Below, in pieces: positions 1 to 37,324 of a stretch of 37,324 bases of DNA (position 1 is the first letter of the stretch; each line of letters begins with the position of its first letter). The notes under the pieces are model-generated. The model made no database searches. It was not told the origin of the DNA and was given only the letters and a program-made list of their open reading frames with translations. Made by a program: the position numbers and the translations under genes. Source of the stretch: a virus. The stretch lies in the IMG/VR virus record IMGVR_UViG_3300035698_009940, positions 1 through 37,324 of that record; one strand, written 5' to 3'.

Positions 1-365
1 ATATTCTGGCCCACCCCGAAGGAACAACTGATTCCAACGATCGGATCGACGAGACGTGGAAGCAACTGCGGCGGCTGAGTCAAGAGATGCACTGCCTCGT
101 GGTGACGGCCACCCAGGCCAACGCGGCGGCATACAAAAACGATGAGAACAAGGTGCTAGGTAGGAGCAACTTCAGCGGGAGGAAGACGAAGCTGGCCGAG
201 GTCGATGGGATGCTGGCCCTGAACGTGGCTCCGAAGGACAAGGACAGGGGGGTTACACGGGTCAATTGGGTGGTGCGGAGGGACGGAGCATATTCGGAAA
301 CTAGGAGCGTTCACGTGGCGGGTTGTCTGGGAATCGGGCGGCCCGTGATAGTTTCTCGCAGTTGA
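1..365 (+). CDS. Replicative helicase, C-terminal fragment (DnaB/RecA fold)
   Basis: The reading frame is open from the left edge (codons from base 3) and ends at 365, so only about 120 C-terminal residues are present. The order of a hydrophobic strand with TATQAN (Q-loop like), then LGRSNFSGRK, then a strand carrying DGMLAL matches the last part of the RecA-type core of DnaB/gp4-like helicases. The expected role is ATP-driven unwinding at the phage replication fork. Walker A and B would lie upstream of the window. A different RecA-fold ATPase cannot be excluded. The gene is followed by a 249-nt non-coding gap with a TATAAT box. Confidence 0.6.
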   Translation, partial: ILAHPEGTTDSNDRIDETWKQLRRLSQEMHCLVVTATQANAAAYKNDENKVLGRSNFSGRKTKLAEVDGMLALNVAPKDKDRGVTRVNWVVRRDGAYSETRSVHVAGCLGIGRPVIVSRS

Positions 366-390
366 GGTAGAGTGTTCAGAACAGGTGGGT

Positions 391-396
391 TATAAT
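391..396 (+). promoter_or_regulatory. Putative promoter -10 box TATAAT
   Basis: A perfect TATAAT lies in the 366-614 intergenic gap, 24 nt after the helicase stop, giving a leader of about 210 nt before the ATG at 615. No good -35 hexamer is seen at the usual spacing. The rest of the gap is T-rich just before the gene. A small inverted repeat (GGAGCC.../...GGTTCC, about 556-568) followed by TTTTTT at 571 could act as an attenuator. I see no gene in the gap. Confidence 0.5.
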
Positions 397-614
397 AGAG
401 ATGTAAGGTGAGTAGCCCCAATGAAAGTTGTTCCCCAAAACTGCAGGAAGGAAGGTGCGGGATGCCCCCGAAGTAGCTCAGAAAGGAATCCGGCTCTGGG
501 TATATATTGGTTGGGTAGTTGAGAATCGATTACCTAGAAATTCCAATCCCTGCCGGAGCCGGGTTCCTGTTTTTTCAACAACCAAACTTTTCAATTTTTC
601 AAGGAGACTCAGAG

Positions 615-1409
615 ATGAGCGACAAGTTGCAAGTGACGCGAGATGCTGTGGTGGCCATGTTCCAAGCGTTGGATTTCAAGATGGCCCATAAGTGGAAGTC
701 TGACAGGCTGCTCGGGAAGATCAAGGGCCTTGCCGACATCGTGGATGATTCGGCTGAGTTGCCCGACGCGGAGGATGCCACGCTGATCACGATTCAGGAG
801 GCGATGGAGAACGGAGTGGAGATCGAGATCGTCGATGAGATCGTAGAAGATGCCGGCGATGATCCCGTAGATGAGGTCGAGTGTGTCGAGGAGCCTGGCG
901 ATGAGGCAGCCGATGAAGAGTTGGTGGAGCCTGAGGCTGAGGCTAAGGCCGAGAAGCCTGCCGAGCCCGTCGCCGAGAAGCCGTCGAAGAAAAAGAAGCG
1001 GGGCCGAAAGGCTAAGGCTGCCAAGGTGGTGGAGGAAGAGAAGCCTGCCGAGGCCGAGGTGGAGGCTCCTGAGAAGCCAGTTGCCGAGAAGTCATCGAAG
1101 AAAGCTGCCAAGGCTGCAAAGGATGACAAGGCACGGAAAACGTCCAAGAAAAAGCTTACCGAGAAGGCTGTTTCTGCCATTCCCAAATCGGAATCGGGGC
1201 CGGATTTAGGATCGACGCCAGGTGTTCGGAGTGTGAGGAACAGGAGGTTCGTGGCGGGCATCGTTATTCGAGAGAAGGGATTGGAAGCCGGAATTACGGA
1301 CGAGATGATCAAGCTGGTCGATGAGCAGTACGGTTCGCCGAATCCCAACGTGTCGAAGAAGACGTTGGTCGATGGTTGGCACGTTATCAATGGCTATGTG
1401 AACGGCTGA
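615..1409 (+). CDS. Charged linker protein with conserved C-terminal domain
   Basis: This protein has 264 residues. The ATG at 615 is preceded by a strong AAGGAGAC ribosome site. Three parts are visible: an N-terminal helical segment of about 60 residues (VTRDAVVAMFQAL), a long acidic then Lys/Ala/Pro/Glu-rich low-complexity region (about residues 80-190) with repeated AEKP and KKAAKAAK units, and a compact C-terminal domain with FVAGIVIREKGLEAGITDEM and a final WHVINGYV. The layout resembles a DNA- or protein-tethering phage protein with a flexible linker, but I do not recognise a function. The next gene follows after a 64-nt gap holding a strong hairpin. Confidence 0.8.
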   Translation: MSDKLQVTRDAVVAMFQALDFKMAHKWKSDRLLGKIKGLADIVDDSAELPDAEDATLITIQEAMENGVEIEIVDEIVEDAGDDPVDEVECVEEPGDEAADEELVEPEAEAKAEKPAEPVAEKPSKKKKRGRKAKAAKVVEEEKPAEAEVEAPEKPVAEKSSKKAAKAAKDDKARKTSKKKLTEKAVSAIPKSESGPDLGSTPGVRSVRNRRFVAGIVIREKGLEAGITDEMIKLVDEQYGSPNPNVSKKTLVDGWHVINGYVNG

Positions 1410-1430
1410 AGTTCGTCCGTTAACATATAA

Positions 1431-1459
1431 CCCTGGCAGCTGTTTTGGAGCTGCTAGGG
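1431..1459 (+). promoter_or_regulatory. Strong 11-bp hairpin just upstream of a ribosome binding site
   Basis: CCCTGGCAGCT (1431-1441) pairs with AGCTGCTAGGG (1449-1459) with one G.T pair and a 7-nt loop GTTTTGG. There is no T-run after it, so a classical terminator is unlikely. It ends 3 nt before the GGGAG ribosome site of the radical SAM gene at 1474. It may control translation or stabilise the mRNA end. The loop/stem edge holds GGA, the core of CsrA sites, and this phage encodes a CsrA; that link is inference. Confidence 0.55.
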
Positions 1460-1473
1460 TCGGGAGATTTGAG

Positions 1474-2586
1474 ATGAATCTTGACAACTTGAAGGAAAAG
1501 ATGTTGGCATCGGGTCCGATTTCATTAGAGATGCGGGCGGCGGTGGAATCTCTGGGGAAAGACCGCCGGAGGCCGCTCGGTAGGTTCAATCCCTGGGCGT
1601 GGTGCGTAGAAACGACTCGGGGATGCAACCTTTCCTGTGCATTCTGTCCGACGCGACTCTATCCCAAAGGGGAACGAGTGTTCTTGTCGGACGAGGCTTG
1701 GGGATCGGCTGTTGACATCATAAATGAGTTGATGCCATATAGTCGGTTCCTCATTGCTAATTGGGGCGAGCCGACCCTTCATCCCCGCTTCCTCGAATTG
1801 ATGCAGATGGCCAGGAAGACGGCACCGAACATGACACTGCTTCTTTACACCAATGGTACTCAGATATTGAACGGGAATCTTACATACCCGGAACTGTTCG
1901 CGGCTGGATTGAATGCTGTTTATGTAGATGTATACAGCAATCGGGAAAAACACATTGAACTCGCAAGGAACAGCGGTTGTTTGTGGTGGGAAGAGGGTAA
2001 GCGGCCGAAGAATACCAAGAACTTGTTTGAACGAAAACAGGGGGAGGGGGGTTTTATTCAAATCAGCAGGAATCCCGGCGAGTGGCTTTCGTCGAAAAAC
2101 AATCGTGGAAACGTGATGACATTTCTCAACGATCTCGACTGGGACGCGGCATCAAAGATCGGAATAACTCCCGTGGTGAATCCTCCCCATAGAAGGTGCG
2201 ATCAGCCTGTGAAGTTTCCGACGTTCGTCTGTGACGGTGATTACGTTTTTTGTGGTCAGGATGTCATGAATCATACGACGGGGAAGCTCGGGAATGTAAA
2301 GGACGGGCCGGAAGGTTTCATCAGGTTCTGGCTCGGGCAGTACATGCAGGACACTCGCTCCAAGGTTCATCAGTATTCCGACGGGAGGGCGTCTCACGAG
2401 CACTGTCGTCGCTGTGCCTTCGTGGGAGGAAGGGCAGACGTTCCGATCTGGAGGGCCGGGTTCAGTGAATACTGGGATGGAGAACGATTTGTTCCGCTTC
2501 CATCCTGGAAGAAGATAGAGGCTCCGAACGGTAAAGTCAAGCGGATTGTCAGGAAGTCCGAGCAAGGATTCGGTTTCATAGAATAA
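1474..2586 (+). CDS. Radical SAM enzyme with SPASM-like C-terminal cluster region (1)
   Basis: This protein has 370 residues. A radical SAM CX3CX2C motif sits at C51, C55 and C58 (GCNLSCAFC), so it should bind a 4Fe-4S cluster and cleave S-adenosylmethionine to a 5'-deoxyadenosyl radical. A GE-type motif (NWGEPTLHP) follows, typical of the fold. The C-terminal third holds several cysteines (RRCDQPV, VCDGDYVFCGQDV, HCRRC) arranged like a SPASM/auxiliary cluster region. The substrate is not evident. Its neighbours are a second radical SAM enzyme (next gene, overlapping) and a glycosyltransferase of a DNA base modification type, so chemistry on a modified base or its sugar is the favoured inference. 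Peptide or cofactor modification is the alternative. Confidence 0.85.
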   Translation: MNLDNLKEKMLASGPISLEMRAAVESLGKDRRRPLGRFNPWAWCVETTRGCNLSCAFCPTRLYPKGERVFLSDEAWGSAVDIINELMPYSRFLIANWGEPTLHPRFLELMQMARKTAPNMTLLLYTNGTQILNGNLTYPELFAAGLNAVYVDVYSNREKHIELARNSGCLWWEEGKRPKNTKNLFERKQGEGGFIQISRNPGEWLSSKNNRGNVMTFLNDLDWDAASKIGITPVVNPPHRRCDQPVKFPTFVCDGDYVFCGQDVMNHTTGKLGNVKDGPEGFIRFWLGQYMQDTRSKVHQYSDGRASHEHCRRCAFVGGRADVPIWRAGFSEYWDGERFVPLPSWKKIEAPNGKVKRIVRKSEQGFGFIE

Positions 2587-2606
2587 TGATAAGGGAGAAA
2601 CACGAG

Positions 2607-3806
2607 ATGGACAGAACGACCGAAGTAAACAATCCCGAATGGCTGTCTCCGTCAAAGACAAAGCCGCCAAGGCCGTTCGGAAAGCACACCCCCTGGGTGT
2701 GGTCGGTGGAACTGGTGAAGGGGTGCAATTTGGCCTGCTGGCATTGTGCCGCCCGTGTATCTTCCAAGGAGGGCCTGCGGTACATGACAGAAGAGACGTG
2801 GCGGAGCATGTTTGAGGTGATAAAGGAATGCACTCCGGCCAGGCGGCTTGAATTGGATCACGGAGGAGAACCGTCATTGCATCCCGACCTACTGAAGTTC
2901 ATTCAGATTGCGAGAGAGATAAGTCCGACGACGCAGATACAGATGTTTACGAACGGAGTTGCCCTGACCAAGGGGGCAGTCACACATAAACAGCTGTTCG
3001 ATGCTGGGGTTCATGCAGTTTACGTTGATATGTATGCACCCACCGAGCAGCATGTCGCTCTGGCTTCGGCCGCGGGGGTGGAATGGTACTTGTACAACAA
3101 GCCGGAGATGGGGAGTCCAGATCATAAAAGGAAGGCGCATGTTTATTACAACGATCCGAACATGAAGCTGATCGTCCTTCAGGATCGGCCGGAGAACCGC
3201 ATCAGGTGGAGGAAAGTCAGTAGGATGAGCACGTTTCTCAATCATATAGACTGGAATGCCTCGATGAAGCATGGATTGGTTCCAGTTCGGGAACCGTACA
3301 TCAGGAGGTGTAATACGCCTCAGAAATATGCAGTGGTCAATGTAGACGGAGACTACATATTCTGCTGCACCGATTTGATGTGTGAATCGGCCGGGTTGTT
3401 GGGGAATGTCAAGGACGGTCCAGAAGGATTCAAGGAGTATTGGTTCGGTCGGTTGATGCAGAGTGTTCGACGCCGGTTGATCGACAAGGATCGGGCAGGG
3501 ATTCCATACTGCAGCCGGTGCAACTGTGCGTTCAACAGGTGTGACTTGCTGGGGCTGTGGCCGGACGGTTCATTTGATGAATACTGGGACGGGGAGAGGT
3601 GGACCACCACACCTCCCAGAACGAAGGACGATGAAGTGTTTGCTGATGGTTGGGAGAAGACGGCAGAGGTGATGGCATCGTTACCTTCCAAAGAAGAAGA
3701 GGATGTGTGTGTGCGAGAATCAAAGAAGTTGGTTATTCGGACCACCGAGACCATGAAAAATAAAAAGAGAAGAGGATTTGGGCTCTTGTCCAAGGGAGAC
3801 TGCTGA
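2607..3806 (+). CDS. Radical SAM enzyme with SPASM-like C-terminal cluster region (2)
   Basis: This protein has 399 residues from the ATG at 2607 (AAGGGAGA site upstream); an ATG at 2586 overlapping the previous stop is an alternative. The radical SAM motif GCNLACWHC gives C40, C44 and C47. The C-terminal cysteines (RRCNTP, YIFCCTDLMC, YCSRCNCAFNRC) again suggest auxiliary iron-sulfur clusters. It is clearly a paralogue of the preceding gene: shared are LGNVKDGPEGF, the following aromatic stretch, and an EYWDGER segment near the end. Two diverged copies side by side suggest two successive steps or a heterodimer. The last codons overlap the glycosyltransferase start (ATGG at 3806), so the three genes form one translational unit. 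Confidence 0.85.
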   Translation: MDRTTEVNNPEWLSPSKTKPPRPFGKHTPWVWSVELVKGCNLACWHCAARVSSKEGLRYMTEETWRSMFEVIKECTPARRLELDHGGEPSLHPDLLKFIQIAREISPTTQIQMFTNGVALTKGAVTHKQLFDAGVHAVYVDMYAPTEQHVALASAAGVEWYLYNKPEMGSPDHKRKAHVYYNDPNMKLIVLQDRPENRIRWRKVSRMSTFLNHIDWNASMKHGLVPVREPYIRRCNTPQKYAVVNVDGDYIFCCTDLMCESAGLLGNVKDGPEGFKEYWFGRLMQSVRRRLIDKDRAGIPYCSRCNCAFNRCDLLGLWPDGSFDEYWDGERWTTTPPRTKDDEVFADGWEKTAEVMASLPSKEEEDVCVRESKKLVIRTTETMKNKKRRGFGLLSKGDC

Positions 3807-4915
3807 TGGCGGGATTTGTAGAAAACGAGTCGTCGGACAGTTTCGCACGTTGGAAGGGGATGCCGTCCTTCAATCAGAAGGATCTGTCTCCGCTCCAGTC
3901 GATCTCGGTCCACTTCCGAAACTCGGCAGACAGAGAAGCCTTCGCGAAGTTGATCGACAGGAATCTCACGGACAAGACGCAGTCCGTCTGGTATCCGAGG
4001 GAGGAGATCGGGAGGATGTCGGACAAGCGGTTCGTGGCTAAGCAAACCTTGAATCCTCAGTACCCCGTCTATGTTATCTCCAAGGGTCGCTGGGAGACCC
4101 GGTTGACTAGCAAGTCGTTGGAAGCTATTGGTGTGCCGTATCACATCGTGGTGGAGCCTCAGGAGCGGAAGCAGTATGCGAAGGTGATCGACCCGAAAAA
4201 GATTCTAGTCTTGCCTTTTTCCAATCTTGGACAGGGCTCAATCCCGGCTCGCAACTGGGTTTGGGAGCACTCCGTGGAGCGGGGAGCCAAGCGGCATTGG
4301 ATACTGGACGACAATATCGGATTACCGCTCAAGCAGGGGATGGTTGGATTCTACCGGCTGTACAACAACATCAAGACGCCCGTTCGGTGCGGAAACATCT
4401 TCAGGGCCGCCGAGGACTTCGTCGACAGGTACGAGAACGTTGCCATCTCGGGTTTCAACTACTTCATGTTCGCGAGTCGCAAGTCGCGGATAATTCCCTA
4501 TTATCTCAATACCCGCATCTACTCTTGCATCTTGATTCAGAACGACATCCCATACAGGTGGAGGGGAAGGTACAACGAAGACACCGACCTGTCGATAAGA
4601 GCACTCAAGGACGGTTGGTGCACGGTGCTATTCAACGCGTTCCTTGCATTCAAGCAGCCGACCATGAAGATGAAAGGAGGCAATACAGATAAACTTTATC
4701 AAGGAGACGGTCGGCTGAAGATGGCCAAGTCACTTCAGAAGCAGCACCCGGATATAGTGAAGGTCAGCAGGAAGTGGGGGCGTTGGCAGCATCATGTCAA
4801 CTACAAGCCGTTCAGGAAGAACAGGTTGAAGTTGAGGGAGGATGCAGTGGTGGAGGAAGGGGTCAACGATTATCAGATGTATTTAGAGATAGATGAGAAC
4901 CTAAAAAAATCATAG
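3806..4915 (+). CDS. TET-associated-type glycosyltransferase (TAGT-like)
   Basis: This protein has 369 residues. Residues about 90-200 carry the pattern of phage TAGT glycosyltransferases: YPVYVISKGRW, a conserved VVEPQE, LVLPFSNLGQGSIPARNW, and HWILDDN with the acidic metal/nucleotide-sugar motif near residues 166-168. An RGRYNEDTDLSIR block follows, typical of the acceptor side of GT-A folds. TAGT enzymes have been predicted, and some tested, to glycosylate 5-hydroxymethyl-pyrimidines made by phage TET/JBP dioxygenases. No dioxygenase is in this window. The N-terminal 80 residues (VHFRNSADREAFAKL, SVWYPREE) form a small extra domain found with phage modification and defence-evasion proteins. 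It is coupled to two radical SAM genes upstream. Confidence 0.75.
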   Translation: MAGFVENESSDSFARWKGMPSFNQKDLSPLQSISVHFRNSADREAFAKLIDRNLTDKTQSVWYPREEIGRMSDKRFVAKQTLNPQYPVYVISKGRWETRLTSKSLEAIGVPYHIVVEPQERKQYAKVIDPKKILVLPFSNLGQGSIPARNWVWEHSVERGAKRHWILDDNIGLPLKQGMVGFYRLYNNIKTPVRCGNIFRAAEDFVDRYENVAISGFNYFMFASRKSRIIPYYLNTRIYSCILIQNDIPYRWRGRYNEDTDLSIRALKDGWCTVLFNAFLAFKQPTMKMKGGNTDKLYQGDGRLKMAKSLQKQHPDIVKVSRKWGRWQHHVNYKPFRKNRLKLREDAVVEEGVNDYQMYLEIDENLKKS

Positions 4916-4927
4916 GAGAACTAAGAG

Positions 4928-5956
4928 ATGAAAATTGCAGGAGACGTTCTGGCGAAGCGGCTGTTGGAGGTCGCAGCGGGCCTGGGTGATGACAAGACGG
5001 TGGAGCAGTCCTCCAAGTTTGCCTTCCAAGACGGGCGGGTCATCACGTTCAACGATGAGGTTACTTGCTCGGCCGAGTCCCCGTTCGGCGAAGAGGTGGA
5101 GGGTGTCGTGCCCTCCCGACCCCTGCTCGAACTGCTCGGCAAGCTCAAAGAGGGCAGCAAGATCATTGTGACCAAAAAAGACGACAAGCTGAAACTCCAG
5201 ATCGGAAAGAAGGAACGGGTCCAGATCACGATGGATGCAGAGATCGTCCTGCCACTCGACTCGATTGAGATTCCAGAGGAAGACGACTGGCGGTCGCTGC
5301 CTGACGATTTCATGGAGGCGTTGGGAGTGGTGCTCAAGAGTGCGAGCACCGACGACAACAACTTCCAACTGGCCTGCGTGCATTTCCATCCTGAGTATTT
5401 GGAGGCGTGCGACAACTATCAGCTCCTCCGGTGGGGCATGGAGACGGGTGTTGCTGAGTCATACTTGGTGCGTGGCAAGGCGTTGTCCAAGCTCCTACGA
5501 TCAGGAGCGACGGAGATGGCGGAGACGGCCGCCTGGATTCACTTCCGCAATGAATCATCGACGATCAGCGTGCGGCGTTGGAACGAAGAGTACAGGGCCA
5601 AGGATTCGATCCTGGAGTGCAGTGGTGAGAACGTCGTGCTTCCCGATGGCCTGGCTGAGGTAGCCGCCCGTGCAGCGATATTTAGCGGAGACAATCCGGC
5701 CGACGCAACGGATATGAAGATCGACTTGAAGAAGGGTTTGATGCGGGTGGTAGGTGAGGGGGCGGACGGTCGATATGAGAAGGTGATCGACTTGAAATAC
5801 GATGGCAGCCCCCTGTCGTTTTGCATATCCCCTTCGCTGCTGACCGAGATTACGAGGCGGTCGAGCGAGGGGATGATTGACGGATCGAAGATGAAGATTG
5901 AAACGAAGCAGTTCGAGTACGTCGTTTGCCTAGTTGTTCCGGATGATGAGGATTGA
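4928..5956 (+). CDS. DnaN-like sliding clamp (DNA polymerase processivity factor)
   Basis: This protein has 342 residues. It starts MKIAGDVLAKRLLEVAAGL, has the alternating strand pattern of a beta-clamp (FQDGRVITFNDEV, LLGKLKEGSKI, KLKLQIGKKE) and ends with strand-rich LMRVVGEGADGRYEKVI and FEYVVCLVVPDD. The length is close to bacterial DnaN. The expected role is a ring around DNA tethering the family A polymerase; a clamp loader ATPase is encoded at 17086. The ribosome site is TAGGAGAAC. The assignment rests on overall pattern and context, since clamps have no catalytic motif. Confidence 0.6.
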   Translation: MKIAGDVLAKRLLEVAAGLGDDKTVEQSSKFAFQDGRVITFNDEVTCSAESPFGEEVEGVVPSRPLLELLGKLKEGSKIIVTKKDDKLKLQIGKKERVQITMDAEIVLPLDSIEIPEEDDWRSLPDDFMEALGVVLKSASTDDNNFQLACVHFHPEYLEACDNYQLLRWGMETGVAESYLVRGKALSKLLRSGATEMAETAAWIHFRNESSTISVRRWNEEYRAKDSILECSGENVVLPDGLAEVAARAAIFSGDNPADATDMKIDLKKGLMRVVGEGADGRYEKVIDLKYDGSPLSFCISPSLLTEITRRSSEGMIDGSKMKIETKQFEYVVCLVVPDDED

Positions 5957-6928
5957 ATGAATGAGCTTTGTCTATTTGCCGGAGCGGGTGGAGGATCACT
6001 CGCCAGCAAGCACCTGCTCGGCCACCGAACAGTCTGCTACGTCGAGTGGGAGTCCTACTGCCAAAAAATCCTCCAAGCAAGGATCAAAGACGGGCTGCTC
6101 GACGACGCCCCAATCTGGGACGATGTTAGATCGTTCGATGGAGTGCCCTGGAAGGGATGCGTGGATATCGTCACTGCTGGATTCCCGTGCCAGCCTTTCT
6201 CGGTTGCAGGAAAAGGAAAAGCTGAGGAAGACGAAAGGAACATGTGGCCAGAAACGATCCGTATCATTCGCGAAGTGGGACCCCGATTCTGCCTGTTGGA
6301 AAACGTCCCAGGGCTTCTCAAGTTTGACTATTTCGGCACAATCCTTGGAGACTTGGCAGAGGCAGGGTTTGATGCGAGGTGGAAAGTTATATCGGCTGCC
6401 GATTGTGGAGCACCCCACCTGCGGAAGAGGCTCTGGATTGTGGCTATCAACACCTACCAAAGGTATGTCTGTTCGCTCAGAAAGATTCCGGAGAAAGTCG
6501 CTAACGCCGGCGGAGTTTGTACAGATGTTCCCGACACCCAACGTAGCCGACGCCAGCGGACACGCCCAAGTAGCATGGGACAAAACGCCGGGGCAGACAG
6601 GGGGAACGACATTAGCGGGAGCCGTGATGTTCCCGACGCCACACGGCCTGAGTGCCAATCAAGGGCAGGGGGACGGGGAGTTCGGCAAGGCGATACGGAA
6701 CTGGCCGACACCAAGGGCTCAAATGTCAAGGGACGGAACAGGATTAGAAGACCGGAACAAATGCAACTTGGAGGAAGTGATTGGTGGGCAACTGAACCCG
6801 ACGTGGGTCGAGTGGTTGATGGGGTGGCCTCTCGGGTGGACCGACTTAGAGCCATTGGAAATGGACAAGTTTCAGCAGTGGCTGCAAGGGCATGGATTGA
6901 GTTGAATCCTTTTGATAACGAGCTATAG
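5957..6928 (+). CDS. DNA (cytosine-5) methyltransferase
   Basis: This protein has 323 residues. Motif I is LCLFAGAGGGS at the N-terminus, motif IV is FPCQPFSVAGKG with catalytic Cys near residue 79, motif VI is LLENVPG near 115, motif VIII is AADCGAPHLRKRLWIVA near 150, and motif X is AIGNGQVSAVAARAW near 300. It transfers methyl from SAM to cytosine C5. The target recognition part (about 165-270) is low in recognisable structure and overlaps a second open frame that is itself conserved. The start ATG follows directly on the clamp stop. With the nearby glycosyltransferase and radical SAM genes it probably supplies 5-methylcytosine for hypermodification, but plain protective methylation is equally possible. 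Confidence 0.9.
   Translation: MNELCLFAGAGGGSLASKHLLGHRTVCYVEWESYCQKILQARIKDGLLDDAPIWDDVRSFDGVPWKGCVDIVTAGFPCQPFSVAGKGKAEEDERNMWPETIRIIREVGPRFCLLENVPGLLKFDYFGTILGDLAEAGFDARWKVISAADCGAPHLRKRLWIVAINTYQRYVCSLRKIPEKVANAGGVCTDVPDTQRSRRQRTRPSSMGQNAGADRGNDISGSRDVPDATRPECQSRAGGRGVRQGDTELADTKGSNVKGRNRIRRPEQMQLGGSDWWATEPDVGRVVDGVASRVDRLRAIGNGQVSAVAARAWIELNPFDNEL
5961..6905 (+). CDS. Overlapping-frame protein inside the cytosine methyltransferase gene
   Basis: This second frame of 314 residues lies entirely within the methyltransferase gene, starting 4 nt after it. Its later part resembles stand-alone phage proteins: DPDSACWKTSQ, SLETWQRQGLMRGG, GSGLWLSTPTKG, two PTP-type blocks (FPTPNVADASG, NWPTPRAQM), and the hallmark C-terminus LNPTWVEWLMGWPLGW (about residues 279-294). 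From memory of the family, such blocks appear in proteins annotated near or as cytosine methyltransferases. The function is unknown; a second specificity or partner subunit is a guess. Whether it is translated is not shown by the sequence; its ATG shares the ribosome site of the main gene. Confidence 0.5.
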   Translation: MSFVYLPERVEDHSPASTCSATEQSATSSGSPTAKKSSKQGSKTGCSTTPQSGTMLDRSMECPGRDAWISSLLDSRASLSRLQEKEKLRKTKGTCGQKRSVSFAKWDPDSACWKTSQGFSSLTISAQSLETWQRQGLMRGGKLYRLPIVEHPTCGRGSGLWLSTPTKGMSVRSERFRRKSLTPAEFVQMFPTPNVADASGHAQVAWDKTPGQTGGTTLAGAVMFPTPHGLSANQGQGDGEFGKAIRNWPTPRAQMSRDGTGLEDRNKCNLEEVIGGQLNPTWVEWLMGWPLGWTDLEPLEMDKFQQWLQGHGLS

Positions 6929-6941
6929 GAGAACCTGAAAG

Positions 6942-7133
6942 ATGAAACTCACGTTGTGTATAATCGGTGAGGATTTGGCAGCTATCCGAGGGGTGTTGTC
7001 CGAATTGCTGGCTGAGTTTTCTAATGGGCATGTTGACAGCAATTGTGGTGGGGGATCGTTCGATTATAGTTTTGATGATGGCACCGATTTGTATTTTGAT
7101 GATCCAGAGGCCAAAGTGGTGGACCCAAACTGA
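6942..7133 (+). CDS. Small acidic protein
   Basis: This protein has 63 residues. The ATG is preceded by TAGGAGAAC. The stop overlaps the ATG of the glycosylase-exonuclease gene (TGATG at 7131-7135), so it is translationally coupled. It is rich in Asp, Gly and Ser in its second half (SFDYSFDDGTDLYFDD). I recognise no domain. Confidence 0.6.
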   Translation: MKLTLCIIGEDLAAIRGVLSELLAEFSNGHVDSNCGGGSFDYSFDDGTDLYFDDPEAKVVDPN

Positions 7134-8338
7134 TGCCTTTCTTCGACGAATCAGAATTCAAGACCGTCCCCACCGTGGCCCGTTGCAACGTCTGCGGTGT
7201 CTACCGTGGCTGCAAGACCCCCAAGATGCCGGTGACCGGCGAGGGGAGGAAGGGAGTCTTGATCGTGGCCGAAGCCCCAGGCAGAGAAGAGGATCGGCAG
7301 GGCATCCAGTTGATCGGTCAGAGCGGCCAGTTGCTCCGGAAGATACTAGGGAAAATTGGTGTTGATCTGGATCGGGATTGCTGGAAAACGAACAGCGTGG
7401 TCTGCTGGCCGGGTGAGGGAAACCCTACGCCGTCAAAGAAGCGGATTCAGCAGTGCCGGCCGAACCTCATAAAGACGATCAAGGAACTGCAACCTAAGAC
7501 GATCATCCTGTTGGGTGGGTCGGCAGTCTCTTCTCTGATCGGTTACCTGTGGAATGAGAGCCCTGGCAGCATCTCGCTGTGGGCTGGGTGGAGGATACCC
7601 GACCGAGAATTCAACACTTGGATCTGTCCCACGTTCCATCCTGCCTATCTGCTGCGAAGCAACGGGGACCCGGCACTGCGGTTGTGGTTTGAGCGGCACC
7701 TGAAGGCAGCGTTCAGGAAGAAAGAGCATCCGTGGAAGGTGATTCCGGACTGGCGGAAGGACGTGCGGATTTTGTACGATCCGGGAAAAGTAAAAACGCT
7801 GTTGGAGGAATTGTTGGATTATGGTCCGATAGCTTTCGACTATGAAACGACGATGCTCAAGCCCGATGGACCAGAGGCGAAGGTAGTCAGTTGTGCAGTG
7901 GCGTGGGAGGCATACGACGGGGTGCGGGCAATCTCCTATCTATGGCGTGGTGAGGCTATCAAGGCCACGCAGGAATTGATCCGATCGGAAGTTCCCAAGA
8001 TCGCAGCCAACTTGAAATTCGAGGAACGTTGGACCCGCAAAGAGTTTGGACACGGCGTTCGGAATTGGGCATGGGATACGATGCAGGCTGCTCACGTGCT
8101 GGACAACCGACCGGGGATCACGGGCCTGAAGTTCCAGGCATACGTGAACATGGGCCAGCCCCCCTACGATGACAAGGTGGGGTCTTATCTCAAGTCGGCA
8201 GGGAGTAGCATACCGAACAGGATTCACGAAGTCGATCCGAAAGAGTTGCTGTTGTATGGGGGCCTTGACTCACTTCTCGAATTTCGATTGGCAAAGATTC
8301 AGATGCGGAGGATGGGGACCAGCTTTCAAGGGGCTTAG
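7133..8338 (+). CDS. Fe-S uracil-DNA glycosylase fused to DEDD 3'-5' exonuclease
   Basis: This protein has 401 residues. Residues 1-200 form a family 4/5-like uracil-DNA glycosylase: C18 and C21 (CNVCG), AEAPGREED near 46-54, TNSVVCWPGEGNP with a second Cys pair spaced C-x16-C (a 4Fe-4S arrangement), and HPAYLLR near 168. Residues 230-400 form the proofreading domain of a family A polymerase: FDYETTM (Exo I), AANLKFEERW (Exo II region), and LYGGLDSLLEF (Exo III, Tyr/Asp). The polymerase domain itself is at 10239. The fusion couples uracil removal or sensing to proofreading. The protein ends right after the exonuclease domain, where a promoter element begins. Confidence 0.85.
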   Translation: MPFFDESEFKTVPTVARCNVCGVYRGCKTPKMPVTGEGRKGVLIVAEAPGREEDRQGIQLIGQSGQLLRKILGKIGVDLDRDCWKTNSVVCWPGEGNPTPSKKRIQQCRPNLIKTIKELQPKTIILLGGSAVSSLIGYLWNESPGSISLWAGWRIPDREFNTWICPTFHPAYLLRSNGDPALRLWFERHLKAAFRKKEHPWKVIPDWRKDVRILYDPGKVKTLLEELLDYGPIAFDYETTMLKPDGPEAKVVSCAVAWEAYDGVRAISYLWRGEAIKATQELIRSEVPKIAANLKFEERWTRKEFGHGVRNWAWDTMQAAHVLDNRPGITGLKFQAYVNMGQPPYDDKVGSYLKSAGSSIPNRIHEVDPKELLLYGGLDSLLEFRLAKIQMRRMGTSFQGA

Positions 8339-8340
8339 AA

Positions 8341-8434
8341 CGGCCGAGAAGGGGCCATACGGGGCTTTGAATCGGGATTAGGTATAATCAGGGGGTAAGG
8401 GCTTGGAAGCGAGTAGAGGGGCATTCACGGGGCT
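8341..8434 (+). promoter_or_regulatory. Repeated promoter-leader element, copy 1
   Basis: This is the first of four related elements. Conserved parts are GCCGAGAAGGGGCCAT, a GAATCGGGATTAGG stretch, TATAAT (8383-8388) followed by CAGGGGG, then the leader block TTGGAAGCGAGTAGAGGGGC and ACGGGGCT. It starts three bases after the exonuclease-gene stop and sits between the two halves of the PolA locus. It probably drives the three ORFans at 8454-9371. Confidence 0.8.
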
Positions 8435-8453
8435 GGAGGTATTGGAGAAGAGA

Positions 8454-8732
8454 ATGAGCAAGGATGAAAAGAGAAAATGGCTGAAAGCACGGGGATGGTC
8501 GCGGCATGATCGGGCGTGTGGTCCGAATGCCTCTTGTGAATTGTGGCAACCCCCGTGGAATGGAATTGGATTTGCTCCTGGTTTGGTTTCATTAGATTGG
8601 GCTTTTCGTAAGGAGCATCGGAGGGAAGATGTAAAACTGGTAGCCGATCTGGACTTGAAAAAGGAACGGGAGATAGTCCAGTTTGATCTGACTGAGGATG
8701 AAGCAAGGGCCATGAGAACCCAAATCTGTTGA
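8454..8732 (+). CDS. Hypothetical protein, basic N-terminus
   Basis: This protein has 92 residues; the ATG follows TTGGAGAAGAG. It starts MSKDEKRKWLKARGW and has a central WQPPWNGIGFAPGLVSLDWA and an acidic helical end (DLTEDEARAM). It is the first gene after promoter element copy 1. No family recognised. The frame is also open upstream into the leader (TTG at 8403), but the ATG with its ribosome site is the better start. Confidence 0.6.
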   Translation: MSKDEKRKWLKARGWSRHDRACGPNASCELWQPPWNGIGFAPGLVSLDWAFRKEHRREDVKLVADLDLKKEREIVQFDLTEDEARAMRTQIC

Positions 8733-8743
8733 AAGGAAGAAGC

Positions 8744-9094
8744 ATGAAACCAATTGAATTCCCGGAACAGAACGCGGTGTTTGCGAAGGATCAGCCTGAA
8801 TATCTTCCCCTGCCAGTTTATAAGGTCGTGGGAGATGATCGTGGTCTTGTGATAAGCTGTTGGCAGTTGAAGTGGTGGGAGCGAATCAAGTTGCTGTTCA
8901 CCGGACGGTTGTGGATTCGGCAGCTAACCTTTGATAACCCACTTCAGCCCCAATTGCCTGAAGTGGATCGTCCATTTTTGAATGGCTTGGAGTGGTTCGG
9001 TGCCTCGTTCGATGATTGCAGGCAGCGGAACATATTCAATAAGAAGGCGGCAGATAGAGACTTGGAAAAAGAACGGGAAGCACTGGAGAAGTGA
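8744..9094 (+). CDS. Hypothetical protein with aromatic membrane-like segment
   Basis: This protein has 116 residues; the ATG at 8744 follows GAAAGGAAG. The middle (ISCWQLKWWERIKLLFTGRL) is the kind of amphipathic, aromatic/basic stretch seen in small phage proteins and may contact the membrane; the C-terminus is a charged helix. It resembles short phage proteins that start with a proline-rich strand (LPVYK) and precede replication genes, but I cannot name it. Confidence 0.6.
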   Translation: MKPIEFPEQNAVFAKDQPEYLPLPVYKVVGDDRGLVISCWQLKWWERIKLLFTGRLWIRQLTFDNPLQPQLPEVDRPFLNGLEWFGASFDDCRQRNIFNKKAADRDLEKEREALEK

Positions 9095-9095
9095 A

Positions 9096-9371
9096 ATGGA
9101 AGCTCAATTGCAAGCTAACCTCGAAACGATGATGGGCTGCTTGATCGAAGCCATGCCAGATAGTTTGGTGGAGCGGTGCGAGCGGGCTGAGCAACTCATC
9201 AAACAGGTGAAGCCTTACGGTGGTTTGATGAGTATGCAGGTGCTGGCTGTTGTCGTGGTGGGGTGGGAATCGACGGCACTTTCTGGGGAGAAGGATCAAG
9301 TATTTCTCACCCGGTCTGAAGCCCTGCGGCGGGAAAAAGAAGAATCAGAGAATTCAAGTGCCCCTGATTGA
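9096..9371 (+). CDS. Hypothetical helical protein
   Basis: This protein has 91 residues from the ATG at 9096, one base after the previous stop. It is largely helical (CLIEAMPDSLVERCERAEQL) with a hydrophobic strand (MQVLAVVVVGW). The 3' end overlaps the likely GTG start of the Spo11-like gene by 14 nt, indicating coupling. Function unknown. Confidence 0.5.
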   Translation: MEAQLQANLETMMGCLIEAMPDSLVERCERAEQLIKQVKPYGGLMSMQVLAVVVVGWESTALSGEKDQVFLTRSEALRREKEESENSSAPD

Positions 9372-10242
9372 ATACATCCCGAGACGATTCTCGAAAGCGT
9401 CGCAGGTGTTGATAGCTCATGCGAATGCAATCATAGAAGAGTACGCCGAGCAGGGTTTCGTGATGACCTTGCGGCAGCTCTACTATCAGTTTGTATCCCG
9501 CGACTTGCTTGGCAATACACCGCGAGAATATGATAGATTGGAACGCATAATATCGAATGGGCGGAATGCAGGATTGATCGATTGGGAGGCTATCGAGGAT
9601 CGGACCCGCAATGTACAAAGCAATAGCCATTGGGACGGTGTCTCTGATATTTTGGATGCAGTGGCTCAGCAATTTCGATATGACTTGTGGGAAAATCAGA
9701 GGCATCGCGTCGAGGTGTGGGTTGAGAAAGAGGCACTGTCGGGAGTCTTCGATGCTGTCTGTCGGGAGTTGGATGTTCCGTTGCTGGCCTGCCGTGGCTT
9801 TTTGAGTCAGAGTGAAATGTGGGCAGCGGGAAGGCGTTTCAAGCGGTATGCTGCTGAGATGCAATCGCCTGTTGTAATCCATCTCGGTGACCACGATCCG
9901 AGTGGCATCGATATGACCAGAGACAATTTTGATCGATTGAAATTGTACTCTGAGCGGTATGTGGAGGTGCATAGGATCGCCTTGAACATGGATCAAGTGC
10001 AGTGGTATCAGCCTCCCCCCAACCCTGCCAAAAGCACAGATAGTCGATTCACCGGCTATGTTGAAAAATACGGAGATGAGAGTTGGGAACTAGATGCTTT
10101 GTCACCGGCGGTGCTGGTCAAGTTGGTGCGGGATGCCGTAGCGGATTATCGGGATGAGTATTTGTGGGATGCCGCCGTGAAGGATCAGCAAGAGGCCCGT
10201 GACGATTTGCAACAACTGGCTGACGAAAGGCGACAGCAATGA
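9358..10242 (+). CDS. Spo11/topoisomerase VI subunit A-like Toprim protein
   Basis: This protein has 294 residues from the GTG at 9358 (an upstream in-frame ATG at 9250 would overlap the preceding gene more). TLRQLYYQFVSRDL (about residues 37-50) matches the winged-helix segment that carries the catalytic Tyr in Spo11/TopVIA. Toprim motifs follow: VEVWVEKEAL with the acidic residue near 122-124, and HLGDHDPSGIDM (about 175-186), the metal-binding DxD. Known relatives cleave both DNA strands through a tyrosyl link. No subunit B (GHKL ATPase) is in the window. It overlaps the polymerase gene by 4 nt (ATGA at 10239), tying it to replication. It could make programmed breaks or relax DNA; the activity is inferred. 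Confidence 0.7.
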   Translation: MPLIEYIPRRFSKASQVLIAHANAIIEEYAEQGFVMTLRQLYYQFVSRDLLGNTPREYDRLERIISNGRNAGLIDWEAIEDRTRNVQSNSHWDGVSDILDAVAQQFRYDLWENQRHRVEVWVEKEALSGVFDAVCRELDVPLLACRGFLSQSEMWAAGRRFKRYAAEMQSPVVIHLGDHDPSGIDMTRDNFDRLKLYSERYVEVHRIALNMDQVQWYQPPPNPAKSTDSRFTGYVEKYGDESWELDALSPAVLVKLVRDAVADYRDEYLWDAAVKDQQEARDDLQQLADERRQQ

Positions 10243-11612
10243 TTCCAGTGGACAGAGAAGCTTACCAACTCATGCAGGATGGAGCCGTTGCCTTGGCACA
10301 AGTCGAAGCCACGGGTGTGCGGATCGACGTACCCTACCTGAAACGCACGATCACCAGGGTCGAAAAGAGGATCGAGCAGCAGGAAGAAAAGCTCAAGCAG
10401 GGTGATGTGTTCAAAGTGTGGAAGAAGAAGTTTGGCAGAGAAGCTAATCTAGGTAGTCGGCCACAGTTGGGGCAAGTCCTGTTCAACGAGTTGGGCCACG
10501 AAAGTACAGGCAAGACGAAGACGGGGAGATTCTCCACCGCTGCTGCCGATCTGGAGAAGCTGGATGTCCCATTCGTTAAGCAATTGATCGCCGTCGAGAA
10601 GTTGAAAAAGCTCCGCAGCACCTACTTGCTAGGTGTTCTGCGTGAGACGGTTGATGGGGTCCTGCACCCGTTCTACAACCTCCACCTGGCACGCACGTAC
10701 AGGTCGTCTTCAGATTCCCCCAACTTCCAAAACCTCCCGATTCGTGATCCAAAATTGGCCAAGCTGTTGAGGCGGGCGTTCATTCCGAGAAAGGGTAGGG
10801 TGTTGGTGGAGGTGGATTACGAGAGGGTGGAGGTGAACGTGGGTGCCTGCTACCATTTTGATCCGACGATGATCGACTACATTAACGATCCGTCTACCGA
10901 CATGCACCGCGACGTGGCTATGGAGTGCTTCAAGCTGACGCAGGAACAGATGACCAGCAAGGCCAGGAAGCTCACGAAGAATCAATGCACGTTCCCTGAG
11001 TTCTATGGTTCATATTATCCCAACGTGGCAAAGGGTTTGTGGGATGGGATAGATTCGTTTGGTGCCACCAGAGAGGATGGGATGGGTTTGAAAGAGCACC
11101 TATTGAATCGGGGAATTACTCACTTGGGAGCGTGCAATCCGAAGGTGCCTGCGGTGAGTGGATCGTTCGAGCGGCACATACAAGATTTTGAGCGGCATTT
11201 TTGGGATGTTCGATTCCAGGTCTACGCCCAATGGAAGAAAGACTGGTTTGCAGAATACCAGCGGAAGGGTTGGATGAAGAGCCTGACTGGATTCGTTTTC
11301 CAAGGGGTAATGAAACGCAACGAAGCGGTCAACTACCCGATCCAGGGCTCGGCGTTTCACTGTCTGCTGTGGAGCTTGATACGGGTGGTCAGGTGGCTGA
11401 GAAAATCGAAGATGAAGTCGCGGGTGATCGGCCAGATTCACGACTCGCTGTTGTTGGATGTGGTGAAGGATGAGTTGGATGCCGTGCTGGCAGGGGTGAG
11501 GCGGATCACGTTGGATGAATTGCGGAAGGCGTGGCGGTGGATCGTGGTGCCGTTGGGGATCGACATTGAGGGGTCGGATGTGAACTGGTGGGAGAAAAAG
11601 GAGTTGTCATAA
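10239..11612 (+). CDS. DNA polymerase I family A, polymerase domain
   Basis: This protein has 457 residues. Family A motifs are present: TYRSSSDSPNFQNLP (template/primer loop), motif A VEVDYERVEV near residue 193 with catalytic Asp, motif B RKLTKNQCTFPEFYG near 243 (Lys, Phe and Tyr-Gly kept), and motif C IGQIHDSLLLDV near 399 with catalytic His-Asp. Unusual points are motif A with DYERVEV in place of the common DYSQIEL, and HDS in place of HDE. There is no exonuclease domain; that is encoded at 7133, so PolA is split. The N-terminus (AYQLMQDGAVALAQVEATG) corresponds to the linker that directly follows the exonuclease in intact enzymes. Confidence 0.92.
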   Translation: MIPVDREAYQLMQDGAVALAQVEATGVRIDVPYLKRTITRVEKRIEQQEEKLKQGDVFKVWKKKFGREANLGSRPQLGQVLFNELGHESTGKTKTGRFSTAAADLEKLDVPFVKQLIAVEKLKKLRSTYLLGVLRETVDGVLHPFYNLHLARTYRSSSDSPNFQNLPIRDPKLAKLLRRAFIPRKGRVLVEVDYERVEVNVGACYHFDPTMIDYINDPSTDMHRDVAMECFKLTQEQMTSKARKLTKNQCTFPEFYGSYYPNVAKGLWDGIDSFGATREDGMGLKEHLLNRGITHLGACNPKVPAVSGSFERHIQDFERHFWDVRFQVYAQWKKDWFAEYQRKGWMKSLTGFVFQGVMKRNEAVNYPIQGSAFHCLLWSLIRVVRWLRKSKMKSRVIGQIHDSLLLDVVKDELDAVLAGVRRITLDELRKAWRWIVVPLGIDIEGSDVNWWEKKELS

Positions 11613-11767
11613 TGGAAGATGAGTTAAAGATTGACTGCGATGATGATGCAATGGACATAATGGAAAATGTGAACGACTGTTTGAAGGAACGGGGTTTGCT
11701 TTTCGAGTGGAATGAGACAGAGTACGATGGATATGTGATTTATCTTCTGAGGGAGTTGGGGGCATGA
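11612..11767 (+). CDS. Small acidic protein
   Basis: This 51-residue frame starts MEDELKIDCDDDAMDIMEN and ends LLRELGA. The ATG overlaps the polymerase stop (TAATG) and its stop overlaps the methyltransferase ATG (ATGA), so it fits the tight operon perfectly. No family recognised; the acidic composition resembles small phage inhibitor or adaptor proteins, but that is not evidence of function. Confidence 0.5.
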   Translation: MEDELKIDCDDDAMDIMENVNDCLKERGLLFEWNETEYDGYVIYLLRELGA

Positions 11768-11871
11768 AGAAGCACAAGCGTCACCGTTTGTTCAACAAGG
11801 ATTGCAGAGTGGTCTTGAATAGGATGAAGGAGGGGGTTATCGACTCTGTGATTTGTGATCCTCCGTATGGG

Positions 11872-12678
11872 TTATCTGATCCATCTTCGCAACACAAATT
11901 CAACAGCGTTTTTCGCAGATTGGTTGATGTCGTATTCCCAAATCTCAATGAGTTCGATCCTGAGCTTGCTAAGTATATCGACCTTGCGGGCATACCGCTC
12001 CAATGTTCTAATTTGAGCAGGCGAAAGATTGGTATGATCGTAGAATCTGGTATCAGCATGCCAGAATGTGCCGTTGACTTCGACAGCGACTCGGTGCTTT
12101 GGGATGTACATGTCGAGGCAGGCAGAGAATCTTCCTGTGTTAGGTTCTCTGATGTAGTATTGTCTCGTAAATTCAAAACCGAGCCTGGTCATTTCCTCGG
12201 AGACTATGTTCTCGATTTTAGAGATTCGGTTGATTTTTCCATTGGCAATGCTATTGGCAGATGCGGCACTCAGTTTGGCCTTGGTAGCTTCAGTGTGCCC
12301 ATAGTTGTTACGCCTGCGGCGGGTCGCTGCTGCCCTCTTTCCGCTTTCCTTTTGTGCAATCTTCCCGGCTTCAGTGAAAACATAGGGCTTCGTACAAATT
12401 CGGGGAGTATGCCCAGCGGTTCGACCAGCGTACATACAAGCAGCACAGCAGTAGAGGGCTTTGTGCTTACTCTTGATGGTACTGGGGCTTCTGGTGAACT
12501 CCGATCCGCAATTGGCACAAGAGACTGTGATTTGGTTTCTCAACTTAGCTGCACGAAACTTGTAAGAACACGCACGGGAGCAAGTGGTCTGCCTCCCGAA
12601 TTTAAGCCTTGTCGAATCAGCGTAATAATTGATACCGCAGACGGGGCAACAGATGCTTACTTTCATGTTTGGCTCCAT
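11872..12678 (-). CDS. Homing endonuclease, zinc-ribbon plus Vsr-like/EDxHD nuclease
   Basis: This protein has 268 residues, encoded antisense within the methyltransferase gene. Two zinc-ribbon-like Cys pairs at the N-terminus (CCPVCGINYY...CSRACSYKF and CANCGSEF...CCAACMYAG) are followed by a linker with KAKLSAASANS (NUMOD-like). The C-terminal nuclease of the Vsr/EDxHD type carries SKIENIVSEEM, DMYIPKHRVAVEVNGTFWH and LIEIWEYDI. Such enzymes nick or cut at conserved sites to spread their own gene. Its C-terminal codons run up to the DPPYGL motif of the host gene, the usual kind of conserved target. A minus-strand TATAAT precedes it. There is no room for a group I intron core, so it looks free-standing. 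Confidence 0.8.
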   Translation of the reverse strand: MEPNMKVSICCPVCGINYYADSTRLKFGRQTTCSRACSYKFRAAKLRNQITVSCANCGSEFTRSPSTIKSKHKALYCCAACMYAGRTAGHTPRICTKPYVFTEAGKIAQKESGKRAAATRRRRNNYGHTEATKAKLSAASANSIANGKINRISKIENIVSEEMTRLGFEFTRQYYIREPNTGRFSACLDMYIPKHRVAVEVNGTFWHADTRFYDHTNLSPAQIRTLERYARKVDILSKLRIELIEIWEYDINQSAKNAVEFVLRRWIR

Positions 12679-12705
12679 ATTTCAGAATATAAAAAGGCTT
12701 GTTCT

Positions 12706-12711
12706 ATTATA
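12706..12711 (-). promoter_or_regulatory. Minus-strand extended -10 promoter for the endonuclease gene
   Basis: On the minus strand the sequence reads TGGTATAATAGAAC, a perfect TATAAT with an extended-10 TGN, 28 nt upstream of the ATG at 12678. It lies at the edge of the insertion beside the methyltransferase sequence, so the element appears to carry its own promoter. Confidence 0.55.
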
Positions 12712-13195
12712 CCATCCACAGGCTTCATGGGAAAGGATTGGGATTATGGTGTGCCGGGTGTAGAATTCTGGACGCAGATAATGAGGGTCTGTAAGCCAGG
12801 AGCAATGCTGCTGGCGTTCGGGGGCACGAGAACCTACCACCGTCTGGCGTGTGCTATTGAGGACGCAGGCTGGGAAATTCGTGATTGCGTGATGTGGATT
12901 TACGGCAGCGGCTTCCCAAAATCGCTGGACATTTCCAAGGCAATCGACAAGGCGGCGGGTGTGGAGAGGGAACAAATAAAGCACAAACCTCGGGCTATTA
13001 CGTCTGGTACAATGTCTGGATCATGTGATTCCCGGCCTTGGATTGATCAAAGTCGAAAGGTTGGTTACCATGAATGTGATGGACCAGATCCTGCCACCGA
13101 AGCGGCCCAACTCTGGGACGGCTGGGGGACTTCTCTAAAACCAGCATTTGAGCCGATCATCGTCGCCATGAAGCCACTGGACAAAGAACCGTGGT

Positions 13196-13573
13196 CTATT
13201 GAACTGACCCCAGAACTCTTAGACGAGTGGGAAGCGATTGAAGCCGATCATGTGTAATTGCCATTTCCAAAGTCGAATGACACGGGGCACAAAGGGCTAC
13301 CAAGTTCTTCAGGATGTTAGCCTCGTCCTGGTCATCGTAGTTGCGGCGTGGATCAATGTGGTGAACGTCGAGACGGCGACCGCTGGGGCTTCTCAAAACA
13401 CCACAATTACGGTGTGTCATGTTGGCTCGTTTCCATGCCACGTGATAATCACGGCTGCAAAATACTGTGTCGGTTTTTCTCGCTTGTATCCGATAGTGGT
13501 GTCGTTGAAAGGAACGCTTGCACATGGAACAGATTAAAGTTGCTTTCGACTTTTCCAAGGGAATACCTATCAT
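13196..13573 (-). CDS. HNH homing endonuclease, antisense in the same methyltransferase gene
   Basis: This protein has 125 residues from the ATG at 13573; longer starts up to 13684 would run into methyltransferase sequence. CSMCKRSFQRHHYRIQARK with CSRDYHVAWKR forms a zinc-ribbon DNA-binding part. RRLDVHHIDPRRNYDDQDEA, NILKNLVALCAPCHSTLE is a classical HNH core with His-His, Asn and a CxxC. It interrupts the methyltransferase between MKPLD (13184) and FVKNALEHG (13638). A minus-strand TATAAT lies at 13628-13623. It is the second independent insertion of a different nuclease family into one gene. Confidence 0.8.
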   Translation of the reverse strand: MIGIPLEKSKATLICSMCKRSFQRHHYRIQARKTDTVFCSRDYHVAWKRANMTHRNCGVLRSPSGRRLDVHHIDPRRNYDDQDEANILKNLVALCAPCHSTLEMAITHDRLQSLPTRLRVLGSVQ

Positions 13574-14354
13574 TCCGGCAGACGTAAAGCGTCGTGTGCG
13601 TGCTGGTAAACGTGTTACGATCATTATAGAGGTCGGTTCGGGTTTTGTCAAGAACGCCTTGGAGCATGGGGTGGCGGGAATCAACGTGGATGGTTGCAGG
13701 GTGGGGGTGGAAAGGCGAGTAAATCCTGCGACGAGTAAGCAGGGAACACCATGCTATGGAGATTTCAAGGGTGCCCCGCCGAGAGAATGTACTGGACGCT
13801 GGCCCGCGAACGTGATTCACGACGGCAGCGAGGAATTGCTGGTGGGGTTTCCGGGGATGAAGGGGGCCAGCAGCACGGGGCTAAACCACGTCGCTAGTAA
13901 GCCATACGACCACGACAATAAAATTTACGGGAAAGGAATTGCGGATAATCATACTCCATTCGATTACGGGGACGGCAAGGGCTCCGCCGCTCGGTTCTTC
14001 TATTGTGCCAAGGCCAGCAAGTCGGAACGCAATGCTGGGTTGAAGGGGTTGGAAGAACAATTGGCTGGTGTTAGGGCTTTAAGAGACGGTGGTCGGAAAA
14101 GTCAATTGAGAAGTAACAACCACCCAACGGTCAAGCCAGTTGCGTTGATGGAGTACCTTTGTAAACTGACGATGACTCCGACTGGTGGAGTGGTCCTTGA
14201 TCCGTTCATGGGGAGTGGAACCACCGGGGTGGCCTGCGCCAAAGTGGGAAGGAAGTTCGTGGGGTGCGAGATCGATGAGGGATATTTCGAGATAGCAGAG
14301 AAGAGGATTCGTAGTGCTTGCAGGAGGGCTCGATCCAGTTTTGGAATTGTCTAG
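13524..14354 (+). pseudogene. Amino-DNA methyltransferase, 3' part (motif I/X half)
   Basis: The frame starts at the ATG at 13524 (AAAGGAACG site), but its first ~38 codons are antisense to the HNH gene or its leader. Genuine methyltransferase sequence begins near 13638: NALEHGVAGINVDGCRV, RWPANVIHDGSEEL, ARFFYCAKASKSER, NNHPTVKPVALMEYLCKL, and the SAM-binding motif VLDPFMGSGTTGVACAK near residue 224, ending CEIDEGYFEIAEKRI. It is in a different frame from the 11764 part, so the second insertion breaks continuity. The two parts together would give a complete beta-class enzyme of roughly 430 residues. Split-protein function is possible but unproven. Confidence 0.8.
13623..13628 (-). promoter_or_regulatory. 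Minus-strand -10 box for the HNH gene
   Basis: The minus strand reads CTCTATAATGATC, a perfect TATAAT 50 nt upstream of the chosen ATG, at the junction where methyltransferase coding sequence resumes. The placement mirrors that of the first inserted endonuclease. Confidence 0.45.
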
Positions 14355-14373
14355 GTTCTGGTTTGGGGTAAGG

Positions 14374-14379
14374 TATAAT
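14374..14379 (+). promoter_or_regulatory. Putative promoter -10 box TATAAT
   Basis: TATAAT preceded by GGGTAAGG lies 42 nt upstream of the ATG at 14422, in the gap after the methyltransferase. It likely drives the exported-protein genes 14422-16426. No convincing -35 seen. Confidence 0.55.
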
Positions 14380-14421
14380 GTAAGTAGAGTTTCCCATTTT
14401 CTTTTTCAAGGAGTTTGTGTG

Positions 14422-14886
14422 ATGAAGCGTTTTAATTTGGTGCTGTTGTCGATTGCACTGTTTGCAATCCTCTGTTCCCCGCTGTGTGCCGCTCCTGCGA
14501 TCGTCCCGGTGACCGGTGATGTAGTTGTGACCACGGACGCAGCCCCGCAAGCTGCTCGACGTATGACCAGAGCCGAACGCAAGGTGGCGAGGGAGGTTAT
14601 TCGTGACGCTGCGGAAGCTGCTGGTATGCGGAGACTCCAATTCATGCGGGCCGTCGAGAACGGTGATTCTGCTGCCGTCGAAGAATTGAAAGTCAGTTTG
14701 GCTTCGCAAGCGGAGAGTGGTGAGATTGACGTAGACCGTTTGCGAGAAATCTTCAACATGATTTTGGAATTCATTACAAAGCTGTTGCAGTTGTTTGCAC
14801 TGTTCGCTGACAACCAGACAGTAGACTCTGTCGATGCTTGGTGTGTGAACGCCGGGTTCGACATGGCCCTCGAATTGGCGGCGTAG
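14422..14886 (+). CDS. Exported helical protein with signal peptide
   Basis: This protein has 154 residues; the ATG follows CAAGGAG. A Sec signal is clear: MKRFN then a hydrophobic core (LVLLSIALFAILC) and a likely cut after CAA or CAAPA near residue 25. The mature part is Ala/Arg/Glu-rich helical (MTRAERKVAREVIRDAAEAA) with an amphipathic or hydrophobic helix (FNMILEFITKLLQLFALF). It could act in the periplasm or membrane. It is the first gene of a three-gene exported/protease group. Function unknown. Confidence 0.7.
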   Translation: MKRFNLVLLSIALFAILCSPLCAAPAIVPVTGDVVVTTDAAPQAARRMTRAERKVAREVIRDAAEAAGMRRLQFMRAVENGDSAAVEELKVSLASQAESGEIDVDRLREIFNMILEFITKLLQLFALFADNQTVDSVDAWCVNAGFDMALELAA

Positions 14887-14918
14887 TCACTTGACACCAT
14901 GAACCAAGGATTGATCCG

Positions 14919-15647
14919 ATGAAGCGTTCTGAAATGATCCGGCTGGGCAGCCACTTGATTGGCTGCCTGGCCCTGGCTGTCTCGCTGTTGGTGGCCCCGG
15001 CCTTCGGCGGTGAGCTTTCGATCAACGTGACGAGCTTCCCGCCCGGCCAAGCGTTGAAGCCTGGCACGGCTGTGTTGTTGTCCGTCGAGGGGTTGGAGCC
15101 GGGCCAAACTCCCCTCTGGCATCGAGTCGATGTGGCTGGCGATGTCGTGCTCAAGCTGGAAAATTATCATCTGTTTGCTGGGACTGCGGTGGGGCCCCGT
15201 ACGTTTATCGTCCAGGTGGCGTCGCCCGGTGCCGACCCGTTCGCGATTGCTACATTCGATTATGGGAATGGAGTAGACCCGGACCCTCCCTTGCCCCCGG
15301 AGCCAGAGCCTCCGGTGCCGGGGGTAAAGCACCAAGTAGTGATCGTGTTCGAGCGGGAGGAACTCGACAACTTGCCGCGTGCCCAGCAGGTGATAATTGC
15401 CAGCTTGACGTTCCGCGAGCGACTGGCCAAGGCAGGACACCGGCTGGTGGCAGTGGTGGATCAGCACAGTCAGGGAGCGGATGGAACCGCTCCGGCGGAG
15501 CTTACCGCTTATTTGGCCGCCTGCGAAGGTGATCCACTGCCTCGTATCTGTTTGGCACCACTGGCCGGCGGCAAGGTGCAGGATTTTCCGCTACCGCTGA
15601 CTGAGGATGCCGTTTTCGAGTTGCTTGACAAGGGAGAGTTGCCATGA
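14919..15647 (+). CDS. Exported protein with proline-rich linker
   Basis: This protein has 242 residues. An N-terminal signal (hydrophobic CLALAVSLLVAPAFGG) has likely cleavage after AFG near residue 29. The region 30-115 is strand-rich like an Ig-like/beta-sandwich domain (INVTSFPPGQAL, TAVLLSVEGLEPG). A linker DPDPPLPPEPEPPVPG at about 127-142 precedes a C-terminal alpha/beta domain (HQVVIVFEREELDNLP, RICLAPLAGGKVQDFPL) that resembles a thioredoxin-like or small Rossmann fold. It overlaps the papain-like gene by 4 nt, suggesting they act together at the cell surface or in the virion. Confidence 0.7.
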   Translation: MKRSEMIRLGSHLIGCLALAVSLLVAPAFGGELSINVTSFPPGQALKPGTAVLLSVEGLEPGQTPLWHRVDVAGDVVLKLENYHLFAGTAVGPRTFIVQVASPGADPFAIATFDYGNGVDPDPPLPPEPEPPVPGVKHQVVIVFEREELDNLPRAQQVIIASLTFRERLAKAGHRLVAVVDQHSQGADGTAPAELTAYLAACEGDPLPRICLAPLAGGKVQDFPLPLTEDAVFELLDKGELP

Positions 15648-16426
15648 ACGTTCCGCGAATCGGTGACAACAATTGGGAGCACGTCAGGCGGGAGTGTGGT
15701 GTGCTGCCACGATACGTTCGCTACGGCAGTGTAGAGGCACTAGCACAAGGATTGAGACCGGTAGGTGACTACCCGGACAAGCTGGTTCCGAAGGAGCAGT
15801 GGAAAGAACGGATCGAGGAATGTAACGCAAAGAAGATGTTTCCGATCCACTATTTCGAGGCAAACAAAGTTCCGGCGAAGAATCAGAACCCCACGAGATA
15901 TTGTTGGGCATACAGTTTGGCCAGTGTGGTCGAGGCAGTCGAGTTGATGCAAGCTCAGCAATATCAACGGCTCGCCCCTGCCACGTTGGGCTGGCTCGTG
16001 AATTGGCGAAACCAGGGCTACTGGCTGACGGATGCTCTAAGAGGTGCTTCGACGCGGGGAATTTCCGAGCATGAGTATTGTGCCGACGGGCAGATTCCCA
16101 GGCGACTTAGCGAGGAGGCCAAGGCCAATGCTCTCCACCACCGCCCGTTGGAATGGTTTGACACGATCGGGCCCGCTGGCGGTGACGAGGAAGAGCACGT
16201 TGCTCAGTGTGTTTCATTGCTGCTGAGTCCGTCGCCGGGCTACCACGCCTACAATTGGTGGGGTCATGCGTTGATGATGGCTGGACTTGAGTGGGACGAT
16301 ACCCAACGACACAATCTCCGCTGGGTGAATTGGAACAGTCATGGCGATGGGAGGATCGAATTGACCGGCTCGAAAGGTGTGCCGGATGAGTTCTATTCAC
16401 CACGTAGTGTTGCCTTCACTTCGTAG
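15644..16426 (+). CDS. Papain-like cysteine peptidase
   Basis: This protein has 260 residues. NQNPTRYCWAYSLASVVEA (about residues 85-103) carries the Gln and the CWA catalytic Cys of papain-type enzymes. GHALMMAGLEW (about 207-217) supplies the His, and WVNWNSHGDG (about 228-237) the Asn. The order Gln-Cys-His-Asn matches clan CA. There is no own signal peptide, but the gene overlaps an exported-protein gene. Possible roles are virion maturation, cleavage of host surface protein, or a toxin/immunity function. The family call is fairly sure, the role open. Confidence 0.7.
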   Translation: MNVPRIGDNNWEHVRRECGVLPRYVRYGSVEALAQGLRPVGDYPDKLVPKEQWKERIEECNAKKMFPIHYFEANKVPAKNQNPTRYCWAYSLASVVEAVELMQAQQYQRLAPATLGWLVNWRNQGYWLTDALRGASTRGISEHEYCADGQIPRRLSEEAKANALHHRPLEWFDTIGPAGGDEEEHVAQCVSLLLSPSPGYHAYNWWGHALMMAGLEWDDTQRHNLRWVNWNSHGDGRIELTGSKGVPDEFYSPRSVAFTS

Positions 16427-16576
16427 TGGAGAGATATCATGCTGGAGGATTCGTTGTTCAAGCCTACTGCTGCGGCCTGCAAGCGGATGGTAAAAACCAT
16501 CGAGGGCAGCCGGCGGTCGCAGACATCGAAGGTTAGATTTGTGGGGCCCTGTTGCCGTTTCAAAGGAGAAAGATCA

Positions 16577-16804
16577 ATGTTTGGATTTGGAAGAAAAGAA
16601 GGTCCGTTGAAGAAAGCTGGTCGTGAGGCTGCAGAGGCCGGAGACGCCGTGGAGCATGCAGCCTACGCGGCTCATGGGCTTATAGCAGAACTCACGGGGC
16701 TGGTGAAAGACGTTCGGGGAGGTGGTGCTGGTGTATCCATGAGCATCGCCAAGACGGATGACGGTTACGGGGTCATTGCACGGTACGTTCCACCGAAAGA
16801 GTAA
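16577..16804 (+). CDS. Small protein, possible membrane-associated
   Basis: This protein has 75 residues from the ATG at 16577 with an AAGGAGAA site; the 150 nt before it hold no supported gene. It begins MFGFGRKEGPLKKAGREAA, with an Ala-rich helix (AVEHAAYAAHGLIAELTGLV) and a strand-rich end. No family recognised. Confidence 0.55.
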   Translation: MFGFGRKEGPLKKAGREAAEAGDAVEHAAYAAHGLIAELTGLVKDVRGGGAGVSMSIAKTDDGYGVIARYVPPKE

Positions 16805-16809
16805 GGACA

Positions 16810-17058
16810 ATGGAGTTTACGTCTACATCTGTAAAGGTGCCGGATGGTTGCGTTCCATGTATTGTTTGCGGTCGGCATTGTGAAGAGGCAGAAGCGACTG
16901 AAGATCGGTATGGACTTGGACGAGTAATTCGTATCGGATCATCTTGTGATAAGTCGTTGGAACTCGACAATGAATTTGTGCGGACCAATTATCGTAAACC
17001 GCTTGATGCTGTGGCAGAGTGGAACGAAATGAACGGAGATAGTTCGGTTTGGGGTTAG
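16810..17058 (+). CDS. Small cysteine-containing protein
   Basis: This protein has 82 residues; the ATG follows GTAAGGACA. It has VPDGCVPCIVCGRHCEEAE, a four-Cys cluster that could bind zinc, then a helical C-terminus. The gene ends just upstream of a TATAAT box (17060). Function unknown. Confidence 0.5.
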   Translation: MEFTSTSVKVPDGCVPCIVCGRHCEEAEATEDRYGLGRVIRIGSSCDKSLELDNEFVRTNYRKPLDAVAEWNEMNGDSSVWG

Positions 17059-17059
17059 C

Positions 17060-17065
17060 TATAAT
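17060..17065 (+). promoter_or_regulatory. Putative promoter -10 box TATAAT
   Basis: The sequence TAGCTATAATAGAGG lies directly after the stop at 17058 and 21 nt upstream of the clamp-loader GTG, so the mRNA leader would be about 15 nt. AAGGAGACG in it is the ribosome site. Confidence 0.5.
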
Positions 17066-17085
17066 AGAGGCAAGGAGACGAGCGA

Positions 17086-18009
17086 GTGACCGAAACGAAT
17101 CGAGGATTGTATCAGAAACACCGGCCGAAGACGCTTAAGGAAGTCTTGGGGCAGCCCGAAGCGGTGAACACGATCAGGAAGCACCTGCAAGCGAAGACGG
17201 TTCCCCATGCAATTCTGTTCACTGGTCCCTCGGGCTGCGGGAAAACAACGCTGGCCAGAATCTTGAGACGTGCCCTGGACTGCGGTGATGCTGATTTTGT
17301 TGAAGAGAATGCAGCACGTCACCGTGGCATTGATATGGTGAGGAGTATTGGGCAACGGGTCGGCCTTTCACCGTTGGTTGGGACTACGCGAGTTTGGCTC
17401 ATCGATGAAGTTGCCCAGTTGACCCCAGCGGCTCAGGATTGTTTTCTCAAGCTCTTGGAAGACCCTCCAGGGCATGTCTATTTTATGCTCGCTACGACCG
17501 ATCCGCAGAAGCTCAAGAATACAATCCTCACACGCTGCGAAGAGATCAGGGTCAAGGCTCTGTCGGTCAAGGCAGTCGAGCAGTTAGTGATGGAAGTTGC
17601 TGGGAAAGAGGAAATTGAACTGCATGAAGATGTGATCGACAAGATCGTGGAGATTGCAGAGGGATCGGCTCGCAAGGCTTTGGTGCTGTTGAGTCAGGTG
17701 ATAGGGGAAGATGATAGGGAGAAGCAACTGAGGATGCTGGAGCGTGGGAGTAGCAAGCAGCAGGCGTTTCAGCTTTGCAAGGTGTTGTTGCAGGGAGGTG
17801 GTTGGGGAGGGGCCGCGAAGATTCTGAAGGCCATCGACGATGATCCGGAGAATATCCGATATATGGTGCTCGGCTATATGCGGAAGGTCTTATTAGGTGG
17901 GGGCGAGCAGGCTCCACGAGCAGCCGACGTGATCGATCTGTTCCGTGACAATTTCTACGATAGTAAGCACGCGGGACTGGCCCTGACTTGTTGGGAACTG
18001 TTGAAATAG
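17086..18009 (+). CDS. Clamp loader AAA+ ATPase (DnaX-like)
   Basis: This protein has 307 residues with a GTG start and CAAGGAGACG upstream. RGLYQKHRPKTLKEVLGQ is the classical DnaX/RFC start; Walker A GPSGCGKTTLA is near residues 47-57, Walker B VWLIDEVAQL near 104, followed by FLKLLEDPPGHVYFMLATTD (sensor 1) and ILTRCEEIRV carrying the SRC-type arginine finger region. It lacks the usual zinc-finger insertion of DnaX and is short, like phage loaders. It opens the DnaN-like clamp (4928) and places it on primed DNA. It heads a replication/recombination operon that reaches the UvsX gene. Confidence 0.9.
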   Translation: MTETNRGLYQKHRPKTLKEVLGQPEAVNTIRKHLQAKTVPHAILFTGPSGCGKTTLARILRRALDCGDADFVEENAARHRGIDMVRSIGQRVGLSPLVGTTRVWLIDEVAQLTPAAQDCFLKLLEDPPGHVYFMLATTDPQKLKNTILTRCEEIRVKALSVKAVEQLVMEVAGKEEIELHEDVIDKIVEIAEGSARKALVLLSQVIGEDDREKQLRMLERGSSKQQAFQLCKVLLQGGGWGGAAKILKAIDDDPENIRYMVLGYMRKVLLGGGEQAPRAADVIDLFRDNFYDSKHAGLALTCWELLK

Positions 18010-18022
18010 GAGACTGAGAACG

Positions 18023-18217
18023 ATGGCGAAGCAAGCACGAGTATCATTTTCGGTCACCCGCACGATCAACCTTGGGAATTATGAATCGGTGAAGGTTCAG
18101 GCAGGGCTGGAGGTGCAGTGCGATCGGGATGCCGATGCGATCGCCGAGGCCACGAAAGAAGTCAGGAAGTACGTAGACACCCGTATCAAACAGGAGACAT
18201 TGAAATGGCAGGTGTAA
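18023..18217 (+). CDS. Small conserved phage protein
   Basis: This protein has 64 residues with a TAGGAGACT site. It is strand-rich (VSFSVTRTINLGNYESVKV) then helical with charged residues (AIAEATKEVRKYVD). The pattern resembles small phage proteins found between clamp loader and recombination mediator genes. Function unknown. Confidence 0.65.
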   Translation: MAKQARVSFSVTRTINLGNYESVKVQAGLEVQCDRDADAIAEATKEVRKYVDTRIKQETLKWQV

Positions 18218-18690
18218 CGAAAGAAGTTGAAGGTCCCCGGCTGGAGATCGATGAATTCCGGCTGGATGAAGAGTGGATCGGGCAACCGAAGCTCTACTTT
18301 ACCTGGGCGAAAAAGCAGGCTGTTGCAGTCCGTCGTCTCGATCAAGTGAAGTCGGCCCTTGATGTTACGAGAGCTGATCTGGATGCTGACATCCGAAGTT
18401 CTCCGGAGAGCTACGACGTGGCGAAGATCACTGAGAAGGTCGTCGAGAACTTGATCCTTGGCAACGATGGGTATCAGGCTGCGGTCGCTGCCGTGGGGAA
18501 GGCCAAGTACGAGCTGGAGATTCTGAGGGCTACCACGACGGCACTGGAGCATCGAAAACAAACCCTGGAGAATCTGGTCAAGCTCCACGGACAAAACTAC
18601 TTCTCCACGCCGCACGCCGATGGAGACAATAGAGAGGTGATGGGCAACGCAGAGAAGCGGGCTGCTAGGAGGGGGAAACCGAGACAATGA
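18205..18690 (+). CDS. UvsY-like recombination mediator
   Basis: This protein has 161 residues from the ATG at 18205 (CAGGAGAC site), overlapping the previous gene by 13 nt. It is helical throughout: LDEEWIGQPKLYFTWAKKQA, VKSALDVTRADLDADIRSSP, then ALEHRKQTLENLVKLHGQNY and FSTP near the C-terminus. This layout and the position between loader, single-strand binding protein and UvsX match phage UvsY-like mediators, which help RecA-type recombinases displace the single-strand binding protein. Inferred from pattern and context. Confidence 0.55.
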   Translation: MAGVTKEVEGPRLEIDEFRLDEEWIGQPKLYFTWAKKQAVAVRRLDQVKSALDVTRADLDADIRSSPESYDVAKITEKVVENLILGNDGYQAAVAAVGKAKYELEILRATTTALEHRKQTLENLVKLHGQNYFSTPHADGDNREVMGNAEKRAARRGKPRQ

Positions 18691-18878
18691 CATGGTCCGG
18701 CTGGCTGATGATGATGGCGATGATGGGCATGGTGATAGCCGGTCCGTGCATGTTGTACTTGTGCGTGAAACTGTCCGCCTACGGGTGGTATCGAGGTAGA
18801 GAAGTGTTTTTTCAATCAAGAGCAAGGAGACAAAAATGGCGACAACACGACAGAAGCGACAGAAGCGAGAACGAGTAA
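18687..18878 (+). CDS. Small membrane protein
   Basis: This protein has 63 residues; the ATG overlaps the UvsY-like stop (ATGA). WLMMMAMMGMVIAGPCMLYL is a transmembrane helix near the N-terminus, followed by a basic tail. Its 3' end overlaps the single-strand binding protein start by 43 nt, which weakens the case. Function unknown. Confidence 0.4.
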   Translation: MTWSGWLMMMAMMGMVIAGPCMLYLCVKLSAYGWYRGREVFFQSRARRQKWRQHDRSDRSENE

Positions 18879-20008
18879 GTGGTCGGCAGCGTGCTAAGGA
18901 GCACAAGACAAGCTCTGCTGGCATGTCGATCCGATTGCCCGAGGGGGTATCTTTCTTCTCGGTCAAGCAAGCCGGGCCGATGAAGTTTGACATCATTCCA
19001 TACTCTGTACCAAGTGGTGCAGGCAATCCGTGGAAGGAAGATGGCAAGGTCCACTTTGAGCGAACTTTTTGGGCCCACCGTGGGATCGGGCCGAACAACG
19101 ATTCCTATGTCTGCCCGGCCAAGACAGCCAACAAGCCGTGCCCGATCTGCGAGGCCCGTGCCGTGCTGGCTGCTGATCCAGACAGCGATAAAAACACGGT
19201 CAAGGCTCTGCTGCCGAAAGAGCGGCAGTTGTGGAACATCTATGACCACGCGGAGCCCGAGAAGGGTGTCCAGGTGTGGGACGTGAGCTTCCATCTGTTT
19301 GGCAAGCAACTCGATGCTCGGATCAACAACGCGGATGAAGATGACGACTACGAATTCTTTTCTGATCTGGAAGATGGTTCCACGTTGCGGGTCGGATTCG
19401 CAGAGGACTTTTTCAACAAGACGAAGTTCTTCACCACTGAGTCGATTGATTTCAAGTCCCGAAAAGAGCCGCTGTCTTCTGATATTGCTGAGGCGGCAAA
19501 CGTGCTCGACGAGCTGCTCACCATCGAGCCCTACGAGAAGCTGAAGGCAATCTTCCACCAGATTGACGTGCCCGACGACGAAGACGAGGACGAGGATGAT
19601 GATGAGCCTGCTGCTTCCCCGAAAAAGAAAGCTCCGAAAAAGGCTAAGCCGAAGGCCAAGGCCCAAACTGCCGATGACCTCGGGATCGAGAAGGGCGAGA
19701 GTGTGAGCCATGAGGACTTCGGAACCTGTGACGTTGTCAAGATCAGCCCGGATGGAACCTCCTTGACTATCATGGACGAAGAAGGTGAGGTGCATCGGGC
19801 GGTTGCCCCGGATGAGGTGGAGCTAATCCCTTTTGAGGATGAGGATGAGCCGGAACCGGAACCGGAACCGAAGAAGAAAACGACCAAGGCCAAGCCGAAG
19901 GCCAAGGCGAAGAAGAAGCCTGAACCTGAACCTGAACCTGAACCTGATGATGACGATGACTTGTTTGACGATGACGAGGATTGGGGTGGCGATGACGATG
20001 ATGATTAA
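18836..20008 (+). CDS. Single-stranded DNA-binding protein, gp32-like, long acidic tail
   Basis: This protein has 390 residues with a CAAGGAGAC site. Basic N-terminus (RQKRQKRERVSGRQRAK), then an OB-like core: VSFFSVKQAGPMKFDIIPY, FWAHRGIGPNNDSYVCP, KPCPICEARA (zinc Cys) and YDHAEPEKGVQVWDVS, the layout of gp32-type phage binding proteins. After residue 240 come Lys/Pro/Ala linkers, a small strand-rich domain (about 280-325, VSHEDFGTCDVVKISPDG) that looks like a KOW/SH3-type insert, and EP repeats with a terminal Asp-rich tail. Acidic tails recruit partner replication proteins. Tandem DNA repeats encode the EP runs (19854-19869, 19919-19946). Confidence 0.8.
   Translation: MATTRQKRQKRERVSGRQRAKEHKTSSAGMSIRLPEGVSFFSVKQAGPMKFDIIPYSVPSGAGNPWKEDGKVHFERTFWAHRGIGPNNDSYVCPAKTANKPCPICEARAVLAADPDSDKNTVKALLPKERQLWNIYDHAEPEKGVQVWDVSFHLFGKQLDARINNADEDDDYEFFSDLEDGSTLRVGFAEDFFNKTKFFTTESIDFKSRKEPLSSDIAEAANVLDELLTIEPYEKLKAIFHQIDVPDDEDEDEDDDEPAASPKKKAPKKAKPKAKAQTADDLGIEKGESVSHEDFGTCDVVKISPDGTSLTIMDEEGEVHRAVAPDEVELIPFEDEDEPEPEPEPKKKTTKAKPKAKAKKKPEPEPEPEPDDDDDLFDDDEDWGGDDDDD
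19919..19946 (+). repeat. CCTGAA hexanucleotide run in the binding-protein gene
   Basis: CCTGAA is repeated about 4.5 times, encoding Pro-Glu. A shorter related run (CCGGAA) lies at 19853-19870. These in-frame microsatellites are prone to length change and would alter the tail length without frameshift. Confidence 0.7.
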
Positions 20009-20238
20009 AGCAGCAGCGATGTGACGGCATCGAGGGGGGTTCCCCGTCGAGGAGCGGTTGGAGTAACAGCCAGCCACAGGATCGCCAGTTGGAATCAGGG
20101 GTCCCGCCCCCAACCGGTCCGCCCCCGCCTGTTGCTTGTTTTGGAAGCAAACCGCATGAAGGGTGTTAAGAAGTGAGATAGTGCGGGGTACGGTCGATCG
20201 GTGGCTCACTAAATGGCATCCGAACCGATCGACAGCAT
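20009..20238 (+). other. Non-coding stretch after the binding-protein gene
   Basis: No convincing gene is seen. A GC-rich inverted repeat (TCGAGGGGGG around TTCCCCGTCGA, about 20029-20050) follows the stop and could be a terminator-like hairpin although no T-run follows. The rest is GC-rich with C-runs around 20104-20130. It leads into the two tRNA-like elements. Confidence 0.4.
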
Positions 20239-20327
20239 GGTCCTGTGGCTGGATGTGTACAGTCTGGCCGTGGTGGTTTCGCAGTGAACGTATGCTGCGG
20301 GCGAAGGTTCGAGTCCTTCCAGGACCT
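20239..20327 (+). tRNA. tRNA-like element 1, identity unresolved
   Basis: GGTCCTG (20239-20245) pairs fully with CAGGACC (20320-20326), forming a 7-bp acceptor stem followed by T. GAAGG TTCGAGT CCTTC is a perfect T-arm with canonical loop. TG follows the 5' acceptor strand as positions 8-9, and GCTG/CAGT can form a D-stem. The span of 88 nt suits a class II tRNA. I could not fold a regular 5-bp/7-nt anticodon arm; CGCAG/CTGCG (about 20280-20299) pairs around a 10-nt loop instead. It may be a divergent tRNA, a degenerate one or a tRNA mimic. Confidence 0.45.
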
Positions 20328-20391
20328 TTTGAAAAGGAAGCATACCACGCCCCGGAATGCGGCTGCCGGGTATCCAAAAGGGTCGCGAATT

Positions 20392-20551
20392 GGTCCCGTG
20401 GCGGAAATGAGCCGAACGGCTCAGGTAGACGCAGGAAATGTCCAACCGTCCGGCGTGATAGACCCAGACAGCGGCTTAGGGAGGCTCCCAAGGCTGACCG
20501 CCAGAAGGTCGTTTGAAGTTGCCGGTGCAGGTTCGAGTCCTGCCGGGACCA
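20392..20551 (+). ncRNA. tRNA-like element 2, enlarged
   Basis: GGTCCCG (20392-20398) pairs fully with CGGGACC (20544-20550), then A as discriminator. GCAGG TTCGAGT CCTGC forms a perfect T-arm. The 5' side reads TGGCGGAAATG and later GGTAGACGC, very like a class II (Leu-type) D-arm, but a small hairpin GAGCCG/CGGCTC interrupts the D-loop. The total of 160 nt is about 70 nt too long for a tRNA, and no normal anticodon arm is visible between the D- and T-arms. Options are a tRNA with an unusual insertion, or a tRNA-mimicking phage RNA. It ends 18 nt before the UvsX start. Confidence 0.45.
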
Positions 20552-20569
20552 CTGAAAGGAAGTACAGGA

Positions 20570-21664
20570 ATGACTAAAGACTCCGACGCTGCTAGGAAAG
20601 CCCTGCTAAAACCGCTCGTGGTCCAGCAAGAGATCCTCCGGTCTGATTATCTCAGCACGGGCTCCACGCTTCTCAACATGGCCTGCACCGGGAAGCCCTA
20701 CGGTGGCTTTCTCAAGGGGCATTATTTTTTCATCGTCGGTGATTCGGCTAGTGGTAAGACGTTCCTGTCGCTTACATGCTTCGCTGAGGCGGCAATCAAT
20801 CGACACTTCGACAACTATCGACTCATCTTCGACAACGTGGAGGGCGGGGCGTTGATGAGTTTGCGGAAGTTCTTTGGTAAGGGCGTCGCCGATCGGCTGG
20901 AGCCCCCTGCTGTGGACGATGAAGGCAAGCCGGTCTATTCTGCGACGATAGAGGATTTCTACTTCCACGTGGATGACGCTCAAAAGATTGGCAAGCCGTT
21001 CGTCTACGTGCTCGATTCGATGGACGCTCTAAGCAGCCTGTACGAAAAAAAGAAGTTCGACGAAAAGAAGAAGGCCTCCAGAGGTGGCCCGGTGGCTAAA
21101 GGAGACTACGGTGACGGCAAGGCCAAGAGCAACAGCACGATGCTGCGGAAGGTTTTGTCGGGGATACACAAGACGGGCTCCATCTTGATCTTGATAAGCC
21201 AGACGCGGGACAACGTGGGCGGGGGACCGTTTGAGCCCTCCAAAGTCCGCAGCGGTGGCCGTGCCTTGAAGTTCTATTGTGGGTTGGAGTTGTGGTCGTC
21301 TGTGCGTGGTGTGATAAAGAAAACGGTCAAGGGGAAGCCACGGAAGATCGGGGTGAAGGTCAAAGTCCAGGTGCAGAAAAACAGGATTCAGGGCAAGGAC
21401 CGGACGATTGAACTGCCCATCCACTACAGTATGGGGATTGACGATTTGGGAAGCTGCGTTGATTTTCTGGTGGAGGAAGATCACTGGCCGGCCACCAACG
21501 GGATGATCGTGGCAGATGACCTAGACTTGAAAGGCAAACGGGAGACGCTGATCCGCAAGATCGAAGCGGGTGGGTTGGAGCGTGACCTGCGGGAGCTGGT
21601 CACTGACGTGTGGAATGAAATCGAGAAGGCGTGCGAAGTAATCCGCAAACCGCGTTATTCCTGA
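20570..21664 (+). CDS. UvsX/RecA-like recombinase
   Basis: This protein has 364 residues from the ATG at 20570 (AAGGAAGTACAGGA upstream); longer frames run into the tRNA-like element. Walker A is GDSASGKTFLSL near residue 58, Walker B VYVLDSMDAL near 146, and ILILISQTRDNVG (about 204-216) is the RecA L2-preceding glutamine motif. STGSTLLNMACTG at the start is typical of RecA-fold strand-exchange proteins. Together with the UvsY-like and gp32-like proteins upstream it forms a T4-type recombination module. The expected role is strand invasion in recombination-dependent replication and repair. Confidence 0.85.
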   Translation: MTKDSDAARKALLKPLVVQQEILRSDYLSTGSTLLNMACTGKPYGGFLKGHYFFIVGDSASGKTFLSLTCFAEAAINRHFDNYRLIFDNVEGGALMSLRKFFGKGVADRLEPPAVDDEGKPVYSATIEDFYFHVDDAQKIGKPFVYVLDSMDALSSLYEKKKFDEKKKASRGGPVAKGDYGDGKAKSNSTMLRKVLSGIHKTGSILILISQTRDNVGGGPFEPSKVRSGGRALKFYCGLELWSSVRGVIKKTVKGKPRKIGVKVKVQVQKNRIQGKDRTIELPIHYSMGIDDLGSCVDFLVEEDHWPATNGMIVADDLDLKGKRETLIRKIEAGGLERDLRELVTDVWNEIEKACEVIRKPRYS

Positions 21665-21675
21665 TAGAGGATTGA

Positions 21676-21873
21676 ATGATGTTGGTGTTGACTCGCAAAA
21701 AGGATGAACGGATCGTTATTAATGACAACATTGTCGTGGTGGTGGTCGAGATACGAGGTGACAAGGTGCGTTTGGGAATCGAGGCCCCCAAGGAAGTCCC
21801 GATCCATCGGCAGGAGGTTTACGAGGCAATCAAACGTGGCGAAAGCCCGAAGCACCCGCAGAGTGGAGGATAG
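21676..21873 (+). CDS. csrA: CsrA/RsmA-family RNA-binding regulator
   Basis: This protein has 65 residues, the usual length. MLVLTRKKDERIVINDNI at the N-terminus, then VVEIRGDKVRLGIEAPKEVP and IHRQEVYEAI are the canonical CsrA strands and helix; the RNA-binding Leu/Thr/Arg residues of strand 1 and the VPIHR segment of strand 5 are intact. It binds GGA-containing hairpins in mRNA leaders to block or stabilise transcripts. Viral copies are uncommon and may redirect host carbon and motility control or time phage genes. The start could be the first or the second ATG (21676 or 21679). Promoter-leader element copy 2 follows it. Confidence 0.92.
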   Translation: MMLVLTRKKDERIVINDNIVVVVVEIRGDKVRLGIEAPKEVPIHRQEVYEAIKRGESPKHPQSGG

Positions 21874-21891
21874 TAGCGAAGCCCCCTAGAA

Positions 21892-21984
21892 TCGCCGAGA
21901 AGGGGCCATACGCGGCTTTGATTTGGGATTAGGGATAACCAAGGGACAGAGGGCTGGAGGCGAGTAGAGGGGCTGTTACCGGGA
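21892..21984 (+). promoter_or_regulatory. Repeated promoter-leader element, copy 2
   Basis: It shares GCCGAGAAGGGGCCATACG, GGATTAGG, then a weakened -10 (GATAAC, 21934-21939) and the leader CTGGAGGCGAGTAGAGGGGC with copy 1. It lies between csrA and an ORFan at 22005. The poorer -10 suggests lower activity. Confidence 0.75.
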
Positions 21985-22004
21985 TTTGAGAAGAAGATGG
22001 AAAA

Positions 22005-22370
22005 ATGAATAGAATTCCTTTGTGTCCGCACAAGAGACCTAGCATTGTTCAGAATTGTGGGGAGCCGTCTGGAGTGCGGGTGAGGGAGCATCCGGGCCAT
22101 GCCAAGTGGCGGAAGAAGTATAAAGACGTTGATGGTTGGTGTAAGGCATATCGATGCAATCGTGGATTTGGTTTGTCCATGGTCATTGGTCGGTTGTTGT
22201 CTTTTCCCAGACTTCCCAACGGGCAATACAAGATGCCGTTTTATTTTTCTCATTATTGTGTTTGGGGATTGTGTTTTTCTTGGACGTTCAGTGAAGCTCG
22301 GTTGCCTGTAGGAAGTACGGTTTATGAAACGTATCAAGCATGGCTTGATACACGAGAAAAGGATGTTTGA
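22005..22370 (+). CDS. Hypothetical cysteine/tryptophan-rich protein
   Basis: This protein has 121 residues. It contains KWRKKYKDVDGWCKAYRCNR, then an aromatic half (MPFYFSHYCVWGLCFSWTFS) and a helical end. It is the only gene downstream of element copy 2 before the 5'-3' nuclease. No domain recognised. Confidence 0.55.
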   Translation: MNRIPLCPHKRPSIVQNCGEPSGVRVREHPGHAKWRKKYKDVDGWCKAYRCNRGFGLSMVIGRLLSFPRLPNGQYKMPFYFSHYCVWGLCFSWTFSEARLPVGSTVYETYQAWLDTREKDV

Positions 22371-22373
22371 TTG

Positions 22374-23189
22374 ATGAACAACGTCCTCCTTGTCGATGTC
22401 AACTACATCTGCTCCAGGGCATATTTTGCGACTGGCTTCCTGGAGTTTGAGGGCAAGGGGACCGGCATGGCCCTTGGAGCTATTCAGACCGTGGAGACGT
22501 GTCGGGAACTCTTCGGTAGCACCGTGATTGTCCTGGCCTTCGATCGGGGCAAAGGGCTGCGTAGGGCAATCTATCCGCAGTACAAGGCGAATCGCAGAGA
22601 GGGCCTGTCTGAAGAAGAGAAGGCAATCAAACAGGAGTACATCCGGCAGCTTAGGAAGATGCCGAGGCTGTTCAAGCGAATGGGCTATCGAAACATTTTC
22701 AGCCAAAAAGGATATGAGGCAGACGACGTGATCGCTGGGGTGGTGCAGGGGATGGAGGAGAACGACAGGGCGGTGATCGTGTCGGCCGATCAAGACCTGT
22801 GGCAGTTGCTACGGAGTAATGCGATTTGCTACGATCCACGGGTGAAGAAGCGGACCACCCGGCAATTATTTGTGGAAGAGTGGGGTGTGCTTCCCGAGAT
22901 GTGGCCACACGTCAAGGCGTTTGCAGGGGACACGTCGGACAACATCGAGGGGATTCGAGGGATCGGATTGAAGACAGCCGCGAAATACTACGCGGGGACG
23001 TTAAAACCTGGGGCGGCAATGGACAAGATCGAGGCGGGGCTGAGCATTCACAATCGAAACTTGCAGTTGATTCGGCTGCCACTCGACGGGCTGGAGACGT
23101 TTGATTTGCGAATGGATCGGTTGACTGCCGAGCGGCGGGCGTTTGTGATGCGGAAGTTGGGTGCTTCGGAAAGAAGGTGGAAGCGGTAG
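22374..23189 (+). CDS. 5'-3' exonuclease / flap endonuclease (PIN plus H3TH)
   Basis: This protein has 271 residues from the ATG at 22374; a TTG at 22371 is the alternative. Acidic metal-site residues are in LLVDVNYICSRAYF, VLAFDRGKGLRR, GYEADDVIAGV and VSADQDLWQLL; GDTSDNIEGIRGIGLKTA is the helix-3-turn-helix DNA-binding signature. It is the stand-alone equivalent of the PolA N-terminal nuclease, removing RNA primers and flaps. With the glycosylase-exonuclease and polymerase genes it makes PolA functions three separate genes in this phage. Confidence 0.92.
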   Translation: MNNVLLVDVNYICSRAYFATGFLEFEGKGTGMALGAIQTVETCRELFGSTVIVLAFDRGKGLRRAIYPQYKANRREGLSEEEKAIKQEYIRQLRKMPRLFKRMGYRNIFSQKGYEADDVIAGVVQGMEENDRAVIVSADQDLWQLLRSNAICYDPRVKKRTTRQLFVEEWGVLPEMWPHVKAFAGDTSDNIEGIRGIGLKTAAKYYAGTLKPGAAMDKIEAGLSIHNRNLQLIRLPLDGLETFDLRMDRLTAERRAFVMRKLGASERRWKR

Positions 23190-23194
23190 TGGGG

Positions 23195-23200
23195 TATAAT
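23195..23200 (+). promoter_or_regulatory. Putative promoter -10 box TATAAT
   Basis: GTGGGGTATAATTGGGG lies just after the nuclease stop and 23 nt before the HNH gene ATG. The same G-rich lead-in (GGGGTATAAT) occurs in element copies 3 and 4. Confidence 0.55.
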
Positions 23201-23222
23201 TGGGGTAGGAAGGATCGTTGTG

Positions 23223-24569
23223 ATGAAAAAGATTTGTTCTATGGTTGGTTGTGATAAAATTAGTATTGCAAGGGGGCTTTGCGTAAAGCATTACCGGCGT
23301 TGGCAGGTACATGGTGATCCGATGATTGTGTTAAAGGGGAAGCCATATTCTAACTACCTTGATTGTCCGAATGGATGCGGGTGTAAGACGGCCAAAGTTG
23401 GGGAGCCTTGCTCTAGATGTAGGGCTCCAATGTTTGCTACTTGTAAAGATTGTGGGGGTGTTTGTGCTCACGGGCATTCGAGGTGCTGGGATTGTTGGAA
23501 CAAGTTGCGGCGGTCCCGAATTGGCGTATGCAAAGTATGTGGTGATCCAATAAAGGCAAAGGGATTTTGTGGGAAGCATTATATACGTTGGCTTGCTCAT
23601 GGTAATCCAACGGTGGTTTCAAAGCTTGCGGTGTGTGCAGTTGGGGAGGAGCGTTTGTGGGATCAAAGTTGGATGGTAAAAATGCCGGGGCATCATTTAG
23701 CGGATAGGGGATGGGTATCTAAGGCATGTTTGGTGTTTGAGAAAACACATGGGAAACTTCAGGAAGGGGATCGGATAGGGTTTTTGGATAGAGACACCAC
23801 AAATTGTAGCTCTGATAATTTGTATCTGATACCGAGGGCAAAACGAGTAGTACAATGTTCCAATTGTGGGATATTTTTTCACAGGCAGTTAGCTCAAATA
23901 CGTAAATACAATTATTGCCCGGATTGTACTGGTGGAAAAATTGGTGGGCAAGGGGGGTTAAAAAAGACTCGTGTCATATTACCTTGTGGTAATTGTGGCA
24001 AATTTGTAAAAAAGTACATGTGTCAAACGAACGGAAAATATGGTATTTTCTGTTCTTCAGATTGTTGGTACTCTTTTTTTAGGAGACTCAAAATGAGTAA
24101 GAATTGGAAGACGTTGGTTGCTGAGTTGGATTTGCTCACAGAGGCGAACGGGATCAATGCGTGGAAGACGGCTGAGATTCTCAGGACGCTCTGGGAGACG
24201 GCTGCTTTCTGTAAAGGTTTGGGAGGTAAGGAACAGGCTGAGGTGAAGCTCCAAGAGTACGCCGGCCGGTTTGCTCTGGGCCTGAATGATATGCTTATGA
24301 TGATTAAGTATTTCCCGAACAAAAAGGATTGGGAATCGGGCCGGCTTGATGTCCTCAGGGATGATACTGCGAAGATTCTTTCGGCAAGGAATGCTGATAA
24401 GAAGAAAGGAAATGGCAAGCCCCGCTTCGGTTCTATCTCGCGACGGGAGTACGAAGCCCTCAAGGAAGAGTTGGCCAAGGCTAAGGCCAAGATTCGCGTC
24501 CTCCAGAAGGAGCTGCGTGAACTAAAGCAGGGAAACGAGCCGTGCAAGTCAGGAAGAAAAGCGGCCTGA
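23223..24569 (+). CDS. HNH-type homing endonuclease reading through into a downstream protein
   Basis: This frame has 448 residues. The N-terminal half has two CxxH-type finger units (IARGLCVKHYRRWQVHGDP and IKAKGFCGKHYIRWLAHGNP) and further Cys pairs. An HNH-like core follows (ACLVFEKTHGKLQEGD, NCSSDNLYLI), then two zinc ribbons (VQCSNCGIFFHR, LPCGNCGKFV...CSSDCW). From residue 291 the sequence is a different helical protein with its own ribosome site and ATG (24093). The HNH part is visibly more AT-rich than its neighbours, a sign of recent entry. Probably the endonuclease inserted in front of an existing gene and lost its own stop, or uses fusion. Confidence 0.65.
   Translation: MKKICSMVGCDKISIARGLCVKHYRRWQVHGDPMIVLKGKPYSNYLDCPNGCGCKTAKVGEPCSRCRAPMFATCKDCGGVCAHGHSRCWDCWNKLRRSRIGVCKVCGDPIKAKGFCGKHYIRWLAHGNPTVVSKLAVCAVGEERLWDQSWMVKMPGHHLADRGWVSKACLVFEKTHGKLQEGDRIGFLDRDTTNCSSDNLYLIPRAKRVVQCSNCGIFFHRQLAQIRKYNYCPDCTGGKIGGQGGLKKTRVILPCGNCGKFVKKYMCQTNGKYGIFCSSDCWYSFFRRLKMSKNWKTLVAELDLLTEANGINAWKTAEILRTLWETAAFCKGLGGKEQAEVKLQEYAGRFALGLNDMLMMIKYFPNKKDWESGRLDVLRDDTAKILSARNADKKKGNGKPRFGSISRREYEALKEELAKAKAKIRVLQKELRELKQGNEPCKSGRKAA
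24093..24569 (+). CDS. Helical coiled-coil protein, likely separate translation product
   Basis: This product has 158 residues starting MSKNWKTLVAELDLLTEAN with TAGGAGACTC upstream. The middle is helical (TAEILRTLWETAAFCKGL), and the C-terminus is a Lys/Glu coiled coil (LKEELAKAKAKIRVLQKELR). The base composition returns to the local norm here. It is the same frame as the upstream HNH gene. Function unknown; small helical proteins of this kind occur near phage recombination genes. Confidence 0.6.
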   Translation: MSKNWKTLVAELDLLTEANGINAWKTAEILRTLWETAAFCKGLGGKEQAEVKLQEYAGRFALGLNDMLMMIKYFPNKKDWESGRLDVLRDDTAKILSARNADKKKGNGKPRFGSISRREYEALKEELAKAKAKIRVLQKELRELKQGNEPCKSGRKAA

Positions 24570-24624
24570 GTTGGGACTAGGGGTAGTATTTTTTTCATTC
24601 ATTCCAAAACAAGGAACCAAAGCG

Positions 24625-24999
24625 ATGATTACAAGACGAAAGCTGTTGGGTGCGTTGGCTGGTGTCCCCCTGTTCGGTGGCCTGTTGTCGGGAGTGGTGA
24701 AGGGGGAGAAGCCGTTTTTCGAGAACGGCATCTTCCCGAAGATGATGGTTAATGGGAGGATATTGGGGAAAGCAAAGGGGGAGTATCCGAGGACAAGCGG
24801 TTCATACACCGTTGAACTCTTGGAGGATTATGGGGAGGGTGTGGTCCTTGAGAGGCATTCGGATTCTGAGGATCGTGGTTGTATTATGGATATAATTAGG
24901 ATAGACACGGCTGAATTTATCGAGGCCGTGAAGAGCAAGGGGGTGCATGGTGGAGCTTACCTTTGCGTAGTTTGTAAAGGTGTGAAAAATAGACTATGA
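24625..24999 (+). CDS. Exported protein with Tat-like signal
   Basis: This protein has 124 residues from the ATG at 24625 (AAGGAACC site). MITRRKLLGALAGVPLFGG carries a twin-arginine RRKLLG followed by a mild hydrophobic stretch, as in Tat signals. The mature part has strands and acidic patches (YTVELLEDYGEGVVLERHS) and a late CVVCK. It overlaps the RuvC-like ATG by 4 nt. Function unknown. Confidence 0.6.
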   Translation: MITRRKLLGALAGVPLFGGLLSGVVKGEKPFFENGIFPKMMVNGRILGKAKGEYPRTSGSYTVELLEDYGEGVVLERHSDSEDRGCIMDIIRIDTAEFIEAVKSKGVHGGAYLCVVCKGVKNRL

Positions 25000-25517
25000 A
25001 AATCCTGGCAATCGACCCCGCCACAATCACTGGATGGGCGTACAGCAACGGCACCTGCGGCATCTGGGATCTCCGCATCAAGAACGATGAGTCCTCTGGA
25101 ATGCGGCTTATCAGGTTTGAGGGCAAGCTGAACTCGATACAGAGTGCAGTGGGGGTGGACCTGATTGTCTTCGAGTCGATCACGGCGGGAGCGGGGCCAA
25201 AGGCAAACTTTACCGCGATCAAGTTGCAGACAAAGCTCCAGGCAATCATAGAGCGTTGGTGCGAGAAGAACGGAATCGAGCACGTCGGCTATAATTTGAT
25301 GTCCGTGAAAAAACATGCCATCCCGCAGAAGGGTGTGAAACGAGACAAGGCTGCGATGGTCGGAGCGGCAAAGAAGCGGTGGCCGGACAAGGACATCGAG
25401 GACGATAACGTTGCAGATGCGTTGTGGATTCTGGACCTGGCGACGGAGGAATACGGGGGAGTTGAAGGGGTTTCGTTGGACGATTCGGATCAACGTTTTG
25501 AGAGAGGGTGTGAATAA
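24996..25517 (+). CDS. RuvC-like Holliday junction resolvase
   Basis: This protein has 173 residues. The RNase H fold is suggested by MKILAIDPATITGWAY with the first catalytic Asp, LIVFESITAG with the Glu, and EDDNVADALWILDLA with the last acidic residues. The length suits phage RuvC-like enzymes. Expected role: cut four-way junctions or branched DNA before packaging. It overlaps genes on both sides, so it is within one transcript with the small genes leading to Mre11-Rad50. Confidence 0.75.
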   Translation: MKILAIDPATITGWAYSNGTCGIWDLRIKNDESSGMRLIRFEGKLNSIQSAVGVDLIVFESITAGAGPKANFTAIKLQTKLQAIIERWCEKNGIEHVGYNLMSVKKHAIPQKGVKRDKAAMVGAAKKRWPDKDIEDDNVADALWILDLATEEYGGVEGVSLDDSDQRFERGCE

Positions 25518-25744
25518 TGTTTGAATCTTGTAAACACGAATGGGAAGTGCTCGGTGAGATGGTTCTGCCGTCGCCGTTTGAGCAGATGGCGGCTGCTGAT
25601 TATGTCGTCGAGGACATGATGAAGCTGCATAATGTACACTTCCGAAAGAAGGCCTTGATTCTCGTGGCCTGTAAAAAGTGTGGGAAGAAAGCCGAGCATA
25701 TTTTGGTGAATCCGTGCGAGGTGGAATTGGAGAAAGGATTGTGA
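25517..25744 (+). CDS. Small zinc-binding-like protein
   Basis: This protein has 75 residues, beginning MFESCKHEWEVLGEMVLPS with CKKCGKKAEH later, so a Cys/His zinc site is likely. TAATG overlap upstream, TGATG overlap downstream. Function unknown. Confidence 0.55.
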   Translation: MFESCKHEWEVLGEMVLPSPFEQMAAADYVVEDMMKLHNVHFRKKALILVACKKCGKKAEHILVNPCEVELEKGL

Positions 25745-25923
25745 TGCAATGCAAATGCGGAAAAACCATGGTTGATGTGACTTCTGATTGGATGAAGAAG
25801 GAAGGGAAGACGGCACATCGATGTCCTGAGTGCAAAAGAATCCGGGAGAATTGGCCGGCTGCTGGAAATCGCTTTCTGGAATGGTACGCAGTGCCAACGC
25901 AACAAAATAGGGACCCGGAATGA
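25744..25923 (+). CDS. Small zinc-ribbon protein
   Basis: This protein has 59 residues from the ATG at 25744. MQCKCGKTM and HRCPECKRIRENW give a four-Cys ribbon. It overlaps both neighbours. Function unknown. Confidence 0.5.
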   Translation: MQCKCGKTMVDVTSDWMKKEGKTAHRCPECKRIRENWPAAGNRFLEWYAVPTQQNRDPE

Positions 25924-26330
25924 TTTACACAGATCCGTATGATGTGGTGCCGTTGGATTGGCGGAGCAAGGAACACTCGTACACTGTGACGGGATTCTGC
26001 AATCTTGTCGGTACACGGTTTGGGCAGCTCATGGTGTACATAAAGTATGAGAACGGCGGCCACACCACGCTGAAGTATCGTGTCGTGATCGAGCATTTTT
26101 TGGAGGAAATGTGGTACAAGGTGCAATCGTTGGGGGTAGTTATCACAGAGGAAATGGGAACCTCGGACGAGGAGGGGAGGGATGCTGCGAGGGCCTATTT
26201 TAAGGGCGGGATTCTTGCTGCGGTGCGTTTGATGGAATTGAAATGGCATCTGGTGAAAACTGAATACGAGCGAGAAGGTCGTCGATTGCAGAATACAATC
26301 AACACATGGACGGAGAGAAAGAGAGAATAA
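25920..26330 (+). CDS. Hypothetical alpha/beta protein
   Basis: This protein has 136 residues, starting MIYTDPYDVVPLDW, with strands in the first half and helices in the second (DEEGRDAARAYFKGGILAAV). It overlaps the Rad50 N-half start (TAATG at 26329). No family recognised. Confidence 0.6.
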   Translation: MIYTDPYDVVPLDWRSKEHSYTVTGFCNLVGTRFGQLMVYIKYENGGHTTLKYRVVIEHFLEEMWYKVQSLGVVITEEMGTSDEEGRDAARAYFKGGILAAVRLMELKWHLVKTEYEREGRRLQNTINTWTERKRE

Positions 26331-27349
26331 TGCCACTAGAGCAATTGCAAATCCGAAATTTCCAGTGCCATAAGAATCGGAAGATCGACTTCGATCCGCT
26401 GGTCACTGTGTTGACGGGCCCCTCGGACAGCGGCAAGTCCGCCATCATCCGGGCCCTGCGATGGGCCTGCACTAACAGCCCTGGTGGTGATGCTTTCGTG
26501 AGGGACGGAGCCAAGCGGTGTGGTGTCCGCCTGAAGATTGATGGCAGGGTGATCGGCAGAACCAAGGGAACATCTGAAAACGAGTACACTCTGGACGGCA
26601 AAAAGTACAAGTCATTCGGCACCAACGTCCCGGAGCCGATCGCCAATCTCCTCAATCTTTCCCCCGTCACTTGGCAGGGACAACACGACTCCCCGTTCTG
26701 GTTGGCGGAGACGGCTGGGCAGGTCGGGCGGGAACTTAACACCATCGTCAATCTGGAGGCTATGGACGATGCTCTAGCGGCCGTCAATCGAATGGTGTCT
26801 AAGGACAAGGCCAGGAGCGAAGTGGCCGCAGAACGGCTTGTGGGGGCCCAGGAACGGTTGCAGGGATTGTCTTGGGTGGAAGAGGCTAAGGAGGATATGG
26901 GTGAGCTGGAAACATTCCACTCACTCCATGGGGGAATCGAGGCAAGCTACGGCAGGTTGTACTCGTTGTTTGCAGATGCTTTCGGGGAGCGGGCACGGGC
27001 AGATGCATTGAGAAACGTGGAAGGGGCTGCCAGGGAGGTTGTGTTGAAGGGAGAGGTGGTGGAGTCGTTTGGTGTCAGCGTAGATCGGTTGTCGGCTATA
27101 ATCGAGGGGGTGGGGGAGTTGAGCGACATTGAGGCTCCAGACCTGACGGAGTTGGAGGAAGCGAAGGAATCGTGGGAGGAAGCCACTGAGCATTTCGAGT
27201 CGTTGCAGGAGTTGGTGACAGTCGTAGAGGCTCAGATGGCAGCAGTCGATCAATTGAGTGTGATGGTCGATCGGCAAAAAGAGGAGTTGGAAGAGTCGTT
27301 AGAGGGGCGTTGTCCACTGTGCGGGGCCGAGACAGGAGACCTGTTATGA
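26330..27349 (+). CDS. Rad50/SbcC N-terminal half (Walker A, coiled coil, zinc hook)
   Basis: This protein has 339 residues from the ATG at 26330. MPLEQLQIRNFQCHKNRKID begins the SMC-type head; Walker A GPSDSGKSAIIRAL is near residues 31-44, Q-loop WQGQHDSPFWL near 115. Coiled coil covers about 145-320, and the protein ends with the zinc-hook CPLCG. It stops at the hook: the other half of the coil, the signature motif and Walker B are encoded at 29527-30652. The two polypeptides would dimerise through hook and heads, and work with the Mre11-like nuclease at 27663 in end processing. Confidence 0.85.
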   Translation: MPLEQLQIRNFQCHKNRKIDFDPLVTVLTGPSDSGKSAIIRALRWACTNSPGGDAFVRDGAKRCGVRLKIDGRVIGRTKGTSENEYTLDGKKYKSFGTNVPEPIANLLNLSPVTWQGQHDSPFWLAETAGQVGRELNTIVNLEAMDDALAAVNRMVSKDKARSEVAAERLVGAQERLQGLSWVEEAKEDMGELETFHSLHGGIEASYGRLYSLFADAFGERARADALRNVEGAAREVVLKGEVVESFGVSVDRLSAIIEGVGELSDIEAPDLTELEEAKESWEEATEHFESLQELVTVVEAQMAAVDQLSVMVDRQKEELEESLEGRCPLCGAETGDLL

Positions 27350-27666
27350 AAATCGTCGAAAAGAAGTTCAAGCGAAATGGTACATGGTGGGAAAAAGTGG
27401 GTAGCCTCTTCCACACAGATGAGTTGTCCCAGGCATTCGATATTCCTGAGGGCGTCAGAAAGATTTGGTTATCACTGCACGATCAGCCTGGGGTGAATCG
27501 GGTCGTTGGGAAGGCTGAGCTTGTTAGCCAGTTTGAGAATACGTACCCGCGATTTGTTTCGCATGAATTTCCCCATGAGATCGAGTGGACCGACGAGACA
27601 ATGGACAAAATCTTGGAGCCACTCATCGGCAAGACACTCCACCTGCAATGCGAGTACGAGATATGA
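27346..27666 (+). CDS. Hypothetical protein between Rad50 half and Mre11
   Basis: This protein has 106 residues; ATGA overlap with the Rad50 half and overlap with the Mre11 start. Basic N-terminus (MKIVEKKFKRNGTWWEKVG), strand-rich, ends HLQCEYEI. Function unknown. Confidence 0.6.
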   Translation: MKIVEKKFKRNGTWWEKVGSLFHTDELSQAFDIPEGVRKIWLSLHDQPGVNRVVGKAELVSQFENTYPRFVSHEFPHEIEWTDETMDKILEPLIGKTLHLQCEYEI

Positions 27667-28568
27667 GCAACGTAGTAGCGATTCTGTGCTCAGATTTACA
27701 CCTGTCGGAGAAGCCTCCGTTAGCAAGATCGTCGGAGCCTGATTGGTTTGCAGCTATGGCCAGGGTTTTGGGTGAGTTGAGGGGACTGCAAGAGCAGCAT
27801 GACTGCCCGATACTCTTCGCAGGGGACTTATTTGACAAGTGGCGGGCTCCTCCAAGTATCATAAACTTTGCGATTAAGCACCTGCCGAAGATGTACACGA
27901 TTCCGGGGCAGCATGACCTCCCGCATCATAGGTTGGAGGACATCGAGCGGTCGGCGTACTGGACGCTTGTGGAGGCGGGGACGATAGAGCATGTTGAGAA
28001 ACCACGGTTTATGAATCAACATCTGTGCATTTACCCGTTTCCTTGGGGGGAAGAAATTGAACCAGCAAGCCGCACTACGCTGTCGAAGACCCTCCACGTC
28101 GCACTTGTTCATCAGTACGTCGGTATGCCTGCTAATATGTACCCAGGGGCTCCACCGGAATCAAACGTGAACAGCCCCATTTTGCAAGAGAAGCTTGAGG
28201 GCTACGACGTGGCTGTGTTCGGAGACAACCATAAAGGGTTTACGTCGCATACGGGGGATTGTAATGTCTATAATTGTGGGACTCCTATGCGGCGGAAGGC
28301 TGATGAGATCAACTACAGGTCGGGCGTGGGATTGCTTCAAGATGATGGAACAATAATCACCCACTATCTTGACACGAGCAAGGACGTGATCGAGGCGGTG
28401 GAGAAGCCTGCCGATGATGAGCTTGACATATCGGAGTTCGTCGAAGAGCTGCATGGGCTGGGCGGGGACTTCCTGGAGTTTGAGGATGCCATAGAGCGGT
28501 ACGTGGAAAAGAACGGAGTCAAGCAGTGTGTCAGAGAAGTCATTCAACGAGTGATGGAGGAAAAGTGA
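27663..28568 (+). CDS. Mre11/SbcD-like nuclease
   Basis: This protein has 301 residues from the ATG at 27663. Metallophosphoesterase motifs appear in order: CSDLHLS, FAGDLFDKW, YTIPGQHDLP (Gln replaces the common Asn), VALVHQYVG and FGDNHKGFT. A C-terminal helical part probably binds Rad50. It acts with the split Rad50 as an exo/endonuclease on DNA ends, hairpins or protein-blocked ends. It is flanked by the two Rad50 halves. Confidence 0.85.
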   Translation: MSNVVAILCSDLHLSEKPPLARSSEPDWFAAMARVLGELRGLQEQHDCPILFAGDLFDKWRAPPSIINFAIKHLPKMYTIPGQHDLPHHRLEDIERSAYWTLVEAGTIEHVEKPRFMNQHLCIYPFPWGEEIEPASRTTLSKTLHVALVHQYVGMPANMYPGAPPESNVNSPILQEKLEGYDVAVFGDNHKGFTSHTGDCNVYNCGTPMRRKADEINYRSGVGLLQDDGTIITHYLDTSKDVIEAVEKPADDELDISEFVEELHGLGGDFLEFEDAIERYVEKNGVKQCVREVIQRVMEEK

Positions 28569-28888
28569 TGTGTACAGCTCCGAAGGGTTTTAGCTATGAC
28601 AAGGATGCCCCTAATTACTGGCAGAGGGCTGTCAACCGGTTTTGGGAGGAAACGGGATTGGATACTGATGTGGCAGACCTAGTGGACATCCTGGAGTTTT
28701 TCGATGAATATCGTGAGGGAGGAAGGGTAATGGAGCAGTATAAGGAAGCGTTTCGGTTACTTTACGAAGCATACAAGCGGGAAGAGTCAGGTGATTTTGT
28801 GGGTGAGTTTCTCGACGAGTTTTCTGCTCCAGTCGATGGAAAATTCCCGGATTTTGAGACGTGGTGGGTTTCGATAGATAATGAGTGA
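28568..28888 (+). CDS. Hypothetical acidic helical protein
   Basis: This protein has 106 residues, acidic and helical (LDTDVADLVDILEFFDEYRE), starting MCTAP. The TGATG overlaps the Mre11 stop. Its start region repeats 15 nt of the next gene's start. Function unknown. Confidence 0.55.
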   Translation: MCTAPKGFSYDKDAPNYWQRAVNRFWEETGLDTDVADLVDILEFFDEYREGGRVMEQYKEAFRLLYEAYKREESGDFVGEFLDEFSAPVDGKFPDFETWWVSIDNE

Positions 28889-28901
28889 TGGAGGAGAAGT
28901 G

Positions 28902-29174
28902 ATGTGTACAGTTCAAGATTGGATAAGGGCTGAGAGGGAAGCAAAAAGGGAACTAGCCTTAGAGACGGACAAGGAATATGTGTTGTTTTTCTATGTGGGG
29001 GCTACAAATGCGAAGATGTACCTCCATGAGATTCGGGGGGCCGTCTATTTGTCGTGGGTCAGTGAAAAGGATCGGGAGCATGCACTGCTGTTCCCAACGC
29101 ACGAGAGGGCCGTCGAGTTCGCCAAGATGTTGAAGCAGATGGCTAGTGAAACTTTGAGGGGTGAGGAGAAGTGA
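28902..29174 (+). CDS. Hypothetical alpha/beta protein
   Basis: This protein has 90 residues from the ATG at 28902 with a GGAGGAGAAG site. It begins MCTVQDWIRAEREAKREL, then strands (YVLFFYVGATNAKMYLHEI). Function unknown. Confidence 0.55.
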   Translation: MCTVQDWIRAEREAKRELALETDKEYVLFFYVGATNAKMYLHEIRGAVYLSWVSEKDREHALLFPTHERAVEFAKMLKQMASETLRGEEK

Positions 29175-29182
29175 CTGGAATT

Positions 29183-29257
29183 ATGATAAGGGATGTGTTG
29201 GAGATTTACACGGTGATTACACTCGTCGTATTCTTGTATTTTATATGGCGGGATTGA
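29183..29257 (+). CDS. Tiny single-helix membrane peptide
   Basis: This peptide has 24 residues: a short charged start MIRDVLEIY, then a hydrophobic helix VITLVVFLYFIW and RD. An upstream GTG (29171) overlapping the previous stop would add four residues; GAGGAGAAG is the ribosome site for it. Small phage membrane peptides of this size occur among lysis or inhibitor genes, but chance cannot be excluded. Confidence 0.4.
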   Translation: MIRDVLEIYTVITLVVFLYFIWRD

Positions 29258-29273
29258 GGCGACGGGGGTGCTT

Positions 29274-29588
29274 ATGGAAAAGCGGGAGCCGTGGGGTGAT
29301 GACACAGAATACATCAACGGAGTGTTCATGCCGTCGGAAGAGAAGGTGCTGGAGCGTGCTGCCGACCTGCGGTGGTTGTTGGAGCAGGGCTTTGAGCTTG
29401 TTCTGATAACCTCGGTGATGGATTTTGACATGCCGGCGATCAGCGTGGTTCGTCGGATGGTAGAGAAGTACGGGACTTTGCTGACTGAGAAAAAACTTGA
29501 TCTATACTTGATAAAGGAACCGTATTATGGAATTGGACAAATACCAGAGGATGAAGAAGCAGGCAGAGGGCCTGCGGGTGAAGGCTGA
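29274..29588 (+). CDS. Hypothetical protein, HAD- or NTase-like fragment
   Basis: This protein has 104 residues from the ATG at 29274. It contains LRWLLEQGFELVLITSVMDF and ISVVRRMVEKYGTLL, an alpha/beta pattern. The C-terminal 20 residues overlap the next coiled-coil gene and are low in complexity. Function unknown. Confidence 0.5.
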   Translation: MEKREPWGDDTEYINGVFMPSEEKVLERAADLRWLLEQGFELVLITSVMDFDMPAISVVRRMVEKYGTLLTEKKLDLYLIKEPYYGIGQIPEDEEAGRGPAGEG

Positions 29589-29778
29589 GAGAGCAGCGGG
29601 TAAGGTCGAGCAGTTGATGGCCCAACTGAAGGAGCAGTTCGGCTGCAATACGATTGAAGAGGCCCAAGAAAAGTTGAAGGAGTTGGAGAAGAAAAAGGAC
29701 AGGTCGAAGCAGGCGTTCGACAGGGCGTACAAATTGTTCGAGGCCGAGTGGGGCGAGAAGCTGGAGGCGTTGGTGTGA
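29527..29778 (+). CDS. Coiled-coil protein preceding the Rad50 C-half
   Basis: This protein has 83 residues, almost entirely heptad-like helix (MELDKYQRMKKQAEGLRVKA, LKELEKKKDRSKQAFDRA) with a central FGCNTIEEA break. It looks like the returning coil of Rad50/SbcC encoded as its own gene, or a partner of the C-half. Its position, three genes after Mre11 and just before the C-half, supports this. Confidence 0.6.
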   Translation: MELDKYQRMKKQAEGLRVKAERAAGKVEQLMAQLKEQFGCNTIEEAQEKLKELEKKKDRSKQAFDRAYKLFEAEWGEKLEALV

Positions 29779-30089
29779 TGACTTTCGATGATGTGAAAAA
29801 ACGGCATGTAGATCCCTCTGCGTCCGATTCTGATACTCGTTGGATGAAACAAAATAGGTTGTCAAAGCCGGCTAATACTGCCCGTCGTTGTTGTAATGAT
29901 TGTTCTTTTCTGTGGGTAGCAGTATCATGGTGGTGCATGAATAAGGATGCGGTTAGAGATCGGCAGACGGCTATTCCAGGAATTAGTAATTGTCCGTATT
30001 GGGAGGCGGCTAAATTGGGCACATTTGCGGCTGTTGCTATAAAGATGAGGAAGATTTTTTCTATATTCAAGGGGAGAAAGAAACGGTGA
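29778..30089 (+). CDS. Small cysteine-rich protein
   Basis: This protein has 103 residues from the ATG at 29778 (TGATG overlap). CCNDCSFLWVAVSWWCMNKD followed by ISNCPYWEAAKLG suggests a metal-binding site. It has a basic end and overlaps the next GTG. Function unknown. Confidence 0.55.
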   Translation: MTFDDVKKRHVDPSASDSDTRWMKQNRLSKPANTARRCCNDCSFLWVAVSWWCMNKDAVRDRQTAIPGISNCPYWEAAKLGTFAAVAIKMRKIFSIFKGRKKR

Positions 30090-30652
30090 AACACTTCCAA
30101 CAACGAATGTCTGAAGTGGCCCTGATTCACAGGACGGCCCTCCAGACTGAGAAGGAATTAAAAACAGAGGTTGCAGAGTCCGCGGAGAGGCTGGAGAACA
30201 GCCTGGCGGCTCGTAGAGTGTTCCAGGTGGTGGCTCAGGCGATACAGCAGACGGTTCATGGCAAGATCGCGGACGTGGTCAGTCGGTGCCTTTCGTCGGT
30301 CTTCGATGAGCCGTATGAATTCAGGATCAACTTTGTTCAGAAACGGGGCAGGACGGAGGCGGTGCTAGTGTTCGTTCGCGGTGGGATGGAGGTCGATCCG
30401 ATGATGGCCAGCGGTGGAGGGGTGGTTGATGTGGCATCGTTTGCTTTGCGGCTGGCCTGCTTGATGCTGACCAGACCTGTTTCGAGGAAGGTGATTGTCC
30501 TTGATGAGCCGTTCAAATTTGTGTCGGCGGAGTATAGGGGGAGAATTAGGCGGATGCTGTTGGAACTGTCCGAGCAGATGGGCATTCAATTTGTCGTCGT
30601 GACTCATATTCGGGAGCTTGAGTGTGGTAAGATTGTCAGGGTGGAGGTATAG
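30086..30652 (+). CDS. Rad50/SbcC C-terminal half (signature and Walker B)
   Basis: This protein has 188 residues with a GTG start overlapping the previous stop. The N-terminal third is coiled coil (EKELKTEVAESAERLENSL). MMASGGGVVDVASFALRLAC (about residues 107-126) is the ABC/SMC signature, VIVLDEPFKFVS near 138 is Walker B, and FVVVTHIREL near 170 is the H-loop. It lacks Walker A, which is on the protein at 26330. Together they reconstitute one Rad50 ATPase. Confidence 0.85.
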   Translation: MKHFQQRMSEVALIHRTALQTEKELKTEVAESAERLENSLAARRVFQVVAQAIQQTVHGKIADVVSRCLSSVFDEPYEFRINFVQKRGRTEAVLVFVRGGMEVDPMMASGGGVVDVASFALRLACLMLTRPVSRKVIVLDEPFKFVSAEYRGRIRRMLLELSEQMGIQFVVVTHIRELECGKIVRVEV

Positions 30653-30657
30653 GAAGG

Positions 30658-31059
30658 ATGAACAGAGAGAAAAGTCGGCAGGTGCAAGCGGATATTTGTC
30701 GAGCGGTTGAATCGTTGCTGGATGCTGTAACTCCCCAATGGCCTGAAGTGATTGTGGAGTGGGGTAGGCAGATTCGGGATGAAGAGCGTCGAACGAAAGA
30801 ACGGTGTCCGCAATTTGTAGAAACGATTTTCCCAGATCAACCCTCTTTTGAGCGGTGCTTGATTTGGTGTGCTGATTTGTCTGGATTGTCTAAACGCAAA
30901 GCAGCGTTGATTTTGCGGGTGGTTTTGACGGGCCAGAAATCGGGGCTGCCACTTCATAGCATTGTGCAGATTCTCGGTGTTGACGAAACAGGCAATCGAA
31001 TCGTGCATGCAGCTACGCATTGCTGCGGGGATTTTTGGGAAAGGAAAAACGATGCGTGA
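30658..31059 (+). CDS. Hypothetical helical protein
   Basis: This protein has 133 residues with GGAAGG upstream, helical with CLIWCADLSGLSKRKAAL, which could be a helix-turn-helix-like stretch, and a late HAATHCCGDFW. Function unknown. Confidence 0.6.
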   Translation: MNREKSRQVQADICRAVESLLDAVTPQWPEVIVEWGRQIRDEERRTKERCPQFVETIFPDQPSFERCLIWCADLSGLSKRKAALILRVVLTGQKSGLPLHSIVQILGVDETGNRIVHAATHCCGDFWERKNDA

Positions 31060-31279
31060 AATGATGCAACAGCGGATGCTGGCTTCCATGCCTGATCGAA
31101 AGACGATCTGCGAATTCCTTGATTGGGTGGAAAAAAGAAATGGTGGCAAGTTGTCCATCCTACTATCGTCCGGCACCAATCAGGATTTTGACGTGGGTGC
31201 TGACCTTGATGAGTTCTATGATATTAGTCGCACCCGGTTGGCAGAAGAGGATGCTCGCTACGGTAAGGGGGACCGGTGA
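31052..31279 (+). CDS. Hypothetical small protein
   Basis: This protein has 75 residues from the ATG at 31052, overlapping the previous gene by 8 nt. It begins MREMMQQRMLASMPDRKTIC, then is charged. Promoter-leader element copy 3 begins 11 nt after its stop. Function unknown. Confidence 0.5.
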   Translation: MREMMQQRMLASMPDRKTICEFLDWVEKRNGGKLSILLSSGTNQDFDVGADLDEFYDISRTRLAEEDARYGKGDR

Positions 31280-31289
31280 TGGGTGAACG

Positions 31290-31382
31290 ACCGAGAAGGG
31301 GTCATTTGAGCCCTCGAATCCGGATGGGGTATAATCAGGGGGCAATCGTTGGAGGTAACTAGAGGGGCGTTTACGGGGCTTA
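31290..31382 (+). promoter_or_regulatory. Repeated promoter-leader element, copy 3
   Basis: ACCGAGAAGGGGTCATTTGAG, GAATCCGGATGGGG, TATAAT (31330-31335) with CAGGGGGC, leader TTGGAGGTAACTAGAGGGGC and TTTACGGGGCTTAGAA. A plausible -35 TTGAGC lies 18 nt upstream of the -10, shared with copy 4. It drives the ORFans at 31400-31920. Confidence 0.8.
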
Positions 31383-31399
31383 GAATAGGAGATGGTTTG

Positions 31400-31684
31400 A
31401 TGTCAGAAATAGAGAAATTGGTCGAGCAATTGTGTGAGGCGATTCGTCGAGAGCAGGTGGGTGTTTTGGAGCGGAAGTTGCGGGTGTTTATGAGTAGTCA
31501 TTTTAGGCATATATTTTGGAACGTGGGGATTACGTTGAAGGAAGAGATGCCGATCGAGGATGTTGTGGAAGCATACTTAGAGGCTATGTACCGTGCTGGG
31601 CGTGACTCGAAGAAGGCTGAGATGGCTGAGAAAGAAGTTGGGCACTTGTCCAAGGTGGGGGAGGGGGATGAGATAGGAATATGA
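31400..31684 (+). CDS. Helical ORFan, paralogue of the repeat protein at 35209
   Basis: This protein has 94 residues from the ATG at 31400 (ATAGGAGATGG site). LRVFMSSHFRHIFWNVGI, EMPIEDVVEAYLEAMYRAGR aligns with LLLVRFRHLFNGPIQIP, NTPIDEVVGVFIGRAYAEGR of the protein at 35209. Both genes follow a copy of the same promoter element, which suggests duplication of a whole cassette. Function unknown. Confidence 0.6.
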   Translation: MSEIEKLVEQLCEAIRREQVGVLERKLRVFMSSHFRHIFWNVGITLKEEMPIEDVVEAYLEAMYRAGRDSKKAEMAEKEVGHLSKVGEGDEIGI

Positions 31685-31920
31685 TACTCCGGGATCAGTT
31701 GTGTCGAATTCCCAATGATGATTCATGGGAAAAGCTCGCGACAGAAGCGGTGGCGGGTTTTGTATGGTTGGCAGAAGAAGACAGTCGTTGTGAAGGGGAA
31801 GTGGACACGCTGCTGGATCGTCTAAAATCTTTGAAGGGGGTTGCAGAAAGTAGTGTAGGTGAAAACCTGGATGAATTCCCAGTGAGGGGAGCCCCTAAAA
31901 TCTCAAAATCCCCCCTGTGA
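31681..31920 (+). CDS. Hypothetical small protein
   Basis: This protein has 79 residues, overlapping the previous stop (ATATGA at 31680). It is acidic and helical (WEKLATEAVAGFVWLAEEDS), with a strand-poor Ser/Pro end. Function unknown. Confidence 0.5.
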   Translation: MILRDQLCRIPNDDSWEKLATEAVAGFVWLAEEDSRCEGEVDTLLDRLKSLKGVAESSVGENLDEFPVRGAPKISKSPL

Positions 31921-31933
31921 GGAGTGAGTTTCT

Positions 31934-32263
31934 ATGATACTGCAACCGGAGGGAAGGGCTGAGTGCCCGTCGTGTCATGTGAGTTTCCACTCGGCCGAAC
32001 TGCTCGCTGTACATCTAACGAGCAGCGTCTCCTGCCGGGACGATCTGACGACCCAAAATCGCATTCAGTTGCTCAGTGAATATGGTAGCAGCAAGCGGTT
32101 GATTCTGACTGACAGCATCTATCTGGTGACGGAGAAGGGGAGAGGCCCTGCCCCTGACATCGTAATGATGAGGGCAGTCTCCGTGTTGGGTGAACTGCTC
32201 GACGTGGGTGTGTGGAAGACTGCCAAGGCAGCCAAGTTGTCGTTCAGAGAGAGAGCGAAGTAG
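31934..32263 (+). CDS. C2H2-finger-containing small protein
   Basis: This protein has 109 residues with GAGGAGTGAG upstream. AECPSCHVSFHSAELLAVHL looks like a C2H2 zinc finger (Cys-x2-Cys then His). The rest is a helical domain (VMMRAVSVLGELLDVGVWKT). Possibly a DNA-binding regulator; it is upstream of the helix-turn-helix protein. Function inferred only from the finger. Confidence 0.6.
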   Translation: MILQPEGRAECPSCHVSFHSAELLAVHLTSSVSCRDDLTTQNRIQLLSEYGSSKRLILTDSIYLVTEKGRGPAPDIVMMRAVSVLGELLDVGVWKTAKAAKLSFRERAK

Positions 32264-32315
32264 CAGAACCCCCCAAGCTAGGGGTATGTAAGCAAAGCTA
32301 ATAGTAGATCGGTGG

Positions 32316-32321
32316 TATAAT
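32316..32321 (+). promoter_or_regulatory. Extended -10 promoter, near-leaderless
   Basis: GGTGGTATAATAAGG: TATAAT with TGG extension, ending only 7 nt before the ATG at 32329. Transcription would begin at or next to the start codon, giving a leaderless mRNA, unless the true start is the in-frame ATG at 32356. Confidence 0.5.
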
Positions 32322-32328
32322 AAGGAAA

Positions 32329-33063
32329 ATGAAAATAAGCGATGAACGAATACGAATGATCCGACGCACGACACCTCATCAAGAGCATCAGTATCGGCAG
32401 GTGGCTTTCCTGATCGAGAAGGCCTGCACAAATACTCAGATTGCGAAGAAGCTGAAGGTCGATCTGGTCAAGACACACCAACTCGTCAATGCGGTGATCG
32501 AAAGGTGGGCAGACAGGATAGGGGAAGAGAATGAGATGCTTGCCGTGAGGGAGGCACAGTTGATGGCGATAGCCCGCCGGTGCCTGATTGACTTCGACAA
32601 GAGACTGCAGGAGGTGACGATCACTTACGTGCAATGCAAGGAGTGCCTGGGCAGGGGTTACAAGGAAGGATATGAGGGGGATTGCAGTAAATGTGGGTAT
32701 GACTTTAGCAAGGGGGAATGCGACGGGAAGTGTGAATGTCAAGTGTGCGAGGGGAAGGGGGAGGTCAAGGTCGAGAGGAAGGTCAAGACGACCAAGGCTG
32801 ATCTGCAACTGTTGGTGATTGCACAGAGGTCTATAATTGAGTCGGCTAAGCTGCGGGGGCTCTATATCCAACGCAAGGACACGAGGACCGATCAGATGGA
32901 GAGGATGGGTGGGGACCTTCACCAGCACGTCCACATTGAGGGGAGGCCGTTTGAGCACACGCCAAGCGATGAGTTGGAGGCAGCTCGCAAGATGCTGGAT
33001 CAGCTGATGCAGAGGGAGCAGGTTATAATTGAGGGAGGGGTAGAGGAGGAAAGCGATGGCTGA
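32329..33063 (+). CDS. Helix-turn-helix protein with DnaJ-like zinc repeats, possible small terminase
   Basis: This protein has 244 residues. TNTQIAKKLKVDLVKTHQLV (about residues 36-55) reads as a helix-turn-helix. Residues 100-150 hold CKECLGRGYKEGYEG, CSKCGYDFSKGECDG and CQVCEGKGEVKVE, in the CxxCxGxG style of DnaJ zinc domains. The helical C-terminus ends acidic. N-terminal DNA binding and the position 3 kb before the large terminase fit a small terminase subunit, but a regulator is as likely. A strong -10 sits directly at the start. Confidence 0.6.
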   Translation: MKISDERIRMIRRTTPHQEHQYRQVAFLIEKACTNTQIAKKLKVDLVKTHQLVNAVIERWADRIGEENEMLAVREAQLMAIARRCLIDFDKRLQEVTITYVQCKECLGRGYKEGYEGDCSKCGYDFSKGECDGKCECQVCEGKGEVKVERKVKTTKADLQLLVIAQRSIIESAKLRGLYIQRKDTRTDQMERMGGDLHQHVHIEGRPFEHTPSDELEAARKMLDQLMQREQVIIEGGVEEESDG

Positions 33064-33439
33064 ACTCTTGGATTACGACGACGATCCCGCGGCTACAGCA
33101 GCCGAACAGTGGGTACGCCGGACGAAAGTTGGCAGAAGTACTCGGCGACTGGCCACGAATGCTCCAGCAAAAATCGTCGAACGAATGCTGTTGCGAGCGT
33201 GTCGGGCTGGGTGGCTGTTGCGAGACAAGGAGGTGCAAAGTGAAACGAACGAGATCAAGCGGCTGCAAGCGGAATTAGACGCAACGGGATCGATCCTGCT
33301 GGATGTGCAACAAGAGGTAATCGCATATCGTTTCGTAGCAATTGACTCGTTTGGCGAGGATGCCCCGTATCCTAAAAATCACGCTGAGTATATTAGGATG
33401 TTAGATGCCGCTGAGGCGAAGGAGAAAAGCGATGGCTAA
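33056..33439 (+). CDS. Hypothetical protein of the modular small-gene array (1)
   Basis: This protein has 127 residues; GGAGGAAAGCGATGGCT is its start region and recurs before the next gene. It has a basic part (KVGRSTRRLATNAPAKIVER) and a coiled EIKRLQAELDATG. The tail AAEAKEKSDG is shared in pattern with other genes of the array. Function unknown. Confidence 0.55.
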   Translation: MAELLDYDDDPAATAAEQWVRRTKVGRSTRRLATNAPAKIVERMLLRACRAGWLLRDKEVQSETNEIKRLQAELDATGSILLDVQQEVIAYRFVAIDSFGEDAPYPKNHAEYIRMLDAAEAKEKSDG

Positions 33440-33851
33440 GTGCTTACGGTGCGGTGCTGGTAACGAATGGATTCAGGGGCGGGTGCCTGCCGAATCTAGC
33501 GAGCAAGCCGAGCAGATCGAGCAGTTGGAATCGGACCTTGAGGGTGGACAATTATCGATGGCTAAGTTACCTGACTGGATACAAGACTGCAAATATCGAG
33601 GGGTGAAACTATACGCACGGGGTCTTGAGAATGGCAAACCGTTCGATGCTGAAGAGGCGGTTTTGTGGCGTACCCACGGAATGGACTTGATTGAGAAAAT
33701 ATCTCAGCAAGCCGAGCAGATCAGGCAGCTGGAACGGTGGGCTGCCTTCCTTCGCTGCTGTGCGTTATCGGGTGAAGTGCCGATGTATGACACTCGCGAC
33801 GAGTTTGAAGCCGCTGAGGCGGTGACGCCCGGAAAGGATGGTGAATCGTGA
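33432..33851 (+). CDS. Hypothetical protein of the modular small-gene array (2)
   Basis: This protein has 139 residues from the ATG at 33432. MAKCLRCGAGNEW gives a Cys pair; two SEQAEQIEQLE / QQAEQIRQLE coiled repeats lie in the middle; the tail is AAEAVTPGKDGES. It uses the recurring AAGCGATGGCT start and overlaps the next gene. Function unknown. Confidence 0.55.
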   Translation: MAKCLRCGAGNEWIQGRVPAESSEQAEQIEQLESDLEGGQLSMAKLPDWIQDCKYRGVKLYARGLENGKPFDAEEAVLWRTHGMDLIEKISQQAEQIRQLERWAAFLRCCALSGEVPMYDTRDEFEAAEAVTPGKDGES

Positions 33852-34084
33852 GTGATCCACTCAAACCGTTCGCGGACATCGTGAACATGGTGGCGGCAAA
33901 GGACTGGAAGATCAAGCGGCTGCGGGCAGCACTAGCACAATTGGCACTCGGGGACCATCCTGCGTTGCCTCGGTCGTTTGCGGCTGAAATGTTGGGACAT
34001 CCAACGACGAGTGAATGTTGGAAGATGATTAAAGCCGCCGAGGCAGTGACGCTGCCCGGAAAGGAAGGTGGTGATGAGTGTTGA
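33848..34084 (+). CDS. Hypothetical protein of the modular small-gene array (3)
   Basis: This protein has 78 residues with a GTG start read from the junction repeat (GGAAAGGATGGTGAATCGTG). IKRLRAALAQLALGDHPA is encoded in part by the recurring ATCAAGCGGCTGC; the tail is AAEAVTLPGKEGGDEC. Function unknown. Confidence 0.5.
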   Translation: MSDPLKPFADIVNMVAAKDWKIKRLRAALAQLALGDHPALPRSFAAEMLGHPTTSECWKMIKAAEAVTLPGKEGGDEC

Positions 34085-34319
34085 CCAAAAAATGACACCA
34101 GCAGAAATGGGCTTCGTGACATGGACTTGTGCCTGGAACAGGGCTCTTTCCGCAGATGAGATAAGCGATTTATACGAGAACGCAGCTCGCACTGGTTTGA
34201 TGCGTGTTAGTTATTGGCAACCGGGATGCGTCTCCTTTACAGGAGATACGTTTCCTGATGTTAGCAAATACCAGAACCATGGTATCCTGATTTATCCGCC
34301 AGGAAAGGATGGTGAGTGA
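34074..34319 (+). CDS. Small protein with LamG-like motif, array gene (4)
   Basis: This protein has 81 residues from the ATG at 34074. WNRALSADEISDLYENAAR matches the C-terminal motif of concanavalin/LamG-type domains (NRALSxxEIxxLY), but the rest of such a domain is missing. The tail PPGKDGE is the shared array tail. It may be a remnant recruited into the array. Function unknown. Confidence 0.45.
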   Translation: MSVDQKMTPAEMGFVTWTCAWNRALSADEISDLYENAARTGLMRVSYWQPGCVSFTGDTFPDVSKYQNHGILIYPPGKDGE

Positions 34320-34507
34320 TGGCTACGAAAACGTGTGGCAGGAGAATTACCGAAAAGGATTGGACAGGACACTGGACGCGATTGTGTAGACGGCCAGCAA
34401 CACACGAACAATCGGACGGCCTGCCCCTTTGTGAGCGTCACTACAACAAGTTGCAGAAAAAGATCAAGCGGGCGGTAACGCTGCCCGGAAAGGATGGTGA
34501 ATCGTGA
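34319..34507 (+). CDS. Small zinc-finger-like protein, array gene (5)
   Basis: This protein has 62 residues from the ATG at 34319. TKTCGRRITEKDWTGHWTRL then LCRRPATHEQ...LCERHYNKL gives a Cys/His set that could bind zinc. The tail RAVTLPGKDGES is shared. Function unknown. Confidence 0.5.
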   Translation: MATKTCGRRITEKDWTGHWTRLCRRPATHEQSDGLPLCERHYNKLQKKIKRAVTLPGKDGES

Positions 34508-34692
34508 GTAATCCACACGACGAGATCAAGCGGCTGCGATTATTCCGCAAGTACCTCGAGGAGTTGCTTGCGTGTTATCGCACCGGCAAGCAGCCGACCG
34601 ATAAGTGCCTGGATGGTCTGGCCAAGCTCCGGGCTGCGGAGGCGGCACAGCAGCGGGCGGTGATGCTGCCCGGAAAGGAAGATGAGAAGTGA
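34504..34692 (+). CDS. Small helical protein, array gene (6)
   Basis: This protein has 62 residues with a GTG start in the junction repeat. MSNPHDEIKRLRLFRKYLEE mixes the MS(D/N)P start of gene 3 with the recurring EIKRL. The tail AVMLPGKEDEK is shared. Function unknown. Confidence 0.5.
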   Translation: MSNPHDEIKRLRLFRKYLEELLACYRTGKQPTDKCLDGLAKLRAAEAAQQRAVMLPGKEDEK

Positions 34693-35096
34693 ATGACCCA
34701 ATCTATGCCAGTCCAAAAGAGGACCTCGTCATTGCGGAGGCGATAGGATACACAGCTTGCTTGTCGTTTGATGGTAACTGTATCTGCCATGATGTGGAGG
34801 GAACATTCCGCCCCACTACTGATATAAACGATGCTAGGGATGCGGCGGAAGCGGTGGGGCTGTTTTCGATTGACGGCCACTGTGCTGTACTCAGCAAGAC
34901 AGAAACACCCGACGGAGAGAAGTGGTCCCTTTGGTATCTGGACGGTGATTGTGGCGGCGAGACGGTCTACGCTGACACGATGGAGTTAGTGATCTGCGAG
35001 GCTATTAAGGCCATCAACCACGAGAAACCGCCGTCCGACTTAGAAATCAGGGCAACGTGTCGGAAGTTAGGGATGAAGTCAGGGCCAATGGTGTAG
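34689..35096 (+). CDS. Phage ABA-sandwich-domain-like protein
   Basis: This protein has 135 residues with a GTG start after CGGAAAGGAAGATGAGAA. LVIAEAIGYTACLSFDGN, then TTDINDARDAAEAVGLFS, a strand-rich middle (WSLWYLDGDCGGETVYADT), and LVICEAIKAINHEK match the pattern of small phage proteins with an alpha-beta-alpha sandwich (BC1872-type). No enzymatic role known. It ends the small-gene array; element copy 4 begins 5 nt later. Confidence 0.5.
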   Translation: MNDPIYASPKEDLVIAEAIGYTACLSFDGNCICHDVEGTFRPTTDINDARDAAEAVGLFSIDGHCAVLSKTETPDGEKWSLWYLDGDCGGETVYADTMELVICEAIKAINHEKPPSDLEIRATCRKLGMKSGPMV

Positions 35097-35101
35097 TGCA
35101 T

Positions 35102-35192
35102 AGAAGGGGTCATTTGAGCCGTTGAATCAGAGTGGGGTATAATCTAGGGGTGAAGGTTGGAAGCGAGTAGAGGGGCTGTTACGGGGGCTTAG
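35102..35192 (+). promoter_or_regulatory. Repeated promoter-leader element, copy 4
   Basis: AGAAGGGGTCATTTGAGCC, GAATCAGAGTGGGG, TATAAT (35138-35143) with CTAGGGG, leader TTGGAAGCGAGTAGAGGGGC and ACGGGGGCTTAGAATGGGAG. The -35 TTGAGC is 18 nt upstream, as in copy 3. It drives the repeat protein at 35209 and probably the terminase. Confidence 0.8.
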
Positions 35193-35208
35193 AATGGGAG
35201 ATGGTAAG

Positions 35209-36099
35209 ATGAAGAAAGCGGAAGTCGAAAGACAGCTTGAATTGTTGTGGAACGGACAGGATGCGTTGGAGAGGAGGATGAAGGTGTTGGAGAAGCGAAC
35301 GTTGCAGGCGGAAGACCAGTTGGCGAATACAGATACTCAGGAAACTCCACCGGAGGATGTGATCCAGCTTGGTGAAGCACTTCATAGAAGCCGCAATCAA
35401 AAGATCGTCAAGAGCAGGATCGAAGAAGACCTTGACCTGAAAAAGATGATCATCCGTAAGCACAATTTGGACCTTATAAAGTTGTTGCTCGTGCGTTTCA
35501 GACATCTGTTCAACGGACCGATCCAGATACCAGACAATACTCCGATCGATGAAGTGGTGGGGGTGTTCATCGGCAGAGCTTACGCGGAGGGCAGAAAGAA
35601 TGAGAATGAGAGTATCGCAAGTGAATTGGCAGCATACCTGGTCGAGGACTGGGGACACCTGCCGGACTGCGATGTCGTCAAAACGACTTCGACTACGACG
35701 ATCAGCAATTTGGTGAAGCACTTCATGGAAGCCGCAATCAAAGAGGGCAGGGCAGAAAAGAAAACGCTGACGAAGGCAGGTGTCTGTGAAGAGTTGCAGA
35801 TGTTGTTTATGTCTCGTTTGGAAAGGGGTGGGTACTCAACCAACGGACCAATCATGCGGATATTCAATAAAGCAATGAAGAGTGTTTGTGGTGAAGAAAC
35901 GAAAGGTGAAGAGGGCAAGGACGAAACACCATTAAAAAAGGAGGCCTATGAGGAGCTGCTAACGGAATTCATGGGAGAATTACATGGACGAGAAATCGAT
36001 AGTCGTATATTGAGAGCCCTTGACCGGGCGATGGAGAATATCCGCAAGGGGAAAACAGAAGGCGAAGAGGGCAAGGACGAAATGCCGATGCATTGCTGA
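35209..36099 (+). CDS. Repeat-containing helical protein
   Basis: This protein has 296 residues from the ATG at 35209 (ATGGGAGATGG site). It has an N-terminal coiled coil (VERQLELLWNGQDALERRMK) and then three to four degenerate units of about 70 residues built on an F..L..G....I..(I/A)...A...G pattern: LVRFRHLFNGPIQIP, LFMSRLERGGYSTNG, FMGELHGREIDSRIL. GEEGKDE(T/M)P occurs twice. A 33-nt DNA repeat (35369 and 35710) is read in two different frames, so an old frameshift or out-of-frame duplication shaped it. It is related to the gene at 31400. Function unknown. Confidence 0.65.
   Translation: MKKAEVERQLELLWNGQDALERRMKVLEKRTLQAEDQLANTDTQETPPEDVIQLGEALHRSRNQKIVKSRIEEDLDLKKMIIRKHNLDLIKLLLVRFRHLFNGPIQIPDNTPIDEVVGVFIGRAYAEGRKNENESIASELAAYLVEDWGHLPDCDVVKTTSTTTISNLVKHFMEAAIKEGRAEKKTLTKAGVCEELQMLFMSRLERGGYSTNGPIMRIFNKAMKSVCGEETKGEEGKDETPLKKEAYEELLTEFMGELHGREIDSRILRALDRAMENIRKGKTEGEEGKDEMPMHC
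35369..35401 (+). repeat. 33-nt direct repeat, copy 1 (second copy at 35710-35742)
   Basis: TTGGTGAAGCACTTCATAGA and the following 13 nt recur with one mismatch at 35710-35742. Copy 1 is read as GEALHRSRNQK and copy 2 as LVKHFMEAAIK, so the reading frames differ. Confidence 0.85.
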
Positions 36100-37324
36100 C
36101 ACCAGAGCAAGTCAAGCTGCGGGAACAGATAGACGCCGAGCTAAAGGTTCGTGCGAAGGATGACTTTCTGCAATTTCTCAGGGTGGTTAAGATACCATCC
36201 GCCACCGGTCCCCAGTATCTTAGGGACTGCATAGCCGACTTTCAGCAGGAGACGTTCGAGGCCCTTGCTCCCACCCTCCATGCGGTCCGAGAAGGGACCA
36301 TGCCGCCCATCCGTCGATTCTGGATAGAGCGAACCAAGAAGGCATCTAAGGACGGTGACCTGGCCCTCTGTCTGCTGTGGCTTATGGCTTACTCGATCCG
36401 GCCCGTGTTGGTTCAGGTTTGTGCCGCCAATCAGAAGCAAGCAGGGATTATCAAGCGGAGAGTTGATGATCTGCTATTTCAGAATCCTTGGTTGAACGAT
36501 CGGGTCAAGGTGGTTCAGAACAAGATCAGGAGCACAACCGTCGGGGAGGTGGTGATTGAAGCAACGGACAACGCGGGAAGTTCTCAAGGGGACACTCCTG
36601 ATCTGCTGATCCTGAATGAGTTGGTTCACGTTGCCAAGTGGTCGGTGATGGAGACCCATGCAAACAACGCCGACGGGGTTCCCCAAGGTGTTGAAATCAT
36701 ATCGACCAACGCGGGATTCAAGGGGACACCTGCTCATAAGTGGCGGTTGGATGCGGAGAATGATCCGGATCGATGGAAGATGTTCGTCTTGACTGGGAAG
36801 GCCCCGTGGGCAGATCAGGCAAATATAGATGCAGCTAAGAGACGGAACAAGGGTAGTGAGTACGCTCGGTTGTGGAAGGGGCAATGGGTCAGTGGAAAGG
36901 GTGATGCTGTGACTGAGGGTGCTATTGCAAGGTGCTTCGACAATGACTTGAGGCAGATCGTGGAGCCGGAGCCTGGCTGGCGTTACGTGGGAGGGCTTGA
37001 TCTGGGCGTAACCCACGATCACAGTGGGTTGGTGATCTTGGGAGCCAACGAGAAGCTGGGGAAGATCAAGTTGGCTCAGATGCAAAATTGGGCGGCTGAT
37101 ACGGAGACGGTGGAGGGTAAGCTGGAGGTGGATTTGCAAGAGGTGGAGGATCAAGTCCGTCTGATGTCCAATGTATTCGGTGTAGAGTGGATGGGCTATG
37201 ATCCGAGTCAGGCAAAGCTGCTCGCTCAGCGATTGGGGAAGCGGGGAGTCCCGGTGCGTGAAATGACGTTCACGGCTAGTAATCGGACGATGATGGCAGA
37301 CTCGTTTGTGCAAGCCCTTGAGAA
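36093..37324 (+). CDS. terL: Terminase large subunit (3' end outside window)
   Basis: There are 410 complete codons to the window edge. No ATG is suitable; a TTG at 36093 (LLTPEQVKLREQ), overlapping the previous stop by 7 nt with AAGGACG upstream, is the best start. FWIERTKKASKDGDLALCLL is the ATPase P-loop region, a deviant form lacking GxxGKT, seen in some phage terminases; LLILNELVHV is the Walker B-like strand with acidic pair; WRYVGGLDLGVTHDHSGLVI begins the RNase H nuclease with its Asp, and GYDPSQAKLLAQRL continues it. It powers DNA packaging and cuts the concatemer. Confidence 0.85.
   Translation, partial: MLTPEQVKLREQIDAELKVRAKDDFLQFLRVVKIPSATGPQYLRDCIADFQQETFEALAPTLHAVREGTMPPIRRFWIERTKKASKDGDLALCLLWLMAYSIRPVLVQVCAANQKQAGIIKRRVDDLLFQNPWLNDRVKVVQNKIRSTTVGEVVIEATDNAGSSQGDTPDLLILNELVHVAKWSVMETHANNADGVPQGVEIISTNAGFKGTPAHKWRLDAENDPDRWKMFVLTGKAPWADQANIDAAKRRNKGSEYARLWKGQWVSGKGDAVTEGAIARCFDNDLRQIVEPEPGWRYVGGLDLGVTHDHSGLVILGANEKLGKIKLAQMQNWAADTETVEGKLEVDLQEVEDQVRLMSNVFGVEWMGYDPSQAKLLAQRLGKRGVPVREMTFTASNRTMMADSFVQALE

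Follow-up and report, generated by a model that had tools for sequence, protein, structure and literature searches.

Radical SAM genes recur beside a TAGT glycosyltransferase gene in phages and suggest a route to unusual sugars on phage DNA

Introduction

Glycosylation of phage DNA constitutes one layer in the arms race against restriction, CRISPR, and DNA glycosylases. Solitary TAGT glycosyltransferases, the function of which is unknown, were counted in 288 of 753 phages in a paper from 2026 (PMC13216743). In the window analyzed here, a linear fragment of 37,324 nucleotides (37.3 kb) that represents part of a phage genome, a TAGT gene is preceded by 2 genes for radical SAM (rSAM) enzymes, which raises the question of what these enzymes modify. 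The original prediction was a cassette for the hypermodification of cytosine, in which the rSAM enzymes might take the place of a TET/JBP dioxygenase.

Organization of the locus

Table 1. Features of the locus, with positions in the window
Feature	Positions	Strand	Description
rSAM1	1474..2586	+	370 aa; Twitch-domain radical SAM, BtrN-like; PF04055 E 4.9e-11
rSAM2	2586..3806	+	406 aa; Twitch-domain radical SAM; PF04055 E 2.2e-11, PF13186 E 4.9e-8
TAGT glycosyltransferase	3806..4915	+	369 aa; PF20691 E 1.1e-42, phrog_842 E 5.3e-43; GT-A fold
TAGT N-terminal domain, ~63 residues (residues ~14-76)	3845..4033	+	
Sliding clamp (DNA polymerase processivity factor)	4928..5956	+	phrog_947 E 6.7e-35
C5-cytosine DNA methyltransferase (C5-MTase)	5957..6928	+	DNA_methylase PF00145 E 1.1e-37

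The genes for rSAM1, rSAM2, and TAGT form an operon, in which the stop and start codons overlap by 1 nucleotide at each junction (TAATG and TGATG), and the 2 rSAM proteins are paralogues with 35% sequence identity. The open reading frames, the Pfam matches, and the overlaps all agree with the predicted arrangement of 2 overlapping rSAM paralogues directly before the TAGT gene. The C5-MTase gene was also located as predicted, one gene beyond the TAGT gene, and the intervening gene encodes the DNA polymerase clamp. The clamp gene adjoins the rSAM or TAGT genes in several relatives as well, and the cassette is frequently flanked by helicase, clamp, and polymerase genes.

Recurrence of the rSAM-TAGT module

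Of the 44 rSAM loci in IMG/VR, 34 encoded the TAGT core at most 1.7 kb from the rSAM genes and in the same orientation, while 2 more loci contained adjacent, divergent TAGTs (PF20691 E-values of 1e-34 and 1e-31). Together, these linkages cover 30 of the 33 nonredundant rSAM types in IMG/VR, and the rSAM-TAGT pair is a recurrent module. One additional record contained both genes far apart, and a single phage type (L108/L109/L112) contained rSAM genes with no TAGT detectable within up to 16.6 kb. Long open reading frames in L089 and L105 with the appearance of TAGT-rSAM fusions were found to be out-of-frame extensions when rechecked with tblastn, and the apparent absence of TAGT from L105, L113, and L088 was due to masking by other open reading frames, according to the same type of recheck. 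A seemingly short TAGT upstream of the rSAM genes was a ParB-like protein that contained the TAGT N-terminal domain only, and it was therefore left out of the final linkage count.

Conversely, 40 of the 50 TAGT-bearing records did not contain rSAM genes. When mapped onto the TAGT tree, the rSAM label changed about 12 times, as compared with 24 times when shuffled, with at least 3 changes forced by the starred branches. Thus, the rSAM module has been gained or lost several times on the TAGT tree. It represents a recurring partner for part of the solitary TAGTs counted previously (PMC13216743). A search for bacterial relatives in 84,980 species genomes gave just partial matches, at about 23% to 33%, among the matches listed, and no rSAM relative was found in the GenBank phages searched. 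Nor did a literature search identify a paper that joins radical SAM enzymes to TAGT.

The adjacency of TAGT in 30 of the 33 rSAM types excludes a chance neighborhood, which argues against the explanation that the rSAM enzymes are maturases of peptides (RiPPs) that happen to be encoded beside TAGT. RiPP maturases are frequent among the SPASM/Twitch rSAM enzymes (PMC9012708), but the short open reading frames (20 to 80 aa) near the rSAM genes were conserved only in close pairs or as antisense of coding genes, the 1-nucleotide overlaps leave no room between the genes, and the rSAM N-terminus is neither long nor ordered enough to serve as a recognition domain. Action on a peptide encoded nearby, which had been put forward as an outcome that would speak against the original prediction, was checked for, and a precursor peptide was not conserved near the rSAM loci. 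We consider this explanation highly improbable.

Sequence motifs and predicted fold of the rSAM proteins

The [4Fe-4S]-AdoMet site is formed by C51, C55, and C58 in rSAM1 and by C47, C51, and C54 in rSAM2, while the auxiliary-cluster cysteines are C242, C260, C311, and C314 in rSAM1 and C242, C260, C309, and C312 in rSAM2. The CxxxCxxC motif of the AdoMet cluster was invariant across 30 rSAM homologs, as were all 7 cysteines of rSAM1 in the family alignment A1. In rSAM2, C309 was kept in at least 90% of the homologs, and the remaining 3 auxiliary cysteines were invariant. The family displays a four-cysteine Twitch pattern (C-x17-C ... C-x2-C) that aligned to BtrN. The SPASM profile (PF13186) matched rSAM2 only, not rSAM1, and of the seven-cysteine SPASM motif (CX9-15GX4C...CX2CX5CX3C...C), CX12GX4C and CX2C were present, while CX5CX3C and the last cysteine were absent. 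The proteins had been labeled as SPASM-like; since the family retains only 4 auxiliary cysteines, the iron-sulfur domain is instead of the four-cysteine Twitch type.

The nearest PDB fold to the AF2 model of rSAM2 (pLDDT 86.7) was that of BtrN (4m7t; Foldseek E-value of 6e-14), and SpeY was also among the closest structures. A comparison of the rSAM family profile with BtrN gave an E-value of 6e-18, with both CxxxCxxC and the 4 Twitch cysteines aligned. Hence, the phage enzymes share the fold and the CxxxCxxC motif with the dehydrogenases BtrN (butirosin) and SpeY (spectinomycin), which were the best profile and structure matches, and the 4 Twitch cysteines with BtrN, whereas the sequence identity is merely 18% to 19% and the phage genes are located beside a DNA glycosyltransferase gene rather than in an antibiotic cluster. 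BtrN oxidizes 2-deoxy-scyllo-inosamine, and its auxiliary cluster is of the four-cysteine type (PMC9012708). Since function within the Twitch/SPASM subfamily does not follow from sequence networks (PMC6231123), the function of the rSAM enzymes cannot be read from similarity alone, but the sequence and model comparisons point to a resemblance to BtrN-type dehydrogenases of sugar-like alcohols, with a putative oxidation activity.

DNA as the likely target of TAGT

The TAGT protein scored 146.7 bits against PF20691, for which the curated cutoff is 27.5, and matched GT-A folds in Foldseek. It contains the motifs DDN at position 168 and NEDTD at position 257, and residues D168, D169, E258, and D259 were invariant in 38 TAGT homologs. 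The N-terminal domain is found in relatives as a separate upstream open reading frame or as the C-terminus of a ParB-like protein. TAGT relatives were fused to a family A DNA polymerase in 3 lineages (L036, L021, L080, L009), with the fusion in L036 additionally carrying uracil-DNA-glycosylase (UDG) and exonuclease, and other relatives were fused to ParB_N domains (in ParB-like proteins) or UDG domains. These fusions, along with the frequent location of the cassette among replication genes, make DNA the likely target, and we are fairly confident that DNA serves as the substrate of the TAGT cassette.

Alternatively, the glycan built by TAGT and the rSAM enzymes could be carried by a surface polymer or by a protein of the phage or the host, instead of by DNA. 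Polysaccharides are common substrates of GT-A/GT2-type enzymes and of rSAM sugar enzymes, and some of the cassettes are located near terminase or structural genes. However, the fusions with DNA polymerase A, ParB, and UDG domains, as well as the activity on DNA of the PF20691 enzymes of T2 and T6 (PMC13216743), make this alternative improbable.

Search for enzymes that make the acceptor

Family searches of the records, which are fragments, identified TET/JBP in 0 of the 45 rSAM records and 0 of the 50 TAGT records, while phage Nigel was detected as a positive control. Thymidylate synthase/dCMP hydroxymethylase (PF00303) was also found in 0 of the 45 rSAM and 0 of the 50 TAGT records, with T4 td and gp42 recovered as positive controls. 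Neither TET/JBP nor thymidylate synthase was seen among the best 25 of the 46 Pfam families matched in the window, or by family search of a twin contig, G001, that is identical over 18.7 kb. Among the best 25 of the 81 Pfam families in 109 neighboring proteins, there was no recurring oxygenase, and the matches listed represented replication, packaging, and structural families. The lack of a visible dioxygenase, as first noted, was thus borne out in the window Pfam matches listed and extends to the 45 rSAM records. None of the 45 rSAM records yielded an enzyme that would equip a base with a group for glycosylation, which leaves the acceptor unexplained and counts against the pathway proposed below.

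In the phage TET/JBP-TAGT pathway, which Iyer et al. in 2013 and Burke et al. in 2021 are said to have described, 5mC is reportedly converted to 5hmC and then to glycosyl-5hmC. The window phage has a TAGT-family GT-A glycosyltransferase in common with this pathway; a C5-MTase gene is also located nearby in the window, but C5-MTase is not conserved (2 of the 45 rSAM records). The window phage differs in that the partners are rSAM enzymes and in that TET/JBP was not found among the window Pfam matches listed or in the 45 rSAM records. The T2/T6 beta-glucosyl-HMC alpha-glucosyltransferase has PF20691, PHROG 842, and the GT-A fold in common with TAGT (PMC13216743), whereas the T-even enzyme acts after alpha-GT, attaching the second sugar to HMC that dCMP hydroxymethylase has made, and PF00303 was not found in the records searched here.

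A sugar as the candidate substrate of the rSAM enzymes

The slot beside TAGT was occupied by other genes in 2 relatives without rSAM, namely a UDP-glucuronate decarboxylase gene in L052 (PDB 4gll, E-value of 5e-100) and an FkbM methyltransferase gene in L007 (TIGR01444, E-value of 3e-17), the predicted products of which make or decorate sugars. That most TAGT relatives do not contain rSAM genes, that sugar enzymes are found in the slot, and that the rSAM proteins resemble BtrN together suggest that the rSAM enzymes tailor a sugar rather than substitute for TET. On balance, we lean slightly toward a sugar rather than the base as the rSAM substrate.

The original prediction had allowed for the opposite, with the rSAM enzymes making the acceptor on the base, where they would oxidize the 5-methyl group of 5mC or T or insert carbon there, before glycosylation by TAGT. 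This would supply the acceptor-forming step that is otherwise missing, and it is in line with the absence of TET/JBP and PF00303 enzymes from the 45 rSAM records in searches with positive controls, and with the C5-MTase gene located 2 genes downstream in the window phage. However, C5-MTase was identified in just 2 of the 45 rSAM records, and the closest structures to the rSAM enzymes act on sugar-like alcohols. Moreover, the 40 TAGT records without rSAM were likewise without TET and hydroxymethylase, and the acceptor of the TAGT clade is therefore not dependent on rSAM. A replacement of TET thus retains the absence of TET and hydroxymethylase in its favor, but is weakened by the rSAM-less records, the likeness to BtrN, and the sugar genes in the slot, and we regard it as unlikely. 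Thymidine hypermodification in phages such as M6 also includes radical SAM enzymes within a DNA modification pathway, but these pathways start from 5hmdU and contain kinases and PLP or glycine enzymes, and they are not known to contain TAGT.

Proposed pathway and its significance

The reading that we prefer, with about even confidence, is a cassette for glyco-hypermodification of phage DNA, in which TAGT glycosylates DNA and the pair of BtrN-like rSAM enzymes tailors the sugar. TAGT, together with the replication machinery, would use a nucleotide sugar as the donor to glycosylate a base, or a base-linked group, of the phage DNA, and the 2 Twitch rSAM enzymes would modify the sugar while it is still part of the nucleotide donor or in the glycan once linked to DNA. 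A 5'-deoxyadenosyl radical would abstract hydrogen at a hydroxyl-bearing carbon of the sugar, after which the auxiliary cluster could accept a second electron to yield a ketone; alternatively, the carbon center could be epimerized. The rSAM reaction would accordingly be a dehydrogenation or an epimerization, and the product an unusual DNA-linked sugar that may block restriction, CRISPR, or DNA-glycosylase defenses. In a bolder and rather doubtful version, the replisome-linked TAGT would glycosylate the base without a hydroxyl made by TET or hydroxymethylase, directly or through new acceptor chemistry, and the rSAM enzymes would remodel the DNA sugar to keto, epimeric, or deoxy forms unseen in DNA.

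The pairing in about 30 distinct phage types suggests an undescribed route to unusual sugars on phage DNA. The analysis also shows fusions of TAGT with DNA polymerase and, in the records searched, a lack of the enzymes that usually make the acceptor. The question of the acceptor is now testable, as cultured Vibrio phages carry solitary TAGTs. In the isolates 1.124.O and 1.076.O, a solitary TAGT was accompanied by neither PF00303 nor TET. If true, radical SAM tailoring of sugars on DNA would represent new DNA chemistry and a possible tool.

The C5-MTase gene

One of the 2 rSAM records with a C5-MTase (PF00145) was the window's own twin, and the family was identified in 4 of the 50 TAGT records. 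The C5-MTase is a neighbor and no conserved component of the rSAM-TAGT module. The cytosine part of the original prediction is therefore unsupported, given these counts and the failure to find TET/JBP or thymidylate synthase/dCMP hydroxymethylase in the 45 rSAM records, while the rSAM-TAGT cassette, which is likely DNA-modifying and lacks a visible dioxygenase, stands. It was also noted that a second reading frame of the C5-MTase gene is open and conserved.

Gene content and layout of the cassette

The window is a linear IMG/VR fragment of 37.3 kb from a tailed phage, in which replication and recombination genes lead up to the terminase found at its right-hand end. The cassette genes (table) overlap by 1 nt at each of the rSAM1/rSAM2 and rSAM2/TAGT junctions, where rSAM denotes the radical SAM genes and TAGT the PF20691 glycosyltransferase gene. 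The genes and their layout were as originally predicted, and the gene that had been left unnamed before the methyltransferase encodes a sliding clamp. The SPASM label was not retained: the auxiliary cysteines conserved in the rSAMs, arranged as C-x17-C and C-x2-C, number 4 and are those of the Twitch type rather than the 7 of SPASM, as these motifs are defined in PMC6231123.

Coordinates of features in the window and in related loci (L-numbers)
Locus	Feature	Position	Strand	Remark
Window	Radical SAM gene 1	1474-2586		
Window	Radical SAM gene 2	2586-3806		
Window	TAGT gene	3806-4915		
Window	Sliding clamp	4928-5956		Directly after TAGT
Window	C5-cytosine methyltransferase	5957-6928	+	Directly after sliding clamp
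Window	+1 frame of methyltransferase	5961-6905	+	
Window	N6/N4 methyltransferase, apparently split	11764-14354		Parts 11764-13257 and 13518-14354
Window	Endonuclease-like ORF	11872-12678	-	268 aa
L104	Second rSAM	1315-2712		
L092	N6/N4 methyltransferase	3929-5194		
L092	PAPS-reductase-like gene	6917-8239		
L036	TAGT-UDG-exonuclease-polymerase	7030-10218		
L021	TAGT-polymerase	9899-13543		
L080	TAGT-polymerase	4184-7816		
L009	TAGT-polymerase	5450-8725		
L011	TAGT with UDG domain	7622-9265		
L090	TAGT N-domain	9261-9980		
L117	TAGT N-domain	9303-9929		
L010	TAGT N-domain	9599-11119		

Recurrence of the rSAM-TAGT pair

A family of rSAM loci was recovered from IMG/VR by a profile search; no relatives of either rSAM were found among GenBank phages. 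With the TAGT catalytic core as the only query, a TAGT gene was located on the same strand within 1.7 kb of the rSAM gene in 34 of 44 loci, and a divergent PF20691 gene adjoined the rSAM in 2 further loci. When rSAM regions were collapsed at 90% DNA identity, 30 of the 33 non-redundant types contained the adjacent pair. The exceptions were a truncated contig (L085), a record with a TAGT gene far from the rSAM (L110), and one phage type with an rSAM and no TAGT (L108, L109, L112). Chance pairing is excluded because TAGT is rare, with close relatives matched in 282 of the 2.9 million contigs in the collection. When the presence of an rSAM was mapped onto a tree built from 110 TAGT cores, this label required about 12 changes versus 24 when shuffled, and the well-supported branches force at least 3 changes. 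Given these label changes, the pair is a module that was gained or lost several times rather than inherited once.

No literature pairing radical SAM enzymes with TAGT was found, though the search covered neither Iyer 2013 nor Burke 2021, the 2 papers of greatest relevance. The cassette is a probable variant of phage DNA glyco-hypermodification, and the pairing is seemingly new, with an earlier mention being possible.

Cytosine modification and the missing oxygenase

The assignment of the cassette to cytosine was not supported, the one observation in its favor being the methyltransferase neighbor in a single phage. Among the 45 rSAM records, PF00145 was identified in 2, including an identical twin of the window, and among the 50 TAGT records it was identified in 4. 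Neither TET/JBP nor thymidylate synthase/dCMP hydroxymethylase was detected in any of these 45 and 50 records. As controls, PF12851 recovered a TET-like protein of Mycobacterium phage Nigel (E 4e-8, though short of Pfam's own cut-off), and PF00303 recovered T4 td and gp42. Many of the searched records are fragments, so that a single absence is weak, but a consistent absence carries weight when it spans about 90 records with lengths up to 93 kb. All 3 enzyme types lie outside the rSAM-TAGT module.

The absence of TET/JBP fits the earlier suggestion that the rSAMs take over the role of TET. However, 40 of the 50 TAGT records contain no rSAM, and their acceptor therefore does not need one, which argues against such a replacement, although not decisively.

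Likely chemistry of the rSAMs and the acceptor

The AlphaFold model of rSAM2 (pLDDT 86.7) was closest in structure to BtrN, followed by SpeY, both of which are Twitch radical SAM dehydrogenases of aminoglycoside/aminocyclitol antibiotic pathways. The rSAM family profile matched BtrN (E 6e-18) and aligned both the AdoMet-cluster cysteines and the Twitch cysteines with those of BtrN. BtrN oxidizes an aminocyclitol alcohol by 2 electrons via a four-cysteine auxiliary cluster (PMC9012708). Since similarity within the Twitch/SPASM subfamily does not settle function (PMC6231123), the reaction of the window rSAMs is one that we infer from sequence and structural model.

In TAGT loci that lack an rSAM, the neighboring slot may carry a UDP-glucuronate decarboxylase, an FkbM methyltransferase or a class I methyltransferase. 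Between its BtrN-like rSAM and TAGT, L104 carries another rSAM of a different kind, for which weak DesII/BlsE-type matches were obtained. Taken with the BtrN-like rSAMs, these neighbors indicate that the theme common to the TAGT-slot genes is probably sugar supply or tailoring.

No enzyme making the hydroxyl that a TAGT would require was found. The cultured Vibrio phages 1.124.O and 1.076.O (MG592499 and MG592452) contain a solitary TAGT and neither PF00303 (thymidylate synthase/HMase) nor TET; they share the acceptor gap and offer the easiest experimental route to the acceptor.

DNA as the probable TAGT target

The PF20691 enzymes of phages T2 and T6 act on DNA (PMC13216743). In L036, TAGT is fused in frame to UDG, exonuclease and family-A DNA polymerase domains, and no GenBank phage record covered at least 80% of this architecture. 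In-frame fusions of TAGT to family-A polymerase were also identified in L021/L080 and L009, and the polymerase fusions occupy 3 separate places on the TAGT tree. Further relatives are fused to a ParB_N or UDG-like domain. A C-terminal UDG-superfamily domain was noted on the TAGTs of L011, L003 and L004 (tested against Pfam in L011), where it perhaps reads or protects modified bases. The N-domain of TAGT is about 60 residues long, and in about 50 loci it is also encoded by an upstream ORF of its own or forms the C-terminus of a ParB-like protein, a distribution that suggests a shared adaptor; the table lists the regions concerned in L090, L117 and L010.

Methyltransferase genes

The +1 frame of the C5-methyltransferase gene is open over 314 of 323 codons, a length matched by synonymous shuffles in 3 of 1,000 draws, and matches another methyltransferase family, phrog_1008 (E 2e-30). 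Long open stretches are also present in the +1 frame in Acinetobacter phage ABMM1 and Paenibacillus phage Tadhana, to which the window frame aligned with scores of 302 (shuffle maximum 136) and 171 (shuffle maximum 68), respectively; in Tadhana, both nested frames are annotated as methyltransferases. The open frame and its similarity beyond shuffles suggest that the gene may be dual-coded, yielding an overprinted second protein or a frameshift product.

The 2 parts of the apparently split N6/N4 DNA methyltransferase in the window correspond to successive parts of phrog_67, and the first is overlapped by the endonuclease-like ORF. In L092, the N6/N4-methyltransferase and PAPS-reductase-like genes are located upstream of the rSAM/TAGT pair, and the 2 proteins resemble one another, as well as a ParB-like neighbor, in their N-terminal region.
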